Positions 1-64,000 of a stretch of DNA of 64,000 nucleotides are shown here, in pieces. Source of the DNA: a virus. The translations under genes and the position numbers were made by a program. The notes beneath the pieces were generated by a model. That model did not search any database. It had not been told where the DNA came from and was given only the letters and a program-made list of their open reading frames with translations. Location of the stretch: the IMG/VR virus record IMGVR_UViG_3300027844_001828, positions 1-64,000 of that record. One strand, given 5' to 3'. Position 1 is the first letter of the stretch. Each line of letters begins with the position of its first letter.

Positions 1-1059
1 GCCAGAGGCGGATCTACGGGAAGAAGTAAGTACAAGCGATGGAGAGCGGCTTATGAGAGAGCACAAATGAAATACTGGCATTATTCTAGAGATTCTGACG
101 AGATCTATGATGACGGTTCAGGTGTATCCTCTGAAAATGAAAACAAGATTCAGGCGGCGGGGAATAGATGGATGCAGCTTGAAGAATGGCGCGGCGGAAC
201 TTACGCTGACAAATACGAAAAAGAAAGAGAGGGGAGGCTACAAAGGGGATTTAAAAGGGCATATAAGAGATTTGCATATCTTTCTGGATCTGGCAAGAAG
301 CACACGCCAGAATATCATAATGTCAAGAGCAAATTAGAAGCAATGTATCGAGGAACACAATTCTCTGAAGAGGGGCTTCGTAGTCGTAGGGCAATGAATT
401 TTACGAGAAAGACAAATAAAAGAATGTACCACGTCGGGATGCGAGATCGTCGTATAAATGAAAAATTCATGAGTGAACAAGCTGATAACATAAGAATCTT
501 TAAAGCAAAAGAAAGTAAGGCCCTTACGGCACAGGCGCACGACTTCTTCGACTACGGTCAGGAAGAAAACCCCGCAAGAAGAAGGCCACCGAGGAGCGCA
601 GAAAATCCGTATCGATCAGGTCGCTTGCAAGATTATTACAAGAGACAAGGGAAAGACTACAGCCAAGACAATCCATTAAGAGCGGCGCAGAGAGCCGGAG
701 TGGAATACAGCCGTTCTAAGTCGTTTAAAGACCAGATTGCAGAGAGAAACAGTAGGCTCTATCACTATAATAAAGGTTTTGGTCGAACTCCAACCGAAGC
801 GAGAATGAACGGTGGGATCGTAATCCCTGACGCAACAGTGAGTAACTTCTTTGACGGGGGCGATTTGTTGGCCTCTAACATGCAAGGATTGATGGCGGGT
901 GGCGGCATGGGAGGCGGTGGCGGTGGTGGCGGTGGTAGCACCATGACTGGTGGTATAACTATTGAGAACTTGAGTCTCGGTGGAGAGGTCATCGGAAAAC
1001 GCTTGAGAAGTAGCAACGATAACGCATTCGAATTGATAAAAATACAAAATCGCGGTTAA
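1..1059 (+). CDS. 3' part of a tail-associated protein (partial; possibly tape-measure end)
   Basis: The frame is open from the first base of the window, so the ATG at 67 need not be the start and the gene very probably begins upstream. The visible product (about 350 residues) is very rich in Arg, Lys and Tyr in its first two thirds. It then has a short Gly-rich tract (eight or more glycines in a row, near 900-945) and a short beta-type tail. I recognise no domain. Its position directly before a large tail protein and a probable hub protein is where the tape-measure gene usually ends, and a short 'GGITIENL'-like ending is seen in some tape-measure proteins. That assignment is inference only. 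The next gene starts 6 bases after the stop. Confidence 0.6.
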   Translation, partial: ARGGSTGRSKYKRWRAAYERAQMKYWHYSRDSDEIYDDGSGVSSENENKIQAAGNRWMQLEEWRGGTYADKYEKEREGRLQRGFKRAYKRFAYLSGSGKKHTPEYHNVKSKLEAMYRGTQFSEEGLRSRRAMNFTRKTNKRMYHVGMRDRRINEKFMSEQADNIRIFKAKESKALTAQAHDFFDYGQEENPARRRPPRSAENPYRSGRLQDYYKRQGKDYSQDNPLRAAQRAGVEYSRSKSFKDQIAERNSRLYHYNKGFGRTPTEARMNGGIVIPDATVSNFFDGGDLLASNMQGLMAGGGMGGGGGGGGGSTMTGGITIENLSLGGEVIGKRLRSSNDNAFELIKIQNRG

Positions 1060-1065
1060 AATAAA

Positions 1066-4000
1066 ATGTCTACAACAGGCACAGATCTGTCATTATATAC
1101 AAACTGGCCTCCGTATCCGAGCTATAGCGATTGGGAATTGACAAAAGTTAACGATATCGCAGGATCAGAAGAGCACGAGATAGACGCAGACCAGTTACCC
1201 GCTTCACAATGGTCCATAAGATATAACCCCTTCTCTGATGAGGTTGATATTGGAGGATATGTTCCGCCAGCATCGTTTCTTCCAGCGTTCGCTCGGACAG
1301 GTAGTATATATCGCACAATTGGAACCATTAGCAGTTCTTATCAGTCGTGGTTGCTTACTGGGAACTCTACACTTGTGGATATTTCAGGCGCAGGCGGACA
1401 GCCATCTTATTCTGGGATAATACCACCCACCCTTGATTATCAATTTGCAGACAACTTCAAGGAAGTTTTACACTATGGAATGGAGGGGCTGTTTTCATGC
1501 CAGGTCACATCGACAGGAGCGGTATCGTTCATCTCCATGGAGTCGTTCTTTGCATATATGGAGTTCCTGGCGAGATGTAGAATGAAGCCATTTAGAATTG
1601 AGAGAGCGAATATTTTAACATCAAGTTTTGTCGAAGTGGACTCAAATGCAGATTGGGAATTCACATTAAACACTACATTGTCAAATAACAGATCGGACAT
1701 TATAGACACTCATTCTGACAATATTACCGGGACAATATTTCCAGTGGATGCGAATGGAATTGTTGATGGGAGTACTGTGACAGTCTCGGTAGATAAAATA
1801 ATTGGAAAAGAAATCACAGTAACAATGGCCCCGGTCGCCAACACAACCGCTGAAGAAGTGTCGGCTGGATGGGGTGCCTCTTATATCTCTTTTAATAAAG
1901 TCGTTTTCCTTGAAGATCCATTAATGTTATATGCAGAGAGAAAGGCGGACACAAGTAATATTGCAGGTAACGATTATGTCTATGAGTCAGCAGACGGATA
2001 CGAGACGAGGGAGCAGTCCGTTAAGTCATCAGGGGGAGTGACTGGTATTTATATAGCGAAGGCGGCAATGATCGCGTACATTGAGAAGTCGTTAACGGTT
2101 GTAACAAGTTCTGATTTAACAGACGACTTGGCGTATGCTCAGTCAGAAGATCTTGAAGAGCTTGAATCAGCATCGGCATTCTACGTCCCTTTTGAGGGTA
2201 CGCCAGCAGAAGTGGATCGTGCCAAAAGATTTTTAGGGTATATGAGTAATTTTGATACGAAGCCAAGCACAATAATATTGCATGTTGGAATTGGTGGTGG
2301 GGTAACAAGAAGACACAATATGCATGCGGGATGCTTAACTAATGATTATTTCATAACTCAAGATGGCGGCGAATCTACGTATAGGATATCAAATCATATT
2401 CGTAATGGTATCTACAGTGTTGAAACGAACTCAAAAACATCGTCATTGAATCTTCTCGATCATTTGTCTGACACTAACGTTACTATTTCTGATATATCGT
2501 TTGAAACGCATGCTTCCAGGATGTGGTTGTTTAATGATATTTGTTCAAACAATAGCAAAACAAGTGGTTCTTGTGATAGGGCTTTGTTTTGGGGTGAGAT
2601 AACCACGACGCCACTGAATTTCAATACCACCAATGGTGTTGCTCAAACGAGTTTTGAATTGAAGCTGGGATCGAATTTTTGGGATTATGGAGATAGAGAT
2701 TTTTTGAAGAACAGGTTTGTTCAAAATGTGTCCTCTTCCAATAATAACTTTATTGAAAAGTGGGATAAATTCGGAAATTGGAAATTAAATGATATAAATG
2801 GAACTAAATCTTATGATATTTTTTCTGTCGAAGAAAGTACGGTGTCTTCAGATTCATTCAAGATAAAAATATATGGAACATTTACGGTCGCTGATTTACC
2901 ACTTAATATATTGGAGTGGTGGATATCATTTGATGAGAAATTTGAGATAGCAAATGGCTTTGGGTATGTGACAGCGCCATATGTCGCCATGAGTGGCGTG
3001 TTAGCTGGGGACAATGATAACCAAGGAGGATTCACAAAAGTTATATTTAACGGGTTGTATGTTGGATTGCCTCTTAGAGAGTCCGCCCCAGATGGAGATG
3101 CATTAACAGTCGTTGTAGAGAATCCTGGAATATATCCAAACATAGAGACGCCTCCATCTATATATTTTTCAAGCGGAAAGACCGGCGAGTATTTATTCCT
3201 TGGGAAGAACGAAAGCTCAGAATCATTGAGATTGTTGTACAGGCGAAAAAATGACCAGGGTCAGGCTCTTGTCGTTAGGTCTGGAAGGCTTGGGTTTGAA
3301 TATGAAAATAATGAGACCCCGATATATTATGGTGACGCCGAGACTACGAATTCAAATGTATCTGTGTCTGGATCAGCTGGGGCAACTATTACTATTGATT
3401 CTGGGAACAACATTATTGACAATGATATTATTGGAATATCAGGAAAAAGGACTGCTAACTCCGCGCCAGTTGCGGTTAACGGGTCGTTCCCAAATATTAT
3501 CTGGCAACTGTTTCATGATGGGTATCCATTAGGGTATCCATCAACAAGTGGCAAGAGAGTGACTTTGTATAGTCGAACTGTCGGTTCTCCCCCACCGTAT
3601 GTAGAAGAGGATGTTACGGATGTCCCACTATACAAGAGTGGATTAATGTACAGCGTAGCAATTAAGTCCAATTATGATATTTATGTAACAAGTGACATAC
3701 AGGATGAAAACATAACCGATCCATCTCTGATAAAATTTGTCCCGATTGAGGGTGTTGCAAACTCCCCAATAATTGAGGCTCCAGAGATAACAATGGTAAA
3801 TAAAAGTAACGTTATTAAAAATGCTACGAACCCATTTGTTTATGAGTCAGATATTGGCATGGACGTTTTCATGTTTATAAAAAATCAAGGGTGGCTACAG
3901 GCGGTAGACGGTGGGTCGTCTTTTGTTAACATAAATAATTTCTCAATATTAAGGCCTGGATCACACCCTATTCAGGGATGTGACCCGACAGCTTCGCTTG

Positions 4001-4986
4001 AGGATTTAGACATGTCACAAGATGGTCTTTTTATTATAAAGAGCGATGGCGGTCTCGCCTCATTTTCTTCAGGTATATTTAGTAAGAATGACACCGCTGT
4101 TAGCAACACCCCTGTTGGCGGCATATCGACTCCAACCGTAAAGGATCTATATAGAATACCAAACTTGGTTATATCTAATATAACAAGGTGCGCGTATTCT
4201 GCTAATGGGGACATCGTAAATGTAGTGGGTTATTCAAACTTACGGGAATCTTTGAATTCGGAATTTGATATATTGGCGTTGGTATTCCATGAGGTTAGGC
4301 TTGTTGATGCTAATGAAGCTCCAATATATTTAGCCAGCGGTGGAATAGGAAGCGTATCGAACCCCTTGTTTACGTATTCCAGCCATGAGAGGGAGTATAA
4401 GAGGGTTATTGTTGAAAAACCCGCCTATGAGGAGACTATAAGTGATGCGCATCTATTTGTTGACCCAGGATTAGAATTAGGAGCCATCTCATTGGCGACA
4501 GAGGGTTCAATATCAATCATCATGTTACAGAACGGGAATACATTATCATATCTTGCAAGTGTAGATGGATCTAACTGGGCCTATTTCGATGATTTATTTC
4601 TTCTTAGCAATAGTGAAAATGTATCATCTCCATCAATACAGGTGATCAATGATTATTTGTGGATTTTCTATATGTTAAATCGAAGCGACCTTTATTTGAA
4701 GAAGGTCCCAATGAGTGACGTATTGGAGCTTTATGAGGCCACAGAAAATAATAAAAGCTCATTGGTAGCAGGAAATCCTTATCAAATTTTGAAAAGTAGT
4801 CTACAGATTAACATTGATGGATATAGCACAATCTTTGTCGCCACCATACCTAATCAACAGGTGTCTTTTGTGAAAGACGATAACGATACAATATTTTTAG
4901 CGTACAGAAACGCAAACAATCAGGCCGCAGCGATCTCTTCCCTTGACTATGGGGACACGTGGGATTTCAACCCGGTTAACTTTTAG
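1066..4986 (+). CDS. Large tail protein with Asp-box-like C-terminus
   Basis: A 1306-residue protein, rich in Ser, Thr, Asn and Asp and without Cys clusters or membrane segments, as expected of a beta-rich virion protein. Starting at ATG 1066 leaves 6 bases after the previous stop. The last 15 residues hold an Asp-box-like motif (SLDYGDTWDF, S-x-D-x-G-x-T-W). About 100 residues upstream 'SVDGSNWAYF' is a second, weaker copy, so the C-terminal part may be a sialidase-type propeller. The first 250 residues could be a distal-tail domain judging only from the position before the hub gene. Function is inferred from context. The next gene begins 7 bases downstream. Confidence 0.65.
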   Translation: MSTTGTDLSLYTNWPPYPSYSDWELTKVNDIAGSEEHEIDADQLPASQWSIRYNPFSDEVDIGGYVPPASFLPAFARTGSIYRTIGTISSSYQSWLLTGNSTLVDISGAGGQPSYSGIIPPTLDYQFADNFKEVLHYGMEGLFSCQVTSTGAVSFISMESFFAYMEFLARCRMKPFRIERANILTSSFVEVDSNADWEFTLNTTLSNNRSDIIDTHSDNITGTIFPVDANGIVDGSTVTVSVDKIIGKEITVTMAPVANTTAEEVSAGWGASYISFNKVVFLEDPLMLYAERKADTSNIAGNDYVYESADGYETREQSVKSSGGVTGIYIAKAAMIAYIEKSLTVVTSSDLTDDLAYAQSEDLEELESASAFYVPFEGTPAEVDRAKRFLGYMSNFDTKPSTIILHVGIGGGVTRRHNMHAGCLTNDYFITQDGGESTYRISNHIRNGIYSVETNSKTSSLNLLDHLSDTNVTISDISFETHASRMWLFNDICSNNSKTSGSCDRALFWGEITTTPLNFNTTNGVAQTSFELKLGSNFWDYGDRDFLKNRFVQNVSSSNNNFIEKWDKFGNWKLNDINGTKSYDIFSVEESTVSSDSFKIKIYGTFTVADLPLNILEWWISFDEKFEIANGFGYVTAPYVAMSGVLAGDNDNQGGFTKVIFNGLYVGLPLRESAPDGDALTVVVENPGIYPNIETPPSIYFSSGKTGEYLFLGKNESSESLRLLYRRKNDQGQALVVRSGRLGFEYENNETPIYYGDAETTNSNVSVSGSAGATITIDSGNNIIDNDIIGISGKRTANSAPVAVNGSFPNIIWQLFHDGYPLGYPSTSGKRVTLYSRTVGSPPPYVEEDVTDVPLYKSGLMYSVAIKSNYDIYVTSDIQDENITDPSLIKFVPIEGVANSPIIEAPEITMVNKSNVIKNATNPFVYESDIGMDVFMFIKNQGWLQAVDGGSSFVNINNFSILRPGSHPIQGCDPTASLEDLDMSQDGLFIIKSDGGLASFSSGIFSKNDTAVSNTPVGGISTPTVKDLYRIPNLVISNITRCAYSANGDIVNVVGYSNLRESLNSEFDILALVFHEVRLVDANEAPIYLASGGIGSVSNPLFTYSSHEREYKRVIVEKPAYEETISDAHLFVDPGLELGAISLATEGSISIIMLQNGNTLSYLASVDGSNWAYFDDLFLLSNSENVSSPSIQVINDYLWIFYMLNRSDLYLKKVPMSDVLELYEATENNKSSLVAGNPYQILKSSLQINIDGYSTIFVATIPNQQVSFVKDDNDTIFLAYRNANNQAAAISSLDYGDTWDFNPVNF

Positions 4987-4993
4987 GGAAATC

Positions 4994-7771
4994 ATGGCCG
5001 CTCCAGAAAATATGGGAAGAGCATATTGCAAGGTTGTATTTTACGACTCCCTTCCAAATGTAATTAGAGACCCAGATAAGATGAGAAAGTCTGCCGAGAT
5101 GGTTCTCGGATTTGAGAGTCAAACTCTGATCAAAAGGGAGAGTTTTGGGGTTCAATTTATCGGTGTCCCACCAAGAACAGAAGGGCCACCTCTCGCTGGT
5201 GCTATAATACCCAGAATATTGTATGAGCCTGTCAATAATGAAACCTTTAATTCCTCGGCATGTGCGAACGCCCCGGTCCAATGGAATCAAATGAATCATC
5301 GTTTCGCTGGAGGCATCCCACCAATATTTAAGAGTTTAATTTTGGGCAAGACAGACGCTGACGTGACAGACGCTTCGAAACTTCCTGGATACAATAGGCA
5401 GACTTGGAGATCAAAACAAGTCCCAGTCGCAAACACAGAGTATGTTGAGTCGGAGTACATAAACACCAACATCGATTACCCGGCTGGGTTGGTGCCGGAG
5501 ATTGTACTGGTTCAGCCTGATGACAGGCCAATAAACACCAAATGTTTTGCCAGTCAGGAATATGGCGGAAAAGAAGTGTGGTGGGGGATAAAAAGTAATA
5601 ATTTCAAGGCGAAAGGGGCTCCGTTTTGGCTAACTATAAAAGCAACCAGAACATATGTAGAGCAACAAACTAATTATCCAAAAAGGTCTTACATCGCGGT
5701 CAAGTTTGCGGAATCAAGGGAGACTGTACAGTTATCAGATGGATCTACTGTGACCAGGCGTAACCCTCATATTTTGGTGATAAATGACAAGGGTGGCGTG
5801 ATGGTTAGGTATAAATATAAAGGGAATCTTATCGAAGTCTCAGTTAATCTCCCCCATTTGTCAGAGGCTTTTGAGAACAAAGATGAAACAATAAGAGTTG
5901 GTTTTTTACTTGTGGCTGGAAGACTGGTAGTTTTTGCCGATGAGCACAGGTATGATGTTATTAATGTTCATGGCCTAGATAGGGACCAGATAAGGATAGG
6001 ATTTCATCTTAATATGAGAGATGTTGAAGTGTATGGGTGGAATTGCCGAGCACTTATTAACGTATCTCCCATGACGTTTTTCAAGAGAGCGTGGTTCGTA
6101 GTTAAAAACATGTCTGGAAAAGTTTATTATGAAGGAAACAAATCTCCGCCTTCTAATAAAGGCGGATTCGCTGCCGGAACTTGGGCTCCTGGGTATTACA
6201 TTAATTGGCAAATAACTAAAGAGCAGTTTGAGGGAAATAACAGTAAGCCTATGTATGCTGCTCAATTTAACGAGTATCACGAAGTAGACTTAATTGACCC
6301 TCGTGCTAATCCAATAAGGCCACCGGTGGGGATAAACTTGCCAGGAAGGGCTTTTACAAAAGTAAATGACGCTAAGTATTGGTGGGGCAAGGTTGAGATT
6401 GTTAGATCTAAAAAGAAAGATGCAATTGTTGCAGACGATTTTTGGTTTGGTTATTTGGAAACTGAAGATATAGTCGATTCAGCAGCACCAGGCGGTGCGA
6501 TAACAACAAAAGACGCTGGGTTCCCTATAGTCTATAACTTGTTTGTTAAGCAGGACTCTGTAGAGGAGGTTCGAACTGGTCCGATTATGCCAGCGGCAGG
6601 GAGAGTTGACGTTTCTGACGATGTTATGAATGTTCATATAACTCAAGAATTAGACAATGTTAAACCAACTGCGATTATAAAGAAGGCAAAAATAACTCTT
6701 TTTGATGAAACGAATGATTATTCAAGATACTTAACAAGGGCGCGAGGTGTAAAAATTTGGTTGGAGTGGAGCACCAAGGACTCGAACCCAATTCTACTAA
6801 CAGACGATCCCATTTTTGTTGGGGTCGCTTATGGAGAATCATCGACTATTGAGCCAGGGAAAAGCACCATCTCCCTTACCTGTACAGACTATTGGGGCCT
6901 TCTTGATAAGGTTCGAGTTAAGAACTCTCCATTTTATGATGGGTTTGAAGTGGCAAGTGTTGTTGAAGACTTGGCTGATAGGGCGGGGATAAAAACCATT
7001 GATGATATAACACACACCACAGGGAACGCGAGAAGTGTCCCGTTCTATTTCTTGGGAAGTGGATTCTCATTCGATAAGCCAATGCATAGGTATGAGGGGA
7101 CAATGACAATTAAAGAGTGTATTTTCTCTGCGCTAAAGATGTTTCCATACTATGCATATTTCAATGACGTTGGAGAATTGACTATTGCCATAATACCAGG
7201 CGATTTTGACTTTTCAAAGAGACAAGCCGATTGGGACCCCTTGGTTAAGAAGTTCTATTATAGAGAATTTGGCCCCGGAGTTCCCGTTGGAAATCCAGAG
7301 AAGCTCATATTAAATAGTGTTAACATGCAATCAACATTAAGCACCAGTATTTATAATAGTTTTTTGGTCAAGGGCGTTGAGAGAACTCACAACAGGGTTA
7401 TTTTAGTCTCGAAAGGGAATCCTCATTCATTGACAAACCCGAACTATACGGGATATCTTGGTCATATTTCAGAGATTGTTATTCAAGTGCCAGCATTAGA
7501 TTCTCAAGCCGCTGTACAGTCATATGTTCAAAGAATTGCGAAGATGTATGCTAAGCCTGGGTTTGAAACGAGTATTCAGACCGTTGGGCATGTTACACCG
7601 TATAGGCCTGGGCAATTTATTAAAATAAAGGAAACAGTAGCGTCAAACATGTTAAAGTTTAGAGTTACAGAAATACAACATAAGTTCACGGCTGAAAAAA
7701 ACGAATGGTTGACAGATATAAATGCGTACCAGATCACACCTGGCGCAATAGCACTTATTAATACGCCGTAA
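4994..7771 (+). CDS. Probable tail hub (late control D / Tal-like) protein
   Basis: I choose ATG 4994, giving 925 residues. It follows AGGGAA by 3-4 bases and lies just after the previous stop, while the longer in-frame extension to 4943 would run inside the previous gene. The C-terminal 350 residues have the pattern of phage hub proteins: a segment on local coordinate definition ('TIKECIFSALKMF'), a long helix ('VQSYVQRIAKMYAKPG'), then 'TPYRPGQFIKIKE' and a closing 'KNEWLTDINAYQI'. This resembles the GPD/Tal family that plugs the tail tube and carries the fibres. The N-terminal 550 residues are unrecognised and beta-rich, with repeated Trp-containing segments. No lysozyme or peptidase motif is visible. 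Confidence 0.55.
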   Translation: MAAPENMGRAYCKVVFYDSLPNVIRDPDKMRKSAEMVLGFESQTLIKRESFGVQFIGVPPRTEGPPLAGAIIPRILYEPVNNETFNSSACANAPVQWNQMNHRFAGGIPPIFKSLILGKTDADVTDASKLPGYNRQTWRSKQVPVANTEYVESEYINTNIDYPAGLVPEIVLVQPDDRPINTKCFASQEYGGKEVWWGIKSNNFKAKGAPFWLTIKATRTYVEQQTNYPKRSYIAVKFAESRETVQLSDGSTVTRRNPHILVINDKGGVMVRYKYKGNLIEVSVNLPHLSEAFENKDETIRVGFLLVAGRLVVFADEHRYDVINVHGLDRDQIRIGFHLNMRDVEVYGWNCRALINVSPMTFFKRAWFVVKNMSGKVYYEGNKSPPSNKGGFAAGTWAPGYYINWQITKEQFEGNNSKPMYAAQFNEYHEVDLIDPRANPIRPPVGINLPGRAFTKVNDAKYWWGKVEIVRSKKKDAIVADDFWFGYLETEDIVDSAAPGGAITTKDAGFPIVYNLFVKQDSVEEVRTGPIMPAAGRVDVSDDVMNVHITQELDNVKPTAIIKKAKITLFDETNDYSRYLTRARGVKIWLEWSTKDSNPILLTDDPIFVGVAYGESSTIEPGKSTISLTCTDYWGLLDKVRVKNSPFYDGFEVASVVEDLADRAGIKTIDDITHTTGNARSVPFYFLGSGFSFDKPMHRYEGTMTIKECIFSALKMFPYYAYFNDVGELTIAIIPGDFDFSKRQADWDPLVKKFYYREFGPGVPVGNPEKLILNSVNMQSTLSTSIYNSFLVKGVERTHNRVILVSKGNPHSLTNPNYTGYLGHISEIVIQVPALDSQAAVQSYVQRIAKMYAKPGFETSIQTVGHVTPYRPGQFIKIKETVASNMLKFRVTEIQHKFTAEKNEWLTDINAYQITPGAIALINTP

Positions 7772-7784
7772 TGGGAGAGTTGAG

Positions 7785-8009
7785 ATGAATGGTAGTGAAT
7801 TAATAGGATTGATGAATGATATCACAGGGAGTTTATATAGTTCCAGAGTTGGAGATTTTGGTCTGTCCTTTGATTATCAGAATTTTACCGATATGGAATC
7901 CAGCCAAACAGAATACGTGAATAGTGACAACTCTGATCAGTTTTTTATCATGGGATTCTCAGAGTGGGGCGGTACCTCTGGAGGTAGTTCAGGCGTAATT
8001 GCTGAATAA
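7785..8009 (+). CDS. Small hypothetical protein, 74 aa
   Basis: Starts at ATG 7785 after GGGAGAGTTGAG, a reasonable ribosome binding site. The product is acidic with a Ser/Gly-rich end ('GGTSGGSSG'), has no transmembrane segment and no motif I recognise. It sits between the probable hub gene and the first giant fibre-like gene, so a minor virion component or a fibre connector is possible. It could also be a non-structural filler. The gap to the next gene is 35 bases. Confidence 0.55.
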   Translation: MNGSELIGLMNDITGSLYSSRVGDFGLSFDYQNFTDMESSQTEYVNSDNSDQFFIMGFSEWGGTSGGSSGVIAE

Positions 8010-8044
8010 TATCATGGGTATAAACACACAAGCGGCACATTTTA

Positions 8045-11000
8045 ATGGCTAAATACACAGAAAAATATAATTTCGGGTACTTTGAACCTGGAGACACTAC
8101 AGAAACAGTAGGGATAGAGTCTTACAGATGGCGCGTTATCGACGCCCAAATGGACGCTCTATTTAATGTTCTTGGAGACGGTGTTATTTCAGGGTGGGAT
8201 TTTGTCGTCAACGATTTTGACGAATTTGTGTTGTCAATAACCCCTGGATCTGGTCATATTTCAAATGTCGCTGTTGAAAGCACTGATACGGAAACGCTAA
8301 CTCTTCCTGCAAATACGAAGAGTTACATTTATGCGATTTCATCAGATGAATCATTTTATACCAAGGGTGTAACCTTCACCGCATCGACAAACGATTCTGA
8401 GGGTGAAGGCTACTTGCTTCTTGGATTCGCAACAACGGACGAGGTTGGCCAATCTCCGGCTATTACAGAGGTCAATATTGATGACCGTGTATACATTAGC
8501 TTTAAGCAGCAGATCTTAGACCTAATAAATGATCATAGGCATATTGGTGGAACAGAAAATCCATCTAAGATTGATCTTGAAACAGATGTCCAAGGATTCT
8601 TGAGGTCAGACAACATTGAAGACCTTGATGCGTCATTCATAGCCACCGGGACAATAGACCCGGACAGGCTACCAAAGATCGACCATATAACTAAGCTTTC
8701 TCATGTTGGTGTTCTCACCCACTCTCAGCTTGATACCTTTGTTCAGATATTGAGTCAAACAGGCGCGAGACTCATGGGTGATGTTTCCTCGACAGACTTA
8801 CTGAAGATGATTCTTGCTGTAAAGCATGTTTATCCAACAATTGATGAGTTCTTGATTAATGAGTTGGCCTTCATACCAGGAATTAGCGCAGAGACCCTTG
8901 TTGATAAAGTCAATACTACCGCCGTAGTTGATTATAGAACAGCCGCCCAAGGCGGTCTGCATACAATTAAGGGCACACCAGCGTCATCTACATCTACCTT
9001 TACCAAGAAGTGGGAGACCGATACCGAATTCACGGACACCACGAGGGACGACACAGCCGTTGTGGGAGATTCCGTCAAACTCGTGGCTCGTGAGAACAAG
9101 GTGTTTGTAGAAGACTTCCAAGATATTAGTGATTGGGAAACTATAACGACTGATCTTAGTTCAATATCCTCAAGCTTTTCTCTCGACTCTGTTTTGTCAC
9201 AAACAGGGACAACAAGTGGCAAGCTTGATATAAACAATGATGGAGTTGAGGTCGCCCTTATTCTTAGGAAAACATTTGGGGCTCAAGATTGGTCTTCATA
9301 CGACAAGCTTGTATTCAACTTGTACTCGCCATCGGCGGAGCATGGTGACATCTACTTCTATATTTATGACGCCGCGTCAGGAAGTCAGGATTCATATCAA
9401 ATAGTTCTTGAGAGAAACTCTCCAACAATAAATAGAGACTCTCTTGCTGTTGGGTGGAGAGAGATAGTGGTCGATATATCTTCATATTCAAGAGGGAGTA
9501 TAACAACCATTGGGCTTTATACCGCGACTTCTACGGGATGGGAGATAAATCAGCCATTTTCATTCAATGTTGATAACATGTTTTTGACATCCGGGAATTT
9601 GTTTGTAGATAGGGGGACATGCATATTTAGATATGGGAATGATTTTGAGTACACATTCTCAACTGTAAGGTGGGACGCCTCGGTGCCGGAAAATACGTTT
9701 GTCAGGGTCAGGACAAAGGTTTCAGATTCTGAAAGCATGGCGGGCGCTGTGTGGTCAGACTTTATCAACACGAGTGGGGGAAGTATTACGCTCCCATCAC
9801 AAACATCCTATAACTACATCGATGTAGAAGTTACTTTAGAGGCAGATTCGACCCTAAAGCTGACTCCGCAATTACACGCTTTATACCTTGACTCTACAGT
9901 GACAAGCACGGACTATTCATTTGAGTTCGACGCCAAAGATGATTGGGACGCTGGTGAGCTTTACAATATCGACACAGAGACAAATGCCGGAAGCATAACC
10001 ATAGACAACATTGGCGATATTGGAACATACCTTTATGGAAAGGATGGATCATTGAAACAGTTGAATTCTGATTTGACTGAAAAGCTATCTATCCTTGGAA
10101 CAACTGTACCAAAAAGCTTTGTTCAATTAAGTGCTGGTACCGTCGCTGGATTTGGCCAGATTTCTTCAGTTATATCTGGATTGAATGACAGCTTTATTGT
10201 CGCGGACACAGACAACGATAGAGTTTTGGAACTTGACAAAAGTGGAAATGTAATTTGGGGGTTGATGGGAACATTTATAGAGACGCCGACAAACCCATAT
10301 CTCGCTGCGGAGACCGTTGACGATGACACTGCCACCACAGCCGACGACACAACAGATGCCGAGGCGGTTTCGGCGGCATTCAACCCTATTGGATCATATT
10401 ATAATGTTGATGATAGCGCCTTGTATGTTATGTTTGATAAATACCTGGAAAACGTATACACATCAGAAACCTTTGACCCGTCCGGGATGTTTTTGAAATC
10501 TGGAGCGAGAAGAATTTATTTCGACAAGACCAATTTTACGTTTAGCGTAGTCGGGGCAGACAGTGAGCATATTGGAGAATCCGCCTCGTCAACAGAGTTC
10601 TCTGGAGCTAATGTCTTGAAGGTAGTAATTCCAGAAGCTGATGCGGTAACTCTTTCGGGGGCGGCTGTGACACAAGACCCATATCTGACCATGGTGACGC
10701 CAACATTGAATAAGGTTGTTACATCGAGCACGTTGGCTGTTGAATTCAAAGCTTATAATGTTGATATTGGATTGACCGATTACGGAATTAGATATCAGAT
10801 AGATAGTTTACCGAATGTTGATTTAAGAACGGGTCTAACTGCTACAATAACTGGGTTGGCAGACGGGGTTCATACAATTACCGCCGTGTTGATTGACAGT
10901 AATGGGAATGAGCTATCGGCGGTGGGAACGTCTTTAGTGGTCAAGATCTATGTTGAAACAGGGGTGTTGACAGAGACTGTGGTTTCGATACAATCTCCAA

Positions 11001-12235
11001 TAGAGAATCAAATTCTAAGCTCCGGTTCATTTTCAGTAGCTTACACAACGAATAATATCCCTTCTGGGTATACGTTAAGATACTCTATTGACTCAGGAAC
11101 GGGGATAGAATATTCAGGGTCGTCACCAATAGCTTTGACAGGGGTCGCATCAGGGTCTCATACGGTCAAGTTGTATTTGGCAGACTCTTTGAATGTTGAG
11201 TTGGCGGGTTCTGTGGCAAGTGCGACAGCAACCTTCGTCGTGGTCAGTAGGGCGAGTGTGAGTTTCAGTCTATATGTTGATAAAGGATCGGTAAAAGACA
11301 GTGACGGGAATGATGTCATTGAACAATCAATCTCTATTGATATCACAAAGATCAGACCCGCTAATATTTACGCCCCAATCGACATTAATATAGTCACAAG
11401 AGACGATGTTCAGGGAGACGCCTCTGAGTTTGATCTTTTGGTTGCGAAGTCTGGGACACCATCTAATCTTGATTATAAGGACACTTCATACAAGGACGGG
11501 CACAGCGTTGTTCAATTCACATCTCTTGGAATAGTGAGGTTGTCAGATAACACGGCAATAATCGCGGATACAAAAGATAATGCGAAAGCAAATCTTGGTT
11601 CCGCTCAAAAATATAGCGATACTGAGCTTTTCATAGCAGACCCATATGGCAAGAGAGCCGCTGTTATCAAACTTGATACAACTGAGATGACATCCTCTGT
11701 CCTTTGGCAGTATGATTCAGACAAGTTAGTTTCGGACTTTAACAGGATTCCAGACCCTTCTGCTGTAATTAATGTAAATACGGCCTCTCTCGCCTCGATT
11801 GAAGATTATCTTAGAAGAGACTCTGTCGTAACATGGTATAATAATACAAATGATACGGTCAGGATACTTTCTGGAACAACAACTTCCGCCCAATTTGATT
11901 TAGACCCCGATTTCGACTTGTTCGGAGACGAGTTTGATTCAGAAGAAATCCTTCCTGGAGAATTCTTCAGCCACAGGTTCATAAATTTTGGAACGTTCAA
12001 TTACTTTGTTCATCCATTTATACATGTAGGAAAGATTCACGTTATAAATACGTCCATAACGCCAGATGATAATTTTATCATCGCTGAGAATGATCCATCT
12101 GGGTCGTCTTATTTGAACAGGGTCATAAAAATAGACGCCTGGGGGAATATAGTTTGGAGTTTTGGAGAGTCGTTTGTTTCAACAATCAAGGGGGCGAAGC
12201 CGACTTCATCTGGTGAAATAATCATAACGGTGTAA
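8045..12235 (+). CDS. Giant tail fibre/adhesion protein with NHL-like repeats
   Basis: A 1396-residue virion protein. Residues 1-70 form a module ('ESYRWRVIDAQ', 'DGVISGW') that recurs at the start of the protein encoded at 15897. Shared blocks continue with 'DHRHIGG' followed by 'IDLETD', and 'LPKIDHITKLSHVG'. Around residues 715-745 'SFIVADTDNDRVLELDKSGN' is a classic NHL/propeller blade. Similar blades occur near 1195 ('ELFIADPYGKRAAVIKLD') and at the end ('NRVIKIDAWGNIVWSF'). Residues 880-1060 contain two Ig-like segments of the same type ('GLADGVHTITAVLIDS' and 'GVASGSHTVKLYLADS'). A role in host recognition is inferred. The ribosome binding site is weak. The stop is 3 bases before the next ATG. 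Confidence 0.6.
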   Translation: MAKYTEKYNFGYFEPGDTTETVGIESYRWRVIDAQMDALFNVLGDGVISGWDFVVNDFDEFVLSITPGSGHISNVAVESTDTETLTLPANTKSYIYAISSDESFYTKGVTFTASTNDSEGEGYLLLGFATTDEVGQSPAITEVNIDDRVYISFKQQILDLINDHRHIGGTENPSKIDLETDVQGFLRSDNIEDLDASFIATGTIDPDRLPKIDHITKLSHVGVLTHSQLDTFVQILSQTGARLMGDVSSTDLLKMILAVKHVYPTIDEFLINELAFIPGISAETLVDKVNTTAVVDYRTAAQGGLHTIKGTPASSTSTFTKKWETDTEFTDTTRDDTAVVGDSVKLVARENKVFVEDFQDISDWETITTDLSSISSSFSLDSVLSQTGTTSGKLDINNDGVEVALILRKTFGAQDWSSYDKLVFNLYSPSAEHGDIYFYIYDAASGSQDSYQIVLERNSPTINRDSLAVGWREIVVDISSYSRGSITTIGLYTATSTGWEINQPFSFNVDNMFLTSGNLFVDRGTCIFRYGNDFEYTFSTVRWDASVPENTFVRVRTKVSDSESMAGAVWSDFINTSGGSITLPSQTSYNYIDVEVTLEADSTLKLTPQLHALYLDSTVTSTDYSFEFDAKDDWDAGELYNIDTETNAGSITIDNIGDIGTYLYGKDGSLKQLNSDLTEKLSILGTTVPKSFVQLSAGTVAGFGQISSVISGLNDSFIVADTDNDRVLELDKSGNVIWGLMGTFIETPTNPYLAAETVDDDTATTADDTTDAEAVSAAFNPIGSYYNVDDSALYVMFDKYLENVYTSETFDPSGMFLKSGARRIYFDKTNFTFSVVGADSEHIGESASSTEFSGANVLKVVIPEADAVTLSGAAVTQDPYLTMVTPTLNKVVTSSTLAVEFKAYNVDIGLTDYGIRYQIDSLPNVDLRTGLTATITGLADGVHTITAVLIDSNGNELSAVGTSLVVKIYVETGVLTETVVSIQSPIENQILSSGSFSVAYTTNNIPSGYTLRYSIDSGTGIEYSGSSPIALTGVASGSHTVKLYLADSLNVELAGSVASATATFVVVSRASVSFSLYVDKGSVKDSDGNDVIEQSISIDITKIRPANIYAPIDINIVTRDDVQGDASEFDLLVAKSGTPSNLDYKDTSYKDGHSVVQFTSLGIVRLSDNTAIIADTKDNAKANLGSAQKYSDTELFIADPYGKRAAVIKLDTTEMTSSVLWQYDSDKLVSDFNRIPDPSAVINVNTASLASIEDYLRRDSVVTWYNNTNDTVRILSGTTTSAQFDLDPDFDLFGDEFDSEEILPGEFFSHRFINFGTFNYFVHPFIHVGKIHVINTSITPDDNFIIAENDPSGSSYLNRVIKIDAWGNIVWSFGESFVSTIKGAKPTSSGEIIITV

Positions 12236-12238
12236 GAG

Positions 12239-15200
12239 ATGTTAAAAAAGATACTATACAGCATAGCGAAAAAAAATGTCACAAGGAATTATATAGACAT
12301 TAGCTTGTCTTTCATCGACTCAAGCAGAATCTCTTTCTCGTTTTTCTATAGAATTAATGGATCGGGATCTTGGAACGATGACGCAATAATTGAAACAGTT
12401 GACTCGTCTATCATAAAAAGTAACATAGTAAGCAGTGCAGACCTTGATTCGGATGGGGAATGTGTGGTTAGATGGCATTATCGATTCAATGGTGTTTCTT
12501 ACTATGATGATGTCGAGATAGAAATCAGGCCAGAGCCATACGCAAACATCTTTTCCTACCACGATGACAAGTCTTCACAGGTAGAGCTTAATTCATATGG
12601 TGCTGGTGGATTATCATTATCATCTGGAAAGAGATTTTCAGGCCTTACCCATATTGTTGGGAACTCTCTCTATTTCAACGGATCATTAGTGACAAGCTCT
12701 TTGTCGAACCCATCATTTGTTGACGAATATAAGATTGGCGGATCTTACTACTTCATAGTTGCCGACACTGGAAACAACAGGGTTGTAGAAATAAATCAAA
12801 ATGGATCGTCGGTCATTGAAAAAATAGTAGTGGGAGAGACCCCAGTATATTGCACGATAAATAGAAGCAACGGAAACGTTCTTTATGTTGACAGCACTGG
12901 GGATAACATTATTGAGCTAAACTGGAGAAACCCGTCAACATGGTCCGTCTCTGGCGCGGCTGGCACGGTGGTGTGGGATTACAACACGTCCTTTCCGTCT
13001 AACGCTTTGACCAGCCCATTGTCAGCCACATATGGTGTAGGAGACAATGTTATAGTATCAGACACTGATATTGTTAAGATCGATAGGGACAAATCATCGA
13101 TTAGTAAGGTCGAAGGCCTGGGTTACAAGAGATCTATTGGTATAGAGTCCGAAAATAAGTATTCCCCAACCAACCTCTTTGTTTCGTTTGAGTTTGATGA
13201 AAACAGATACCTATCTCTTGAGAATACTGGCGAACTAATGCCATACCTTAATACGTCAGCGACACACACGACATATAATCGTGAATTGAAGAATGATTCA
13301 GCCTTCTCTGTTCATCGCGGGTTAGAGAATGATCTTCTTTACCCAATAGTTCCAGCCATAAGTGACGAGATCAACGTAACAATAACTTCGTTGAATGGAG
13401 ATGCGCTATCTTCGTCAATGAACAACGCTTATATTACGTTTGGAAGAGTTGATCTTCCGTTAAAGAGAGTCTCTGGGGACAAGGCAAGGGGAAATATATA
13501 TAAAGAGAGATTGTTATGGGGGGTTTCAGAGGCCTACAACAGAGGTGTTGGAACTCAGACTTTTGTTTGCACGACTGGGCAGCAAATTAATTTCAAGTTG
13601 TCTTATAGCGGAACCAAGATTGGATACGCCTTGAGCGGAATAGGAGCAGATCCTGTTTACGTGTCAGAGGCCGTGACGGTAACGATGACAGAATTAATAT
13701 CTGGGGTCTCTACGGAGGTCTATTCCAACATTTCATTATCAGCCGATGATACTTTCTCATTTGTGGCAGATGAGGCGTCGGCAAGTAGCTATACAAAGTC
13801 ATCTTCTATTGGCGCACATGCCATTTACTCAATGAGTATATCTGTAACAGAATCATATTACAAAGATAGTGATTTCGGAACGGTAAGTTCTCATGATCCG
13901 AGAACTTATGAATATAATTCGTTGATCTATTCATTCTGGTGGAGGCAAATACTGAAAGAGGCGAACGCTTCAGAGTCTCCAGTGTCTGACTACGGGTTTG
14001 ATTTAGAAGACTATTCCGAAACTCCAGCGGCGTTTTTCGGGGCATGGACATCATATCCAGATTTCTACAGAGTTGTTGGTGGAACAACATTAACATTATC
14101 AAACGCCCAGAAAGAGAAGATTATAAGAGACAATGCACTCGCTCTTCTATCGTACAAAGTGTCAGTGTTACCCGGAGATTCGGCCTTTGCAAAATCATTT
14201 GGCCTAAATCCAGTGAGTTATGTTGATCCAGTGATAGAAGACGTTACCCATCTTCATAGGGCGGATTTGTCTTCAAGAACAATCTCTCAAGATTTACCAG
14301 GTCTCGACGCTCAATATCAAATGACGAATGTATTTGAGGAAGAACCGACAATATCTGGTACGTTTAATCAATTTGTCAGGAGTCCAGCACGTTCGCTATT
14401 CGCGAATAGCGAACGCTTCCATGATTGTTGGGGAGAAAATGGCATGGAGACGCTTCCATATTGGGGAACCGTATCTGCCGTTAGAGTAACAATCCCAGAA
14501 AGTAGAAAGAGAATTTCAATCTCGATAGACAAACCCACATTATTTGTGGACACAATATCTCTAACTGGAGAAAGCTCTAACAGTGACAAAATTGGCGTGG
14601 ATGATCAAAGTCTTAAGGCATCCTTTACCACTATAAGCAGCCCAGATAAAGTCGTTATGGGCGTTTCTGTTGATGGGGGTCCCTACTCCACTTATACAGA
14701 CCCCTCTGGGACAGTCAGGGATTATATTTTTGATTCACCTCAGACAATAACTTCCCAGTCGATGGTTGAGGCTTTTATTGAGTTAACCGACACCGATGGT
14801 AAATCATACATTTTCTATGCGACCAAAAAGGTTTTTTCTGAAGAGAGAGTGTCCGCAATTGATGGTATTAGAGTCGAGGTGGATAAAAAGGGCAAGAGAT
14901 TAGTTGTAAATTACGATTTGACAACGAAATATGACTGGGTTCCGTACTCAATAGCGATGTCTGTTGACTCTGGATCTGGATACGTCGATATGGTAGACAG
15001 CATAAGTGGAGACTTTGGCTCCGTCGTTTCCGGCCTGAACAGGACGATAATATTGAATTATGGTCAAGTATTCACGGCAACGGTCCAAAAAGAGAGAATG
15101 AAGCTTAAACTTGATCTAACGTCATTGGTAACAGCGGAGTCGGCAGGCAGTGAGGGTTCTCATTTTTCTGTGAGAACAGAGGATCTATGGGATGATATAG

Positions 15201-15790
15201 TAACTGAAGAGGTGGCGGTTTTCCCAACTGACGATGATGATCCAGCGAGGCCGGAGAAAATAGTATCGACCGACAAGGTTTACGATATTGACTTGTTTTA
15301 CAAGAGTGATGTTGCAATTATTCCATCGGTAGTTGGGTTTTCTTTATCTTCAAGCTCGTCAAGCAAGAGTTCGTCTTCTTGCAGTTCCTATAGTTGCTCA
15401 AGCAGTTGCTCAAGGAGTTTCGGTTCAAGTTCAAGTTGTTCCTCGTCATCAGATATAGGCGTTGTACCAGCGGCATATAATGTTGAGTTCTCAGGGGACG
15501 CGACAGTGAATGGATATTATTGTTGGAGCGGAATGTATAATGGTAAGAATGAGTTTAAGAGACAGGACTCTGCGAAATGGATAAGATATATTGGCGGACC
15601 AATATATTTCTGGGGAATTGTAGACGCTATAGACACTTCTTACTATTTAAGTGAGGATGATTTAGTCTTACCCCCATTAGATACCTGGCAAGTGGGTGTA
15701 CTTGGCACGTTTCCTCCACCACTATTAACCGCAGCAACATGCTCAAGTAGCTCGTCTTCAAGCTCATCAAGTGGCGATGTTTGGCTTTGA
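12239..15790 (+). CDS. Giant tail protein with propeller and Ser/Cys-rich linkers
   Basis: A 1183-residue protein. An N-terminal beta domain is followed at about 165-215 by an NHL-like blade ('YYFIVADTGNNRVVEINQNG') and a second ('NGNVLYVDSTGDNIIELNW'). The middle part is unrecognised. Near residues 1037-1071 lies a tract made almost only of Ser with regularly placed Cys. Then comes a compact domain of about 90 residues with aromatic residues ('NGYYCWSGMYNGKNEF'), and the protein ends with CS(10)GDVWL. The Ser tracts use TCN and AGY codons mixed, so they are kept for the protein and not by DNA slippage. A linker-plus-binding-domain role is inferred. A perfect 26-bp palindrome lies inside the gene at 14390. 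Confidence 0.6.
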   Translation: MLKKILYSIAKKNVTRNYIDISLSFIDSSRISFSFFYRINGSGSWNDDAIIETVDSSIIKSNIVSSADLDSDGECVVRWHYRFNGVSYYDDVEIEIRPEPYANIFSYHDDKSSQVELNSYGAGGLSLSSGKRFSGLTHIVGNSLYFNGSLVTSSLSNPSFVDEYKIGGSYYFIVADTGNNRVVEINQNGSSVIEKIVVGETPVYCTINRSNGNVLYVDSTGDNIIELNWRNPSTWSVSGAAGTVVWDYNTSFPSNALTSPLSATYGVGDNVIVSDTDIVKIDRDKSSISKVEGLGYKRSIGIESENKYSPTNLFVSFEFDENRYLSLENTGELMPYLNTSATHTTYNRELKNDSAFSVHRGLENDLLYPIVPAISDEINVTITSLNGDALSSSMNNAYITFGRVDLPLKRVSGDKARGNIYKERLLWGVSEAYNRGVGTQTFVCTTGQQINFKLSYSGTKIGYALSGIGADPVYVSEAVTVTMTELISGVSTEVYSNISLSADDTFSFVADEASASSYTKSSSIGAHAIYSMSISVTESYYKDSDFGTVSSHDPRTYEYNSLIYSFWWRQILKEANASESPVSDYGFDLEDYSETPAAFFGAWTSYPDFYRVVGGTTLTLSNAQKEKIIRDNALALLSYKVSVLPGDSAFAKSFGLNPVSYVDPVIEDVTHLHRADLSSRTISQDLPGLDAQYQMTNVFEEEPTISGTFNQFVRSPARSLFANSERFHDCWGENGMETLPYWGTVSAVRVTIPESRKRISISIDKPTLFVDTISLTGESSNSDKIGVDDQSLKASFTTISSPDKVVMGVSVDGGPYSTYTDPSGTVRDYIFDSPQTITSQSMVEAFIELTDTDGKSYIFYATKKVFSEERVSAIDGIRVEVDKKGKRLVVNYDLTTKYDWVPYSIAMSVDSGSGYVDMVDSISGDFGSVVSGLNRTIILNYGQVFTATVQKERMKLKLDLTSLVTAESAGSEGSHFSVRTEDLWDDIVTEEVAVFPTDDDDPARPEKIVSTDKVYDIDLFYKSDVAIIPSVVGFSLSSSSSSKSSSSCSSYSCSSSCSRSFGSSSSCSSSSDIGVVPAAYNVEFSGDATVNGYYCWSGMYNGKNEFKRQDSAKWIRYIGGPIYFWGIVDAIDTSYYLSEDDLVLPPLDTWQVGVLGTFPPPLLTAATCSSSSSSSSSSGDVWL
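14390..14415. repeat. Perfect 26-bp palindrome inside a tail gene
   Basis: The half-site CGTTCGCTATTCG is followed directly by its exact reverse complement with no spacer. It lies within the coding frame and encodes RSLFANSER, and because it is a palindrome the same peptide is readable on the other strand. No T-run follows, so it is not a simple terminator. Function unknown; it could be a protein-binding site or a cruciform. Confidence 0.9.
15347..15451 (+). repeat. Ser/Cys-rich low-complexity tract
   Basis: About 35 codons that are almost all Ser with interspersed Cys and a few Lys, Tyr, Arg, Phe and Gly. The Ser codons are mixed (TCA, TCG, TCT, AGC, AGT). A second pure run of ten Ser codons lies at 15743-15772, after a Cys, close to the stop. 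It looks like a flexible or disulphide-linked spacer around the C-terminal domain. Confidence 0.85.
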
Positions 15791-15896
15791 CTCGTCCCAT
15801 CTCGCCCTTATGTAGTTAATTTACAATAGTTCTTCAGAAGGTGTTTTCATATAAGTTTTTGAAAATACTTCATGAATAATACACAGGTGTTTTTAG
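15791..15896 (+). promoter_or_regulatory. 106-bp gap before a giant tail gene; possible late promoter
   Basis: This is the longest gap in the window. It is AT-rich, has no tRNA fold and no hairpin with a T-run. It contains TTGAAAATA at 15859-15867, a 9-mer that also occurs in the gap before the gene at 63414 (63364-63372). I see no well-spaced sigma-70 promoter. A late promoter read by the phage sigma factor is a guess. AGGTG about 5 bases before the ATG could act as the ribosome binding site. Confidence 0.3.
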
Positions 15897-18800
15897 ATGG
15901 CTTTCGAATCGTTACTTACTATAAGATTAAACCTCCCCTATTTTGGAGACGCATACAGGTACAGCGGCGAAGCTGACAGACAAAGATTTCTCTACCTTGA
16001 TTACAACTTAGAATCATACGTCGGGGTTATTGGAGTTGGGCTGATTAGTGGATGGACAATAACGGACGCTGGCGGCTTAAACATAACAATTGGGGCTGGG
16101 ACAGCTATATTAAGAGATTTCTTCTCTGAGAGCCCATTCACGGTCAAAGAGAGGTCAACAGTGCTGCCCGGTGACACTGTAGTCAGCTTGGGATACTATG
16201 TGGATATAGTTGAACCCGCCGAAGATGATAATGATTATGATGCCGATCTTGGACAATTCCCACCTTCTGTTTCAGATACGACTACATATTACGACAAGAT
16301 TTTGTATAGCTCTCCGTTAACAATGGCTGATGATAGCGACAATTATGTATACATCTACAGAAATTCAAATGAGTCTCAGGACGACCCGTATCATGAGCCG
16401 GACAATTCTTTGCCAATTATTGAGACTGCGTCAAATGAAAATCCAATCCATACAGCGGTCGCTTTTGGAATAACGTCATCTAAGAAACTTGCCCAGACAA
16501 GCGGTAGAGAATTTATTGGTAAGATTGTCACAAGAAGTGGTGATATCACTGAGATAGACGTTTCTGATGTGACAACTTTACAGGGTCTTGCTGGCCCAAT
16601 TCTTGCTTTTGGAGAATCTGCGGTCAATACACACAATCATGGTGGGTCTGGGACTTATGATCCAGAGGCCATACATCTAAGGACTGATTTGAGGAAGACT
16701 TTCCTACAATCCGTAAATGATGCGGAGGCCGTGTATAGGATCATGTATTCTGATCCGACATCAATCACAAATGGACACAAGCACAGATTTATGGTTGATT
16801 CAAGCGGGAATGGCTTCACTGTTGATAACATTGGCGGGACCGACACTCATTATCATGAAATATTAGAGTATGCAGTATTGAGCGCGGTACTTGGAGACGA
16901 TTTAGTTGACGATCACGGACACACCTTACCGGTAACTGCCACGTCAACAGACCCATGGGTAACGGCTGGTGATTTTGTCATCAATATTAATGACATCCCA
17001 TATACAGGATCTAATGCTACGGTAGACCCATCTGAGAAAACAATTACGTTTACAGAAGATGTCACCGTTACCAAAAGGAAATACTCGATCAACAAAACGT
17101 TTGATGACGGATCAACATATGATTTCGAATCGAACGAGAATGGCGTGTTCAGATTCTTGCTCAGAGCATCTCTCGATTATTACTCAAAGAACGCGGATGA
17201 AATTCATACTGACACAAAAACCCCTTTGATTTTCCCAGACCCAACAACTCCAGTGTCAACACTTGCGGACCAAAGTGTTGTCGCAGAGCAAAGATTAGTT
17301 GCCGCCGGAGACACATTCAAGTTCACGGGCGTAGTTGCACCAGACCCTGTCACTGTTATATTGGTAGAGCCAGGTTCGATAGACGAAGTGACGATTGAAA
17401 TAACTTCAAACTCAGAAGTTACGGGGAAATTGAAAGCCCAGAATGTTTTATACTTGCCAGCTGAGAAATTTGTCACTGGGACCTTTGACATTGGCAGAAT
17501 CCCAATACTAAGTCATGTCGGAAGACTTCTTGAGGAATGTAAGTTCGCGGCTGAAAGGGGTATATCTCAAGATGGATACACCTACACAGTAGACAACGTA
17601 TTACCATGGGGAAATTCCAAAGTTGTATATTCCAGCCATGTACAAACAAATGGAGACACGATCCTTGGAACTTCAGACGGGTTGTATTTCTACCCGGCTT
17701 CGGGTTCGTATTTATTCGTTGTTAACGGAGAGAAAATCCATAGGGCTTATGGTGATCTAAAAATGATGTTAGTATCAGCGGTCAATGACTACAATGCGAA
17801 AACTGGATCGACGATGGTGGTTAAAGACGCAACATTTGACCCTCAGATAACATCAGCAGAAAACGCTCTTACAAAAGTGGGGACATATTACAGGCTGAAT
17901 GGAGATTATCAAGTAATAGATGACAATGTAGTTTATGATATTGTTGATGTGTTTTATATTGATGGGTATAAGGTCCCAACATTTGGGGATGAAGAAAAGA
18001 GGCTTCAGTCAGAGATACTTGATGTGGAAGAGATAGTCTCTGTTGACCCAGACGACGCCACCAAGTTTTTGGTGAAGAACGATTTTAACAAGTCTGTCAT
18101 TAATCAAATAATCGTAGAGTCAGACATCACCGATACGTATGGCGGATTGAATCAAGTGTTTTTCACTTTTGCATCAGACTTCTTTACCAAGAGCATAGAT
18201 ATTGATAAGAATTGGGGTTTGATATATCAGTCTGGAACAATGGGGTATATCAAGGGTGTCGAAAGGACCTTCGAGGGATTCTACGTTGTTTATTCAACAA
18301 ACGGATTGTATATTTGTAAAAGCACAACCGCTTCAGAATATCGCGAGGCCGAGTTGCCATCGTTTTATTCCGACGTTATTGCAATGTCATTTGGGTTTGA
18401 TGATCTCTTGTTGATTTCTTACAAGGGCGGAGATTCATACACGACAGATTATGGAACAACATGGACGGATATGACGATATCCAACAACGATATTGAAAAA
18501 TTCATGTTTGACCCAACTAATGACACTACTTCAACAGTTAGTTCCCATTATCACGGTATGGATATAAATTTCAAGGGAACCGGTGCTACAAGTGGAATGT
18601 TTGACGCCTCAGATGCGCCAATCTCAGAGACACATACGCATACTGTAACTGTCGGGTCATTATCGACAGACAGCGGTCATACGCACATTGGTGAAAGAGA
18701 GTTTTATGCCGTAGACACGAAAGGCTCTATTTATAAATCAAGTGATTTAACAACCTGGGTAAAATTTGCAGACACGCCGACAGTATTTGGCCAGGTCGGG

Positions 18801-21800
18801 ATCTCATTTGTCGGATTTGGTAAATTGTTCTTTAGCACAGCGGAAGGTATTGTGTCCACGGTGAACGGAACGACATGGACAAAGCTTGTCGGATTTGATT
18901 CCCTTATCCATTCTTCTCAGTGGAGCGACGACAAGGAGACGATGTATCTTGGCGGAGTTAATGAGTTTTACTCTTATGACGGAACAACAGTGACCAAGGT
19001 CAAAACGCTTGAGGGTAATAATCCAGTGTCAGTACATGTTGATGATTCCAAGAAGATATTTGGATTTACTTTTACCAACAAATCGAATAAGGTCGATTTC
19101 AAAAACGACGACAAAACAAATAGCACGGTAGACTTGTACTATGACTTCAGTAGTTGCAACGCTGTTGGTGGCGCATGGACCGCTGGGGTTCCATATGACT
19201 TATATGTGAATGAAAGACTGATCCAATCCACTCGTGAGAGTTTAACGCTTGTGGGGTCAAACAAAGTAACCGTAAGCAATTTGGGACAGATTGATTTTAA
19301 CGCAACATCTCCACTTGCAGCTGAGATTGAGTATGGTGCCTCTTACATTGATGTTGATGACGGGGACAACTTCCCATCGTCTGGGATTGTTAGAGTGTCA
19401 TGGTCAAGTAGCTTGTCGTTCTTTTTGAAATTCTCATCTAAGACCGACAATAGATTATTTTTGACGGGACCCTCAATAAATTCTATAACTCCAAGCGATA
19501 GTTTGATCGTTACAGTGGATCTTGTAGGATCAATTGGTGACGATGACGATGTTCTTATAACAATTTATGAGGGCCGATTAACCAACGTCGGTGAAAACAC
19601 CCATGAAGAGATAGAGAATGATTTATCCACAAAAAATATTGGGTCCTCGAAATCATTTTCAGATGTTTTCTTATCAAACGTTGCACATTTGACGGTCGCT
19701 ATAAGAGCGGCTATCTCTGGAGTCGGAGATGACTATAAGAATTATTTCTTATCGCTGTTCGATTATAACGACACGCCGGGAGACCCAGACAATATTGATA
19801 GATTTATTGATAGGGTATCCAGCGATTTCTACAGTCAAGTTATTTACTCGAATGCGTTTACGCCTAATGTGGCGTTAACAATAAACAGGATAGTATTTGG
19901 CTTTGGTTCTTTCCCAAATACAATGCTCATTGCCACAAACATTGGACTTTTCGCCTCCAAGACGAACTTAGGATTAGAAGCAAACTGGTTCAGAATAAAT
20001 GTTTCATCATCAGAAGTCGCTTACGATGTTCTCCAAACAAGAACTGGAGAGGTTTTTGTTTGCACAGAATTAGGTATGTATCAGAATGATAATGTAGACC
20101 TTGATTCATGGACTCTTCTTGAAGAGGAAAAGCTCGGTGGAATACCAACGAAGATTGTTCCCAGATGGGGAACAATCAACGCTTACAACAACGACAGCCA
20201 ATATTGGTGGCAGGGTTGGACCGGAGTTTCCCACAGTAATCAAGATTTGATAAATTCATTGATTATATCAGGCGTCGGGTTTATGAGTGTTAGTGATGAT
20301 TATGGACTGACTTGGCAAAAGGGGATTCTGTTGGATGCTTCTGGATCTGTTGTCGATTCCAACTTCACCACAACAGACACTGAGATATTGCATAGCGGGT
20401 CAATCCTTTTCGGTCTCAGAGATGTTACGAATGACGCCTCCAAGGTCATGTATTCGACTGGCAACGGATCTGTTTCAAGAGAGAGACTTGGATTGTCAAA
20501 ATACACAGCAACCGTGAGCGAATATAGCATCACTTCGGACAGCAACGTAAATCTTTCTGTGGCGTATAGTGGAGACATTCCACCGACAGGTAGGCTAAGG
20601 GGTCTTAACCTTTCTGTTAACGCCAACAATTTCGATGTGATAGACAACTCTACTGGATCGCTTCTTGTATTTGGAACGTCGATAATAGATTCTCTGTTGG
20701 GTGACGATTTAATTTCAGTCTCTCCACCCGTTTTTAATTCTATATCAGAATTCCCAGAAGGGCAAGTGGCATTCGGGACATCTAATGGTGTTCTTACAGA
20801 CAGGGGTGTATTATTATCAGCTGACGAATCGTCTTCTGGCCTTGTGAAGAAGGTTGGGAATAGAGGCGTGGTTTCCTCTCTAAATATAAATGGAGAGTTA
20901 AAATCTGTCGTGTTCTCCACGGGAACAAAAGCATTGTTGTCATTAGAGTTAAACATGATTGTTAAGCAGAATGAAATCCAGGGGCAGCTGATAAAGATTG
21001 AAGGATTCACAGACATGACCGTGTCGAGTAATGAGTCCACAAGCGTAAACAATTTAACATCGGTTCTTGTGGAACACAGTATAGAGGCAATCCCAACCGG
21101 GGTTCCGATAACTGTCGTTGGAGAAAGCAACCGACTGTACGTCACATTTGATTCATTGGTAAGAGACGGCGATGTGACTAATGGGAAGTTATACATTAAA
21201 CCAGCAGACACGAGTTCAACTCCGGCAAAATCAATCCTTCATGAGTTTTCAATAGTCGGGAATGGGGAAGGGTATGTTGATATTGTCCAATCTGATGAGT
21301 TAGAATTGGTTTGGGAAAATGAATTTTACTCAGGGCTTGTAATATTTTGTACACAGCCAGACGATACTGTCCCGTTGTTCGTAGAATTTTCAAAGAAGCC
21401 ATTGCCAGGATCATTAAAGGGCAGCGCTATAAAATTTAGAGAGATCTCCGAAAATATAGATTCGGTAGAATTCAAAATCGTTGACAACACTGAGATTGCG
21501 GTCTACGTTCAAGACTCTGCACAGGCTTTGTTCACTTCAATCTCTGGCTCCAGTTTATCTGATAGTTTCTTGACCTATAGTCTTGTTTTTGACGGGGGTG
21601 ATTTCACTATTGAAACCGTAGGATTTGAGTCGGATGAGAAATTCAATTCGAGATCAACGTCTAAAGAGACGGATCACTTCCACACCACAAACCTTTATGG
21701 AAAGGAGATAGATGGTAAGATAGACACTTTTGGTGATACAACATCTACATACGTGGATTTGAACGTCACATCGGCAGGAATCGGCGAAGAGCCGTTCCTT

Positions 21801-22901
21801 AGCGACTCAACACTCCTTGGTGATCAGAAATTGGTCGCGTATGATCCAGACAATTATTCAAGAGTGTTCGACTTAGTAATTGTCAGTACAACCGCATCGA
21901 AGATTCGCGTCTTGAGAGATGGTGATGTATTTAACGTGTCTGGGGATGATGTCAAGAAAATATCTCCAGATTATAAGTTCTTTATTGACGCCTCAAGGTA
22001 TGGATCAACGGCTGGTACGGAATACTCAAAAGATTTTATTACTAAGACGGGATACTTGACCGCGTCTGCATTTATTGATGGTACTACATTCACGATTGAT
22101 GACACTACATCATTATCGGTTGGAGAAAGGGTGGTTATATTCAACGTTGACGGTATAGAGTTTAAGTCTGAAATCGCGACAATTCCGACATCTGCGACAT
22201 TCACCACCAATGACGCAACCCCATTTGATTTCACACTCAATAAAGACTCAGGATATAGGATCTTGTTTACCAAGTTGACAATAAGCGAATACGATCTTAC
22301 AGCAGACCTTGATCTTGGAGATACTGACGTGACGATATCAAGCACTTCTGACCTGTCTATTGGGGACATCGTAACACTGAGTGACGACAAAGGTCTTTTC
22401 ATGACATCTACAGTAAAAAGTATTGTTGGCCCAACAGTATTTAGACTCAATAATGATTCTAATGCCGATTTCACCACTTCTGATAGTGCGAAGGTGACGA
22501 TTAATAGAAACAACTTCACAGACAGTCATTCTCACACTATAAAGAGTGGAGAGTTTAGCAGTGTTGACAACTCTACGTGGCATAAAAGGGGTTATCAATA
22601 CAAGCATGGCCATATTATTTCACCTTTTGTGAAAGAAGTTTCAGACATTGAGGTCATTGATGGTAGAATATATGTTGTTGGTAGCGGATCAAAAATTTAT
22701 ATTAGTGACGACAACGGAAACGAGTGGTCAGAGTTTGTAGATTTGGCCAACTTTGTAGAATTCAGCCCGACGCCTGGCGCGATACAGAGAATTAGAAGCG
22801 ATGGAAACAATATTATTTTTGGTACAGACTCAGGATATATGGCGTACTTTTCCGTATCAATTCCAACGGCAGTGGTGCCACTTGAATTTCCAGTGGGATA
22901 A
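15897..22901 (+). CDS. Giant tail fibre protein with HxH motifs and Asp-boxes
   Basis: A 2334-residue protein. Residues 1-70 ('VGLISGW', then 'LNITIGAGTAIL') and blocks near 245-262 ('THNHGG' then 'IHLRTD') and 530 ('RIPILSHVGRL') match the N-terminal module of the protein at 8045. HxH motifs occur about ten times, near residues 246, 293, 318, 339, 882, 913, 928, 1927, 2211 and 2237. In T4-like long tail fibres such motifs bind metal ions along a trimer. Asp-box-like repeats ('TTDYGTTWTD', 'SVSDDYGLTWQK', 'YISDDNGNEWSE') suggest sialidase-type propellers. No catalytic site is recognised, so binding rather than cleavage is likely. A 10-bp-stem hairpin lies inside at 20153. The next gene starts 3 bases after the stop. 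Confidence 0.6.
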   Translation: MAFESLLTIRLNLPYFGDAYRYSGEADRQRFLYLDYNLESYVGVIGVGLISGWTITDAGGLNITIGAGTAILRDFFSESPFTVKERSTVLPGDTVVSLGYYVDIVEPAEDDNDYDADLGQFPPSVSDTTTYYDKILYSSPLTMADDSDNYVYIYRNSNESQDDPYHEPDNSLPIIETASNENPIHTAVAFGITSSKKLAQTSGREFIGKIVTRSGDITEIDVSDVTTLQGLAGPILAFGESAVNTHNHGGSGTYDPEAIHLRTDLRKTFLQSVNDAEAVYRIMYSDPTSITNGHKHRFMVDSSGNGFTVDNIGGTDTHYHEILEYAVLSAVLGDDLVDDHGHTLPVTATSTDPWVTAGDFVININDIPYTGSNATVDPSEKTITFTEDVTVTKRKYSINKTFDDGSTYDFESNENGVFRFLLRASLDYYSKNADEIHTDTKTPLIFPDPTTPVSTLADQSVVAEQRLVAAGDTFKFTGVVAPDPVTVILVEPGSIDEVTIEITSNSEVTGKLKAQNVLYLPAEKFVTGTFDIGRIPILSHVGRLLEECKFAAERGISQDGYTYTVDNVLPWGNSKVVYSSHVQTNGDTILGTSDGLYFYPASGSYLFVVNGEKIHRAYGDLKMMLVSAVNDYNAKTGSTMVVKDATFDPQITSAENALTKVGTYYRLNGDYQVIDDNVVYDIVDVFYIDGYKVPTFGDEEKRLQSEILDVEEIVSVDPDDATKFLVKNDFNKSVINQIIVESDITDTYGGLNQVFFTFASDFFTKSIDIDKNWGLIYQSGTMGYIKGVERTFEGFYVVYSTNGLYICKSTTASEYREAELPSFYSDVIAMSFGFDDLLLISYKGGDSYTTDYGTTWTDMTISNNDIEKFMFDPTNDTTSTVSSHYHGMDINFKGTGATSGMFDASDAPISETHTHTVTVGSLSTDSGHTHIGEREFYAVDTKGSIYKSSDLTTWVKFADTPTVFGQVGISFVGFGKLFFSTAEGIVSTVNGTTWTKLVGFDSLIHSSQWSDDKETMYLGGVNEFYSYDGTTVTKVKTLEGNNPVSVHVDDSKKIFGFTFTNKSNKVDFKNDDKTNSTVDLYYDFSSCNAVGGAWTAGVPYDLYVNERLIQSTRESLTLVGSNKVTVSNLGQIDFNATSPLAAEIEYGASYIDVDDGDNFPSSGIVRVSWSSSLSFFLKFSSKTDNRLFLTGPSINSITPSDSLIVTVDLVGSIGDDDDVLITIYEGRLTNVGENTHEEIENDLSTKNIGSSKSFSDVFLSNVAHLTVAIRAAISGVGDDYKNYFLSLFDYNDTPGDPDNIDRFIDRVSSDFYSQVIYSNAFTPNVALTINRIVFGFGSFPNTMLIATNIGLFASKTNLGLEANWFRINVSSSEVAYDVLQTRTGEVFVCTELGMYQNDNVDLDSWTLLEEEKLGGIPTKIVPRWGTINAYNNDSQYWWQGWTGVSHSNQDLINSLIISGVGFMSVSDDYGLTWQKGILLDASGSVVDSNFTTTDTEILHSGSILFGLRDVTNDASKVMYSTGNGSVSRERLGLSKYTATVSEYSITSDSNVNLSVAYSGDIPPTGRLRGLNLSVNANNFDVIDNSTGSLLVFGTSIIDSLLGDDLISVSPPVFNSISEFPEGQVAFGTSNGVLTDRGVLLSADESSSGLVKKVGNRGVVSSLNINGELKSVVFSTGTKALLSLELNMIVKQNEIQGQLIKIEGFTDMTVSSNESTSVNNLTSVLVEHSIEAIPTGVPITVVGESNRLYVTFDSLVRDGDVTNGKLYIKPADTSSTPAKSILHEFSIVGNGEGYVDIVQSDELELVWENEFYSGLVIFCTQPDDTVPLFVEFSKKPLPGSLKGSAIKFREISENIDSVEFKIVDNTEIAVYVQDSAQALFTSISGSSLSDSFLTYSLVFDGGDFTIETVGFESDEKFNSRSTSKETDHFHTTNLYGKEIDGKIDTFGDTTSTYVDLNVTSAGIGEEPFLSDSTLLGDQKLVAYDPDNYSRVFDLVIVSTTASKIRVLRDGDVFNVSGDDVKKISPDYKFFIDASRYGSTAGTEYSKDFITKTGYLTASAFIDGTTFTIDDTTSLSVGERVVIFNVDGIEFKSEIATIPTSATFTTNDATPFDFTLNKDSGYRILFTKLTISEYDLTADLDLGDTDVTISSTSDLSIGDIVTLSDDKGLFMTSTVKSIVGPTVFRLNNDSNADFTTSDSAKVTINRNNFTDSHSHTIKSGEFSSVDNSTWHKRGYQYKHGHIISPFVKEVSDIEVIDGRIYVVGSGSKIYISDDNGNEWSEFVDLANFVEFSPTPGAIQRIRSDGNNIIFGTDSGYMAYFSVSIPTAVVPLEFPVG
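20153..20177. repeat. Perfect 10-bp stem, 5-nt loop inverted repeat
   Basis: GATTGTTCCC, then AGATG, then GGGAACAATC. It lies within the coding frame of the giant fibre gene and is not followed by a T-run. Role unknown; it may be a chance repeat, though the stem is perfect. Confidence 0.75.
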
Positions 22902-22904
22902 AAT

Positions 22905-25900
22905 ATGATAGTTCTTTCTTCATTCCAGGTAAACACAACAGGAACATGTGACAATGAAAATGTCATATTGACATCCAGTGGAGACCCTGTTGCCTCATGG
23001 AAGCAAGATGGGGATTTGAAAGTAAGGCTCTCCAAAGACGGTCTGTGGTACACCATTGACGATGTTGGAGTGTCACCATCAAATGATGTGAAGATTGGCT
23101 TGTCAAGCAATGGGAATTATCTTCTTTTCTATCTTTCATTGACAACGTTAAGATGTCTCGAATACGATTTCACAAATTCAAACTTCAGAGCCCCAGTAAC
23201 CGTAGCGACAGGAGTTGATATTTTTGAAGCCACAAGAAACGCCCCTTCTATCACGGTTGCGTATACGCAGACGAATAAAATTTACACTGCGACGAGAGAT
23301 GAAGATAGCAAAGTCTGGAATACTGGCGCACTTGTGGTTACTGAGACGGGATCTATTACGGACCTTTCAATTGATGGTGAAACTGGGTATACGGCAATTG
23401 CGTATTCAATTGGGGATGAGATTGATGTTTATCAGTCAGTAGACTCATCCCCATTCAGTAGAATTATATCGACCGGAGTTTTGGCAAATGTAAACTTAAG
23501 GTCTGTTAGTGCGTCAAGCTTTGATCTCGTCTATACAGAGAGTCTTGGCGGCGGTAATAATTCAATAGAGCATGTCAGGCGAGACATCTATGTCGATTGG
23601 GCGACACAGATTGTTGACGCCACAAATGATAACAACAACGTGGATCTATACTCCGAGTCTCTAAAAGCCTATGTTGTTTGGGTAGAGGGCGGAAAGGTTC
23701 GATACAGAGAAAGGGCCGACGACAATTCTTGGAGCAATCTTGTCGGGTCAACTGAGATCGATACGTGTGACGCTGACAGCGAGCCTAAAATATTGTTCTA
23801 CGCCAGTTACGCAAGAGTTTTGTATAAGAAGAGCGGCGATGTTTATTATGCTGGGATGACACCAAATACCCAAAACATTGTTGGTAATTTTGGCGCTTCA
23901 TCATGGGGCGGGACAAAGCACATTGATAATAGTGCAACAGCGATAAGATCAAGTTTGGTTGAGAATAGGATTTCTCAAAGGATCATATTCACTCAGAAAG
24001 AATTGAGCATTGGTGGTGTCTCGTGCTATTTGAAAAATAAGTCGAGTGACGCGGACGTGACCTACACATTGTATATGGACATATATTATTCCGATATCAG
24101 TGCGAACCCATACTCTACACCTCTCGCAACAACGTCTATTGCCTCGTCAGCTATCCCAGATCAAGGTTGGGCCGAGTTCGATTTTAATTTGAGCGACCTT
24201 GCAATACCATTGGACGGATATTGTTTTGTAATGAGTCAGGTTGGTGGAGATGAGAATAATTACGCCTCATGGCTCTCCTTTAAGGATGGCGGAACGGGGT
24301 CAAAGGTAAGTAATGATGAAACCACATGGGATTTGGTTAATGGATTCACACGTGGAATCATGATCAAGGGTAATTTTGATCCGTATGCCAACATAATAAA
24401 TGTTGACCCCGCAAAGATAACTAATGAACTGGTTACCCCGCCTGCGGTTTTGTCAACTGTTAAGCAGATTGAATTGACCGACCTTAATGAAGGTCTCTTC
24501 GACGGGACAAAGCTCGTTAACTTTGGATCTCCAGCTTATGGTCAGGTGATTGATCAGGACGAAAGGATATCTGGATACACAGGAACGGATGAAGACTGGA
24601 GAGTCGTTCTCTCAGACAAGAATCTTATTTTATCATTTGTCGTAGATAGCTCTGGTAGCTGCGGGTGGAATGACGTTTTTGGATTGAGAAAAAGCTTGAT
24701 GAATAAGATTATCGCGAGACTAAAGACCAAAACTACCGGTCAGATACTTTTTGATTTTGTAAAATATGGTGGTATGTTAATTGATGACGTGTCAGTTAAT
24801 CTAACCAAGAAGGTTAGAGGGGTAATAGCATCAATAGATGATGTAAAATCTGTCTCAGGATTCGATTCAGATGGGAACCCTATAGACTCTACAATAAATC
24901 CCAGAGAGCATTTGAGGACAGGGGTCATTGCTTATGGATACAAGGCTCTTAAAACGGGAACCACGTATCAGGCCAGAGGCGTGAAACTTGGATGGAAAGA
25001 CATTTTCCATAGATCAGTAGAGTCGAATTGGCATGATTTTTGGAAGGTGGATTCCCCTACACTTAGCGTTGCTACGAATGGCCCTGAAAGCGAAACGGTA
25101 TTGAACATTGCTCTCACCGATTCGGCAAAGGACGCAACAAGATTTTATGCTGCGAATAGTGATGATGATTCCAGGTCTTTCCTTGAAACAGATCTCGCAT
25201 CCGGTTCATTAGACACTGAGGTTTTTGACTCTACAGGATTTGAGGCCGACAGAAGAATAAATGTTTTAGATAAGGATTCTATAAATACGTATTTCATTGT
25301 TGAGTCGGTAGATTCGGTAACGGACATCATAACAGCAGAGCAACAGTCTAATTATAGTTTGACAGCTGCCGGAGCAGTCGTAGAAACAATCAGGCCATTA
25401 TTTGTTCAATCGGGGTGGGAAGCGACAGACTCTATGGAGTTCTTCATTAAAGACGGAGAGAGTAAGGGCGCAATAATATTTTTCATCCAGTGCCTTAATG
25501 GCGCACATATGGAATGGGAAGTTACCCCGTTGGCCGAATGGTCTTCTTCCAATCTTTATTTCATAGATGAAACGGCCAAGTTCGATGTCGATGCTGTCAA
25601 CTCTCAGGGAGAGAACTTGCCAGACGGAACCCTTGTTGAGTTCTATGTTGATAAGCCACCGCCATTAGGTTCTGACGAATTAACCGCTGATGGACAAGCG
25701 TCTTCGGCGCAGGCGTCATATGATTTGTCGCAAGACGCATTAGACGGGTCTTCAGTAATCTATTTGGGCTCTACGGCTATAACGGCTCTTAGTAGGAATG
25801 ACAAGGTCGAGATAATAGATTCCAACAAAACCTATACAAGCGCACAGGGGAGTGGCGGTCCTCACTACTCATTTGTTTCAGAGATAAACGCTGATGACGG

Positions 25901-28900
25901 ATACATTATAATAACAGATTCGCTCGAAGATGATTTTTTGACAGTGGACAGTGCGAAGCTGGTTTTTCCCGCGACAGAAATAAGGGAAAACGACTTCCCG
26001 CTAAAGACGGAAATAGATATTCATGCGAATATTGTAAACGTCACCCCCACATACATTGGGAGAGAATTGGATAGCGGACTATACGACGGGCTTGATAAAA
26101 AGAGATCTGCTGTGGCGGACGGGTATGATGATCACAACGCTGACAATGAATATGTCTACAGGGACTCGGCGGAAATGCTAACGACAGATGGATATTCCGC
26201 CCTTAGAATTTTACCAGTTACGGAAGATAATTTCTTAAGCAAAGACTTGAAAGAAGCAGCCGCGAATTCAATCTTTGGGTTGACAGACCGAGAGAAAGTT
26301 AATGCGGATGCAGAACCTGGAGGTTTAGAGTCGGAAGATGAAACAGCCGTGGCCCTATCCTCGGATGATGATACGGCGAAGTACTTCGAGCCACCCGCCG
26401 ATTTTGTTATGGACCATAGAGTTAGCGTTTTCGGCGGGGAGGCAAGCACAACGATGAAGTCATTCGCCTCAGAACTCTATGCCGAAACCATCAATGGAAG
26501 AACATACCTTGCGAAGAGCTATGAGGTGTACACCGCAATGACATTTTTCAAAGAGAATGGGAATATTCTTGCACAGTCGATGCTCCCATCCTTCACTGTT
26601 AGTTTCGCCTCCCCAATAAGAATGGGGAGTGAAATAAATAAAACGACCACATACAGTTGCCCACCAACAGAGCACGGCGAAGAAGAGTCTAATCAAATTG
26701 TTTCTGGAACATTTGCGACAGATGAAGACTCTGTCGTGGTAACTTACAATATTGATGATAGGGATTTCCCATTACCGAATGGCGTTATAGAAGTTTACGT
26801 TTATGATGGGATGAGAGATGAAGACAATGCAAATGTTACTGATGACGACATCGGGGAGCCAAATGGTTGTGACGACAAATTGTCAAGCGCAGGCGGAACG
26901 CTAATTTATGTTGGTGAAAATTCGACTTACGATTCTGATATTAGTAAGTATCTACTTGCCGACTCATATCTTGACCCATTTAGTTTCGAGTCAAAACAAA
27001 CCTTAGTTGTTGACAATGGTGTTGCGACTCTGACGCTTCCAGCAATTGATAGAGTCGCTAAATTTGTTATCCATGCCGTTTATGAGATCGAAGAGGGTAA
27101 GAGGGTCGTTCATGAGCAGACTATTTACTACAGAAGCCCTCTGGTTATCGAGTACACAGGGCCAACAACACTTGTTGCGGATGGCTCTTCTGTTTACAAT
27201 TTGAGCGCCTCGTTAGAGTGGAGAGGAACTGACAACGTAGACGATGGAACAATCGTCAACTTTTCAGCAAGTGGTGGGGATTTAACCCCTTCAGTAAGTG
27301 AGACCGTAAGTAATATTGCCAGCGGTGTGGAATACCATCCAAACTTACAATACGGAGTGGAGATAGTTTCAGACGATGAAGAAGCCCAGTCTTTAAGTCA
27401 GAATTTTGCGGATAGATTGTCGGGCGAGGAATCAACAGAGTCGAGGTCTATAGTTATCACCGCAACGTATCAGGGGTTCTCAGGAAGAACAAGTGCGACG
27501 TTGAATATTAACGACACAGAAGATGGGACTGGGGATTTCTTTTTCTATTGCTCAGTAGATCCGGCAGAAATATACTCGGATGGTGAAGACCCTTCAATGG
27601 TGGTTGCTGACCTTCAGGAATCTACGAATAGAGGGTTCCCGTTCATTGAGGTGGTGGGAGAGGACCTTGTCGAGAGCAATATTGGTTGTTTGTTTAATGG
27701 GCCTGGAATAACTGTAGAGAACAGACTGGCCAGATGGACTGATGATTTACCTCCAGACGGAAGCTTCGCAACTCCGGATGACACCCCGTGGTATGCATGG
27801 AATAGGATTACGGCAAATGAATTCATTGGTAGACCAAAATACTTCCCACCAGGGAGGCCAGGGTCTCCGCCAGCTTGTAATTCGCCAGCTTGTGTTTTAC
27901 TTAATGTTTACACAAGGTCTCAGAAGTTCAATTCTTTTGGGAGAGGAATAGATAGCTTCACTGTTTCCTTCTTGTCTTCAACAATAACTGGAGTCGCAAA
28001 AATTCCAAAGCCAAGGATCGAATTGAAAGAACCCCTTGGCATAGACGTTTCATTTGAGCCAATTGATAGAACTGAATATCAGACTACGGCTTGGAGGTCC
28101 ACGCCACTTGGAACTCACCCGTCTTCTCACTATATTGATGAATACAACCATCCAATAAGAAGAGATGGGTCCGCCAAACATTATGTTGTAGCCGAAATAA
28201 CATGGAAGGACAAGTATATTGTTGGCACGGCTCAAAACCCACTTCCAAAAGTTACATTCACTTCGGGCGAACTCGACGTGAACAGTGAGAACCAGTCATA
28301 TGATGTTTCGTTCACGGAAAATGACGACTACAGTCTTGACACAACAGAAGCTCAGGTTTCTATAGCGAGAACAAGTTTTGACGAAAGTCATTATCACGTT
28401 TGCTATGTTGATGCTAATGGAAAAGGGTTGACAACGGAAACTATAGTGTTCGAAAAAGGGGTGACAGTCGCAGATCATGTGCATGCGATTGATCTTAATG
28501 CTGAAGAAGTAATATCTTACGAGGTGTTTGATAAGGTTGTTACAAATGAGAGCGGATCAGATGTCGAAGCCGCCGTTAACCATACTCACAGTCCAAGGGC
28601 GGTTGCGATAATATCTACTGGATCAACAAGCGATATTAGCCTACCCATAGCTGTTAAGGGCGAAGTCACATATGACAATGGTGTATTGCTTAATAATGGC
28701 AAGAGAGTGGTCAGGACTCTTGAGAACTACGCCTTGAGCAAGCCGGAGAAGAAAACGGATTCTGGATCTGTATTTACAGAGCAATATTTCCTTGAAATCA
28801 TTCCCCCACAACAGAAGGTTGAAGACGGATTAGTTCCTGGGATATTGACATCGACAAATAAATCTAAGCCCGGCCACACTATTGCTTATCATGCGTGGAA

Positions 28901-31184
28901 GCAGGATGATGAAGGAAATCTACTTCCCCTTCCAGATGGAACGAGGATATTGACGAGCTTCAAGTTTTATGAGCCAGAAGCCACAGAGGGGCAGACTGAC
29001 AATTCAACATCGGGCGTTATCAATGTTGAACAGTCAATAAGGCAAGACTATGCAATCATGGAAGTTAACGCAAGAATAACAGGTTTGCCGATTGATGTGA
29101 CTGCGAAGATGCAAATAATTATTCAGAGCGATACTAATTGGTTCCCATATATTAACAATCCTATATTTGACAAGCCAACAGCGGATAGTTTGTACTTAAC
29201 TCAGGCTATCGATTCATTGACAGAGTTTGGAGCAAGCCAAATGAATGACGCGCTTGCTCAAGCGGCAAGCAGATTGATAACGGCGGAAGAAACGTATGCT
29301 GGGTGGGTTAAGGCTGTCGTCCTGATATCTAATGGAAGCGAGAACACCTCTGACGTTTCTTATTCTCAAGCAGCAGCTGCGATAAACTCTATTGATGGCG
29401 ACGGGGAGGTCCCAATATTCGCAATCAAGTTAGCGGACACAGATAGCTTCGACACGGTCGTAATGCAAAAAATGTCCAAATTAACATCTGGTGAAATGTT
29501 CAAGATTGGTCAGATTGTTGGAACCGTTGACGCTACGGCTACAGCCGTGGTCAATTCCATCCTCGCGTTAGACAAGTTCAACTTGTTAAGTGGAAAATAT
29601 ACGAACACAGTGGATCTTGGGGAAGACAAGTATTATGAGACGATAAAATTCAATGTTCTTCTTGAGGCTGGAACCTCAATCAAATTCAGAGTTAGATTCA
29701 GCGTCGATAATGTAACGTTTGGGGAGTGGGTGGAGCTTGATACGGCGACATACTCAGACGCCATTGGAAATATCATCCAGACGCACTCCATAGACCTTTC
29801 AAGCATAACTGATTTTTCCAGATACATGCAATATGAAGCGACTATGTTTGGGAACGTGACTACGTTTAAGTCGCCACAGATTCAAAGCATCAACACAGAT
29901 TATTATGAGCCTGGAGAGTACGTTTTATTCTTTCAGCCAATTGAGTTGGAAGGGAACGATGAATTTATTGGAGAGATTATATTTGTCCATGAAGGAACGG
30001 TTCCCACCACATCATCAGTCAAGTATGGTTTAACACACGATATTACATCTGATTTTAATTCTGAATATTCATCAACAGAGCAGCCGTTGTTTAGTTCCGG
30101 CAGATCCGCAATAGTATTGTCGAGGGTTAACGAAAAAACAACGACTGTTGATTATAAGAATTACTATGCAATAAATGGAAGATGGAACGATTCTTATGAA
30201 GTGGATGTCTACAGGGTTTCCGAAGATCAGCCAAAGGGTATCATTGTCCCAGATGGAGACTACTCGGTAGAAAACGCTGAGGGCCTTATTACGTTTATTT
30301 CAGCGCAGCCAATATCTAATGAATTCAATCTTGTGATAAAGCTAAACCCCTATTTTAAGCCAGCTATCGAGATGAGAAACTTCAAGCCAGAATCGGTGGT
30401 CTTGGATAACGTTTCGTTTATCTACAATGTAGTTGATAAAAACGATCTTTTCCCAGCTAATGATCATCGAGATGTCACTGGGCTCGTAGAAACCGATGTG
30501 ACCCCTTTAGGATCACTACAGGGAACGTTAGATGACGGGTTTGTAGTCTCCAACGCCAACGTCGGAAGTGACCAAGACATTTCAATTGATTTCGCAGAAG
30601 TCAGGATTGACGATAACAATGTTTCGTACTTCTGGCTTTTGACAAACTCTACTGGTCCGTATGTAGTAGAGATGCTGACGAACTTGACCAAGGTTGTCAC
30701 CCATACATTTACGGACGGGCCAACATATACTCCAATATCAATGTCGTTTGATGAGGATAATTGGTATCTTGTCGAAAGGACTTCGACAGGGTTGAAAGTA
30801 CACAAGTATGATTCGTTATTTAACTTTATAGTATCCAGTGTTCACTTAGTCGGATTCTTAAAGACGGATGATAGCTTCAAGAACATCAGAAGATTTGATT
30901 CTAAATGGTATGTTACCGAAAGCGACAGGCTCCATATCTTAAATCAGTCGTTCACAAGCATTAGCGAGATTCTCCTTCCGGTTAAGACTTCAGGGCCATT
31001 TTCGGTTGATTCAGAGAACGCCTGGATTGTTTCTAGCTTGAAAGATGTGGTGTTTGGTGTTACATTATCTGGAGCCTCAGTAGGATATTATGACGCGAAT
31101 CAGGCTGTGATTCTAAATAATTTATCCAGATTGTCAGACTTATTCTATAAGGTAAAAGATCAAAAAATCATAGAACTAACGTAA
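22905..31184 (+). CDS. 2759-aa tail/adhesion protein with VWA-like and Ig-like parts
   Basis: The largest gene in the window. Near residue 581 'VVDSSGS' is a MIDAS-type DxSxS motif followed by a helix and 'ILFDFVKYGG', as in the first half of a von Willebrand A domain. Near 2110-2190 'FGASQMNDALAQA' and 'KAVVLISNGSENTSD' look like the second half of such a domain, with the usual Asp of 'TDG' changed to Asn. Around 1420-1490 'LVADGSSVYNLSASL' and 'GTIVNFSASGGDLT' resemble invasin-type Ig-like domains. HxH motifs occur near 1828, 1858 and 1892. The N-terminal 500 residues resemble propeller blades ('LSKDGLWYTI'). Adhesion to the host cell is inferred; no enzyme site is seen. Confidence 0.6.
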   Translation: MIVLSSFQVNTTGTCDNENVILTSSGDPVASWKQDGDLKVRLSKDGLWYTIDDVGVSPSNDVKIGLSSNGNYLLFYLSLTTLRCLEYDFTNSNFRAPVTVATGVDIFEATRNAPSITVAYTQTNKIYTATRDEDSKVWNTGALVVTETGSITDLSIDGETGYTAIAYSIGDEIDVYQSVDSSPFSRIISTGVLANVNLRSVSASSFDLVYTESLGGGNNSIEHVRRDIYVDWATQIVDATNDNNNVDLYSESLKAYVVWVEGGKVRYRERADDNSWSNLVGSTEIDTCDADSEPKILFYASYARVLYKKSGDVYYAGMTPNTQNIVGNFGASSWGGTKHIDNSATAIRSSLVENRISQRIIFTQKELSIGGVSCYLKNKSSDADVTYTLYMDIYYSDISANPYSTPLATTSIASSAIPDQGWAEFDFNLSDLAIPLDGYCFVMSQVGGDENNYASWLSFKDGGTGSKVSNDETTWDLVNGFTRGIMIKGNFDPYANIINVDPAKITNELVTPPAVLSTVKQIELTDLNEGLFDGTKLVNFGSPAYGQVIDQDERISGYTGTDEDWRVVLSDKNLILSFVVDSSGSCGWNDVFGLRKSLMNKIIARLKTKTTGQILFDFVKYGGMLIDDVSVNLTKKVRGVIASIDDVKSVSGFDSDGNPIDSTINPREHLRTGVIAYGYKALKTGTTYQARGVKLGWKDIFHRSVESNWHDFWKVDSPTLSVATNGPESETVLNIALTDSAKDATRFYAANSDDDSRSFLETDLASGSLDTEVFDSTGFEADRRINVLDKDSINTYFIVESVDSVTDIITAEQQSNYSLTAAGAVVETIRPLFVQSGWEATDSMEFFIKDGESKGAIIFFIQCLNGAHMEWEVTPLAEWSSSNLYFIDETAKFDVDAVNSQGENLPDGTLVEFYVDKPPPLGSDELTADGQASSAQASYDLSQDALDGSSVIYLGSTAITALSRNDKVEIIDSNKTYTSAQGSGGPHYSFVSEINADDGYIIITDSLEDDFLTVDSAKLVFPATEIRENDFPLKTEIDIHANIVNVTPTYIGRELDSGLYDGLDKKRSAVADGYDDHNADNEYVYRDSAEMLTTDGYSALRILPVTEDNFLSKDLKEAAANSIFGLTDREKVNADAEPGGLESEDETAVALSSDDDTAKYFEPPADFVMDHRVSVFGGEASTTMKSFASELYAETINGRTYLAKSYEVYTAMTFFKENGNILAQSMLPSFTVSFASPIRMGSEINKTTTYSCPPTEHGEEESNQIVSGTFATDEDSVVVTYNIDDRDFPLPNGVIEVYVYDGMRDEDNANVTDDDIGEPNGCDDKLSSAGGTLIYVGENSTYDSDISKYLLADSYLDPFSFESKQTLVVDNGVATLTLPAIDRVAKFVIHAVYEIEEGKRVVHEQTIYYRSPLVIEYTGPTTLVADGSSVYNLSASLEWRGTDNVDDGTIVNFSASGGDLTPSVSETVSNIASGVEYHPNLQYGVEIVSDDEEAQSLSQNFADRLSGEESTESRSIVITATYQGFSGRTSATLNINDTEDGTGDFFFYCSVDPAEIYSDGEDPSMVVADLQESTNRGFPFIEVVGEDLVESNIGCLFNGPGITVENRLARWTDDLPPDGSFATPDDTPWYAWNRITANEFIGRPKYFPPGRPGSPPACNSPACVLLNVYTRSQKFNSFGRGIDSFTVSFLSSTITGVAKIPKPRIELKEPLGIDVSFEPIDRTEYQTTAWRSTPLGTHPSSHYIDEYNHPIRRDGSAKHYVVAEITWKDKYIVGTAQNPLPKVTFTSGELDVNSENQSYDVSFTENDDYSLDTTEAQVSIARTSFDESHYHVCYVDANGKGLTTETIVFEKGVTVADHVHAIDLNAEEVISYEVFDKVVTNESGSDVEAAVNHTHSPRAVAIISTGSTSDISLPIAVKGEVTYDNGVLLNNGKRVVRTLENYALSKPEKKTDSGSVFTEQYFLEIIPPQQKVEDGLVPGILTSTNKSKPGHTIAYHAWKQDDEGNLLPLPDGTRILTSFKFYEPEATEGQTDNSTSGVINVEQSIRQDYAIMEVNARITGLPIDVTAKMQIIIQSDTNWFPYINNPIFDKPTADSLYLTQAIDSLTEFGASQMNDALAQAASRLITAEETYAGWVKAVVLISNGSENTSDVSYSQAAAAINSIDGDGEVPIFAIKLADTDSFDTVVMQKMSKLTSGEMFKIGQIVGTVDATATAVVNSILALDKFNLLSGKYTNTVDLGEDKYYETIKFNVLLEAGTSIKFRVRFSVDNVTFGEWVELDTATYSDAIGNIIQTHSIDLSSITDFSRYMQYEATMFGNVTTFKSPQIQSINTDYYEPGEYVLFFQPIELEGNDEFIGEIIFVHEGTVPTTSSVKYGLTHDITSDFNSEYSSTEQPLFSSGRSAIVLSRVNEKTTTVDYKNYYAINGRWNDSYEVDVYRVSEDQPKGIIVPDGDYSVENAEGLITFISAQPISNEFNLVIKLNPYFKPAIEMRNFKPESVVLDNVSFIYNVVDKNDLFPANDHRDVTGLVETDVTPLGSLQGTLDDGFVVSNANVGSDQDISIDFAEVRIDDNNVSYFWLLTNSTGPYVVEMLTNLTKVVTHTFTDGPTYTPISMSFDEDNWYLVERTSTGLKVHKYDSLFNFIVSSVHLVGFLKTDDSFKNIRRFDSKWYVTESDRLHILNQSFTSISEILLPVKTSGPFSVDSENAWIVSSLKDVVFGVTLSGASVGYYDANQAVILNNLSRLSDLFYKVKDQKIIELT

Positions 31185-31198
31185 AACCAGCAACTTAT

Positions 31199-32752
31199 AT
31201 GATAATAATATACGATAAAAAAAGCAGGGTGATCGTTGAGAGCCTTACCACAAACTCAGAGGGCGAGCTACCCTCTTCAGACTCTTTGTCTAAGATGTAT
31301 CCAAAAAGTTATAAGAGACTTCTTTGCTGTAACATGGAAATCCCGACAAATATAAGTGTTGTTGGAGCGACGATTGAAATAAAATCTGAGATTCCTTTCA
31401 AGATTTTCAAAGACGATTCGATAGTGTTTGAGTTGACTATAAAAGAGTTCGATCAGAAGCTCAAAAACAAGCGAGAAGAAAGAAGAAACAGCATGCTTGT
31501 AAACTTTCCGTGCGTATTCTCCAAGAAAGGAGTGAGCGGATTCACAGATCAACTTTCACGCTTGCCACAAACCTTTGATGAAATTGGGTTGTCGATGCGA
31601 GATGGTAGTTATTTTGAAAAGGGGTTGATGAAGGTTGGTTGGTGGGGAACATTCATGGATGCTGGCGGCTATGCCAACATGAATCGCGAGATAACAAGAA
31701 GGCTACACAACTATAGGATAATCCCCTATGTTAGAACTTACGCGACCGCCTGTCAGATTGACCCACCTGCTGCTGACTTATTCAGGCAATACGAAGATAT
31801 GAAACCTAAAAAGGGCGATCACCCATTTGTATATGCTTACACTCCGATGGCTCACACTTACCATGGCGGTAAGCGTGTCTTTTTTACAATGATGGAGACC
31901 TCATCTTTACACTCTGTGTTTGTAGACCATTGCAATAGGTTTAGTGATGAAGTCTGGGTCCCGTCTGAGGCTAACAAGGAGTTATTCAAATCAGAGGGTG
32001 TAAAAAAGAGAATCAGAGTTGCCCCACTTGGCATTGATGAAATCATATACTTTAAACAAAGTGTTCCGGTTAAGAAAATAAATTCCTACAAGAGTTTGTT
32101 TGGACCAAAGGTGGAAGATGGCGTGAGGGATTTTAAGTTCCTAACACTGATTCAGTGGAACTTTAGGAAAGGCTATGACGCCTTGATAAAAGCCTTCGTT
32201 AATAAGTACACGGCAAAGGATGATGTCTGCTTAGTCTTTGCCACACAATATTCATTTGACACGGTGTACAACGACTTGAAAAGACATTTACCAAGGAATA
32301 GTGATCTTCCACAGGTTGTCCTGTATAATGACATAATCCCGACAGTAGACATGCCGGGGTTCTACAAAAATTTTGATTGTTATATTCATATGTCAAGAGG
32401 TGAAGGTTTTAGCTTGACTCAAATTGAAGCAGCCGCATGTGGGTTGCCAGTAATATCTAATTGTCATTCTGGGATGACTGAGTATCTCACAAAAGAAAAC
32501 AGTTTCATGATCGACTGCAAAGAGGTTGAGAAGTGTTGCCCAGAGCTTGGTAGCGTTTGCTATTTTTACCAAGGTCAGTACTTGTGGAAAGTTGGAAAAA
32601 AACAAATTAACCAGGCTTCAGAATATATGGATTACGTTGTTAATAATTACGGTAATGCGAAGAAGAAAGCGGAAGTGTTCCATGATGACGTAATAAAAAA
32701 TTATACCTGGGAATTAACCGCAGAACGGATAGCATCATTGCTCAAGAGTTAA
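31199..32752 (+). CDS. Glycosyltransferase, GT4-like (GT-B fold)
   Basis: A 517-residue protein. Residues 395-430 carry the EX7E signature of retaining GT-B transferases (E402 and E410 in 'GEGFSLTQIEAAACGLPV'), followed by 'SNCHSGMTEYL', a typical nucleotide-sugar binding end. 'VAPLGIDEIIY' and 'LIQWNFRKGYDALIKAF' are also usual for the family. The first 100 residues are an extra unrecognised domain with a basic helix ('KLKNKREERRNS'). It would transfer a sugar from an activated donor, perhaps to a virion protein or a host glycan. It lies directly before a second transferase gene (2-base gap), so the two probably act together. Donor and acceptor cannot be told. Confidence 0.8.
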   Translation: MIIIYDKKSRVIVESLTTNSEGELPSSDSLSKMYPKSYKRLLCCNMEIPTNISVVGATIEIKSEIPFKIFKDDSIVFELTIKEFDQKLKNKREERRNSMLVNFPCVFSKKGVSGFTDQLSRLPQTFDEIGLSMRDGSYFEKGLMKVGWWGTFMDAGGYANMNREITRRLHNYRIIPYVRTYATACQIDPPAADLFRQYEDMKPKKGDHPFVYAYTPMAHTYHGGKRVFFTMMETSSLHSVFVDHCNRFSDEVWVPSEANKELFKSEGVKKRIRVAPLGIDEIIYFKQSVPVKKINSYKSLFGPKVEDGVRDFKFLTLIQWNFRKGYDALIKAFVNKYTAKDDVCLVFATQYSFDTVYNDLKRHLPRNSDLPQVVLYNDIIPTVDMPGFYKNFDCYIHMSRGEGFSLTQIEAAACGLPVISNCHSGMTEYLTKENSFMIDCKEVEKCCPELGSVCYFYQGQYLWKVGKKQINQASEYMDYVVNNYGNAKKKAEVFHDDVIKNYTWELTAERIASLLKS

Positions 32753-32754
32753 TT

Positions 32755-33396
32755 ATGATTGGACTTGGTTTAATAACTTTGAATGAAGAAGAGTATGTCG
32801 AAAGATGTATCAAGAGCGCCGAGGGGCTCTATGATGAATTAATAGTTCTTGACCACTTCTCTTCAGATAGGACGGCTGAAATATGCGCCGATCTTGGGGC
32901 GCAAGTCGTTCAGGCCAAATGGATTCACGATTTTTCACTCGCCAGGAACCAACTAAATAATTTATTTACCTCTCCATGGATATTTCAGATGGACGCTGAT
33001 GAACATCTTGAGGGGGAAAAGTTAAATTTATTGTCACATGCAGTTGAAATATCAGAAAACCAGGGTATAGTAGCATGGTCCTTGTTAAGGAAGAACCATT
33101 ATCCTGATCATGATGCAGGATCTCCGTTTTTTGCGGCTCCGTTTTACCCGGACCCGCAAGTGAGACTGTTCAAAAACCAACCTGAGATATATTGGAGTGG
33201 AGCAGTTCACGAAGGAGTTTCTCAGGCGATTACAGAAGGGAATATTGGAACAATAGGACGCCTTTCTGTTTGTCTTCACCATCACATGTTCCGAGGAAAC
33301 CAAGAAAAATACGAAGACTTAAAAGGACAATATTACAGTAACATTCAACAAGGAGTTTTCCATGAAGATGGCCACCCGACTAATAAAGTCAACTGA
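32755..33396 (+). CDS. Glycosyltransferase family 2-like protein
   Basis: A 213-residue GT-A transferase, short but with the expected parts. The start 'GLGLITLNEEEYVERCIKSA' is the usual N-terminal strand and helix. 'DELIVLDHFSSDRT' follows, and the metal-binding DxD is D80-A-D82. 'FFAAPFYPDPQVRLFKN' and 'GAVHEG' match the acceptor-side motif of the 'beta-glycosyltransferase, LgtF-like' group. It is likely to add a sugar to a surface glycan or glycoprotein along with the GT4-like neighbour. The next gene starts inside its last codons (35-bp overlap), so the two are probably translationally coupled. Confidence 0.75.
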   Translation: MIGLGLITLNEEEYVERCIKSAEGLYDELIVLDHFSSDRTAEICADLGAQVVQAKWIHDFSLARNQLNNLFTSPWIFQMDADEHLEGEKLNLLSHAVEISENQGIVAWSLLRKNHYPDHDAGSPFFAAPFYPDPQVRLFKNQPEIYWSGAVHEGVSQAITEGNIGTIGRLSVCLHHHMFRGNQEKYEDLKGQYYSNIQQGVFHEDGHPTNKVN

Positions 33397-35644
33397 ATTA
33401 GAATTTCTCAATGCCTACAAGCATGAATTGTACTCAAAGGGCTCTGACATTTCAAAGTCCTGGAAGGTAGGCGAGAACCTCGTTTTTGTCGTTGGAGACG
33501 AAATCGCTGGTTTTGCTAACGTTCTTGGAAGGTCTTATCATAGCGATGAGGAATTGTGGCCCGGAGTGACGAAGCCGTTCAGGTTGCCTATAGATTTTAT
33601 AAGGGTTTTCCCCGTTGGTGATAGACCGACATTCTCAGGGTCGGTCCACAAAAATATGCTTATAGAAATATATGGTAAGAATAATTGGGGCCATGTTTTT
33701 GTAAACAAGCACTCTCTCCCAGACCATGTCAGCAAGAGCCTTCTCACCGAGTTGAAAGGGCTCAGAAACATGAGCGAAAAAGTAGACTTCTCATTGGACA
33801 TCTCAATCTCCAATGAGATAAAATCTATCACTGAGAAAATTCAGAGAAAGGCCAAACAAAGTATGAACCAAGACAAAGTTGACTATGAAGAGAAAAGGGA
33901 GACGCTTGTTTTCCGAATGCTTGAATTTGTAAGAAACGATCCAGAAAGGTTGGAGAAGCTTAAACATAAATCTTTCCTTAAGTCACTCGACGAGTCGGAA
34001 AACAATTACTTCAGAGAAGTCAAATACGCTGACGTAAAACATGATGTTAAAGAATTAATGTCAATTCAGGGATTATTCAGACCCAAGTGGAAAGAGTATG
34101 GCCCAGGAACATACGTAGTTGTTGGCGACTCTCATGGTGATCATGCGGAAGCTGGGGTGTTCTCTCTTGTCCAATCATTAAGCGAATACATCGGTGCCGA
34201 TAATGTATTCCATATTGGACATATATTGGATGATAATGAAATAATCAACGAAGACTTGGTGAGAATAAAAGACCTTGTTGTTATTTCAAGGGTGGAAGAG
34301 TCGCCACAGATTGAAGAGTTTTATGAAGACAACTCAACCGGTGACACCGAGCCATTTGAAATTATTCAAGAGGGCGTTTTACTTGGTAATGTAAAGGTCG
34401 CTAATCACGATCTTTCAAACGACTATATGAGTACGAGAGCGGATAGCAAAACAGTAAATAGGAAGGTATTTGAAGAGTCTTCTATTTTGAGCGGGCACAG
34501 ACATGAAATATCCAATACTGCCACAAATGATGATCAGAGAGTCGTCTCTGGATTTCCAGGATGCTTGTGTGAAAATCACGTTTCATCAAATTCGAGAAAG
34601 CCAAGATACAGACAAGACATTCTCGAAAAGTTCTTGAAAAAGAACCCGTGGCATTTGAAAGCCAATAGAAGAAGGATTACGATCAAGGAAGAGTGGGAAC
34701 AGGGCGTTTTTGTTGTCAATGTAAGCGCGGACTATTCACATACGATTGTTCCATGCCGAATCAAAAAAGTAATGATTGAAGGAAGAGAAAGATTTGCCAC
34801 GAGTTACTTCGACAAGATCATTTCTGAAAACGCAGTTCATGAGCCAGACAAAAAGATTTTCGTCAATGGTGATGTTCACGCTCCGCTTCAAGACTCGCAG
34901 GTTCTCCACATTCAGGACCAAGTAGTGAAGGACTACCAACCAGATATTTATGTCAACATCGGAGACATAAGAAGCAGCGAGGGGTTGAATCATCATATCC
35001 TTGATCGTGGAGAGATTCCTAATGAGACCCTCATTGAAGAATCCACTTGCGTCTATCATCTTCTTAAAATGATGTCTGAATGGGCACCTGAAAAGCATGT
35101 CTTGTTTGGAAATCATGAAAGATTCGCTTGTGACTTTATAAAGAAGAACCCTCAATTCGAAGGGCTCATTGATTTCAACTTTATGTGTGGAGTAGAAAGA
35201 CTTGGGTATAATCTTGTTCCGCATCAAGGAACTCTTGAGATTGATGACGTTGTATTCGTCCATGGAGATATCTTGAGAGGTGGAGCGGCAGCGATGGATA
35301 AGTACGCTTCTGCGTTCCCCGACAAGACGGTCGTTTTGGGCCACAGTCACTATCCTGCAATAAGGTCTGAAGTGTACATGATGGGTCTCACCGGATTGAG
35401 AGATCAGGGATACAATGAGAAATCAATAACGAGATGGTGCCATGGATTAGGTTTTGTAAATACCTTCAATGGGGTATCCTGGGCCACATCCATAGCTATT
35501 GAAAGACATTCGATAAGCATAAATGGGAAAAAATATTCCTCAGACGACGATGGTTTTTGGAGGACTTATCGGTATAAAACAGAATTAGTTTATATACCAG
35601 AAGACCCCGAAAGCGAGTTAGATGATGAATTGGCACTTGAATGA
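33362..35644 (+). CDS. Tandem calcineurin-like metallophosphoesterase
   Basis: A 760-residue protein with two phosphoesterase-like domains. The second (from about 500) is complete: D504-V-H in 'NGDVHAP', 'NIGDIRSS', 'FGNHERF', 'VHGDIL' and 'LGHSHYP', the five blocks that bind two metals. The first (from about 250) keeps D256-S-H ('VVGDSHGDH') and 'SGHRHEI' but has 'HIGHIL' where GD is expected, and I cannot find GNHE, so it is probably inactive. The start at 33362 has AAGGAG with a 6-base spacer. It could hydrolyse a phosphodiester or a nucleotide, and substrate choice is open. The C-terminus is acidic and overlaps the next gene by 23 bp. Confidence 0.75.
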   Translation: MKMATRLIKSTELEFLNAYKHELYSKGSDISKSWKVGENLVFVVGDEIAGFANVLGRSYHSDEELWPGVTKPFRLPIDFIRVFPVGDRPTFSGSVHKNMLIEIYGKNNWGHVFVNKHSLPDHVSKSLLTELKGLRNMSEKVDFSLDISISNEIKSITEKIQRKAKQSMNQDKVDYEEKRETLVFRMLEFVRNDPERLEKLKHKSFLKSLDESENNYFREVKYADVKHDVKELMSIQGLFRPKWKEYGPGTYVVVGDSHGDHAEAGVFSLVQSLSEYIGADNVFHIGHILDDNEIINEDLVRIKDLVVISRVEESPQIEEFYEDNSTGDTEPFEIIQEGVLLGNVKVANHDLSNDYMSTRADSKTVNRKVFEESSILSGHRHEISNTATNDDQRVVSGFPGCLCENHVSSNSRKPRYRQDILEKFLKKNPWHLKANRRRITIKEEWEQGVFVVNVSADYSHTIVPCRIKKVMIEGRERFATSYFDKIISENAVHEPDKKIFVNGDVHAPLQDSQVLHIQDQVVKDYQPDIYVNIGDIRSSEGLNHHILDRGEIPNETLIEESTCVYHLLKMMSEWAPEKHVLFGNHERFACDFIKKNPQFEGLIDFNFMCGVERLGYNLVPHQGTLEIDDVVFVHGDILRGGAAAMDKYASAFPDKTVVLGHSHYPAIRSEVYMMGLTGLRDQGYNEKSITRWCHGLGFVNTFNGVSWATSIAIERHSISINGKKYSSDDDGFWRTYRYKTELVYIPEDPESELDDELALE

Positions 35645-37733
35645 AGTATTTGGGCAGCAGCCACATAAAGATACTTCAACAATTAATTTTTACTTATTTT
35701 TATCAAATGGGGAGTATTGGGTTGAGACAATCGACACCAATTACCCCATGGGATATATAGAAAGTGAATTCACCAAACAGTTAATCAGCATGAACACCGC
35801 TGAGTACGGAACAGACCAGTCCGTATTGACCATTTTGCGTAAGAGATTGACCCCAACTTCCGCCTTGCATCTAATATTTGACCGAGATAAGGCTGATTTA
35901 TACCTCTCAGAAGACAATAAGCAGCTTCTGAAGGCAAATCGTGGCGAAGACGGGTATCGAATCGCAACCTTAGCCTTGAAGGCGCTCGGTGGCTGGCTGG
36001 TAAGTGATGATCAACCTAAGACCAACTTATTTGGTGAATTAGATAAAAGTTCACTGTCCCTCGTCTCAAACAATAAGTTCTGGATAAATAAAAATTTCTC
36101 CATATATTCACTTATGGATTTTCCAGCAATAATTTCGTCCTTAGAGAATTCTGGTAAAGAGTGGAAAGGGATGGAGACAGCGAGTATTTTCATCTTTGAT
36201 TACAATGATGAGCAGATACGGGAAGTTATGGAGAAGCAAATAGGGAACGGGTTTCTTGATAGAGATGCTAGCCTGTGCTTGCTAAACTTCAATATCGGGA
36301 GATTTGAGGTCCAGTCGCCATCTATTATTGTTGACTCGAATGAAAAGGGAATCTTTGAGATTCAAAACGCTATAAAAGACGTATTGTTGAAAAAGATTGG
36401 TGTTACGGGACTACCATTAATGAAGGCGAGATCTGAGGCCGCTTTTAATAGCGGGTACAGTGTTCAGGATATTTACTATACGTCTTTCAAAGACGCGGAG
36501 CATGATCAGGCCATATCTAACGCATTCAATAGCGGCCCTAACAAAGAAGCCAAGGCTAAGATGGCAAAAATATTCAAGGATTATAAAATTTTCCTTGGTG
36601 ACACTGAGATGAGAAACTTCTTATTGAGCTTTTTTATTTTCAAAGAGATATTCCCATTGTCAGACGCCGCAAAACAATACAAGACTTTTTTCACTATTAT
36701 CGGAATGGCAAAACCACCCGGAGCGCCGGGGAGAAATCCCTCAGTAAACAACCAGGAAGTATTTGACGCTATCTTCACTGCCGTTGGAGACCCCGTTGTC
36801 GGAGAAGACAAATTATATTACCTTATATCTTCAAGGTTTTGTTTCCCAAAGAGGGTGTTTTCTTTATTTTTCAATGTGAACGATTCCTCTGATGCCACAA
36901 TGCATGATGTGATCGAGTTCAATCAGAAGAATGGGATGGTATCTGGGTACAGTTTGACCGAGGGCGAGTCTGATACGACTCAAGATGAAAAAGCGTTTTA
37001 CAACCTTAAAGTAGCGCCACATATGCAGAAAGCTGTTATTGCCAAACTTGGAGATAAGGTCAGAGACAATCGGGTGGATGAAAAAGTAATGATTAAAAGC
37101 TTGTCTGAATTTCCAGATGCGCATTCTCAGATCTTACAGTCTTTTGAATCCTACGGAGTTGAGTATCAAGACATTAATGTTATCATGACATTTTCCCCCG
37201 GCGAGGCAGGGCAGGTAGCTGGTTATGCCAGTAACACATTCAATGATCAGGAAGCGGTGTCTCTGGCTCGGGGGCACAGGGACTTTAAGATGCCATTTAT
37301 CATTATGAACACTGCATCGCCGCAGGTTTCAAATAGAGAGAAGATGACATCAATATTGATTCATGAGGCGGATCACTACTTGCATGATATGCTAATACTA
37401 AAAGGAGAACTTGATAAATCGTTTAACGACATCAAGGGCGGCAGCGATGCAAAAACGCACAAGGAGCAAATCCAAAACCATCTTGAGTATTTGAGATCAC
37501 CATCTGAGACGGAGGCCCACACGGTTGAGGCGCTATCCGTTCTTCGAGCATTCTCTGTCCCGTACCTTATCAAAAACTGGCATACAATAAAAAGTAAGAT
37601 TATAGCAGAGGAATTTGAAGTCAAAGGAGAGCTTGCCTACCAAGTAGTCATCAAAGAATATTCTGGTTTCGTCGAAGAGGCGCTAAGAAGATATATTAAA
37701 GAAGTTGAAGTCTCAAATCCCCCACCTGAGTAA
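35622..37733 (+). CDS. Zincin-like metallopeptidase protein, 703 aa
   Basis: Residues 581-585 are HEADH, a HExxH zinc-binding motif in the helix 'SILIHEADHYLHDML'. About 40 residues later 'YLRSPSETEAHTVE' looks like the family in which a Glu (E629 or E631) is the third metal ligand. The first 550 residues have no domain I recognise. It may act on a virion or host protein, or be a structural protein with a zincin domain. No prepeptide or membrane segment is seen. ATG 35622 and 35625 are both possible, both inside the end of the previous gene. After its stop comes promoter P1, so this ends the first long + strand block. Confidence 0.65.
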   Translation: MMNWHLNEVFGQQPHKDTSTINFYLFLSNGEYWVETIDTNYPMGYIESEFTKQLISMNTAEYGTDQSVLTILRKRLTPTSALHLIFDRDKADLYLSEDNKQLLKANRGEDGYRIATLALKALGGWLVSDDQPKTNLFGELDKSSLSLVSNNKFWINKNFSIYSLMDFPAIISSLENSGKEWKGMETASIFIFDYNDEQIREVMEKQIGNGFLDRDASLCLLNFNIGRFEVQSPSIIVDSNEKGIFEIQNAIKDVLLKKIGVTGLPLMKARSEAAFNSGYSVQDIYYTSFKDAEHDQAISNAFNSGPNKEAKAKMAKIFKDYKIFLGDTEMRNFLLSFFIFKEIFPLSDAAKQYKTFFTIIGMAKPPGAPGRNPSVNNQEVFDAIFTAVGDPVVGEDKLYYLISSRFCFPKRVFSLFFNVNDSSDATMHDVIEFNQKNGMVSGYSLTEGESDTTQDEKAFYNLKVAPHMQKAVIAKLGDKVRDNRVDEKVMIKSLSEFPDAHSQILQSFESYGVEYQDINVIMTFSPGEAGQVAGYASNTFNDQEAVSLARGHRDFKMPFIIMNTASPQVSNREKMTSILIHEADHYLHDMLILKGELDKSFNDIKGGSDAKTHKEQIQNHLEYLRSPSETEAHTVEALSVLRAFSVPYLIKNWHTIKSKIIAEEFEVKGELAYQVVIKEYSGFVEEALRRYIKEVEVSNPPPE

Positions 37734-37751
37734 GTAATAGTTGCCCCCGGC

Positions 37752-37779
37752 TTGCAAAGCGCACCGACTCGGCTATATT
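37752..37779 (+). promoter_or_regulatory. Promoter P1 (TTGCAA-N16-TATATT)
   Basis: TTGCAA at 37752-37757, a 16-base spacer, and TATATT at 37774-37779. The -35 box is preceded by GGC. The same arrangement occurs at P2 (51653) and P3 (55518), each in one of the few gaps and each before a new gene group. The downstream leader GGAGCGCACC just before ATG 37816 matches the GGAGNNCAC pattern of the P2 and P3 leaders. The first base transcribed would be near 37786. Confidence 0.7.
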
Positions 37780-37815
37780 ATGCTATCGAAACGATTATAA
37801 ACTCAGGAGCGCACC

Positions 37816-38196
37816 ATGTTTGACAATAAATTAATAGCTATATTTAACACCAAGAAAGAAAAACTAATTAGCGGCTTCAACTTTCCAGAATGGCTTCACC
37901 TCAAGTGTTTTGGATGCAGTGGAGAAATGGGCCGGTCCTCGATTCAGGCTCTTGAAGTATCGTTTGTCCCGTCATTCCTTGGCGATCTTGTTATCACGTA
38001 CCTTTGCGATGAGTGCTCCAGTTGTTATTGTATGCACCTTAAGGCGGGGGTGAAAAACTTTACGGACGTTGCCGATGTTTTAGAGAGTTCCGTGAATACC
38101 TGGGAATTTATAGACAGGAATGAGTTGTTAGGTAACGACAGACATAACTTAATAGAACGATGGAAAGACGATGCAGAAACTACAGATAATAATTGA
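37816..38196 (+). CDS. Hypothetical Cys-rich protein, 126 aa
   Basis: First gene after P1, with a clear GGAG leader. It has CFGC in the first third and CDECSSCYC in the middle, two CxxC-type groups that could bind zinc. Otherwise unrecognised, with an acidic C-terminus. Its stop overlaps the helicase start by 26 bases, so it may be coupled to helicase synthesis. It could be a DNA-binding or protein-binding zinc protein, but no fold is identified. Confidence 0.6.
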   Translation: MFDNKLIAIFNTKKEKLISGFNFPEWLHLKCFGCSGEMGRSSIQALEVSFVPSFLGDLVITYLCDECSSCYCMHLKAGVKNFTDVADVLESSVNTWEFIDRNELLGNDRHNLIERWKDDAETTDNN

Positions 38197-39724
38197 TAAT
38201 AATGAGACGAGAATTGTTGGTCAAATCCCGATGGAAGCCAACAACGCTCTTTCAGATAAAATGTCATATGTAATGAAAGGGCGCGAGCATGTCCAATCAT
38301 ATATTGATGATGAATGGGATGGCGTGGTCAGACTTTTCAAACCAAGTGGTTTTCTCAGCGGTCTTTTGGGGATTGTCAAGGGCACTTTCGATGAGTATGG
38401 TGTAGAATATGAAGTGTGTGATGAACGTCGTCGCACCAGTAATAATTTCCCTGAGTTGGAGTTCACTTACCCCGAAGGGTATGAAAAAAGAGACTACCAG
38501 GATTTCACCGTAGAAAGATCCATTCAGATCACTCGTGGGACATTGAATATAGCGACCGGTGGTGGGAAGACTGTGATAGTAGCGAAGTTGATTGGAGATT
38601 TGAAGGTCAAACCATTTTTGTTTTATACATTGACGAAAGACCTTTTGTATCAGGCCAAAGATGTTTTAGGGAAGCATCTAAATTGTAAAATAGGCCAGAT
38701 TGGCGACTCTAAAGTTGACATACAAGATGTCACAGTCTGCACCAAGGATGCGGTTTTGTACGCATTGAATAAGGGTAAGAGCGTAGATTTCAAAAAGTAC
38801 AAACTTGATAGTGAAGACGTGTGGGACGAAAGCGAAGTATTTGGATCGAGTTCTGCCGAAGAGATTTGTGAGTTGGTAAGAAATTGCAGAGGTTTGTATT
38901 TTGACGAAGTTCATCATGCGTCAGCAACTACTTGCCAAGAGATTATTAATGCCTCACCAAATGCGTATTGGAGATTCGGCGGCAGCGCTACATTACTTCG
39001 AGAAGACGGTCAAGAAATAGTTATTCAGGGATTGTTCGGCAGAAGGATTGTTAATATCCCCTTGTCTTATTTGGTTAAGAACGGGCACCTTGTTCCTGCG
39101 GGTTTATTTGTTGCCCCGGTCACCGTCAACCATAATATTTACAAGTCGTATCCTCAAATTTACAAGAAGTGTGTCATTGATAATGAGCAAGTGGCTCAGA
39201 CCATTGCTGATATTGCGATATACACATCTGGATTAGGGAAGAGTAATTTGGTCCTTGTGTCTAAGATAAAACATGGGCAGTCGATTAAGAAACTAATTCC
39301 CGGATCTGTGTTTTTGTCTGGTAGGGACTCTTCGAAAAAGAGGAACCAAGCTATCGAAGATATGAGAACTGGAAAGAAGATGGTTCTCATAGCCACGACG
39401 CTGGCTGATGAGGGCCTTGATATAACGAACTTGGATATAGTCCATATGGCTGGAGCGGGGGCGTCAATCTCCAGAATCCCCCAAAGGATCGGTCGAATAG
39501 TTAGAAAGAGGCCGGGAAAAACCTACGGCATCGCGATATATTATCATTACTGCACCACCTATTTGTATGAACACGGATTGAAGGTGAAGAAAATAGTAAA
39601 GGCCGAAGAGGGAGCTATCGAAATAATACAGGTTGCCGATGTAGTAGATTTGAAGTCTGAGATTATAAGATACATGAATAAGAAAGAAACATTGTTTGGG
39701 GAATTAGAAAAAGAACTTGAGTAG
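38171..39724 (+). CDS. SF2 DNA helicase (UvsW/RadD-like)
   Basis: 517 residues with the classic superfamily 2 order. Motif I is TGGGKT at 129-134, motif II is DEVH at 245-248, motif III is 'GGSAT', motif V is 'ATTLADEGLDI', and motif VI is QRIGRIVR at 438-445. The two RecA-like halves are full length, with an N-terminal part of about 100 residues. In phages this type of helicase remodels branched DNA, for example in recombination-dependent replication and fork regression; I infer such a role from the replication setting. Start ATG 38171 lies inside the previous gene with a GGAAAG site before it. Confidence 0.85.
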   Translation: MQKLQIIIDNNETRIVGQIPMEANNALSDKMSYVMKGREHVQSYIDDEWDGVVRLFKPSGFLSGLLGIVKGTFDEYGVEYEVCDERRRTSNNFPELEFTYPEGYEKRDYQDFTVERSIQITRGTLNIATGGGKTVIVAKLIGDLKVKPFLFYTLTKDLLYQAKDVLGKHLNCKIGQIGDSKVDIQDVTVCTKDAVLYALNKGKSVDFKKYKLDSEDVWDESEVFGSSSAEEICELVRNCRGLYFDEVHHASATTCQEIINASPNAYWRFGGSATLLREDGQEIVIQGLFGRRIVNIPLSYLVKNGHLVPAGLFVAPVTVNHNIYKSYPQIYKKCVIDNEQVAQTIADIAIYTSGLGKSNLVLVSKIKHGQSIKKLIPGSVFLSGRDSSKKRNQAIEDMRTGKKMVLIATTLADEGLDITNLDIVHMAGAGASISRIPQRIGRIVRKRPGKTYGIAIYYHYCTTYLYEHGLKVKKIVKAEEGAIEIIQVADVVDLKSEIIRYMNKKETLFGELEKELE

Positions 39725-39735
39725 GGGCTACGAAA

Positions 39736-41352
39736 ATGAGTAACATTAAAGACATAGAACCGATAAGGGAGTTGCTTGATTGTGCCAACGGGCAGTTTAA
39801 CTTATCGCAACCAAACTTCACACTTTGTTTGAATGCCATCGAGAAGGGTGGAGTTAAGGCTATGGTATCCGTTGCTCTTTTTAACAGAATAACGAGCAAT
39901 GTTTATTTGTTAAAAACCGAAGGGAGACAAAAGAAGGGAAGTGTCTGGTCAAACCCAATCCCTGTTGAAGAGATCATAATGGATTGCACCTCCAGGAAAG
40001 TTCTTGGAGAAAAAGGAATCGCTGCTTTGAAGCCGAACTATAGCCGCTACATTGCCGAGCTTATTGCAAATAACGTTTTCTACAGATTCGGTAAAAACAA
40101 CTTCCATGTATACACTTATGAGAAAGAAGTTTTCTCGTGGGGGTATATGAATAAAAAGTTAGCCTTCGTGTATCCTAAGACGGTTAAGAAATTGATCGCA
40201 TCAAAAACTGATTTGTGGAACTTGTTTTCTCATAACCACAAACCCGGCGTAAACTCATCAATGATGATCGGAGAGTTCTCTGAAAGGTTCGCGATGTTCA
40301 TTGACGAACTTGTTCAGAAGATGCCACCCAAAACGAAGAGCAGATTTAGAAAGTACACGAAGCATTATGACGCTTCGATTTATTTGTATGAGGTCGAGGC
40401 CATGTTAGCCAAAACGGATGATTTCGACGGGTTTGACGAGTATAACTCATTTGACGAGTCCATGCTTCCGTTATCGGTAGAGGGAAAGTTCTCAGAGCTT
40501 ATTCCGGGGGAAGTGAAAAGTAATTCAAGCAATGCGTTTGGTCACCAGAGAAGAATATCCGAGAAGAGCCTCTTCTTTATTAATGAGTCACTCTTAGCAA
40601 AGATCGTCGCAGTTAATGGGCTCCCCGAAGAGCAACTTCATGTTTCAAGTGATGCGTATCATCTTTTGAGTTATTTGGAGAGAAAGATAAAGGAGAAGCG
40701 CGGTATCACAGATCCGTCACTCGTTATATTTAAGAGTCTTTCCAAAGAGCAGAATCAATGTGCCGAGTTGTTCGACCGGTTGACCGCGACCGACAATCGA
40801 GATGACGACTTCATAAAAGAGTGGATAAAATGGTTTGTCATAAACCAAACTTTGGACAAGGACTTCGATAGTTCGTATGTCATTTGTCGCGCATTACTTA
40901 GGACATATAATAAGTTTTCTAAGAGTTATTTAATTGAAATGGGTGACGATAAAGTTGTCAGCGTCCTTTACAATTCGATGAAAGACAAGTATAGTATTGA
41001 CTGTACAATTGAGGAACTCTGCGGTCAGTTTGGAGTCTGGTTGTCTTATAATTTTTTGCACGTTTCATACGGTGAGAAAGAGGCTATCGATCTTATGCTT
41101 GGCATGTTCGAGGAAATATCTAACGAAGAGGGTCAGAAGAAGCGCACAAGGATTGAAACACTCTTGAAGGCGACTTGTTCTAGACCTTGGGAGCCGGGCT
41201 TGGTAACAAGACTTCACCCCATTACTAAAGCAATGGATAAGATGGTGTCGGGAAATAATTGTAGGTTGGCGGATCTCGGTTTGTCACCAGACAGAACAAC
41301 TGACGCGCAGCATTCAGCATTTTGGAGGAAAATAAATGACGAACGAAAGTAA
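39736..41352 (+). CDS. Hypothetical protein, 538 aa, in the replication operon
   Basis: No recognised domain. The N-terminal 150 residues alternate helices and short strands ('VSVALFNRITSNVYLLKTEGR', then 'YIAELIANNVFYRF'), which could be a winged-helix region. The rest is helical and Lys/Glu-rich. Sitting between the SF2 helicase and two helicase-related genes, it might be an initiator or a helicase partner, but I have no motif for this. The next gene starts 17 bases before its stop, with GGAGGA 6 bases upstream of that ATG. Confidence 0.6.
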   Translation: MSNIKDIEPIRELLDCANGQFNLSQPNFTLCLNAIEKGGVKAMVSVALFNRITSNVYLLKTEGRQKKGSVWSNPIPVEEIIMDCTSRKVLGEKGIAALKPNYSRYIAELIANNVFYRFGKNNFHVYTYEKEVFSWGYMNKKLAFVYPKTVKKLIASKTDLWNLFSHNHKPGVNSSMMIGEFSERFAMFIDELVQKMPPKTKSRFRKYTKHYDASIYLYEVEAMLAKTDDFDGFDEYNSFDESMLPLSVEGKFSELIPGEVKSNSSNAFGHQRRISEKSLFFINESLLAKIVAVNGLPEEQLHVSSDAYHLLSYLERKIKEKRGITDPSLVIFKSLSKEQNQCAELFDRLTATDNRDDDFIKEWIKWFVINQTLDKDFDSSYVICRALLRTYNKFSKSYLIEMGDDKVVSVLYNSMKDKYSIDCTIEELCGQFGVWLSYNFLHVSYGEKEAIDLMLGMFEEISNEEGQKKRTRIETLLKATCSRPWEPGLVTRLHPITKAMDKMVSGNNCRLADLGLSPDRTTDAQHSAFWRKINDERK

Positions 41353-42358
41353 CAAAAATCTTGATGATGCAATAAAGTATCTTCAAGAGATTGAGCGTGG
41401 TACTGGCATAGATTTGCAAAAGTACGCGCACAAAAAAAGTTGGTTTGATAAGAAATTCTCAAACAAGCTTAAAGGGGTTAAAAACCCAGATGAATTGTCG
41501 GAATTCTTAAGTAAGGGAGTTGGTAGTTATTCAAATTCAGAGTTGACAGTTTTTGTTGACGGCCCAGTCCCAGGCAGCAGGCTTCTTGATGGATTGGATT
41601 ATAGAGAGGAAATATCTCGACATATTATGGTTGCCACTTTGCTACCGACGCTTTTCCACATAGATAGTTTCTCAGCTTCAGAGATGGTTCATCGAGAAGA
41701 GTTTAGTTCAGTGGTTCCTAAGCTCGTAGATTTTAAGAAGTCCGCAGAAGCGATTGAAAGGATGATCTCCGCCAAGATATTGTTTCTTGGAAACGTATCT
41801 TGCAATTCGGTTTTCGCCGTTTCAAACAGAGGCGGAAATCAAGAGCACTCCAATAAAACCACACAGTGGATATCAAGTGTTTTCGAAAGAGTCTTTTCAA
41901 CGAGGATGCTACAAGGGAAAATCACGATTGTGAGCCTTCTTGACCCGTATGAGACGATCATGGAAGAAGGGTCATGGCTCGGCCCTACGCTTCTTGAGAA
42001 GGTAAAAATATGCCACTCTTACCCAAACAGGGTTGATAACGCTATCTACTCAGAGATAAAAGGATTCAGAATTAGTTTGTCCACTAAGATCGAGGGAAGT
42101 GCTTTTGATTGTGAGTCGGTGAAGAAAAGAGTTATAAAAGCCGCTAATAAAGCGAGGTTGGGGATTGAAGACAAAGAGATAGATAGTGCGTTTATGAATT
42201 TTCATCAAAAGTGTGTGGATCTTAAAGTTCCAGACACAATTTATGAGAAGGTTGAAGCGTGGTTTGGATACGCAGTGGAGAACGACAAAGACGGAATGAA
42301 GAAGTTGATTTCCCAAATGAAAGAAGACCCGTCATTTATTACAATTTTTGCGAGGTAG
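41336..42358 (+). CDS. Degenerate AAA+ protein, possible helicase loader
   Basis: 340 residues. 'TVFVDGPVPGSRLLDGL' stands where a P-loop would be but has S-R in place of K-T. It is followed by a helix ('ISRHIMVATLLP') and 'FHIDSFSASEMV', as after the Walker A of DnaC-type loaders. Later 'AKILFLGNV', then 'ISSVFERVFSTRMLQGKITIVSL', resembles the Walker B and sensor 1 region. This is an inferred fold, not a clear match. The gene lies immediately before the DnaB-like helicase gene (3-base gap), the usual place for a loader. If right, ATP binding is lost or very altered. Confidence 0.5.
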   Translation: MTNESNKNLDDAIKYLQEIERGTGIDLQKYAHKKSWFDKKFSNKLKGVKNPDELSEFLSKGVGSYSNSELTVFVDGPVPGSRLLDGLDYREEISRHIMVATLLPTLFHIDSFSASEMVHREEFSSVVPKLVDFKKSAEAIERMISAKILFLGNVSCNSVFAVSNRGGNQEHSNKTTQWISSVFERVFSTRMLQGKITIVSLLDPYETIMEEGSWLGPTLLEKVKICHSYPNRVDNAIYSEIKGFRISLSTKIEGSAFDCESVKKRVIKAANKARLGIEDKEIDSAFMNFHQKCVDLKVPDTIYEKVEAWFGYAVENDKDGMKKLISQMKEDPSFITIFAR

Positions 42359-42361
42359 AGA

Positions 42362-44011
42362 ATGTCATTTAGAGAAATAGATATAGCTAAAATAAAGCAG
42401 CGTGAAAGATTGTTGCCAAATGAAGATGTGATGATTGAGGCTCAGAGAGAAGAAGTTCAATTGCTATCTATCGTCATGAGAAAAGGCGGTGATCAATACC
42501 TTCAGGATATGATGGATTGCACAGAAGTTGGAGTTGAGCATTTCTTGTTCGCTCCTAATGCAAGGATGTTCTCACTTGTTTGTAAGTGTTACATGAAGAA
42601 TAGATCGAGGCCAACAAGGATCTACATTGAAAAACAAGCCGAGTACTTCGACTCGCCTGCACAGGTTCGATCATTTTATGAAAAGATTGTTCGGTTAAAT
42701 GTAGAAGAAGATAATTATGAGCAGTTGAAAAGAGGGTTGGTCGCAAGATTCCTACAGCAGTCATTTTTTGAAATAACTATGGGCAAGACTCCAGATGAAG
42801 TCGGACTCATGCAAAGAATATTTGACGCCAAAGATGATCAAGATAAGTTGATTGACAAGATGAGGGACCAACTCTTAGGTCTTGAGGCTCCAAATGATTC
42901 CGAAGATAAATTCACAAAGACGGTTTTGGTTAAAGAGGAAATAGATGAGGTCTATGATGAAATCATGGATCGAAGAATGAATCCAGAGGCCCATCAAGGA
43001 ATGATGTGTGGAATCCCAGGATTTGACAACACCTTGAATGGTTGGAAGCCGGGGGAGTACTCGATTTTGGTTGGGCACCCTAACGGCGGTAAAACAACGA
43101 CCATGATAAACTTGGCTGTGGGAATGGCTGAACGAGGCGCGAGGGTGTGCTATGTTACGGTAGAGTCATCAAGTCAGCAGTTGATCGAGAGATTGATCTC
43201 AAGAGAGTCTAAGATTGATTCGGCGATTATCAAGAAGGGTGGACAGGGAGAAGATGAGATAAACCAAGAAAGAGCTAACAAGATATACCATGCAAAGGAA
43301 AAGATCAAAGAGATGCTTGGCGATACCTTGTGCTTTATCACTGTTCCTCAGAAGACTAAGATCACATCAATGCTTGCCCGTGTAGAAAAACAGCGTAGGT
43401 TTTCTGACTTCGATGTTCTATTTGTTGATTATCTTGATGTTATTGATTCCGTAGAGAGATATCCAGACAGAAAGGACTTGGAGATCGGTGACGTAAGTGT
43501 TAGACTTCAGTCTTATGGAAGAAGACATGGGTTGACCACCTTTACTGCACAGAGTTTCAATAATGAAATGATAAAGGCCATTAAGAAGTGCCAAGAGAAT
43601 GCGTCCGATGATGAAGAGTCTGATCTTGAAAACGTTGTTGGAATCGAAGGTGTTGGAGGAACTCAGAAGTTATCGAGAGACGCAGATTATATGTGGGGGA
43701 TAATACTGGGAAATCAAGGGTTGAAGCTCTCCATATTTTGGCTTAAATCAAGGAACACTGGAAAAGAAAGACCATTTATCTTAAACGCCTTTTTAGACTG
43801 TTGCCTCCTTGTTCAAAGAGAGAGCTTCCAGGCTGATGGAAACGGAACAGGTCCGATTCTTCCAAATGTAAGCGAAGAAGAAGTCGCTAAGGGTATTGAA
43901 GCAATAAGCTCGGACGAGGACGGGCCAGAAGAAATTAACAAGGGGAAAGACGGTTCGATTGCCGATGAGGTAAGCACAGGCAGTGGTTTCGCTATGAACC
44001 CAGAGGTATAG
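42362..44011 (+). CDS. dnaB-like: Replicative DNA helicase, DnaB-like
   Basis: 549 residues, RecA-type hexameric helicase. Walker A is GHPNGGKT at 238-245 with 'GIPGFDNTLNGWKPGEYSIL' before it. Walker B is 'VLFVDYLDVID' (D356). Then come 'TFTAQSFNN' and 'LSRDADYMWGIIL', the usual C-terminal pattern that ends in 'LKSRNTG'. The N-terminal 190 residues are helical, with the size of a DnaB primase-interacting domain. The C-terminus has an acidic tail ('SSDEDGPEE'). Expected to unwind the fork ahead of the polymerase, with the primase zinc domain encoded 2 bases downstream. Confidence 0.9.
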   Translation: MSFREIDIAKIKQRERLLPNEDVMIEAQREEVQLLSIVMRKGGDQYLQDMMDCTEVGVEHFLFAPNARMFSLVCKCYMKNRSRPTRIYIEKQAEYFDSPAQVRSFYEKIVRLNVEEDNYEQLKRGLVARFLQQSFFEITMGKTPDEVGLMQRIFDAKDDQDKLIDKMRDQLLGLEAPNDSEDKFTKTVLVKEEIDEVYDEIMDRRMNPEAHQGMMCGIPGFDNTLNGWKPGEYSILVGHPNGGKTTTMINLAVGMAERGARVCYVTVESSSQQLIERLISRESKIDSAIIKKGGQGEDEINQERANKIYHAKEKIKEMLGDTLCFITVPQKTKITSMLARVEKQRRFSDFDVLFVDYLDVIDSVERYPDRKDLEIGDVSVRLQSYGRRHGLTTFTAQSFNNEMIKAIKKCQENASDDEESDLENVVGIEGVGGTQKLSRDADYMWGIILGNQGLKLSIFWLKSRNTGKERPFILNAFLDCCLLVQRESFQADGNGTGPILPNVSEEEVAKGIEAISSDEDGPEEINKGKDGSIADEVSTGSGFAMNPEV

Positions 44012-44013
44012 TT

Positions 44014-44556
44014 ATGGCTGGTGGATTCAGAGGATTAGTTTATAATCAGGTGGATCTTAAGGACTTCTTGGAAACGACATGCGGTGTCCGATTGAGAAAG
44101 ACCGGGGACGACAGTTATAAAACTCTTTGCCCGTTCCCGTATCATAGGGACGGGAAGCCGTCATTTCAGGTAGATCTTAAGGAAGGTGGCTGGATGTGGT
44201 ATTGCTATGGCTGCTCTGAAGGCGGGACGATATTTGAATTCGTCCAAAAGTATTTCAGTCTCGATGCCGAGAATGCCGTCAAGTATATCACTGATAATTT
44301 TGAAATAAGAAGTGACGTTGAGGCTATCGTCTCGTCTATGGCTTTATCGGGATCTGACTCTAAGCGTAGGGTGGAGACTGAGACTCATCATGTTGTTTTG
44401 TGCAACGTCTGTTATGATTTATTAAAAAATAGATCTGGGGATAAAGAAGTTTTTTTAAAGGTCAAGAATATATTTTCCAGAGCGAATGAGGCGTTGTCCA
44501 CAATGGACGCTAATGAAATGTATGAAATCATGTCTGACGCATTGTCTATAGATTAA
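44014..44556 (+). CDS. Stand-alone primase zinc-binding (CHC2) protein
   Basis: 180 residues. C39-P-F-P-Y-H44, 'GKPSF', 'WYC64YGC67' and 'GGTIFEFVQ' match the N-terminal zinc-binding domain of DnaG primases (a little longer between first Cys and His). There is no TOPRIM or polymerase part, and the last 80 residues are helical. In DnaG this domain contacts template DNA and sets the primer start. Either another phage or host protein supplies the catalytic part, or this is a template reader for it. It follows the DnaB-like gene directly, as expected for a helicase-primase pair. Confidence 0.85.
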   Translation: MAGGFRGLVYNQVDLKDFLETTCGVRLRKTGDDSYKTLCPFPYHRDGKPSFQVDLKEGGWMWYCYGCSEGGTIFEFVQKYFSLDAENAVKYITDNFEIRSDVEAIVSSMALSGSDSKRRVETETHHVVLCNVCYDLLKNRSGDKEVFLKVKNIFSRANEALSTMDANEMYEIMSDALSID

Positions 44557-44558
44557 CG

Positions 44559-44567
44559 TGGTATAAT
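44559..44567 (+). promoter_or_regulatory. Possible extended -10 promoter just before the deaminase gene
   Basis: TGGTATAAT (TGn plus TATAAT) ends 9 bases before ATG 44576. No good -35 box at 16-18 bases is seen, but an extended -10 can do without one. Transcription would start about 44574, giving a nearly leaderless message. This gene has no clear ribosome binding site, which fits. Confidence 0.4.
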
Positions 44568-44575
44568 TTAGAATT

Positions 44576-45133
44576 ATGAGAAATGATTATAATAGTTGGC
44601 ACGAATGCTTTTTTGGATTCGCATATGAGGCGGCGGGACGATCAAAAGATCCGTCTACTCAATGCGGAGCTTGTATTGTTAGAAATAACAGGCCGAAGGG
44701 GATTGGATATAATGGCTTTATAAAAGGAGTCGAAGACACCCCGGAACGATGGGAAAAAGAAGAAAAGAAAAAGTACGTCTACCACGCTGAAAAGAATGCG
44801 ATAGCTAATAGTGAACTTAGAGACTTTGAAGATTGTCATTTGTATTTATGGTCTTCAAACCCGAATGTTTACCTTCCGTGCAAGGCATGCGCTGGAGATA
44901 TCGTACAGTTTGGAATAAGAAACGTACACGTATTGAAAAGACACAACGCAATTGAACCTGAAGATGACAAAAGATGGGACACTGGATTGACCTTATCTCT
45001 ATTTGAACATGGAGACGTAAGAGTTCATTCTCATTCCGCCGAAGAAGTACACCGTGCTTTGCTCACAAGAGCAACGAAAGATCTAAGCATGGAGAACATA
45101 GGTAATGAGTCAGGAACAGATAACAAGTGTTAA
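44576..45133 (+). CDS. dCMP/cytidine deaminase-like protein
   Basis: 185 residues. The zinc site is H70-A-E72 and P101-C102-x-x-C105, the signature of the cytidine/deoxycytidylate deaminase family, with 'CGACIVRNNRPKGIGYNGF' as the usual first strand pair. In phages these enzymes turn dCMP into dUMP for dTTP supply. A ComE-type family member without this role is possible. No clear ribosome binding site precedes the ATG. The sugar-kinase gene starts 29 bases before its stop, an unusual pair, so co-expression is likely. Confidence 0.85.
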   Translation: MRNDYNSWHECFFGFAYEAAGRSKDPSTQCGACIVRNNRPKGIGYNGFIKGVEDTPERWEKEEKKKYVYHAEKNAIANSELRDFEDCHLYLWSSNPNVYLPCKACAGDIVQFGIRNVHVLKRHNAIEPEDDKRWDTGLTLSLFEHGDVRVHSHSAEEVHRALLTRATKDLSMENIGNESGTDNKC

Positions 45134-46196
45134 TGCGATAGCACCAACGAGAATTTGCGATATTGGCGGGTGGACTGATACCTGGTTCGCAGGACACGGG
45201 TCAATTTTTAATATTGCAGTATATCCGTATGTGGATGTCCAGGTTTCCATATTGAGGGACGAAGAGAGCGCTGGGAAAATTTTTCTTTCTATGGAAAATT
45301 ACGACGATAAGTACCAGTTTGACTCAAGCAAAAAAATTGATGGCCCACTTGGGTCAAAGTTATTTTTACGAGAGGGTAAGGGGGGAGAATTCGGAAAATA
45401 CCCACTCGTAGAGAAGGCTGTTGAGATAATGGATACCCCTATGGATGTAGGGTATAGTATCAGCGTGTATTCTGACGCGCCACCTGGAGCGTCCATCGGA
45501 ACCTCCGCCGCCGTTTCTGTCGCCTTAATCGCGAGCCTTGACAGGCTATCTGACGGCCATTTAACCGCTCATGAAATAGCTCAGATGGCGCATTCAATAG
45601 AAACCAAGTACTTAAATTTGGAATGTGGCGTTCAGGATCAGTTGGCAAGTGCCTATGGTGGTATTAATTTCATTGATGTAAATAGATACCCATACTCAGT
45701 CGTCTCACCAGTTCCTATTAGCGATCAGATTTGGTGGGAATTAGAACAGAGACTGGCATTAGTTTATATTGGAATTCCACATGAATCGAGTGCGATCCAT
45801 AAGATTGTTATTGAAAGCCTTGGGAAAACCCCCTCACTTGACAATCGAATAGAGAAATTAAGGGTTCTTGCGAGAAGAGCTAAAAACGCTTTGATCGATG
45901 GTAATTTCGTCGAATTTGGCGATATTATGAATGAAAGCACAGCTGTTCAAAAAAGTATGCATCCAGAATTGGTGTGCTCTCAGTTTAGAGAGATCATCGA
46001 TATAGTTAAACATTATAAAGCCCTTGGATGTAAAGTAAATGGGGCTGGCGGGGATGGCGGGTCTTTAAGTATCTTGTTTGGAGAATGTAGAGAGGATAAA
46101 AGGAAGTGCCTGAAAGTTCTTGAAGAAAAGGGGTTTAACATTCTCCCCATATATCTCGCAAGAAGGGGGCTTAGGGTTTGGGAATCAAGAGGGTAG
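45105..46196 (+). CDS. GHMP-family sugar kinase, heptose-7-phosphate kinase-like
   Basis: 363 residues. 'ITSVNAIAPTRICDIGGWTDT' at the start and P126-P-G-A-S-I-G-T-S-A-A, the GHMP ATP-binding loop, are clear. 'KVNGAGGDGGSL' near 315 is the C-terminal motif. The N-terminal 'APTRICDIGGWTDT' and length fit the D-glycero-D-manno-heptose 7-phosphate kinase (HddA) and L-fucose kinase type rather than homoserine kinase. It would phosphorylate a sugar on the way to a nucleotide-sugar, perhaps for the glycosyltransferases at 31199-33396. The real substrate is unknown. Its gene overlaps the deaminase by 29 bp. Confidence 0.8.
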   Translation: MSQEQITSVNAIAPTRICDIGGWTDTWFAGHGSIFNIAVYPYVDVQVSILRDEESAGKIFLSMENYDDKYQFDSSKKIDGPLGSKLFLREGKGGEFGKYPLVEKAVEIMDTPMDVGYSISVYSDAPPGASIGTSAAVSVALIASLDRLSDGHLTAHEIAQMAHSIETKYLNLECGVQDQLASAYGGINFIDVNRYPYSVVSPVPISDQIWWELEQRLALVYIGIPHESSAIHKIVIESLGKTPSLDNRIEKLRVLARRAKNALIDGNFVEFGDIMNESTAVQKSMHPELVCSQFREIIDIVKHYKALGCKVNGAGGDGGSLSILFGECREDKRKCLKVLEEKGFNILPIYLARRGLRVWESRG

Positions 46197-46199
46197 GAC

Positions 46200-47090
46200 A
46201 TGAAATACATTCCGTCTGATGAGAATTTGGTAAAGTTTACAGACTTTGTCAATGAGGGGGGTTTCTATTTGAGAAACACGAGAGTTTGGAAAGGTAGATC
46301 TTCTTGTGTTATAAAACTCCCTGGTGTAGATGCCGATATAGAATTTAAGCCTCAAAGAGACTTCACTATTCATGATAGACTCATGATGACTCATATGAGA
46401 ATACATCGTTGGATGTATAGAACATTCACGGTCAAAACAGAATATGGATATTTCGTCCCCAATTGCAACCTTGATGAGTTTTCTTTGGTTAACGAAAGGT
46501 TCACAGAAAGATTCTACAATATTGTTGAGGAATCATCCACTATAAGACTTGATGAAATAAAAGCAAGCGTTGAAGGATCGTTTCATGAGATGATTAGATG
46601 GATATGGGCGAACAATCTTGGAAATGATGGAGACCCACCAGAGTCATTTGTAAATGAATATATCAAAAAACGAATAAAAAGCATAGAAACTCCAGAGTCG
46701 TTCAAAAACCAGTTTGAGTATTCGGTAACAAAAGTAAACCCGGAAAAATCCCCGGAGATTAGTGAAAAAGTAGCGAGAGAGGTGTATTCCAGGTGTATAA
46801 ACAAGAGGATGGCTTTCTATTTGTACTTGAGCAAGTCAAAAGAAAAGATCAGGGCCACAGGGAATGGGCCTTTAAAAAATCTTGTGAGATACACCCTACA
46901 TTGGAAAAAGGTACCATTCTATGGTGATGACGAGCTATTATTTTTTATAGATGAGATAAGACATTTGGTCATGAGAAACTTGGAAAGAGATCATGAAGAA
47001 ATATGCGCCAAGATAGATGTTTTAATGAACTATATAAAGACGTGTACAAAATACCCAATATACCTTGGAGACAAAAAGTATGGAGAATAG
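46200..47090 (+). CDS. Hypothetical protein, 296 aa
   Basis: Not recognised. A mixed alpha/beta protein with many aromatic and basic residues, with a helix-rich C-terminal half ('EICAKIDVLMNYIKTC'). Only 3 bases separate it from the kinase stop and its ATG follows GGGTAGG. It ends inside the next gene by 11 bases. It sits just before the Clp-like gene group, so a role in that group is possible, but there is no motif to support one. Confidence 0.6.
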   Translation: MKYIPSDENLVKFTDFVNEGGFYLRNTRVWKGRSSCVIKLPGVDADIEFKPQRDFTIHDRLMMTHMRIHRWMYRTFTVKTEYGYFVPNCNLDEFSLVNERFTERFYNIVEESSTIRLDEIKASVEGSFHEMIRWIWANNLGNDGDPPESFVNEYIKKRIKSIETPESFKNQFEYSVTKVNPEKSPEISEKVAREVYSRCINKRMAFYLYLSKSKEKIRATGNGPLKNLVRYTLHWKKVPFYGDDELLFFIDEIRHLVMRNLERDHEEICAKIDVLMNYIKTCTKYPIYLGDKKYGE

Positions 47091-47343
47091 ATTCGAAGGA
47101 ATAGAAGTGATAGATGATGGCCCGGATGTTTATTCCAGGAGTAAGGACGGTAGAATCATGTTTAGATTTAATAGAATAGACGGGACGTTTGCCCTGTTCA
47201 GATCTACAAGAATCAGCGATGCAGAAAAAGAGTTCACGTTGATAATGTTTGATAAGTTGAGCAATGATATGACCGAGACGAGTAGAGAAGATGTAAAATG
47301 TGCATTAGAGTATAAACTTGAAAAGGACCTATTTTGCACATGA
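47080..47343 (+). CDS. Hypothetical protein, 87 aa
   Basis: I choose ATG 47080 (with GGAGAC about 8 bases before) over the TTG at 47065. No motif found; acidic and basic residues are mixed, and there is a beta hairpin-like start followed by a helix. Its stop overlaps the ATG of the Clp-like gene (ATGA at 47340), which suggests coupled translation with it. Confidence 0.5.
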   Translation: MENRFEGIEVIDDGPDVYSRSKDGRIMFRFNRIDGTFALFRSTRISDAEKEFTLIMFDKLSNDMTETSREDVKCALEYKLEKDLFCT

Positions 47344-49535
47344 GTAATGCAGAGCATAAAAACATATTACCATTTAGCATTTTCAAAACCATCCTCATTG
47401 TAGAGAAGAGGGCTCTTGATGAAGGGATATCATTAGTGGACTCTTGTTTTTTCGCAAGCTGTATGATGAGTGCGAACAAGATGCATTTCCACCCCACCTT
47501 TGACGATAAAGAGATGGGCAAGTTCTGCGCCTTCATAGATGAAAACTGTCTTGTTAGATCGAAAAAGAAGACTTTTAATATAGATGACATCAAGTTCGCG
47601 AAACCAGTAATCGACTGTGTTGTGAAAGCGAAGGTCGAACCCAACAATGTTGATGCATGTCACGTCTTTTATCTTTTGATGAAATCAGATAGGAAGTTGA
47701 ATTCAATCGCTGCGCAACACAATATAACCACGAATAAGATTCTTGAGGTTGTAAATAGGATTGGCTCAAGTAAAATTGAGAATGATAAAAAGGTTACGGG
47801 TAAAAACAAGAAGCCCGCCAAGAGTGTCGCAAGTGGAAAAGAAGATTTGATTTTCAAATACTGCATAGATTTTAATGAGAAAGCAGCCAAGGGCGAATTG
47901 TCACCAGTGTTTTGTAGGGATGATGAAATTGAGAAGGTGATCGTCTCCTTGATGAAAAAGAACAAAGCTAATCCATTGTTGATTGGTGAGCCGGGAGTCG
48001 GTAAGACAGCCATTGTTGAGGGTATAGCGCAAAAGTTCGCTGCCGGGGATGTGCCTAAGAGATTCAAAGGGTATAAGATTCTTGGATTAAGTATGTCATC
48101 GATCATTCAAGGGACAACCTTGAGAGGGCAGTTTGAAGAACGCCTCGAAGCCATAATGAAAAAGATAATCGAAACTGGCAATATCATTTTGTTCATTGAT
48201 GAGATCCACACAATGGTGGGTGCGGGAAACGACTCTAATGGATTGGATGCGGGAAATATTATGAAGCCGTATCTTGCCAGAGGTGAATTTAGATGCATCG
48301 GAGCGACAACGTTTGACGATTATTATAAGTACATGAAAAAAGACAAGGCTCTTTCGAGAAGGTTCCAGAGAATTTTTGTTTCAGAACCCAGTAAAGAAGA
48401 GACGATTGAAATAATTAGGGGGTTAGCACCAGGTCTTGAGACCTATCACGGTTGCGTCATTGACTCATCGTCTTTTGAAAAATCTGTTGATTTATGCCAA
48501 AGATTTATCAATGACAGGTTTTTTCCAGACAAGGCTATAGATTGTCTTGATCACGCTTGTGCAAAGTCATCATTAGACTTGAGTGTTGTCGGAGACGATA
48601 TTATTGAGGAAGTTATTAGCGACTTCTGTGACATCCCCGTCTCTTTAATCAGAACGAAAGAGTCTGTGAGGCTTGAGAAGCTTGAGGGCGCTATTGGGAG
48701 TGAGATATTTGGAAATGAAAATAGTATCAAAGAATTTTGCAATAGAATAAGATTCGCTTGCTCAACGAGGAAGTCTTCGAGTGGGCCGTTATGTTCTTTT
48801 GTGTTTTATGGCCCTCCGGGGATTGGTAAAAAATCTATTATCGGGATAACAGCGAGGCATCTGTATGGTGATCAATCCGTAATAGTAATAAATGGATCGG
48901 AATACTCAGAGAGCAATGCGATAAATAGAATAATTGGCTCTCCGCCTGGATATATCGGTTACGATGAGGAAGGGTATATTTTAAGAGAGGTGAGACGCAA
49001 GCCCCATACGATGATTTTAATTAAGAAGCAAGATCTAATGCATGCTACAGTGAAAGAGCAGTTTAAGCAGATAATAGAGCGTGGTGTGGTAACTGATGTT
49101 CATGGGATGATAGCGGACTTCTCAAATTGCGTTATCGCCTTCTCGGTGGACACCAGCAACAAAAGTAGTTTGGGATTTACTCAGGGAGGGAACAGCGTCA
49201 GTGGCGATGCGGAATGCGAGACAATAAAAAAGAATTGCCCATTATTATCCCGCGTGTCTCACCACATATCTTTCAACGACACACCATCCGAGTACGTGTC
49301 GAGTCTCGTATCAGTCGAAATGGAAAAATTCCATGACGAGTTGAAATTCAGCGAAATCCGTGTACATTATGATTCTAAGTGTATCAAGTATTTCGAATCC
49401 TTGAAGGGCTCTCCTTCATCTATTCGATCCGAAGTAAGAAACAAGCTCGAATACGAATTATGTAATGGGCTATCCTCAGACAATCGAGAGTACTGGTTTG
49501 AAGTAGTCGATGATGAAATAACAGTTAGGAGGTAA
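47340..49535 (+). CDS. ClpA-like double AAA+ protein with degenerate second ATPase
   Basis: 732 residues from ATG 47340 (not the TTG at 47334), with an ATGA overlap with the previous stop. An N-terminal region is followed by a complete first AAA+ domain: Walker A G216EPGVGKT, Walker B 'FIDEIHT' (D287-E288), and 'KALSRRFQRI' as the arginine-finger region. The second domain keeps Walker A G491PPGIGKKS but has 'MILIKKQDL' (K562-K563) where Clp proteins have DE, so it should not hydrolyse ATP. Where ClpA has its ClpP-docking loop (IGL), there is L611-G-F. This suggests an unfoldase working with a host or phage ClpP, or a regulator. No ClpP gene is in the window. Confidence 0.8.
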   Translation: MSNAEHKNILPFSIFKTILIVEKRALDEGISLVDSCFFASCMMSANKMHFHPTFDDKEMGKFCAFIDENCLVRSKKKTFNIDDIKFAKPVIDCVVKAKVEPNNVDACHVFYLLMKSDRKLNSIAAQHNITTNKILEVVNRIGSSKIENDKKVTGKNKKPAKSVASGKEDLIFKYCIDFNEKAAKGELSPVFCRDDEIEKVIVSLMKKNKANPLLIGEPGVGKTAIVEGIAQKFAAGDVPKRFKGYKILGLSMSSIIQGTTLRGQFEERLEAIMKKIIETGNIILFIDEIHTMVGAGNDSNGLDAGNIMKPYLARGEFRCIGATTFDDYYKYMKKDKALSRRFQRIFVSEPSKEETIEIIRGLAPGLETYHGCVIDSSSFEKSVDLCQRFINDRFFPDKAIDCLDHACAKSSLDLSVVGDDIIEEVISDFCDIPVSLIRTKESVRLEKLEGAIGSEIFGNENSIKEFCNRIRFACSTRKSSSGPLCSFVFYGPPGIGKKSIIGITARHLYGDQSVIVINGSEYSESNAINRIIGSPPGYIGYDEEGYILREVRRKPHTMILIKKQDLMHATVKEQFKQIIERGVVTDVHGMIADFSNCVIAFSVDTSNKSSLGFTQGGNSVSGDAECETIKKNCPLLSRVSHHISFNDTPSEYVSSLVSVEMEKFHDELKFSEIRVHYDSKCIKYFESLKGSPSSIRSEVRNKLEYELCNGLSSDNREYWFEVVDDEITVRR

Positions 49536-49537
49536 TC

Positions 49538-50029
49538 TTGAACGCTAACAAGTTCACGCTCGGTAAGATCATCTTGGATTGTGACACAACAGTTCACGCT
49601 TTGTTAAGGGATGACCAGAGGGGTGTATTCACGCCGATGTATTTGGATTACGAATGCTCAAGGTCCCTTGTTGAATTAAATGAAAATAATTACGCCCGCG
49701 AAATGAAAATGACTGTAGACTTTTTGATCCAGTCATGGCGGAGTATGGGTTTTTCAATCGAGAGTCTTTTTCTTGACAATCCAAACGGGGGAGCAGACGA
49801 CGTTCCAGTTCCAGTTATCGTATTGGCCCAGAATAATGGTGATCAGGTGATGATGAAGATTTCCTCGTTTGCACCCATCAATGTCGCTTTAACAATTGTT
49901 CAGTTAACTGGAATAAATATTTATATTACTGATAGAATAGAGAAAAATCTTCATATTTTAGATATTTCAGTGTATGATAAGTATATACAAGAAACATCTT
50001 TGACAGATGAAATAGAAGAGGAAGACTAA
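49538..50029 (+). CDS. Hypothetical protein, 163 aa, TTG start
   Basis: The TTG at 49538 is chosen because TAGGAGGT ends 4 bases before it, a near-perfect site, and no ATG fits this well. The 163-residue product starts with a beta-rich part ('TLGKIILDCDTTVHALL') and later has 'PVIVLAQNNGDQVMMKI' followed by a helix. The C-terminus is acidic. No family recognised. It follows the Clp-like gene by 2 bases and its stop overlaps the next start (TAATG), so these genes are probably one operon. Confidence 0.6.
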   Translation: MNANKFTLGKIILDCDTTVHALLRDDQRGVFTPMYLDYECSRSLVELNENNYAREMKMTVDFLIQSWRSMGFSIESLFLDNPNGGADDVPVPVIVLAQNNGDQVMMKISSFAPINVALTIVQLTGINIYITDRIEKNLHILDISVYDKYIQETSLTDEIEEED

Positions 50030-50313
50030 TGGATAGGACGATTGTCAATGAAGGAGAATACATAGAGGTCGAATGTGAAAATATTTCCGGTGATATCGAG
50101 AAACTTGAGGAAGCGGAAATAATTGTTCTTACAAATATGAGAATAGAATTGGCTGACAAAGACAAGTCAGATTTTCTAAGAGTTTTTAAGAAGTGGTATG
50201 AATTTTTTATAGAGACTTCACCATACTTTAACCAGCTTGATGAGACCCAACGTTCAGACGCCACAATAAGGAAGATGTTGACCCATGTGCCTAATTTCAA
50301 TAAAGCTGACTAA
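50029..50313 (+). CDS. Hypothetical protein, 94 aa
   Basis: Starts at ATG 50029 overlapping the previous stop. An acidic N-terminal half is followed by helices ('DFLRVFKKWYEFFIET', then 'DATIRKML'). No motif or membrane segment. Likely translationally coupled to its upstream neighbour. The function is unknown. Confidence 0.5.
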   Translation: MDRTIVNEGEYIEVECENISGDIEKLEEAEIIVLTNMRIELADKDKSDFLRVFKKWYEFFIETSPYFNQLDETQRSDATIRKMLTHVPNFNKAD

Positions 50314-50530
50314 GAAGGCCTCGGAAGGCCCGGAGCCGCAATTCTTTTATAGTCTCAAAGAGAGATTCAAAGACTTTTTTAGTAAATGTGACGTTGTATC
50401 ATACGAGAAGGTTAATGATAGGTTCTTATTGAGAGTTTATGTGCATTGGCCGGAGAACGCGGTTTCAATATTTATCAATGGTGCCTTATTGCGGGTAAGA
50501 GGCGTTGAAAAAGCATCAATTATATCATAG
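50285..50530 (+). CDS. Hypothetical protein, 81 aa
   Basis: ATG 50285 lies 29 bases inside the previous gene. The product is a small mixed protein ('YSLKERFKDFFSKC' and 'LLRVYVHWPENAVSIFINGALL', perhaps a beta-rich half). No motif recognised and no clear ribosome binding site, so it may be coupled to the gene before, or start slightly elsewhere. Coding potential is moderate. Confidence 0.45.
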   Translation: MCLISIKLTKKASEGPEPQFFYSLKERFKDFFSKCDVVSYEKVNDRFLLRVYVHWPENAVSIFINGALLRVRGVEKASIIS

Positions 50531-50540
50531 GAGTATGGAA

Positions 50541-51224
50541 ATGGAAGATCAAATAACGGTTGAAGAACTTGAGAAGCAACTGTCAGAAATTGACAAAAAA
50601 GCGATGAGTATAGAAATTTTCCAATGGCTAATTGACAACGCCGAACATTACATTGACACAATGACCGAAGATTTCTCGTTAAGCTTTTTAGCTAATGATG
50701 AGATTATGCCAGAGACTGTGAAAGTTGAAAAGCTATGCAATGATCTTGAGACTATGGAGATCGAAGTGACCGGGGCGGAAGATCAGTTGGAAGACGTTAT
50801 CAATGATAACCCAGATATTGAGGAAGCGGCAAGAAAGCAGACAGCATTGAACGAGTTTATGGAAGAGGTTAGGGTTTTTATGGATGAAGACCTGGAGTAT
50901 AAAGGGAAAATCCTTGACAAGTTCATGTATTTCCACGACTTTGTTGGATATCGACCAGTTGAAAAAGAAGACGGTACAATAAAAGCCGAAGAGATTATAA
51001 AAGATATGACCGGCTCAGTAGAAATATCATATCTGTCTTTTGAGAACATGAGCATGGACGTATCAAGAATAGCCCACGACCCAGTTTATGACGATGATGG
51101 TAATATTGTCAGTTATGAAAAAGATGAGGCTAAGAGAGAGATCGTCGGAAAGATTCCGCCGTCATTTTGTATAGACATGTCAGTTAGCGTATGGGAGAAC
51201 CATGGATCAGCCTCAATATTCTAA
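50541..51224 (+). CDS. Acidic hypothetical protein, 227 aa
   Basis: ATG 50541 follows TAGGAG by 7 bases; the earlier ATG 50535 is too close to that site, and a TTG at 50505 is unlikely. The product is strongly acidic, with a helical first half ('VEKLCNDLETMEIEVTGAEDQLEDV') that could form a coiled coil, and then 'YEKDEAKREIVGKIPP'. No known domain. It is followed, with a 23-base overlap, by a Nudix-like gene. Confidence 0.55.
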   Translation: MEDQITVEELEKQLSEIDKKAMSIEIFQWLIDNAEHYIDTMTEDFSLSFLANDEIMPETVKVEKLCNDLETMEIEVTGAEDQLEDVINDNPDIEEAARKQTALNEFMEEVRVFMDEDLEYKGKILDKFMYFHDFVGYRPVEKEDGTIKAEEIIKDMTGSVEISYLSFENMSMDVSRIAHDPVYDDDGNIVSYEKDEAKREIVGKIPPSFCIDMSVSVWENHGSASIF

Positions 51225-51648
51225 AATAATAATTCCTGTCCCAGTTAGTGTATCCATTGTGGTGATCAGTGACGCACGTGTGTTGGTAAAAAAACATGAC
51301 ATTGGATTTCACTTCCCATTTGATTATTTTACACACTCTGAAAGTGCTACCACACAAGATTGCGCCGCAAAATTATTATCAGAGATTACCGATGTTGTAC
51401 ATGACGGAGAAAATTGGCTTCCAGTTGATATTAGAAGTTTCGGGGTGCGGAAAAATATCGACAATAATCATAGCTTAGACATTGGCTACATGACAATGTT
51501 AAATACGCTTGACATCCCACTTGTAGATGAAGATGAGTATGAGTGGAAGATAGTAGATTTTGATAAAAAGACGTTCCCGGTTGATCTCTTAACCGATCAC
51601 GAGTCGTTATGGCAAGCCGCTTGGAATATGTTTGATATAATGAAATAG
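51202..51648 (+). CDS. Protein resembling a Nudix fold, box degenerate, 148 aa
   Basis: The order of elements (first strand 'VSIVVISDARVLVKK', then 'FHFPFDYF', a helix 'TTQDCAAKLLSEITDV', then 'SLDIGYMTML' and a closing strand-helix) follows a Nudix fold. The Nudix box itself lacks the REUxEE residues, since only one Glu of that helix remains, so a pyrophosphohydrolase activity is doubtful. It could bind a nucleotide without cutting it, or be unrelated. It is the last gene of the P1 unit; P2 follows after the stop. Confidence 0.4.
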   Translation: MDQPQYSKIIIPVPVSVSIVVISDARVLVKKHDIGFHFPFDYFTHSESATTQDCAAKLLSEITDVVHDGENWLPVDIRSFGVRKNIDNNHSLDIGYMTMLNTLDIPLVDEDEYEWKIVDFDKKTFPVDLLTDHESLWQAAWNMFDIMK

Positions 51649-51652
51649 CGGC

Positions 51653-51680
51653 TTGCAATCCACCGTATTAACGGTATATT
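51653..51680 (+). promoter_or_regulatory. Promoter P2 (TTGCAA-N16-TATATT)
   Basis: TTGCAA at 51653-51658, spacer of 16, TATATT at 51675-51680, starting 5 bases after the stop of the gene before. The spacer contains the inverted repeat ACCGT-ATTA-ACGGT (51662-51675), which could be an operator. The 10-base leader CGGAGAACAC at 51694-51703 is identical to that of P3 and holds the ribosome binding site of GTG 51706. Confidence 0.75.
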
Positions 51681-51705
51681 GACAGTAATTTAACGGAGAA
51701 CACCT

Positions 51706-52782
51706 GTGAAGAAAATTCTATTTATTGACGGTATGAATTTGGCCTGGAAGGCTATCCATGCTTATAATCTCTCGACCTCAAGCGGACAAGATACGTCCGC
51801 TATTTTTGGTTTTATAAACCAGCTTATATCAGTAATAAACGGTAGAAAAGACTTGTTGATTGTTGTAGCGTGGGACGGTGGTTATGAAGAGAGGACCAGG
51901 CTCTCAAACGCGGGTATTGAAAAGGGCATTATCAATGCTGCGTATAAGTCTAATCGAAAATCAGACGATAAGACTCAAGACACCAAGATCAACTTAGACC
52001 CTCAGCTTAAAGAGATCCAACGCGCACTTAGCCACACTGACATAAAACAAATATTTGTAGCTGGCGAAGAGGCCGATGATGTTATCGCTTCATGCGCCAA
52101 AAAGATCGGTGGCAAGGCGGAGATACTCTGCTTAACCTGCGACCATGATTATTATCAATTATTGAGTGACAATTTTTCAATTTTGGATAGGATGCATGGC
52201 ACAGAGAATTTAATCACGAACAAAACATTCACCGAAGACAAGGGTATAGAGCCTTGTCAGTGGGTTGATTCTGGAGCGTTAAGCGGAGACACGAGTGATT
52301 GCATTATGGGGGTTCCCGGATGTGGAGAACCAACTGCTATAAAGCTCATCAAAGCACATGGAGATGTTGAGAGTGTCATTAGTCATTTTGAATCTGAATT
52401 GTCTATAGAAAGGGGTAAGTATCCAGATTTACAAACTCAGGATGAAGTAAATGAGTTGATCTCTCTTGGTGGGACTAAGAAAGTAAAGGGAAATAGTCAA
52501 AAGCCAAATTATGAGGGTATTTATGTTGGGATGCCCTTCAGCGGAGTTTGCTTGGCGAACTTGAGGGGTGACTTGAAAAAGGTAAAGAAGATTGATATAA
52601 AGGTCGTCATGTACCAAGAGAGAATCCGTCTTGCAAAGCAGTTGAAAAAGATGAGGTCAGATATAGACGTTCCAAACATAACGTTTGAATCGTCTTTTAA
52701 TGAAAGAGAGTTTTGCAGAATTTGTGGGGAATATGAGTTGTATTCTATAACCATGAAAGCTGAGGTTTTTAAGTTCTTATGA
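51706..52782 (+). CDS. 5'-3' exonuclease / flap endonuclease-like, GTG start
   Basis: 358 residues with the FEN/PIN nuclease pattern: D8 in 'LFIDGMNLAW', D57, 'GEEADD' at 120-125, 'CDHD' at 145-148, and 'GDTSD' at 194-198 followed by the helix-hairpin-helix 'GVPGCGEPTAIKLI'. These acidic residues bind two metal ions in T4 RNase H and the polymerase I exonuclease domain. The likely job is to remove RNA primers and flaps. The GTG at 51706 has GGAG 7 bases before it and lies 25 bases after the P2 -10 box. The extra C-terminal part holds 'FCRICGEYE', with one CxxC. Confidence 0.85.
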   Translation: MKKILFIDGMNLAWKAIHAYNLSTSSGQDTSAIFGFINQLISVINGRKDLLIVVAWDGGYEERTRLSNAGIEKGIINAAYKSNRKSDDKTQDTKINLDPQLKEIQRALSHTDIKQIFVAGEEADDVIASCAKKIGGKAEILCLTCDHDYYQLLSDNFSILDRMHGTENLITNKTFTEDKGIEPCQWVDSGALSGDTSDCIMGVPGCGEPTAIKLIKAHGDVESVISHFESELSIERGKYPDLQTQDEVNELISLGGTKKVKGNSQKPNYEGIYVGMPFSGVCLANLRGDLKKVKKIDIKVVMYQERIRLAKQLKKMRSDIDVPNITFESSFNEREFCRICGEYELYSITMKAEVFKFL

Positions 52783-53042
52783 AACGAAGATACGATATGA
52801 GAAGGTCTGATAACTTTCCTCATTGTTCGACAGTAGAGAAATTTCTTGAGGGGGAATCCGGTAAGGTTTTTATCCATACCGGATTTCCCGTAAAGAGCGC
52901 AATAGTGGTTCCCACATCTATACCAGAAGGGTCTGAATTGTTTGCTGACCCGGAGTTCGATGAAGAGGAAGGTTTCAATGTAATCTTTAACAAAATGCCA
53001 GGTGATCAGAACTTGGTAAAATTCAGCTATCAGGCAACATAA
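52779..53042 (+). CDS. Hypothetical protein, 87 aa
   Basis: Starts at an ATGA overlapping the exonuclease stop. A basic start followed by a beta-type segment and an acidic stretch ('FADPEFDEEEGF'). No family recognised. Its place between the exonuclease and topoisomerase genes (a 2-base gap follows it) makes a replication-linked role likely but unproven. Confidence 0.5.
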   Translation: MKRRYDMRRSDNFPHCSTVEKFLEGESGKVFIHTGFPVKSAIVVPTSIPEGSELFADPEFDEEEGFNVIFNKMPGDQNLVKFSYQAT

Positions 53043-53044
53043 AT

Positions 53045-54700
53045 ATGAAATTAGTAATATTAGAGTCTCCGAATAAGATATCCACCATTAAAAAGTATCT
53101 ACCTGATGACTTTGAGGTCTTGGCCTCAGTTGGTCATATCATGGAGATACCGGCAGATTCGATGAATATCAACATAGCAGATGGGACATTCGCTCCCGTT
53201 ATCAGACCGATACCAGGAAAAGAAGATACAATAAAGTTGATTCAGTTTAAGGCCAAGCAAGCCGATGAAGTGTTTATCTGTACTGACCCTGACCGTGAGG
53301 GAGAAAGAATAGCTCTAGATATCTATGAAATATTGGAAGATAAAAGCAAAGTTAAGCGAGCGGCTTTCCACGAGATCACAAAGAAAGCCGTGGCGAAGGC
53401 CATTAATGAGGCTGGAGATATTGATTTTAATAGAGCATACAGTCAAATGGCTCGTCAAATTATAGATCGAGTATTGGGGTACACAGTAAGTCCAATGGTA
53501 TGGAAGAGCATCGTTGGTGGAAAAAGCGCCGGGAGAGTCCAGTCTGTCGCCCTTGGGTTGATCGCAGAAAGAGAGGCGGAGATTGATTCTTTTGTAAGAG
53601 ACTTATTCTGGGATATCACTGTGGGTATGAAGATTGGAGGGGAAAATGTTTTCGGAGTTGTTTCAACAAACAATAAGGGGAATAGAATATACAAACAGGC
53701 CGACGCCGAGAGAGCAAAGGAGATCATTGAGAAAAGTGAGCTTAAGGTTTCAAACGTTAGCAAAAGTATCAAGGCAAGAAAGGCCCAGGCACCATTTGAC
53801 ACTGCTTCATTGCAGAAGTTGGCCTCTACAAATTTTGGGTGGTCAGGAAAAAAGACGATGGATGTTGCTCAGAAATTGTATGAAAAGGGAATGTGTACAT
53901 ATCATAGGACCGACAGTTTCAGCGTATCAACGGAGGCTCAAGAAGTCTGTTCAGGATATATAAAGACCGAACATGGAGACGATTACGTCCCAAAGACTCC
54001 AAATGTTTATAAGAAGAAAGGGCAAACATCTCAGGAGGCCCATGAGTGTATAAGGCCAACATCTGTAAGGGGAGACTCGTGGATTAATGAACCCTTAGAG
54101 AAAGATGAGCAGAGGCTTATAGATATGATCACGAACAGGTTTGTTGCCTCGCAAATGTCTGACTTGAGGGTAAAAAGCACCGTTATCACTATTCCATGCA
54201 AGCCGTGTAAGATTATTGTAGAGGGGAAGTCGATTGAGTTTGATGGCTGGTCAAAGGTTTGGCAAATAAGCGGAAAGGAAGTATTCCTTCCGAATATCGA
54301 AGAGAATGACACCCTCGATCTCAATGGAGTGGTTATTAAGGATCATGAGACCCGTCCACCGGAAAGGTACAACACGGGTACTTTAGTGTCAAAGATGGAG
54401 AAGCACGGGGTTGGAAGGCCCTCAACATGGGCGCAGATAATTGAAAACATCGTTGGGCGAGGATATGTTGAAAATGACGGGAAGAGGTTCGCTCTCACCA
54501 GTATAGGGAAGGATGTTTATACTTTCTTGGTGAATAAATTTAGAGAATCTTTCATGGACTTGGGATACACTTCTACAGTAGAAGCCGAGTTAGACAAAAT
54601 ATGTAAAGACCCGTCAATTAGAGTGGAAGTGATTTCTAACTTTTACGATAATATTAACAGGGCAATCAAAAAAAGTCGGCGCGTATCCCTTGGAATATAG
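53045..54700 (+). CDS. topA-like: DNA topoisomerase I (type IA)
   Basis: 551 residues. The TOPRIM part has E7 ('VILESPNK') and D81-P-D83-R-E-G-E-R. 'QIIDRVLGYTVSP' and 'SAGRVQSVAL' are standard. The catalytic Tyr is Y286 in 'GMCTYHRTDS'. 'GVGRPSTWA' closes the core. It ends soon after the core, so the C-terminal zinc domains of E. coli TopA are absent. It relaxes negative supercoils behind the fork or transcription complex. Most likely full length, since the stop is followed by a normal spacing to the next gene. Confidence 0.9.
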   Translation: MKLVILESPNKISTIKKYLPDDFEVLASVGHIMEIPADSMNINIADGTFAPVIRPIPGKEDTIKLIQFKAKQADEVFICTDPDREGERIALDIYEILEDKSKVKRAAFHEITKKAVAKAINEAGDIDFNRAYSQMARQIIDRVLGYTVSPMVWKSIVGGKSAGRVQSVALGLIAEREAEIDSFVRDLFWDITVGMKIGGENVFGVVSTNNKGNRIYKQADAERAKEIIEKSELKVSNVSKSIKARKAQAPFDTASLQKLASTNFGWSGKKTMDVAQKLYEKGMCTYHRTDSFSVSTEAQEVCSGYIKTEHGDDYVPKTPNVYKKKGQTSQEAHECIRPTSVRGDSWINEPLEKDEQRLIDMITNRFVASQMSDLRVKSTVITIPCKPCKIIVEGKSIEFDGWSKVWQISGKEVFLPNIEENDTLDLNGVVIKDHETRPPERYNTGTLVSKMEKHGVGRPSTWAQIIENIVGRGYVENDGKRFALTSIGKDVYTFLVNKFRESFMDLGYTSTVEAELDKICKDPSIRVEVISNFYDNINRAIKKSRRVSLGI

Positions 54701-54711
54701 GGTAATTTTTT

Positions 54712-55503
54712 ATGATAATTTCTGGGTTTTCAGGTATCGGTGTGATTATAAGAGGAGGGATGTCTCAATCGCCATTTAGATTTCTTAGCGCCGACATAAA
54801 TCTAAGTCAAAACATTAATATCTATCTACCATCATACGGTGGGGAAAATCTTAGAAGAATAATTTCTCCAAATATTGGAACAATATCGGGGAGGGTGTCT
54901 TTGATACCAACCGCCTCTTCAAGCGCAATGTTTTATAATATCGTCAAGGACTTCGAGCCGGTAGATGTCAAGCTGTATTATTATTCTGGCCGAAATAGAT
55001 CCTTCACCACTTGTTTCTTAGACAACCTGACGTTTTCTTGTAAGGCCGGTGAAATGGTCAATTTAAGTTTTGATGTGGTTTGTGAGGGTGAGGACTTTGA
55101 GTCCAATTCAAAAAGATACACTGTCGCTGAAAAACTTGTAACCTGGGACAAGACTGGAATTACTGGGTTCCCATTGAGCGCCACTGAGGATCTGAATAGT
55201 TTTACCTACTCTGTAAAGAACAACCTGGTTCTCATTAGAACAGCGGAAGGTCTGCTTCCAAGAAAGTACGGTAAAGGAATACAGGAGGTCAGTGGTAATT
55301 TGACTTATTTCTCATCTATAGATTCTTTGAGAGAGCCGTCTCGACTGAATAAATATAAGATTCAAGTTTCCAATGCAGTAACCTTTTATGTTGACGACTT
55401 CTCTGTTACCCATAAGATCGCGAACCATTGGACATACAAGACACCATTGAGTCCTGGGATCGTCATCACGACCCTTGACTGGACCCGCGTTGACGACATA
55501 TAA
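54712..55503 (+). CDS. Putative tail-tube-like structural protein
   Basis: 263 residues, beta-rich, in what looks like two similar halves: 'NINIYLPSYGGENLRRI' with 'GTISGRVSLIP', and later 'NNLVLIRTAEGLLPRKYGKG' with 'EVSGNLTYFSS'. This pattern is seen in tail tube proteins with a doubled fold, but I cannot confirm it. The ATG at 54712 is about 10 bases after a weak GGG site; ATG 54760 is preceded by AGGAGG but the distance is too short. It is odd to find a virion-type gene behind topA and just before P3. Confidence 0.45.
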   Translation: MIISGFSGIGVIIRGGMSQSPFRFLSADINLSQNINIYLPSYGGENLRRIISPNIGTISGRVSLIPTASSSAMFYNIVKDFEPVDVKLYYYSGRNRSFTTCFLDNLTFSCKAGEMVNLSFDVVCEGEDFESNSKRYTVAEKLVTWDKTGITGFPLSATEDLNSFTYSVKNNLVLIRTAEGLLPRKYGKGIQEVSGNLTYFSSIDSLREPSRLNKYKIQVSNAVTFYVDDFSVTHKIANHWTYKTPLSPGIVITTLDWTRVDDI

Positions 55504-55517
55504 TTGTTGTCAGCAGC

Positions 55518-55545
55518 TTGCAATTTATTCGTATCACGGTATAAT
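55518..55545 (+). promoter_or_regulatory. Promoter P3 (TTGCAA-N16-TATAAT)
   Basis: TTGCAA at 55518-55523, spacer of 16, consensus TATAAT at 55540-55545. GCTTGCAA is shared with P1 and P2. The leader CGGAGAACAC (55585-55594) is identical to that of P2. It drives the clamp loader, sigma and clamp group. The leader from about 55552 to ATG 55596 has no strong hairpin. Confidence 0.8.
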
Positions 55546-55595
55546 ATACAATCGGGAAGCTATGTCGATGTTAATTATTATAATCGGAGAACACG

Positions 55596-56690
55596 ATGCC
55601 AGAGATCTTTTATCAAAAATACAGGCCTAAATACATTGGTCACCTAATAGGTCAAGAAATCGTTTCCAAAATACTCACGAGAGCCTGTGAGAAAGAGTTT
55701 TTCCACCATTCGTACTTGTTATCTGGAAAACACGGCACCGGAAAGACCACAGTAGCCCGAATTATCGCATCTATGCTTGTTTGTGAGTCAAGGAAGACCG
55801 GAAGTGATGTCACATGTGGAAAATGCCCCGGCTGCAATGCGGTACATAAGAATGCGTCTCCAGACGTTCAGGAAATCGATGCGGCGTCGAATAGCAGCGT
55901 TGACAATATTAGATCCGTGATCGAAAGTAGCCGCCACTCTCCACAGGACTTGAAAAAGAGAGTGTTCATTATTGATGAATGTCATAGGCTCAGTCCAGCC
56001 GCTATGTCAGCTTTGTTGAAAACATTGGAAGAACCATCTTCCTCTTCGGTGTTCATATTGTGTACAACAGAGTTCGATAAGGTTTTGTCAACTATTAAAG
56101 GCCGGTGTCAAAAGTTGTTTTTCAATCCGGTACCACCCAAGAAAATGATTCCGTATTTAGGTGGTTTGTTTAAGTCAAGGGATGTTAAGATTGACACACC
56201 AGCGTTATTCAGTATCGCATCAGCCAGTGGCGGAAGTGTCCGAGAAGCGCTTGAGATTTCCCAAGAAGTTATTGTGTTAGCGGATGGCGAAGTGACTGAA
56301 GCAATGATTGCTGAGAATTACGGGATAGCAAACCGCCAGGATCTTTACACCTTAGTTGGTGCCACATTGTCGGACGACTTAATAAAAACTTTTGACACCT
56401 TAGAGCGACTTTTCGCATCAAATATTGATGTACGAAAGGTTTGCAGAGAAATTGGAGATATTTTTAGGAGTATAATGTTATCGAAAGTTGATTCAAAATA
56501 TATTAATGGATTGGTTGACTCAGAAAAAGAGTTCATTAGTAAGACGGGGTCAACAGTAAACATTTCGGATTTAGCGTCATTCTTGCCCTTTTTCGAAGAG
56601 GCGGAAAGATGTTTCGAAGTAAACGTAAACAACAAATGGGTATTAGAAGCCATAATTGTTAAGATAACTCAAAAGATAAACGGAAAATAA
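55596..56690 (+). CDS. dnaX-like: DNA polymerase III gamma-like clamp-loader ATPase
   Basis: 364 residues. Starts 'FYQKYRPKYIGHLIGQE', the DnaX opening. Walker A G44KHGTGKT51, zinc module C63, C74, C77, C80, and DECH at 127-130. 'LLKTLEEPSSSSVFILCTTE' is typical, with 'KGRCQ' where bacterial proteins have SRC. It stops where gamma ends, so it has no tau extension for binding helicase and polymerase. It would load the clamp encoded at 57460 with the delta-like subunit at 58638. No delta-prime gene is found in the window. Confidence 0.9.
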   Translation: MPEIFYQKYRPKYIGHLIGQEIVSKILTRACEKEFFHHSYLLSGKHGTGKTTVARIIASMLVCESRKTGSDVTCGKCPGCNAVHKNASPDVQEIDAASNSSVDNIRSVIESSRHSPQDLKKRVFIIDECHRLSPAAMSALLKTLEEPSSSSVFILCTTEFDKVLSTIKGRCQKLFFNPVPPKKMIPYLGGLFKSRDVKIDTPALFSIASASGGSVREALEISQEVIVLADGEVTEAMIAENYGIANRQDLYTLVGATLSDDLIKTFDTLERLFASNIDVRKVCREIGDIFRSIMLSKVDSKYINGLVDSEKEFISKTGSTVNISDLASFLPFFEEAERCFEVNVNNKWVLEAIIVKITQKINGK

Positions 56691-56709
56691 TTCAGATAGT
56701 ACGCTTCCT

Positions 56710-56732
56710 TCCCTGCTCATGCAAGGGGAATA
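56710..56732 (+). promoter_or_regulatory. Hairpin that could cover the sigma gene ribosome binding site
   Basis: TTCCC-TGC-TCAT-GCA-AG-GGGAA, a stem with a two-base bulge, whose right arm contains the AAGGGGAA that precedes GTG 56737 by about 6 bases. A folded form would hide the site and limit sigma translation. Structure predicted by eye only. Confidence 0.35.
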
Positions 56733-56736
56733 ACAA

Positions 56737-57444
56737 GTGGAAAAAGACACGAAGAAGAGACCAAAGAACAAAGCGAAAACCAAGGAACAGGTAGAAAAAT
56801 TAAATAACTATGCTCTTAGTTTGCAGATGAACATCGATAACGATGAGGCTTTTGAAGCAATCCATGCAGCATTGCATAACTTTATAATAAGCCAGGCTTT
56901 TCATAGGTTTATTATCAAGGGGCAAGAAGGTAAAGACTTGTATCAAGAATCGTTAATTGTCTTGTGGCAAAAGGCGATTCCTAAATTCAATCCAGATAAG
57001 GGAATGAGTTTTCTTGGGTTTGCTAAGATGTGTATAAATAGGCACCTGATCACAATATTGAATAGCGCCTTAAATCGAAAGAAAGACATTCCTATGAATA
57101 GGTCAGTTTCTCTCGATGAAGTATTTGGCGGTAAAGATGGAGATGAAGAGGGATGCTCCCTATATAACATGTTAGCTGATGAAGACACTGATTTTGTTAG
57201 AGATTTATGCTCGAATCAAGATCGACATGAGACGGTTAAAAAATTGAAAGCGGAGTTAAGTCCATTTGAATCTATGGTACTTTACCACTATCTTGATCAC
57301 CTATCATACAAAGAAATTGCCGAGTCTGTGTCAAACACTCTTGGCACACGATATAATGAAAAGTCAGTAGACAACGCTTTGCTTAGAATAAGGAGAAAAG
57401 CATCCGACCTGATGTCGGAAGTTCAGCTGGCCCTTTTTGAATAG
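56737..57444 (+). CDS. Sigma-70 family factor, SigH-like, with C-terminal clamp motif
   Basis: 235 residues, GTG start. Region 2 is at about 65-115: 'DLYQESLIVLWQKAIPKFNPDKGMSF' and 'FAKMCINRHLITILNSALNRKK', then 'NRSVSLDE', as in SigH of Bacillus. Region 4 at 172-221 has 'LSPFESMVLYHYLDHLSYKEIAES' and 'KSVDNALLRIRRK', again SigH style. The last residues are Q230-L-A-L-F-E, which match the beta-clamp binding motif QL[S/D]LF. It should bind host RNA polymerase, probably for late genes. Its gene is flanked by clamp-loader and clamp genes, so activation by the clamp is likely (inference). Confidence 0.85.
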   Translation: MEKDTKKRPKNKAKTKEQVEKLNNYALSLQMNIDNDEAFEAIHAALHNFIISQAFHRFIIKGQEGKDLYQESLIVLWQKAIPKFNPDKGMSFLGFAKMCINRHLITILNSALNRKKDIPMNRSVSLDEVFGGKDGDEEGCSLYNMLADEDTDFVRDLCSNQDRHETVKKLKAELSPFESMVLYHYLDHLSYKEIAESVSNTLGTRYNEKSVDNALLRIRRKASDLMSEVQLALFE

Positions 57445-57459
57445 AACAAGGAGTAGACA

Positions 57460-58635
57460 ATGCACGTTAAGACCCTCTCTGATAAGATATTGGAAACGAT
57501 TGATAAAGGCACCGTATCATTAGCCTTGCCGCCAAAAATTGAGGGGCCACTCTCGGAATTCGGGAGTGTGTCCTTTAGTGAAGATGGGATTTCCGTAAGG
57601 TCATCTGGCTCACATTCATCTTCAGAATATTCACGCGATTGGGACGATGATGAAGAATTTATTAGTGCCGGATCATGCGCGATAAATATCGCCAAGTTGA
57701 AATCTATGTTGTCTTCTACCAAGAAGGGAACTCCGGTTGAGATAAGGCTTAATGAGAAAGAAGCGAGTGGCGAAGCTATTGGGGTATTGGAATGTGAAGC
57801 TGGGAAAAGCTCTTGGAGGATGCCTTGCGTACACTCTGACATAGTTGCCGATGTGAGACCGGATAATGGGAAACTCATGCTTGAAGCAACAAAGAAAGAC
57901 CTTGTCATGGCGATCTCTTCTGTTTCCTATGCGGCGAACATAAGGGATGCATTTTTTACGAACTCAAACATTTGTTTCAGCGTAAATGGTGATAAGCTCT
58001 TAATGGGCGCGACAGATGATATTCGTTGTGCGGTCTACGAATTGAAATTGGAGAACCAATACGAAGATAGCAGATTCTTAGCTCCAGTAGTATGTGTCTC
58101 TCCAGCGTTGAAAAGTTTCAATGAGGGGCCGATGTCTATTTTTGTCGGTGACAAAAGCGTAAGGCTCGAACAGCATGGTCACCAAGTCAGATTCTCTCTT
58201 CCAGATGCCGCTGATGTAAACAGGTTTCCAAAGTACGAAGCCGCTGTGTTGGCTAATTATCCGTATTCAACCAGAGTCCTTGTCAGCGCATTTGCAGAAG
58301 CGATAAGCGCCTGTCAGAAAATGAACAAGGAAGAATTTTTACTCCGATACAAAGATGACGTTATGGATTTGTATGCTTACGACAGCAAAGATGGGATGTC
58401 ATATAAATCAGAGGTTGGGTACACTGGTGATAATATTAGTGTCTCAGTGGAGATATGCTCAATGTTTTTGATCGAGTTCATCAAGAAGGTTAGTGGAGAT
58501 GTCGTTAATATTGAGTTCAGAGAAAATGAGGGTAAGCAGAAGGTCATCAAGATCTCTGACGAGTCTGGGAGAACTTACATAATGAAATCACTTGTTGATA
58601 TGATTTGCGTACCTCCAGATTCAATTGAGGTATAA
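57460..58635 (+). CDS. dnaN-like: DNA polymerase III beta sliding clamp-like
   Basis: 391 residues, a little longer than bacterial beta. 'GDKLLMGATDDIRCAVYELKL' corresponds to the conserved TDGHRLA strand of domain 2. The end 'FLIEFIKKVSGDVVNIEFREN' followed by 'GRTYIMKSLV' corresponds to the last strands of domain 3. An unusual acidic and Ser-rich insert ('SRDWDDDEEF') lies in the first domain. A clear AAGGAG site precedes ATG 57460. It would hold the polymerase on DNA and could bind the QLALF tail of the sigma factor. The stop is 2 bases before the delta gene. Confidence 0.8.
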   Translation: MHVKTLSDKILETIDKGTVSLALPPKIEGPLSEFGSVSFSEDGISVRSSGSHSSSEYSRDWDDDEEFISAGSCAINIAKLKSMLSSTKKGTPVEIRLNEKEASGEAIGVLECEAGKSSWRMPCVHSDIVADVRPDNGKLMLEATKKDLVMAISSVSYAANIRDAFFTNSNICFSVNGDKLLMGATDDIRCAVYELKLENQYEDSRFLAPVVCVSPALKSFNEGPMSIFVGDKSVRLEQHGHQVRFSLPDAADVNRFPKYEAAVLANYPYSTRVLVSAFAEAISACQKMNKEEFLLRYKDDVMDLYAYDSKDGMSYKSEVGYTGDNISVSVEICSMFLIEFIKKVSGDVVNIEFRENEGKQKVIKISDESGRTYIMKSLVDMICVPPDSIEV

Positions 58636-58637
58636 TA

Positions 58638-59621
58638 ATGGCAGAAGTATACATTATTTGTGGCGATGACTATTTTAGAAAAATAGAGATAGATAAAGTA
58701 AAAAGCCAATACGATTTTTCTATCAAGTCGGACTATCCAGACAAGGAAGGGTTGTTCAGGGACTTGTTTTTTGAGTCGGTTTTTGACAGTGGTAGAAAGG
58801 CGGTTGTGGTCAGGGGCTTGGATATGAAGAAGTGGGCTTCAGATTTGATATTGAGATTTTCTAAATCGTCTTCAAATGATTGCTTGATCGTTAGCGAAGG
58901 AGACCCTAAAAAGGCAAAGGCCTTCGCAAAGAAGATAGATGGAGTCCAACTTGTTGAATTGAGCAAAGCTAATAAACCCAATGATGGGGTCAAGTTCTCT
59001 ATTGATAGAGCAAAAGACTTCGGGTTCACACTCAACAGAGACGGGGCCAAACTCCTTGTTGATCTTTGTGGATTAGATTATGCGATGTTATCAACCGAGA
59101 TTGACAAGTTGTCTGATATTTTTCCTGGCGAGGACATTGGAGAAAGAGAAGTGTATTTTTGCATAAATAGGTTATCTGGCAATTCCGACTTCCTCTCCCT
59201 CTACGTTTCCATTATGACAGGAGACACCTCCGAGTCCATAAGACATGCTCACAACATGAAGGATGAAATGACTCTTGACGCTGTATTGGGATCGATCATA
59301 AAAATTCTTCATGCTACAATAATAATCTCTCTTTTCGATGGCGATAAAGACAGAGCTTTTGATTTCTCAACAGCTAAGCGTGAAGAGGCTAAAACGAGCT
59401 TTTCATCTATCGGTGGAGTTAAGAAAAGTAAAGACCCGGCTCCCACAAAGTTCTTGTATAATGTATCTGATAAGGTGCAAAAAAGAATACTGTGCAAGCG
59501 AAAGGTTTTAGCTCTTTATGAAAATGCCTATAATTCATTAGTGAATAGTAGGGTCAAACAAAATGAAAACCTCGCTCTTGCACAGTTAGACAAGATAATT
59601 TGTTTAATGTGTAGGAGATAA
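58638..59621 (+). CDS. holA-like: DNA polymerase III delta subunit-like (HolA)
   Basis: 327 residues, close to the usual size. The start 'EVYIICGDDYFRKIEIDKVK' and 'VFDSGRKAVVVRGLDM', then 'DCLIVSEGDPKK', match the N-terminal domain of delta. 'DYAMLSTEIDKLS' is the helix that follows in the AAA+-like lid, and the C-terminal helical collar ends with 'LALAQLDKIICLM'. It should open the clamp ring as the wrench of the loader. With the DnaX-like protein it gives most of a bacterial-type loader encoded by the phage. Confidence 0.8.
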   Translation: MAEVYIICGDDYFRKIEIDKVKSQYDFSIKSDYPDKEGLFRDLFFESVFDSGRKAVVVRGLDMKKWASDLILRFSKSSSNDCLIVSEGDPKKAKAFAKKIDGVQLVELSKANKPNDGVKFSIDRAKDFGFTLNRDGAKLLVDLCGLDYAMLSTEIDKLSDIFPGEDIGEREVYFCINRLSGNSDFLSLYVSIMTGDTSESIRHAHNMKDEMTLDAVLGSIIKILHATIIISLFDGDKDRAFDFSTAKREEAKTSFSSIGGVKKSKDPAPTKFLYNVSDKVQKRILCKRKVLALYENAYNSLVNSRVKQNENLALAQLDKIICLMCRR

Positions 59622-59623
59622 AT

Positions 59624-60280
59624 ATGATAATAGGAATCGACCAGTCCCTAACTGGAACTGGAATAGCTTCAATTGACGATGACGGAACTCTTCTAATGAC
59701 CCAAACGGTCGAAACGAGTAAGATGAGGGGCGTAGAGCGATTGGCTCAAATCTGTCAGGTGGTAGAAGAGATGTGCGATAACGTTGGCGAGAAATACGTT
59801 GTTGCCAGAGAGGGTTACTCTTTCGGAAGCAAGGGTAGAGCAACCTTTAGCCTCGGAGAACTCGGCGGCTGTTTGGATCTCACCTTGTACCAAATTGAAA
59901 ATCCAAATCTCAAGTCCTATTACATTATCCCGCCAACGACTATCAAGAAACTTTGCCTGGGATCTGGCGCTATAAAGAAAGATAGTGCCTATTTATTGAA
60001 GATATTCACCACTCTGGGTATAGAATTCGCTAACGATAACGAAGCTGATGCTTACATGATTGCTGTTTCTTTATGGAAGTATTTAAGGTCTTCAAAGGCC
60101 AATTCTATCAAAGGTTATTACGAGACCCTCAAGGTATATGAAAAAGAGGCAATTTTGAGTTCCCTAATTTCCAAATCAGGGTCTGGCGTAACTAAGGCCT
60201 CACTTAAAAATTTAACTGAGGAAGATTACGCAACAGCAGCCAAATCTGTTTTAGATGGCTACTTATGCTTTGCGAGATAA
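59624..60280 (+). CDS. RuvC-like Holliday junction resolvase
   Basis: 218 residues. D6 in 'IIGIDQSLTGTG' and E63 in 'VAREGYSFG' are the first two metal ligands of the RuvC/RNase H fold. 'FANDNEADAYMIA' (D138 and D142) supplies the rest. 'GELGGCLDLTLY' lies between them as in RuvC. The likely job is to cut branched DNA before packaging. It starts 3 bases after the delta gene stop, with a GGAG site. A related RNase H nuclease is the alternative. Confidence 0.8.
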   Translation: MIIGIDQSLTGTGIASIDDDGTLLMTQTVETSKMRGVERLAQICQVVEEMCDNVGEKYVVAREGYSFGSKGRATFSLGELGGCLDLTLYQIENPNLKSYYIIPPTTIKKLCLGSGAIKKDSAYLLKIFTTLGIEFANDNEADAYMIAVSLWKYLRSSKANSIKGYYETLKVYEKEAILSSLISKSGSGVTKASLKNLTEEDYATAAKSVLDGYLCFAR

Positions 60281-60290
60281 CGGAGTCGAT

Positions 60291-60509
60291 ATGATAAAGA
60301 AAAATTCAGATTCAATCCAAACCATTCAAGAATTATTAAAAAGAACTCATAATGGAAGGATTATAGACAAGCAAATTGACAATTCAAATGAAAATATTGA
60401 AGGGTATGGGAAGACGGAGTGCCAATTGTGTGGTCTAATCTTAACATCGGACCAATTCGTGAGCGGATGCCTTCAGTGTGGCTCGACAGAATTTAATGCA
60501 ATAACGTAA
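60291..60509 (+). CDS. Small zinc-ribbon-like protein, 72 aa
   Basis: ATG 60291 is chosen as it has GGAG 5 bases before, while an earlier in-frame ATG at 60255 would lie inside the resolvase gene. The C-terminal half has 'CQLCG' and 'CLQCG', two CxxC pairs about 15 residues apart, as in a zinc ribbon. The rest is helical. It may bind DNA or a partner. No family assigned. Confidence 0.6.
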   Translation: MIKKNSDSIQTIQELLKRTHNGRIIDKQIDNSNENIEGYGKTECQLCGLILTSDQFVSGCLQCGSTEFNAIT

Positions 60510-60519
60510 GGAGTTAACA

Positions 60520-61482
60520 ATGGCTAGTATACAAACAGCTGGACATGGCAATCCAAATAGAGACGACGCATATCACAATCCATATTTTGACACTTCAGAT
60601 ATGCTCGCACAGTCGCTAAAAAATAATCTTAAGGGCGTGACAAGCGATAGTGTCCAGGTTGAGGGATCATCCGTTGATATTGAAGGAGATCCAGCGGCGG
60701 TCCCCTTTGGGGCGGTTGGACCCGCTGGAGAAATTGCTGAAAGAGGAAGTGACTCTCTCGGCGGAAATTATGTAAGCCCATTATTTTACGAGCAGGTTCT
60801 TAATAATCTTGATGCCGTGAAGGATGACTTGTCTGCCCTGTTCCAAAATTCGTCTTCAGACCATGTTGTGGCAGAAAAAATTGAGCAGACAATCAGAAGA
60901 GTCGAGGGGATTCAGCAAGACATGGGCGCAGAAATAGTCCCATTTGAGCCATTAAGGAACATGTCCGGGCTCGAAAATGGTGGTCCATTGGAGAACACTG
61001 AGAAGGTGATTGAGAACACTGTTCATCACTATAAGATGAATAAGATAAGCTCAATCGAGCCAGAACTTGTTGCCAATAAAGGATCAATCAGGATACATTT
61101 ATATGGCCATTCGGACAATCTGGGATTTGAAATACGAGGAACGGTAACCTCAAATAGCGACTTCAATGGGAACGAAGCTATCGATTATGTTTACTCGCCA
61201 GAAGGTGGGCTAATGACCGTTAAAGCCAAGATTGGCGGGCAATGGAGAGACGTGTCAGAGAATTGCAGAATAAACTTTGAAGTCAACAGAACTAAATTTG
61301 ATGAAGAGGGAACAGAGCCGTTCTGGACTTTCCTTGGAGAAAAAATAATTGCGGAGGGGAAGGAAAAAATCGTCTCGGCATTGAAGATCAATAATAACAG
61401 TTTGAGATTTGGTAAATGCAGGGTTTTTTCAAATGACCAAGTAATAATAGATAAGATCGAAAAGCTGGTTAGAATAAACTAA
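60520..61482 (+). CDS. Hypothetical protein, 320 aa
   Basis: A clear AAGGAG site before the ATG. The first 150 residues are acidic, partly disordered and Gly/Pro-rich; the second half is beta-rich ('IRIHLYGHSDNLGFEIRGTV'). I recognise no family. With its mixed content and its position before genes that seem packaging related, a virion or scaffold role is possible but not shown. Confidence 0.55.
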   Translation: MASIQTAGHGNPNRDDAYHNPYFDTSDMLAQSLKNNLKGVTSDSVQVEGSSVDIEGDPAAVPFGAVGPAGEIAERGSDSLGGNYVSPLFYEQVLNNLDAVKDDLSALFQNSSSDHVVAEKIEQTIRRVEGIQQDMGAEIVPFEPLRNMSGLENGGPLENTEKVIENTVHHYKMNKISSIEPELVANKGSIRIHLYGHSDNLGFEIRGTVTSNSDFNGNEAIDYVYSPEGGLMTVKAKIGGQWRDVSENCRINFEVNRTKFDEEGTEPFWTFLGEKIIAEGKEKIVSALKINNNSLRFGKCRVFSNDQVIIDKIEKLVRIN

Positions 61483-61510
61483 ACATGTAATAAAATGGAT
61501 CTTCAGTAAA

Positions 61511-61939
61511 ATGAGCAAAGTAACACAAAGAGAAAATCAAAGAAGAACGTTTGTAGATTCTTTGTATAAGGAGCTTGACAAGCTCTCTTCTGCATTTGAA
61601 GCTGAAAATGAAACGTTATTGGCAAAGGCAAGCACCCTCATTTTTGAAGACAAGCTCAGTAATGACATGGCCGTTGATTTACTTATCATCGACGGTATAG
61701 GTTCTAAAGAGGCCCGTCAGTGTGTGAACACACTTTGCGCCAGTAAACTTTCCAGTTCATCCGACACCAAACAATTCGACTATTCATTTTCAGACCATAG
61801 AGGCAGAATTTTCAGCGGAAGAGAATTAGGCAATCTGGTTGAAGCTGAAAACGAAGAGAAGGCAGAGGTTATTGCTGGTGAGATCCTTTCATCATTTGAC
61901 CCTCCAGTTCAGTTGCTGTCGGTAACCGAACTATCTTAG
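61511..61939 (+). CDS. Hypothetical protein, 142 aa
   Basis: No clear ribosome binding site. Helical N-terminal half ('FVDSLYKELDKLSSAF'), a middle part 'AVDLLIIDGIGSKEARQCV', and an acidic helix ('EAENEEKAEVIAGEIL'). No motif recognised. It is separated by 28 bases from the gene before and 20 from the next. Confidence 0.5.
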   Translation: MSKVTQRENQRRTFVDSLYKELDKLSSAFEAENETLLAKASTLIFEDKLSNDMAVDLLIIDGIGSKEARQCVNTLCASKLSSSSDTKQFDYSFSDHRGRIFSGRELGNLVEAENEEKAEVIAGEILSSFDPPVQLLSVTELS

Positions 61940-61959
61940 GTCACATAGGAGGATGAGAT

Positions 61960-62259
61960 ATGTATAATATTTCTCCACATGCATTGACCATAATGTCAAT
62001 TATCAATAACGTCGCAGACCTCGCCGTTAAACATCACGAATACCATGTCGCCAGAGATGTCGTCCGAGCGATGGAAAAAGTTTGCGCCGAATTGGAATTT
62101 GATCTCCCTAACAATGTTTTTGCGCATATAATAAGCATCATAGGCAACAACCCTCCGATTAGAACGGCCAGGGAATTAGAAATGCTTAGTTTCATGGTGA
62201 TAGAAAAAGACAAGCAACTTAGTAAAAAGCCACAGGCAAACGACAAGAGAAATGAGTAA
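61960..62259 (+). CDS. Small helical protein, 99 aa
   Basis: Preceded by AGGAGG about 7 bases before ATG 61960. Mostly alpha-helical, with no motif. It overlaps the next ATG by 8 bases (ATG 62252), so the two are probably coupled. Its place before a possible small terminase gene suggests a packaging or regulatory role but nothing more specific. Confidence 0.5.
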   Translation: MYNISPHALTIMSIINNVADLAVKHHEYHVARDVVRAMEKVCAELEFDLPNNVFAHIISIIGNNPPIRTARELEMLSFMVIEKDKQLSKKPQANDKRNE

Positions 62260-62941
62260 CACAGAACTCACAATTCCACAGACATCAAAAAAGCAATTAG
62301 AAAAAGTAGTAGGCAGTGACGAAGATTTAGAGAAATTTCTTTATGCACAAGTCAGCATCAATAATGATGGCCTATATTACGAATCTGATTGCGTAGTATG
62401 TTCCAGCCAGTACAGAAAAGAGTCAGAAGAAAAATGGCTCGACTCCAGGAACGCTGATGAAATCGTTACTTATTTCAAAGATAAGGGCGAACCAATTCCA
62501 AGATCGGTTGTAAAAAACCATATGGAATTCCACATTGATCAGAGCTATATTGAACTCCGTAAAAGAGAATACATAAAAAAAGTCATTTCTATGACCAATA
62601 TGCACCTCGATACTATAAGTAGAGTTGAGATGGCAATGTCGGCAATAAATGACCGTATCATAGCAATAAACGCTTCAGAAGAGCCAGCGTCATCACCTGT
62701 TGCTATAAACAAGATAAAAGCCGAGACCACATGTAAATTAGTCTCGTCAATGTCGAGTTTGTTACAATTGAGAGCCAATCTTTTGGGAGAAATGGCTGCT
62801 TCAGGGGAAGTGTTAACAATAAAGCAAGAAGATTTTTCTTCTATATTTGGAGACTCGTTGCAAAAGTTTAATTCAGAATCGGCGAGAGAAGCAATAAATT
62901 ATATCTTAGACAAGTTTGTCGAGGCAGCAAAAAAACAATAG
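62252..62941 (+). CDS. Possible small terminase subunit-like protein, 229 aa
   Basis: A CxxC ('DCVVCSSQ') followed by 'NADEIVTYFKDKGEPIPRSVVKNHMEFHI', which looks like the zinc/helix-turn-helix start found in many phage small terminase proteins (Cys pair, helix, then a His near the recognition helix). The middle is a long helical region and the end is acidic. This would recognise the packaging site. The match is by eye, so other DNA-binding roles remain possible. No large terminase is in the window. Confidence 0.4.
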   Translation: MSNTELTIPQTSKKQLEKVVGSDEDLEKFLYAQVSINNDGLYYESDCVVCSSQYRKESEEKWLDSRNADEIVTYFKDKGEPIPRSVVKNHMEFHIDQSYIELRKREYIKKVISMTNMHLDTISRVEMAMSAINDRIIAINASEEPASSPVAINKIKAETTCKLVSSMSSLLQLRANLLGEMAASGEVLTIKQEDFSSIFGDSLQKFNSESAREAINYILDKFVEAAKKQ

Positions 62942-62951
62942 GAGAATAACG

Positions 62952-63335
62952 ATGGAAAATAACTTAAATGAAGAAGTCGAAGAGACATCCCCAGTAACAC
63001 TTGAAGCTGGAGAAGAACAGGTTGAAGAAGTCAAGGATATCCCTCTTGGAATTAGAGACATTAAAGCCTTGAAAAGAAACAAATACGACGATGTCAAAAA
63101 CAATTTTAATCAGGTTTTTGTGTTAAAGCATAAGACTGGGAAGATCGCGCAATTACAAGCGGCGAGCGATGCCCACGCATGCACGTTGATCGGATGGAGA
63201 CCGCGACAATGCAAGCTCATCACATCTTATGTAAAGTCTGCTGATGAGGAAGTTGATGTTCAAACTATTGACCCGTTGTTCACTCAGGGGTTCAAAGAAG
63301 AACCGGCTGTGTCCCCTGCCGCGTCAATTTCGTAG
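62952..63335 (+). CDS. Hypothetical acidic protein, 127 aa
   Basis: ATG 62952 has AGGAG 8 bases before it and is preferred to an upstream TTG at 62916. The first third is strongly acidic ('EEVEETSPVTLEAGEE'), followed by a basic and mixed part ('LGIRDIKALKRNKYDDVKNNF') with a His/Cys pair ('AHACTLIGW'). No family. It ends the group before the 78-base gap. Confidence 0.5.
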   Translation: MENNLNEEVEETSPVTLEAGEEQVEEVKDIPLGIRDIKALKRNKYDDVKNNFNQVFVLKHKTGKIAQLQAASDAHACTLIGWRPRQCKLITSYVKSADEEVDVQTIDPLFTQGFKEEPAVSPAASIS

Positions 63336-63413
63336 CTCAATAGAGGGAATAGGGCGGCGGCGCTTGAAAATAACCATATCAATTTTGATTAATAAATATT
63401 AAGGAGAATCCAG
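63336..63413 (+). promoter_or_regulatory. 78-bp gap, possible promoter before the last gene
   Basis: Contains TTGAAAATA at 63364-63372, also found in the gap at 15859, then an AT-rich part with TTAATA-AA-TATTAA, a short inverted repeat. AAGGAG at 63401-63406 is the ribosome binding site of ATG 63414. No TTGCAA-type promoter is present. It may be a late promoter. Confidence 0.3.
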
Positions 63414-64000
63414 ATGTCTCAATATTGCAGAACTTCACTAACTATATCAGCAGAGATGATTAACCAGTATGTCGCCCAAGTCCTTGGCATTACCAGTTTA
63501 GACTTGGAAGGGACAGAACAGGAAAAGTCTGATCTGGAGAAGCAAATAGAAAGACTTATTGAAGCTTTTGCAACAGAGAGGGATGTCTCACCTACAAGGG
63601 TCACCACGAGAAGAGCCTTGAGAGAAGAATTCGTAAATAAATACGCCGCCAGTCTTGGGATGTTAACCGCTGATTTAGATGAGAAACTTCGAGAGATATC
63701 ACGAGATACGCCGCCAACCCTTATGGATTTGTTAAATACATATGCGCAAGGTAAGGGCGTCCCATTGGAATGTTTTTATGATCCCAACGGAATCACAGAT
63801 GAAAACTTTGCGCTTTGTGATGGGGCAGAAAAAGGAGCGTCTCAGACGGGGATGTATCATGGAACGTATTATGGGAACCTCAAAGAAACTGTGCAGAAGT
63901 CATCGCAATCTTCATTAACCGAAAACGATGAGGTTATTGATAAAGTATACCTTGCTATTCCACCATCAATCGGATCACAGATTTATGGACAGAGAATGCA
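63414..64000 (+). CDS. Hypothetical protein, 5' part (cut by window end)
   Basis: ATG 63414 with AAGGAG 7 bases before it opens a frame that runs off the right edge (195 residues visible). The visible part begins 'MSQYCRTSLTISAEMINQYV', has a helix-rich region with 'EKSDLEKQIERLIEAF', and later 'CFYDPNGITDENF' and 'VYLAIPPSIGSQIYG'. No family recognised. Being after a gap and a strong site, it begins a new transcription unit, perhaps of virion genes. Confidence 0.65.
   Translation, partial: MSQYCRTSLTISAEMINQYVAQVLGITSLDLEGTEQEKSDLEKQIERLIEAFATERDVSPTRVTTRRALREEFVNKYAASLGMLTADLDEKLREISRDTPPTLMDLLNTYAQGKGVPLECFYDPNGITDENFALCDGAEKGASQTGMYHGTYYGNLKETVQKSSQSSLTENDEVIDKVYLAIPPSIGSQIYGQRM

Follow-up and report, generated by a model that had tools for sequence, protein, structure and literature searches.

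A phage ClpA-type protein with a degenerate second AAA+ ring and a retained ClpP-docking-like loop

In ClpA, the second AAA+ ring (D2) is described as the principal motor and the first (D1) as an auxiliary or back-up motor, and the KYR pore aromatic is called invariant across AAA+ unfoldases (PMC9663308). D1 is reported still to hydrolyze ATP in a ClpA variant without D2 hydrolysis (Kress 2009, as described in PMC5540906), and the IGL/IGF loops of the unfoldase are reported to dock in ClpP clefts (PMC7707817). Pex1/Pex6 is described as having one ring that no longer works as an ATPase but still has its Walker A Lys; aromatic pore loops are present in the active ring and are missing from the inactive one (D1) (PMC9265785). 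Phage ClpA and ClpP have been discussed, with suggested roles in virion assembly, translocation, degradation, and host takeover (PMC7824862, PMC6102473), and ClpA is named among the core genes of a phage group (PMC12619734). The literature searched, mostly at abstract level, yielded no report of a Clp protein combining a naturally dead D2 with a kept docking loop.

The ClpA proteins of jumbo phages (PHROG 4871; RaK2, 121Q, GAP32, CBB, PA5oct, Atu_ph07, and others) share a two-AAA+ architecture, D1 motifs, and a similar loop column, and commonly occur with a phage ClpP. All 13 compared here carry D2 GKT/S, DE, sensor-1 Asn, Arg, and GAR, as well as an aromatic D1 pore loop. The protein described here is encoded in a window of 64,000 nucleotides (positions 1 to 64,000 of IMGVR_UViG_3300027844_001828, a virus record of 235,624 bases). 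By sequence and alignment its D1 ATPase motifs are intact and its D2 is a pseudo-ATPase (Table 1); unlike the jumbo-phage proteins, it and one distant relative have Leu at the D1 pore aromatic position.

Table 1. The ClpA-type gene, its motifs, and the two genes upstream, in window coordinates
Feature	Coordinates	Strand	Basis
Protein of ~300 aa (296 aa) without known family, cassette gene 1	46200..47090	+	Homologues upstream of ClpA in L033, L112
Small conserved protein (87 aa, ATG start; C-terminal DLFCT)	47080..47343	+	Same place in L033, L032/L112
ClpA-type double-AAA+ protein, 731 aa	47340..49535	+	ATG start, stop-free translation, profiles, structure match
D1 Walker A GEPGVGKT (aa 216-223)	47985..48008	+	Sequence and alignment
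D1 pore-1 loop GTTLRG (aa 258-263), TLR for usual KYR	48111..48128	+	Alignment column
D1 Walker B LFIDE (aa 284-288; ILFIDE 283-288)	48189..48203	+	Sequence and alignment
D2 Walker A GPPGIGKK (aa 491-498), Lys for Thr/Ser	48810..48833	+	Column counts, codons
D2 pore-1 loop GSPPGYIGY (aa 533-541)	48936..48962	+	Conserved column residues
D2 Walker B position, K562-K563 for Asp-Glu (reads ILIKK)	49023..49028	+	Column counts, codons AAG AAG
D2 sensor-1 position, D604 for Asn	49149..49151	+	Asn in 229/229 others; Asp in L033
ClpP-docking-like tripeptide L611-G612-F613	49170..49178	+	Column with I/V/L/M-G-F in most viral homologues

Family placement and relatives

The ClpA-like identity proposed in a sequence-only reading of the window is borne out, as profiles, the two AAA+ domains, and the fold match to ClpA in ClpAP agree. 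The protein matches PHROG 4871 "ATP-dependent protease" (E 1.9e-141), TIGR02639 ClpA (E 6.2e-144; its 480.9 bits do not reach the curated NCBIfam cut-off of 993 bits), and the Pfam families AAA, AAA_lid_9, and AAA_2. Its AF2 model (47 sequences) has a mean pLDDT of 86.5 and a pTM of 0.69. The best VIA match of the model is ClpA in ClpAP (6w20_A: Z 36.5, rmsd 5.5, 537 aligned, over residues 171-731), D2 alone (residues 441-731) matches ClpB NBD2 (4lj7_A: Z 26.7, rmsd 2.9, 287 aligned), and D1 is 50-52% identical to ClpB NBD1 structures. The architecture is that of a ClpA/ClpC-type Hsp100, with two tandem AAA+ domains of the ClpA/B/C fold. The long middle domain of ClpB is absent, PDB alignments skipping Hsp104 chain residues 404-527 with the query continuous. 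Of the two functional ATPase sites of this protein type, that in D2 appears from the sequence to be missing. No Pfam match to a two-repeat Clp_N domain was obtained at residues 1-145; some whole-chain ClpC/Hsp104 matches begin at residues 1-12, with rmsd above 14. PADLOC gave only AAA+ cross-matches (best E 4.8e-22, PDC-M37B).

The comparison set comprised the 13 phage relatives, 80 IMG/VR loci, further IMG/VR loci, and 80 bacterial loci, and exact duplicates of proteins already in the alignment were removed beforehand. The 151 viral or phage rows, in which near-identical sequences are not independent, include the window protein, its distant relative L033 (IMGVR_UViG_3300038679_000357), and L270 (IMGVR_UViG_3300026549_001598), a viral single-AAA+ protein that resembles a stand-alone ClpA D2 and carries DE and an IGF motif. 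L033 is 33% identical to the window protein and lies in a syntenic locus with the same cassette, within a shared replication region (primase, 5' nuclease at 41% identity, clamp loader, and others). In the D1 tree, a quick run on 76 of 207 distinct D1 sequences, the two proteins pair with an SH-aLRT of 93, and L032 (IMGVR_UViG_3300025150_000028) joins them as sister at 95. L032 has the same upstream cassette and an SLGF loop, but differs from the pair in its intact D2 Walker A and B, sensor 1, and Arg finger and in the KYR of its D1 pore; it is the closest intact relative.

No third protein of the degenerate lineage turned up in scans with the small cassette protein, A2, and A5, and no viral relatives were found with the window protein alone or the helicase alone as query. 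In the nuclease scan the L033 contig was the only one with ClpA in the stretch examined, and the matches from the genome scan with A5 have an intact D2.

Residues lost and kept in the two rings

The sequence-only reading had noted Lys-Lys in place of the Walker B Asp-Glu of D2, and codons and alignment confirm it. Asp-Glu is found in all 229 other homologues (149 viral or phage, 80 bacterial), and L033 has Thr-Asn. The dead second ATPase proposed on this basis is supported at the sequence level, and the decay is wider than was seen then, extending to Walker A, sensor 1, and sensor 2. At the Walker A Thr column, 227 of the 229 homologues have Thr and the other two Ser, whereas the window protein and L033 both have Lys; the sensor-2 GAR is missing from both. 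The Arg-finger position holds Arg in the window protein and Glu in L033. Conservation across the 229 homologues reaches 98% or more at 29 positions of D2 and 33 of D1; both proteins have lost 14 of the former and one of the latter.

A reading error at 49023-49029, which had been named as a way of restoring Asp-Glu, is rejected. The Lys-Lys codons (AAG AAG) differ from Asp-Glu codons at three or more bases, and Walker A carries a further change (Gly-Lys-Lys as GGT AAA AAA), so that such an error is not credible; the independent L033 contig has the same loss, at the same positions. Chance, or a decay common among D2 domains, is rejected as well, Asp-Glu being present in 149 of the 151 viral or phage D2s and in 80 of 80 bacterial ones. 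Since the same D2 losses recur in a distant relative, D2 looks like a conserved pseudo-ATPase, a settled design shared by the two proteins, and not an error. In L032 the sensor-2 GAR is already altered although the Walker motifs are intact, which suggests that the catalytic set was lost stepwise.

In D1, Walker A and B had been read as intact, and GEPGVGKT and ILFIDE are indeed present. Both the window protein and L033 retain the Walker motifs, sensor 1, and the arginines of D1, and the intact ATPase motifs point to a machine that uses ATP. The pore-1 aromatic column is aromatic in 218 of the 229 homologues, Leu in three (L152, L160, L165), and a gap in eight; the corresponding triplet is TLR in the window protein, NLR in L033, and KYR in L032. 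The pore Leu is thus not unique to the pair. The viral ClpA-like proteins L152, L160, and L165 have a D1 pore loop that reads GTNLRG but carry Asp-Glu in D2; L152 and L160 form a separate clade in the D1 tree, which does not include L165. Loss of the D1 aromatic weakens the case for translocation by D1 alone. It leaves one ring with ATPase motifs and without the pore aromatic, and another that keeps the aromatic without ATPase motifs.

The D2 pore-1 residues G533, G537, Y538, and G540 are shared by all 229 homologues and by L033, which keeps PGYIGY. P536, the P-loop glycines, and Lys497 are also the same in the window protein and L033. The placement of LGF at the IGL/IGF site by the sequence-only reading holds, as residues 611-613 fall in the I/V/L/M-G-F alignment column. 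L033 shares the Gly and Phe (MGF), and both proteins thus have a hydrophobic-Gly-hydrophobic tripeptide in the loop that follows sensor 1 of D2. Loop counts refer to alignment columns; a regular-expression motif count was dropped, as it also catches a stretch beside sensor 1. In the AF2 model the LGF loop is unstructured and residues 608-611 have pLDDT < 50, which fits a loop that is exposed and flexible, exposure here being read from pLDDT and secondary structure only and not from residue-level burial.

Eight of nine catalytic D2 positions are lost in both proteins, as against none of seven chain- or ClpP-contact positions (one-sided Fisher p = 0.0007, for hand-chosen positions tested post hoc in two proteins that amount to one lineage). 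Retention of [LM]GF in this one pair, amid decayed catalytic residues, is suggestive of a docking loop.

ClpP genes, upstream cassette, and genomic neighborhood

The genome of the window phage encodes a 184-aa ClpP-family protein (gene at about G000:C1:161395-161949; PF00574 match at G000:C1:161512-161940, E 3.5e-30), with Ser, His, and Asp at the aligned triad positions. It lacks the N-terminal axial stretch and has Lys and Val for the two cleft tyrosines of canonical ClpP, at what we take to be their positions from E. coli numbering. Its best identities among phage records are to Phosso (45.6%) and BUCT-ZZ01 (47.9%), the latter without a ClpA match. The gene adjoins those of NAD synthase and an Fe-S assembly-type protein, and no head genes were recognized by eye in the 16 kb around it. 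Some of its PHROG matches are head maturation proteases (best E 2e-27), and a capsid role is therefore possible from the sequence.

In the same part of the genome (~154-161 kb; L016 5293-7227 and 83-1252), the NAD synthase (Pfam, C-terminal part) lies near a nicotinate phosphoribosyltransferase-like ORF (by eye). The two may serve NAD+ salvage, a possible lead for counter-defense against NAD-depleting systems.

ClpA is accompanied by ClpP in 11 of the 13 phage records, several of them close kin; these are not independent, because GAP32, XbC2, and CBB are all Mimasvirus. A ClpP survey covered 18 records, two of them Phosso and BUCT-ZZ01 and the other 16 IMG/VR records with ClpA. ClpP was found in 11 of the 16, and the L033 record (255 kb) is among the five in which none was found, with the qualification that ClpA-bearing records may be fragments. 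The sequence-only reading had proposed an unfoldase that redirects host ClpP. The ClpA type, the dead D2, and the docking-like loop stand, and the host is one candidate source of the partner: the window phage has a ClpP gene of its own, so that redirection of host ClpP is not the sole reading. The docking partner may be phage ClpP or host ClpP. The phage ClpP without axial stretch and cleft tyrosines, and the L033 record without ClpP, leave host ClpP possible; the same observations count against the D1-driven unfoldase with a docking D2 proposed below.

The order of the upstream cassette is conserved, with a protein of ~300 aa, one of ~70-90 aa (~85), and then ClpA. In the window and in L033 there is a 4-nt overlap between the small gene and the start of ClpA; in L032/L112 the two genes are ~10 nt apart. 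The C-terminus of the small protein reads DLFCT in the window, DIYCA in L033, and EFCS in L032/L112. An FC/YC ending upstream of ClpA was found only in the L032 and L033 contigs among 158 ClpA loci examined, which include repeats of the same contigs (ORFs of at least 55 codons, within 250 nt). Neither the ~300-aa nor the small protein has a Pfam or PHROG match. The AF2 model of the small protein (pLDDT 83.9) matched nothing at E ≤ 0.001 in PDB or BFVD. Both cassette proteins may be adaptors; ClpS was found neither in the window phage nor in the distant relative's genome.

The locus lies in a bacterial-type replication island (window 42362-60280) with a DnaB-like helicase and, by Pfam, topoisomerase I, a DnaX-type clamp loader, a beta-type sliding clamp, and RuvC; a zinc primase and a 5' nuclease were read by eye, and the island is syntenic with L113. 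A deaminase and a GHMP kinase (Pfam) occupy window 44576-46196, between the primase and the ClpA cassette, and are replaced in L033 (1790-2809) by a sugar-nucleotide epimerase-like gene (by eye). Elsewhere in the window, a 1183-aa ORF (12239-15790) has, close to the C-terminus, an unusual low-complexity tract rich in Ser and Cys. J-domain genes occur in the window phage (G000:C1:86748-86936) and in the distant relative (G001:C1:46724-46921).

A D1-driven machine and competing explanations

We consider it about evenly balanced whether the protein is a weak, D1-driven unfoldase in which D2 is a passive gripping and ClpP-docking collar. The labor of the two rings would then be redistributed in a hexameric phage ClpA-type unfoldase. 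D1 would be the sole motor. D2 would be a non-hydrolyzing collar, nucleotide-bound or empty, lining the exit channel, with its tyrosines holding the chain and LGF docking on the ClpP ring. As D2 is the principal motor in ClpA, a D2-dead machine should do poorly with stable substrates. Such an unfoldase would be weak and slow, and would act on substrates that are loosely folded, tagged, or brought by an adaptor; the 87-aa and ~300-aa cassette proteins may be what delivers them. A strict split of labor, in which D1 burns ATP without an aromatic grip and D2 grips and docks without hydrolysis, is offered more tentatively, and D1 force would have to pass through the protomer to the D2 pore loops.

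The window protein shares with E. coli ClpA, as seen in ClpAP, the D1 and D2 fold and the place of the IGL loop, but the ring described there as the principal ATPase motor (PMC9663308) has here lost its catalytic residues. With Pex1/Pex6 (PMC9265785) it shares the retirement of one ring and the kept Walker A Lys; the arrangement of pore loops is reversed, the dead ring keeping its tyrosine and the live ring having lost its aromatic.

A ClpP-independent role in remodeling the phage replisome is doubtful and yet deserves weight. Here the ring, driven by D1, would work with its cassette partners to loosen complexes or take them apart, as ClpA does with RepA, and LGF would be a relic or bind something else. 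The gene sits inside the replication island, the L033 gene is placed likewise in a record where no ClpP was found, and a weak D1 motor would suit remodeling better than robust degradation. However, location is weak evidence alone, ClpA adjoining tail genes in the RaK2-like phages read. The window phage carries a ClpP-family gene, and [LM]GF survives although the remainder of its loop has diverged, as has the D2 small domain (8 of 61 residues identical between the window protein and L033).

The sequence-only reading had also raised a decoy. It is improbable that the protein blocks Clp proteolysis in the host, whether by filling the clefts of host ClpP or by joining host ClpA/ClpC in mixed assemblies through D1. 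A conserved docking-like loop beside a dead motor would fit, as would the identity of D1 to ClpB NBD1 structures, and a dead D2 would be expected to stall a mixed hexamer. A pure decoy, however, would have no need of the D1 Walker motifs, sensor 1, and arginines kept in both proteins, and the D2 pore tyrosine is also retained.

Still less probable is a chaperone or disaggregase that works with phage DnaJ and no protease. Both genomes have a J-domain protein, and DnaJ adjoins ClpA in L112 (by eye), PA5oct, and Atu_ph07; against this, HSP70 was found in neither genome, and the alignments jump from Hsp104 residue 403 to 528, leaving no ClpB-type middle domain. The window protein also keeps the ClpP loop, which ClpB is not known to have.

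That D2 is a functionless domain on its way to loss is very unlikely, for despite the divergent small domain and the sensor 2 already altered in L032, the D2 large domain is 67/190 identical between the window protein and L033, the pore and docking loops are kept, both frames are open, and the fold is confident.

The D1-driven machine with a gripping collar would represent a natural D2-dead ClpA variant kept by evolution, with pore tyrosine and docking loop retained. The lineage could reveal what D1 does alone, whether a passive ring grips and docks, and by what means a phage adjusts or circumvents Clp proteolysis. For annotation it is a warning that phage ClpA and ClpP genes should not be labeled as ordinary host-like proteases. 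Split labor, if true, would provide a natural test of ring coupling in ClpA-type machines, together with a phage-specific two-gene adaptor cassette.

What the first reader, a model, noticed from the sequence alone, without database searches (positions are those of the whole stretch)
55596..59621. Sigma factor with a C-terminal beta-clamp motif, encoded inside a clamp/clamp-loader cluster
Gene order is dnaX-like, SigH-like sigma, dnaN-like clamp, holA-like delta. The sigma protein ends QLALFE, and QL[S/D]LF is the established bacterial beta-clamp binding motif. In phage T4 the late sigma gp55 binds the sliding clamp gp45 through its C-terminus, coupling late transcription to replication. Here the same logic seems built from bacterial-type parts (sigma-70 family factor, beta clamp). 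I do not know of this being described, but I cannot search.
Basis: partly seen in the sequence, partly recalled or inferred. Interest (0 to 1): 0.85.

Follow-up and report, generated by a model that had tools for sequence, protein, structure and literature searches.

The report
Phage sigma factor with clamp-binding tail
A giant phage encodes, inside its DNA-copying gene cluster, a transcription factor whose tail looks made to grip the phage's own sliding clamp, so late gene expression could be tied to DNA replication as in phage T4 but with unrelated, bacterial-type parts.

Summary
Confirmed. Window 55596-59621 encodes DnaX, a SigH-type sigma (235 aa), a bacterial-type beta clamp and HolA delta, consecutively. 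The sigma ends ...VQLALFE; QLxLF occurs nowhere else in the 235,624-bp phage (about 0.001 expected at any C-terminus in the window), and Ac-QLALF has been crystallised on the E. coli clamp (PDB 4k3p). Four diverged huge-phage relatives (40-46% sigma identity) keep the dnaX-sigma-dnaN-delta order, and all end in the same kind of tip: KIPLF, GLPLF, EIPIF, DIPLF. The first-position Gln is not conserved; [LI]x[LI]F is. It resembles the xLPLF clamp motif of DnaE2 polymerases and the Gln-less tips of these phages' own DnaE and delta. Seven other sigma factors in three of these phages lack it (0/7 versus 5/5), as do bacterial SigH proteins. A sixth, more distant cluster lacks a terminal tip. None of these phages encodes recognisable RNA polymerase. 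Most likely the sigma brings host RNA polymerase to phage-loaded clamps, doing in one protein what T4 gp55 plus gp33 do. T4 reviewers wrote that no fused late sigma, and no use of this device outside T4 relatives, had been found. Binding and activation are untested; no late-promoter motif was found.

The parts
55517..55547 (+). Host-type (sigma-70-like) promoter CTTGCAA-spacer-TATAAT upstream of the dnaX-sigma-dnaN-holA run
   Evidence: Direct reading and pattern count; function inferred
55596..56690 (+). dnaX-like clamp-loader ATPase (gamma/tau)
   Evidence: phrog_5846 7.6e-65; Pfam DNA_pol3_delta2 4.5e-39
56737..57444 (+). SigH-type sigma-70 family factor with regions 2 and 4 (235 aa, GTG start)
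   Evidence: Pfam r2 7e-7 and r4_2 5e-4; NCBIfam SigH 1.5e-30; PDB 3mzy 4.5e-17 by profile
57424..57441 (+). C-terminal tip QLALFE (residues 230-235), predicted clamp-binding motif
   Evidence: conserved as [LI]x[LI]F in four relatives; AF2 model: unstructured, pLDDT<50; PDB 4k3p is E. coli clamp with AcQLALF (title listed)
57460..58635 (+). dnaN-like sliding clamp, bacterial beta type (391 aa)
   Evidence: phrog_947 1.9e-23; profile vs 1vpk 6.7e-16; Foldseek best hits are beta clamps, but the model is low-confidence
58638..59621 (+). [quoted passage not shown]
   Evidence: TIGR01128 4.5e-18; weak profile hit to B. subtilis delta 3zh9
58773..58784 (+). ESVF of delta (residues 46-49), candidate Gln-less clamp-binding element
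   Evidence: Alignment of five deltas: ESVF, PSIF, RDIF, GDFF and one without a clear element; inferred
59624..60280 (+). RuvC-like resolvase, next gene of the replication cluster
   Evidence: phrog_159 4.3e-28

Best explanation
The protein is a phage-encoded SigH-type sigma factor that recruits the host RNA polymerase to phage promoters (inferred: no RNAP subunits were detected in the phage). Its last six residues form a short linear clamp-binding motif that docks on the phage's own beta clamp (inferred). The clamp is loaded at primer-template junctions by the phage DnaX/delta loader encoded on either side, so RNAP holoenzyme carrying this sigma is tethered to DNA that is being or has just been replicated. 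This should favour promoter finding and opening and tie a gene class, probably late genes, to replication. The region-4 domain should sit on the RNAP flap with the tip about three residues beyond its last helix, the same arrangement as T4 gp33 on the flap; one polypeptide would do what T4 gp55 (sigma 2 plus tip) and gp33 (flap binder plus tip) do. Shown here: gene identities, order, tip, its conservation and its specificity. Inferred: binding, tethering, activation, late timing.
For: Gene identities. Tip unique in the phage proteome. Same gene order and same kind of terminal tip in four diverged huge-phage contigs, with a divergent linker. Seven other sigmas of three of these phages lack it (5/5 versus 0/7, 1 in 792 by my arithmetic if independent). 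Bacterial SigH relatives lack it. The phages' DnaE proteins end in similar tips (SGSLF, GGSVF, GVSIF, and DLLGL like the Pol IV LGL end) and four of five deltas carry a similar element. DnaE2 polymerases have an xLPLF/PLPLF clamp motif (PMC3919608); the LF pair alone can bind the clamp and Gln helps but is not essential (PMC11139829). Ac-QLALF bound to the E. coli clamp: PDB 4k3p. AF2: helices end at residue 226, tail unstructured. No RNAP beta or beta-prime. T4 precedent: conserved hydrophobic/acidic C-termini after divergent linkers (PMC2988020); gp33 tip about three residues from its flap-bound domain (PMC7892883).
Against: First-position Gln occurs in only one of five; non-Gln motifs usually bind the E. 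coli clamp weakly. The sixth, more distant dnaX-sigma cluster has a different tail (NPKVF well before the end, no terminal tip). Pocket residues of these clamps are only partly alignable and the clamp model is poor, so docking is untested. No distinct late-promoter motif was found. Five sequences of one clade, not independent events.
Confidence: 0.66

Rival explanations
1. The tip binds the clamp, but the purpose is not promoter activation: clamp tethering parks sigma/RNAP on phage DNA, delays sigma until replication frees it, or regulates the clamp itself.
For: All sequence evidence for clamp binding fits equally; no late-promoter motif was found to show a regulon.
Against: The closest working precedent, T4, uses sigma-clamp binding for activation (PMC2988020, PMC7892883).
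Confidence: 0.15
2. The tip is conserved for another contact, such as packing on the region-4 domain or binding RNAP, and does not bind the clamp.
For: Gln not conserved; clamp pocket not verified; a sixth relative lacks the tip.
Against: Tail unstructured in the AF2 model; absent from bacterial SigH relatives and from other sigmas of the same phages that presumably bind the same RNAP; exact QLALF is a crystallised clamp ligand.
Confidence: 0.12
3. The tip targets the host clamp (to hitch onto or disturb host replication) rather than the phage clamp.
For: The window version is a near-perfect canonical motif for bacterial clamps.
Against: The other four are non-canonical and all sit beside a phage clamp gene; the phages' DnaE and delta tips are similarly Gln-less.
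Confidence: 0.05
4. The sigma is an ordinary phage sigma co-transcribed with replication genes and the LF ending is chance.
For: Clustering alone can reflect timing of expression; host-type promoter in front of dnaX.
Against: 5/5 conservation with a divergent linker and 0/7 in other sigmas; only about 1% of this phage's proteins have such a tail.
Confidence: 0.04

Closest known systems
Phage T4 late transcription: sigma gp55, co-activator gp33, sliding clamp gp45, loader gp44/62
   Same: Phage sigma-type factor with a hydrophobic C-terminal clamp-binding tip after a divergent linker; phage clamp and loader; host RNAP presumed; polymerase and sigma carry similar tips.
   Different: Here one polypeptide carries regions 2 and 4 plus the tip (T4 splits them into gp55 and gp33); sigma is SigH-like; clamp is bacterial beta type, not gp45/PCNA type; loader is DnaX/delta; sigma lies between loader and clamp genes.
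Bacterial SigH / sigma-70 family factors
   Same: Regions 2 and 4; best family and structure matches.
   Different: Below NCBI's SigH cut-offs; C-terminal tip absent from bacterial SigH relatives examined.
Bacterial beta-clamp-binding motifs (QLxLF; DnaE2-type xLPLF; delta-type without Gln)
   Same: Window tip fits Q-phi-x-[LM]-[FL]; relatives fit xLPLF-type.
   Different: Not found described on a sigma factor in the papers searched; Gln lost in four of five.
Sigma factors of other jumbo phages (group 2 of PMC7824862)
   Same: RNAP-less jumbo phages with own sigma.
   Different: Those described have T4/PCNA-type clamps and gp33; no clamp-binding sigma tail is mentioned in the passages read.

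Membership tests
Sigma-70 family (SigH-like) | Regions 2 and 4 in order | tested here: met
Sigma-70 family (SigH-like) | Passes NCBI's SigH equivalog cut-off | tested here: not met
   106 bits versus 212: SigH-like, not SigH
Sigma-70 family (SigH-like) | Binds core RNAP and directs promoter recognition | not testable with these tools
   Biochemistry needed
T4-type clamp-activated late sigma (gp55/gp33/gp45) | C-terminal hydrophobic clamp-binding tip, conserved, after divergent linker | tested here: met
   (as sequence pattern; binding untested)
T4-type clamp-activated late sigma (gp55/gp33/gp45) | Phage-encoded clamp and clamp loader | tested here: met
T4-type clamp-activated late sigma (gp55/gp33/gp45) | Sigma 2 and flap-binding functions split in two proteins (gp55, gp33) | tested here: not met
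   Both regions in one 235-aa protein; so it may work like T4 but is not a member
T4-type clamp-activated late sigma (gp55/gp33/gp45) | gp45/PCNA-type trimeric clamp | tested here: not met
   All structure matches are bacterial beta clamps
T4-type clamp-activated late sigma (gp55/gp33/gp45) | Distinct late-promoter class | tested here: inconclusive
   No motif above shuffled controls upstream of genes at 1-55 kb; host-type promoters are rare there (1 intergenic in 50 kb)
T4-type clamp-activated late sigma (gp55/gp33/gp45) | Transcription activated by loaded clamp through the tip | not testable with these tools
   In vitro transcription needed
Canonical beta-clamp-binding motif | Q-phi-x-[LM]-[FL] in an accessible or disordered stretch | tested here: met
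   Window QLALF, tail pLDDT<50
Canonical beta-clamp-binding motif | First-position Gln conserved among homologs | tested here: not met
   Q, K, G, E, D
Canonical beta-clamp-binding motif | Last two hydrophobic positions conserved | tested here: met
   LF, LF, LF, IF, LF; exception: distant L126

The most novel reading that the evidence does not exclude
A second, independently built natural system in which a sliding clamp activates transcription: a fused (regions 2 plus 4) phage sigma with a clamp-binding tail acting on a bacterial-type beta clamp, i.e. the fused late sigma that T4 researchers wrote had not been found in nature.
Probability: 0.6. Interest if true: 0.88.

Novelty: new variant of a known kind. 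Interest (0 to 1): 0.8.

Why it matters
Coupling transcription to replication by tethering RNA polymerase to a sliding clamp is known only from T4 and its relatives. The main T4 review calls this restriction puzzling and asks why no fused late sigma exists (PMC2988020). This clade gives a natural candidate for both questions, built from beta-clamp parts that are easy to assay, and a specific peptide (QLALFE) whose pentapeptide core is already a crystallised clamp ligand. If true, the mechanism arose at least twice.

Tried and rejected
INPHARED hits for the sigma (Listeria phage LM, human-faecal Bacteriophage sp. contigs) look like bacterial SigH genes in unverified contigs and were used only as tip-less controls. 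Single-protein scans of viral contigs found one sigma relative and no clamp relative; profile and DnaX-anchored scans found the rest. Erwinia phage Alexandra and Nodularia phage DnaX regions have no annotated sigma or clamp next to dnaX. Own-RNAP idea rejected. Late-promoter motif search failed. AF2 clamp model too poor for docking or pocket analysis; pocket alignment to E. coli only partly reliable. A read-through sigma-clamp fusion fold was considered and dropped: the motif would lie six residues before the clamp N-terminus, judged too far from its pocket. Genome-contig scans gave only bacterial sigma factors. No paper found describing a clamp-binding tail on a sigma outside T4-type phages (open-access library only).

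Full report
WHAT IS THERE. The window is bases 1-64000 of a 235,624-bp virus record. RuvC follows, and a DnaE-type polymerase lies at 68294-71524. A host-type promoter CTTGCAA-TATAAT precedes dnaX. No RNAP beta or beta-prime domain was found in this phage or its relatives.

THE TIP. The sigma ends VQLALFE. QLxLF occurs once in the phage's 252 predicted proteins of 80 aa or more, at this place; about 0.001 such matches are expected at C-termini of the window's proteins. A looser tail, [LIVM]x[LIVM]F in the last 8 residues, occurs in 3 of 252. Ac-QLALF has been crystallised with the E. coli clamp (PDB 4k3p, title listed). The AF2 model (mean pLDDT 65) shows helices up to residue 226 and an unstructured tail with pLDDT below 50 at 229-235.

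RELATIVES. Profile scans of IMG/VR found four contigs with the same order, dnaX-sigma-dnaN-delta: G001/L001 (255 kb), G002/L023 (476 kb), G003/L102 (186 kb) and G004/L103 (161 kb). Their sigmas are 40-46% identical to the window's and their clamps about 18-21% where measured, yet they end VKIPLFDED, DGLPLFMER, VEEIPIFIY and IEDIPLFQL. The stretch between the last conserved helix and the tip is not conserved. The common element is [LI]-[AP]-[LI]-F, one to three residues from the end; Gln is only in the window. A sixth contig, L126/G005, has dnaX-sigma adjacent and dnaN about 2.5 kb further on; its more distant sigma has no terminal tip, only NPKVF well before the end.

CONTROLS. G002, G003 and G004 encode seven further sigma-70 proteins elsewhere; none has the tail. 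Five of five against none of seven is 1 in 792 if independent (my arithmetic; the five share ancestry, so this overstates it). Bacterial SigH relatives also lack it. Other clamp clients of these phages carry similar Gln-less elements: DnaE C-termini SGSLF, GGSVF, GVSIF and DLLGL, with an internal AEDVF as candidate in the window phage; deltas ESVF, PSIF, RDIF, GDFF, with one delta lacking a clear one. Published surveys give xLPLF/PLPLF as the DnaE2 clamp motif (PMC3919608) and state that Gln strengthens binding but is not essential, while the LF pair can bind alone (PMC11139829). The Gln-less tips are therefore plausible clamp ligands, though probably weaker on an E. coli-like clamp.

HOW IT PROBABLY WORKS. 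In T4, gp55 (sigma region 2) and gp33 (flap binder) each end in a hydrophobic tip that ties RNAP to the loaded clamp gp45, for an overall activation of about 300-fold (PMC2988020). The gp33 tip is about three residues from its flap-bound domain (PMC7892883). Here region 4, which should sit on the flap, is followed after about three residues by the tip, in the same protein as region 2. I infer that phage sigma plus host RNAP is tethered to clamps loaded by the flanking DnaX/delta, coupling a gene class, probably late genes, to replication. Not shown: binding, activation, late timing. No late-promoter motif stood out upstream of genes at 1-55 kb, although host-type promoters are scarce there; that region is also gene-dense, so this is weak.

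WHAT IT IS NOT. It is not a member of the gp55/gp33 system: the sigma is fused, the clamp is beta-type and the loader is DnaX/delta. It is not SigH proper (below cut-off). It may still work like the T4 device. The T4 review states that a fused late sigma had not been found and that no other natural use of clamp-activated transcription was known. Searches of the open-access library found no later report, but most subscription papers and preprints are not held.

Noticed in passing
G002:C1:73100-74127 and 133448-133648; G003:C1:60333 and 129903; G004:C1:93746 and 138787: Three relatives encode two or three further sigma-70 proteins (some RpoD-like) outside the clamp cluster, suggesting several phage promoter classes.
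   Followed up: partly
G004:C1:83805-87842 (L117, L121, L122): DnaE is one 1380-aa frame with about 390 extra residues containing LWGALIGDGT, probably an intein; in G001 DnaE is two ORFs (411 and 618 aa).
   Followed up: no
G000:50001-235624: Host-type promoters CTTGACA/CTTGCAA-N15-18-TATAAT are frequent here (22 intergenic) and nearly absent at 1-50 kb (1 intergenic).
   Followed up: partly
G000:103505-105175: Protein with long Ser/Cys-rich repeats (CSSSSS runs), function unknown.
   Followed up: no
L001:5728-5991: The L001 sigma has a Lys-rich N-terminal extension of about 88 residues absent from the window protein.
   Followed up: no
window 52779-53042 and L001 3185-3433: Small protein beginning with the nearly identical peptide RRYDMRRSDNFP in both phages; in viral contigs only L001's contig matched the pattern.
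   Followed up: partly
INPHARED OR846854, OR848306, MT836873 and similar: Unannotated contigs filed as Listeria or faecal phages hold bacterial SigH and dnaX genes, probably host DNA.
   Followed up: no
window 31199-35644: Glycosyltransferase and metallophosphoesterase genes next to the tail genes.
   Followed up: no
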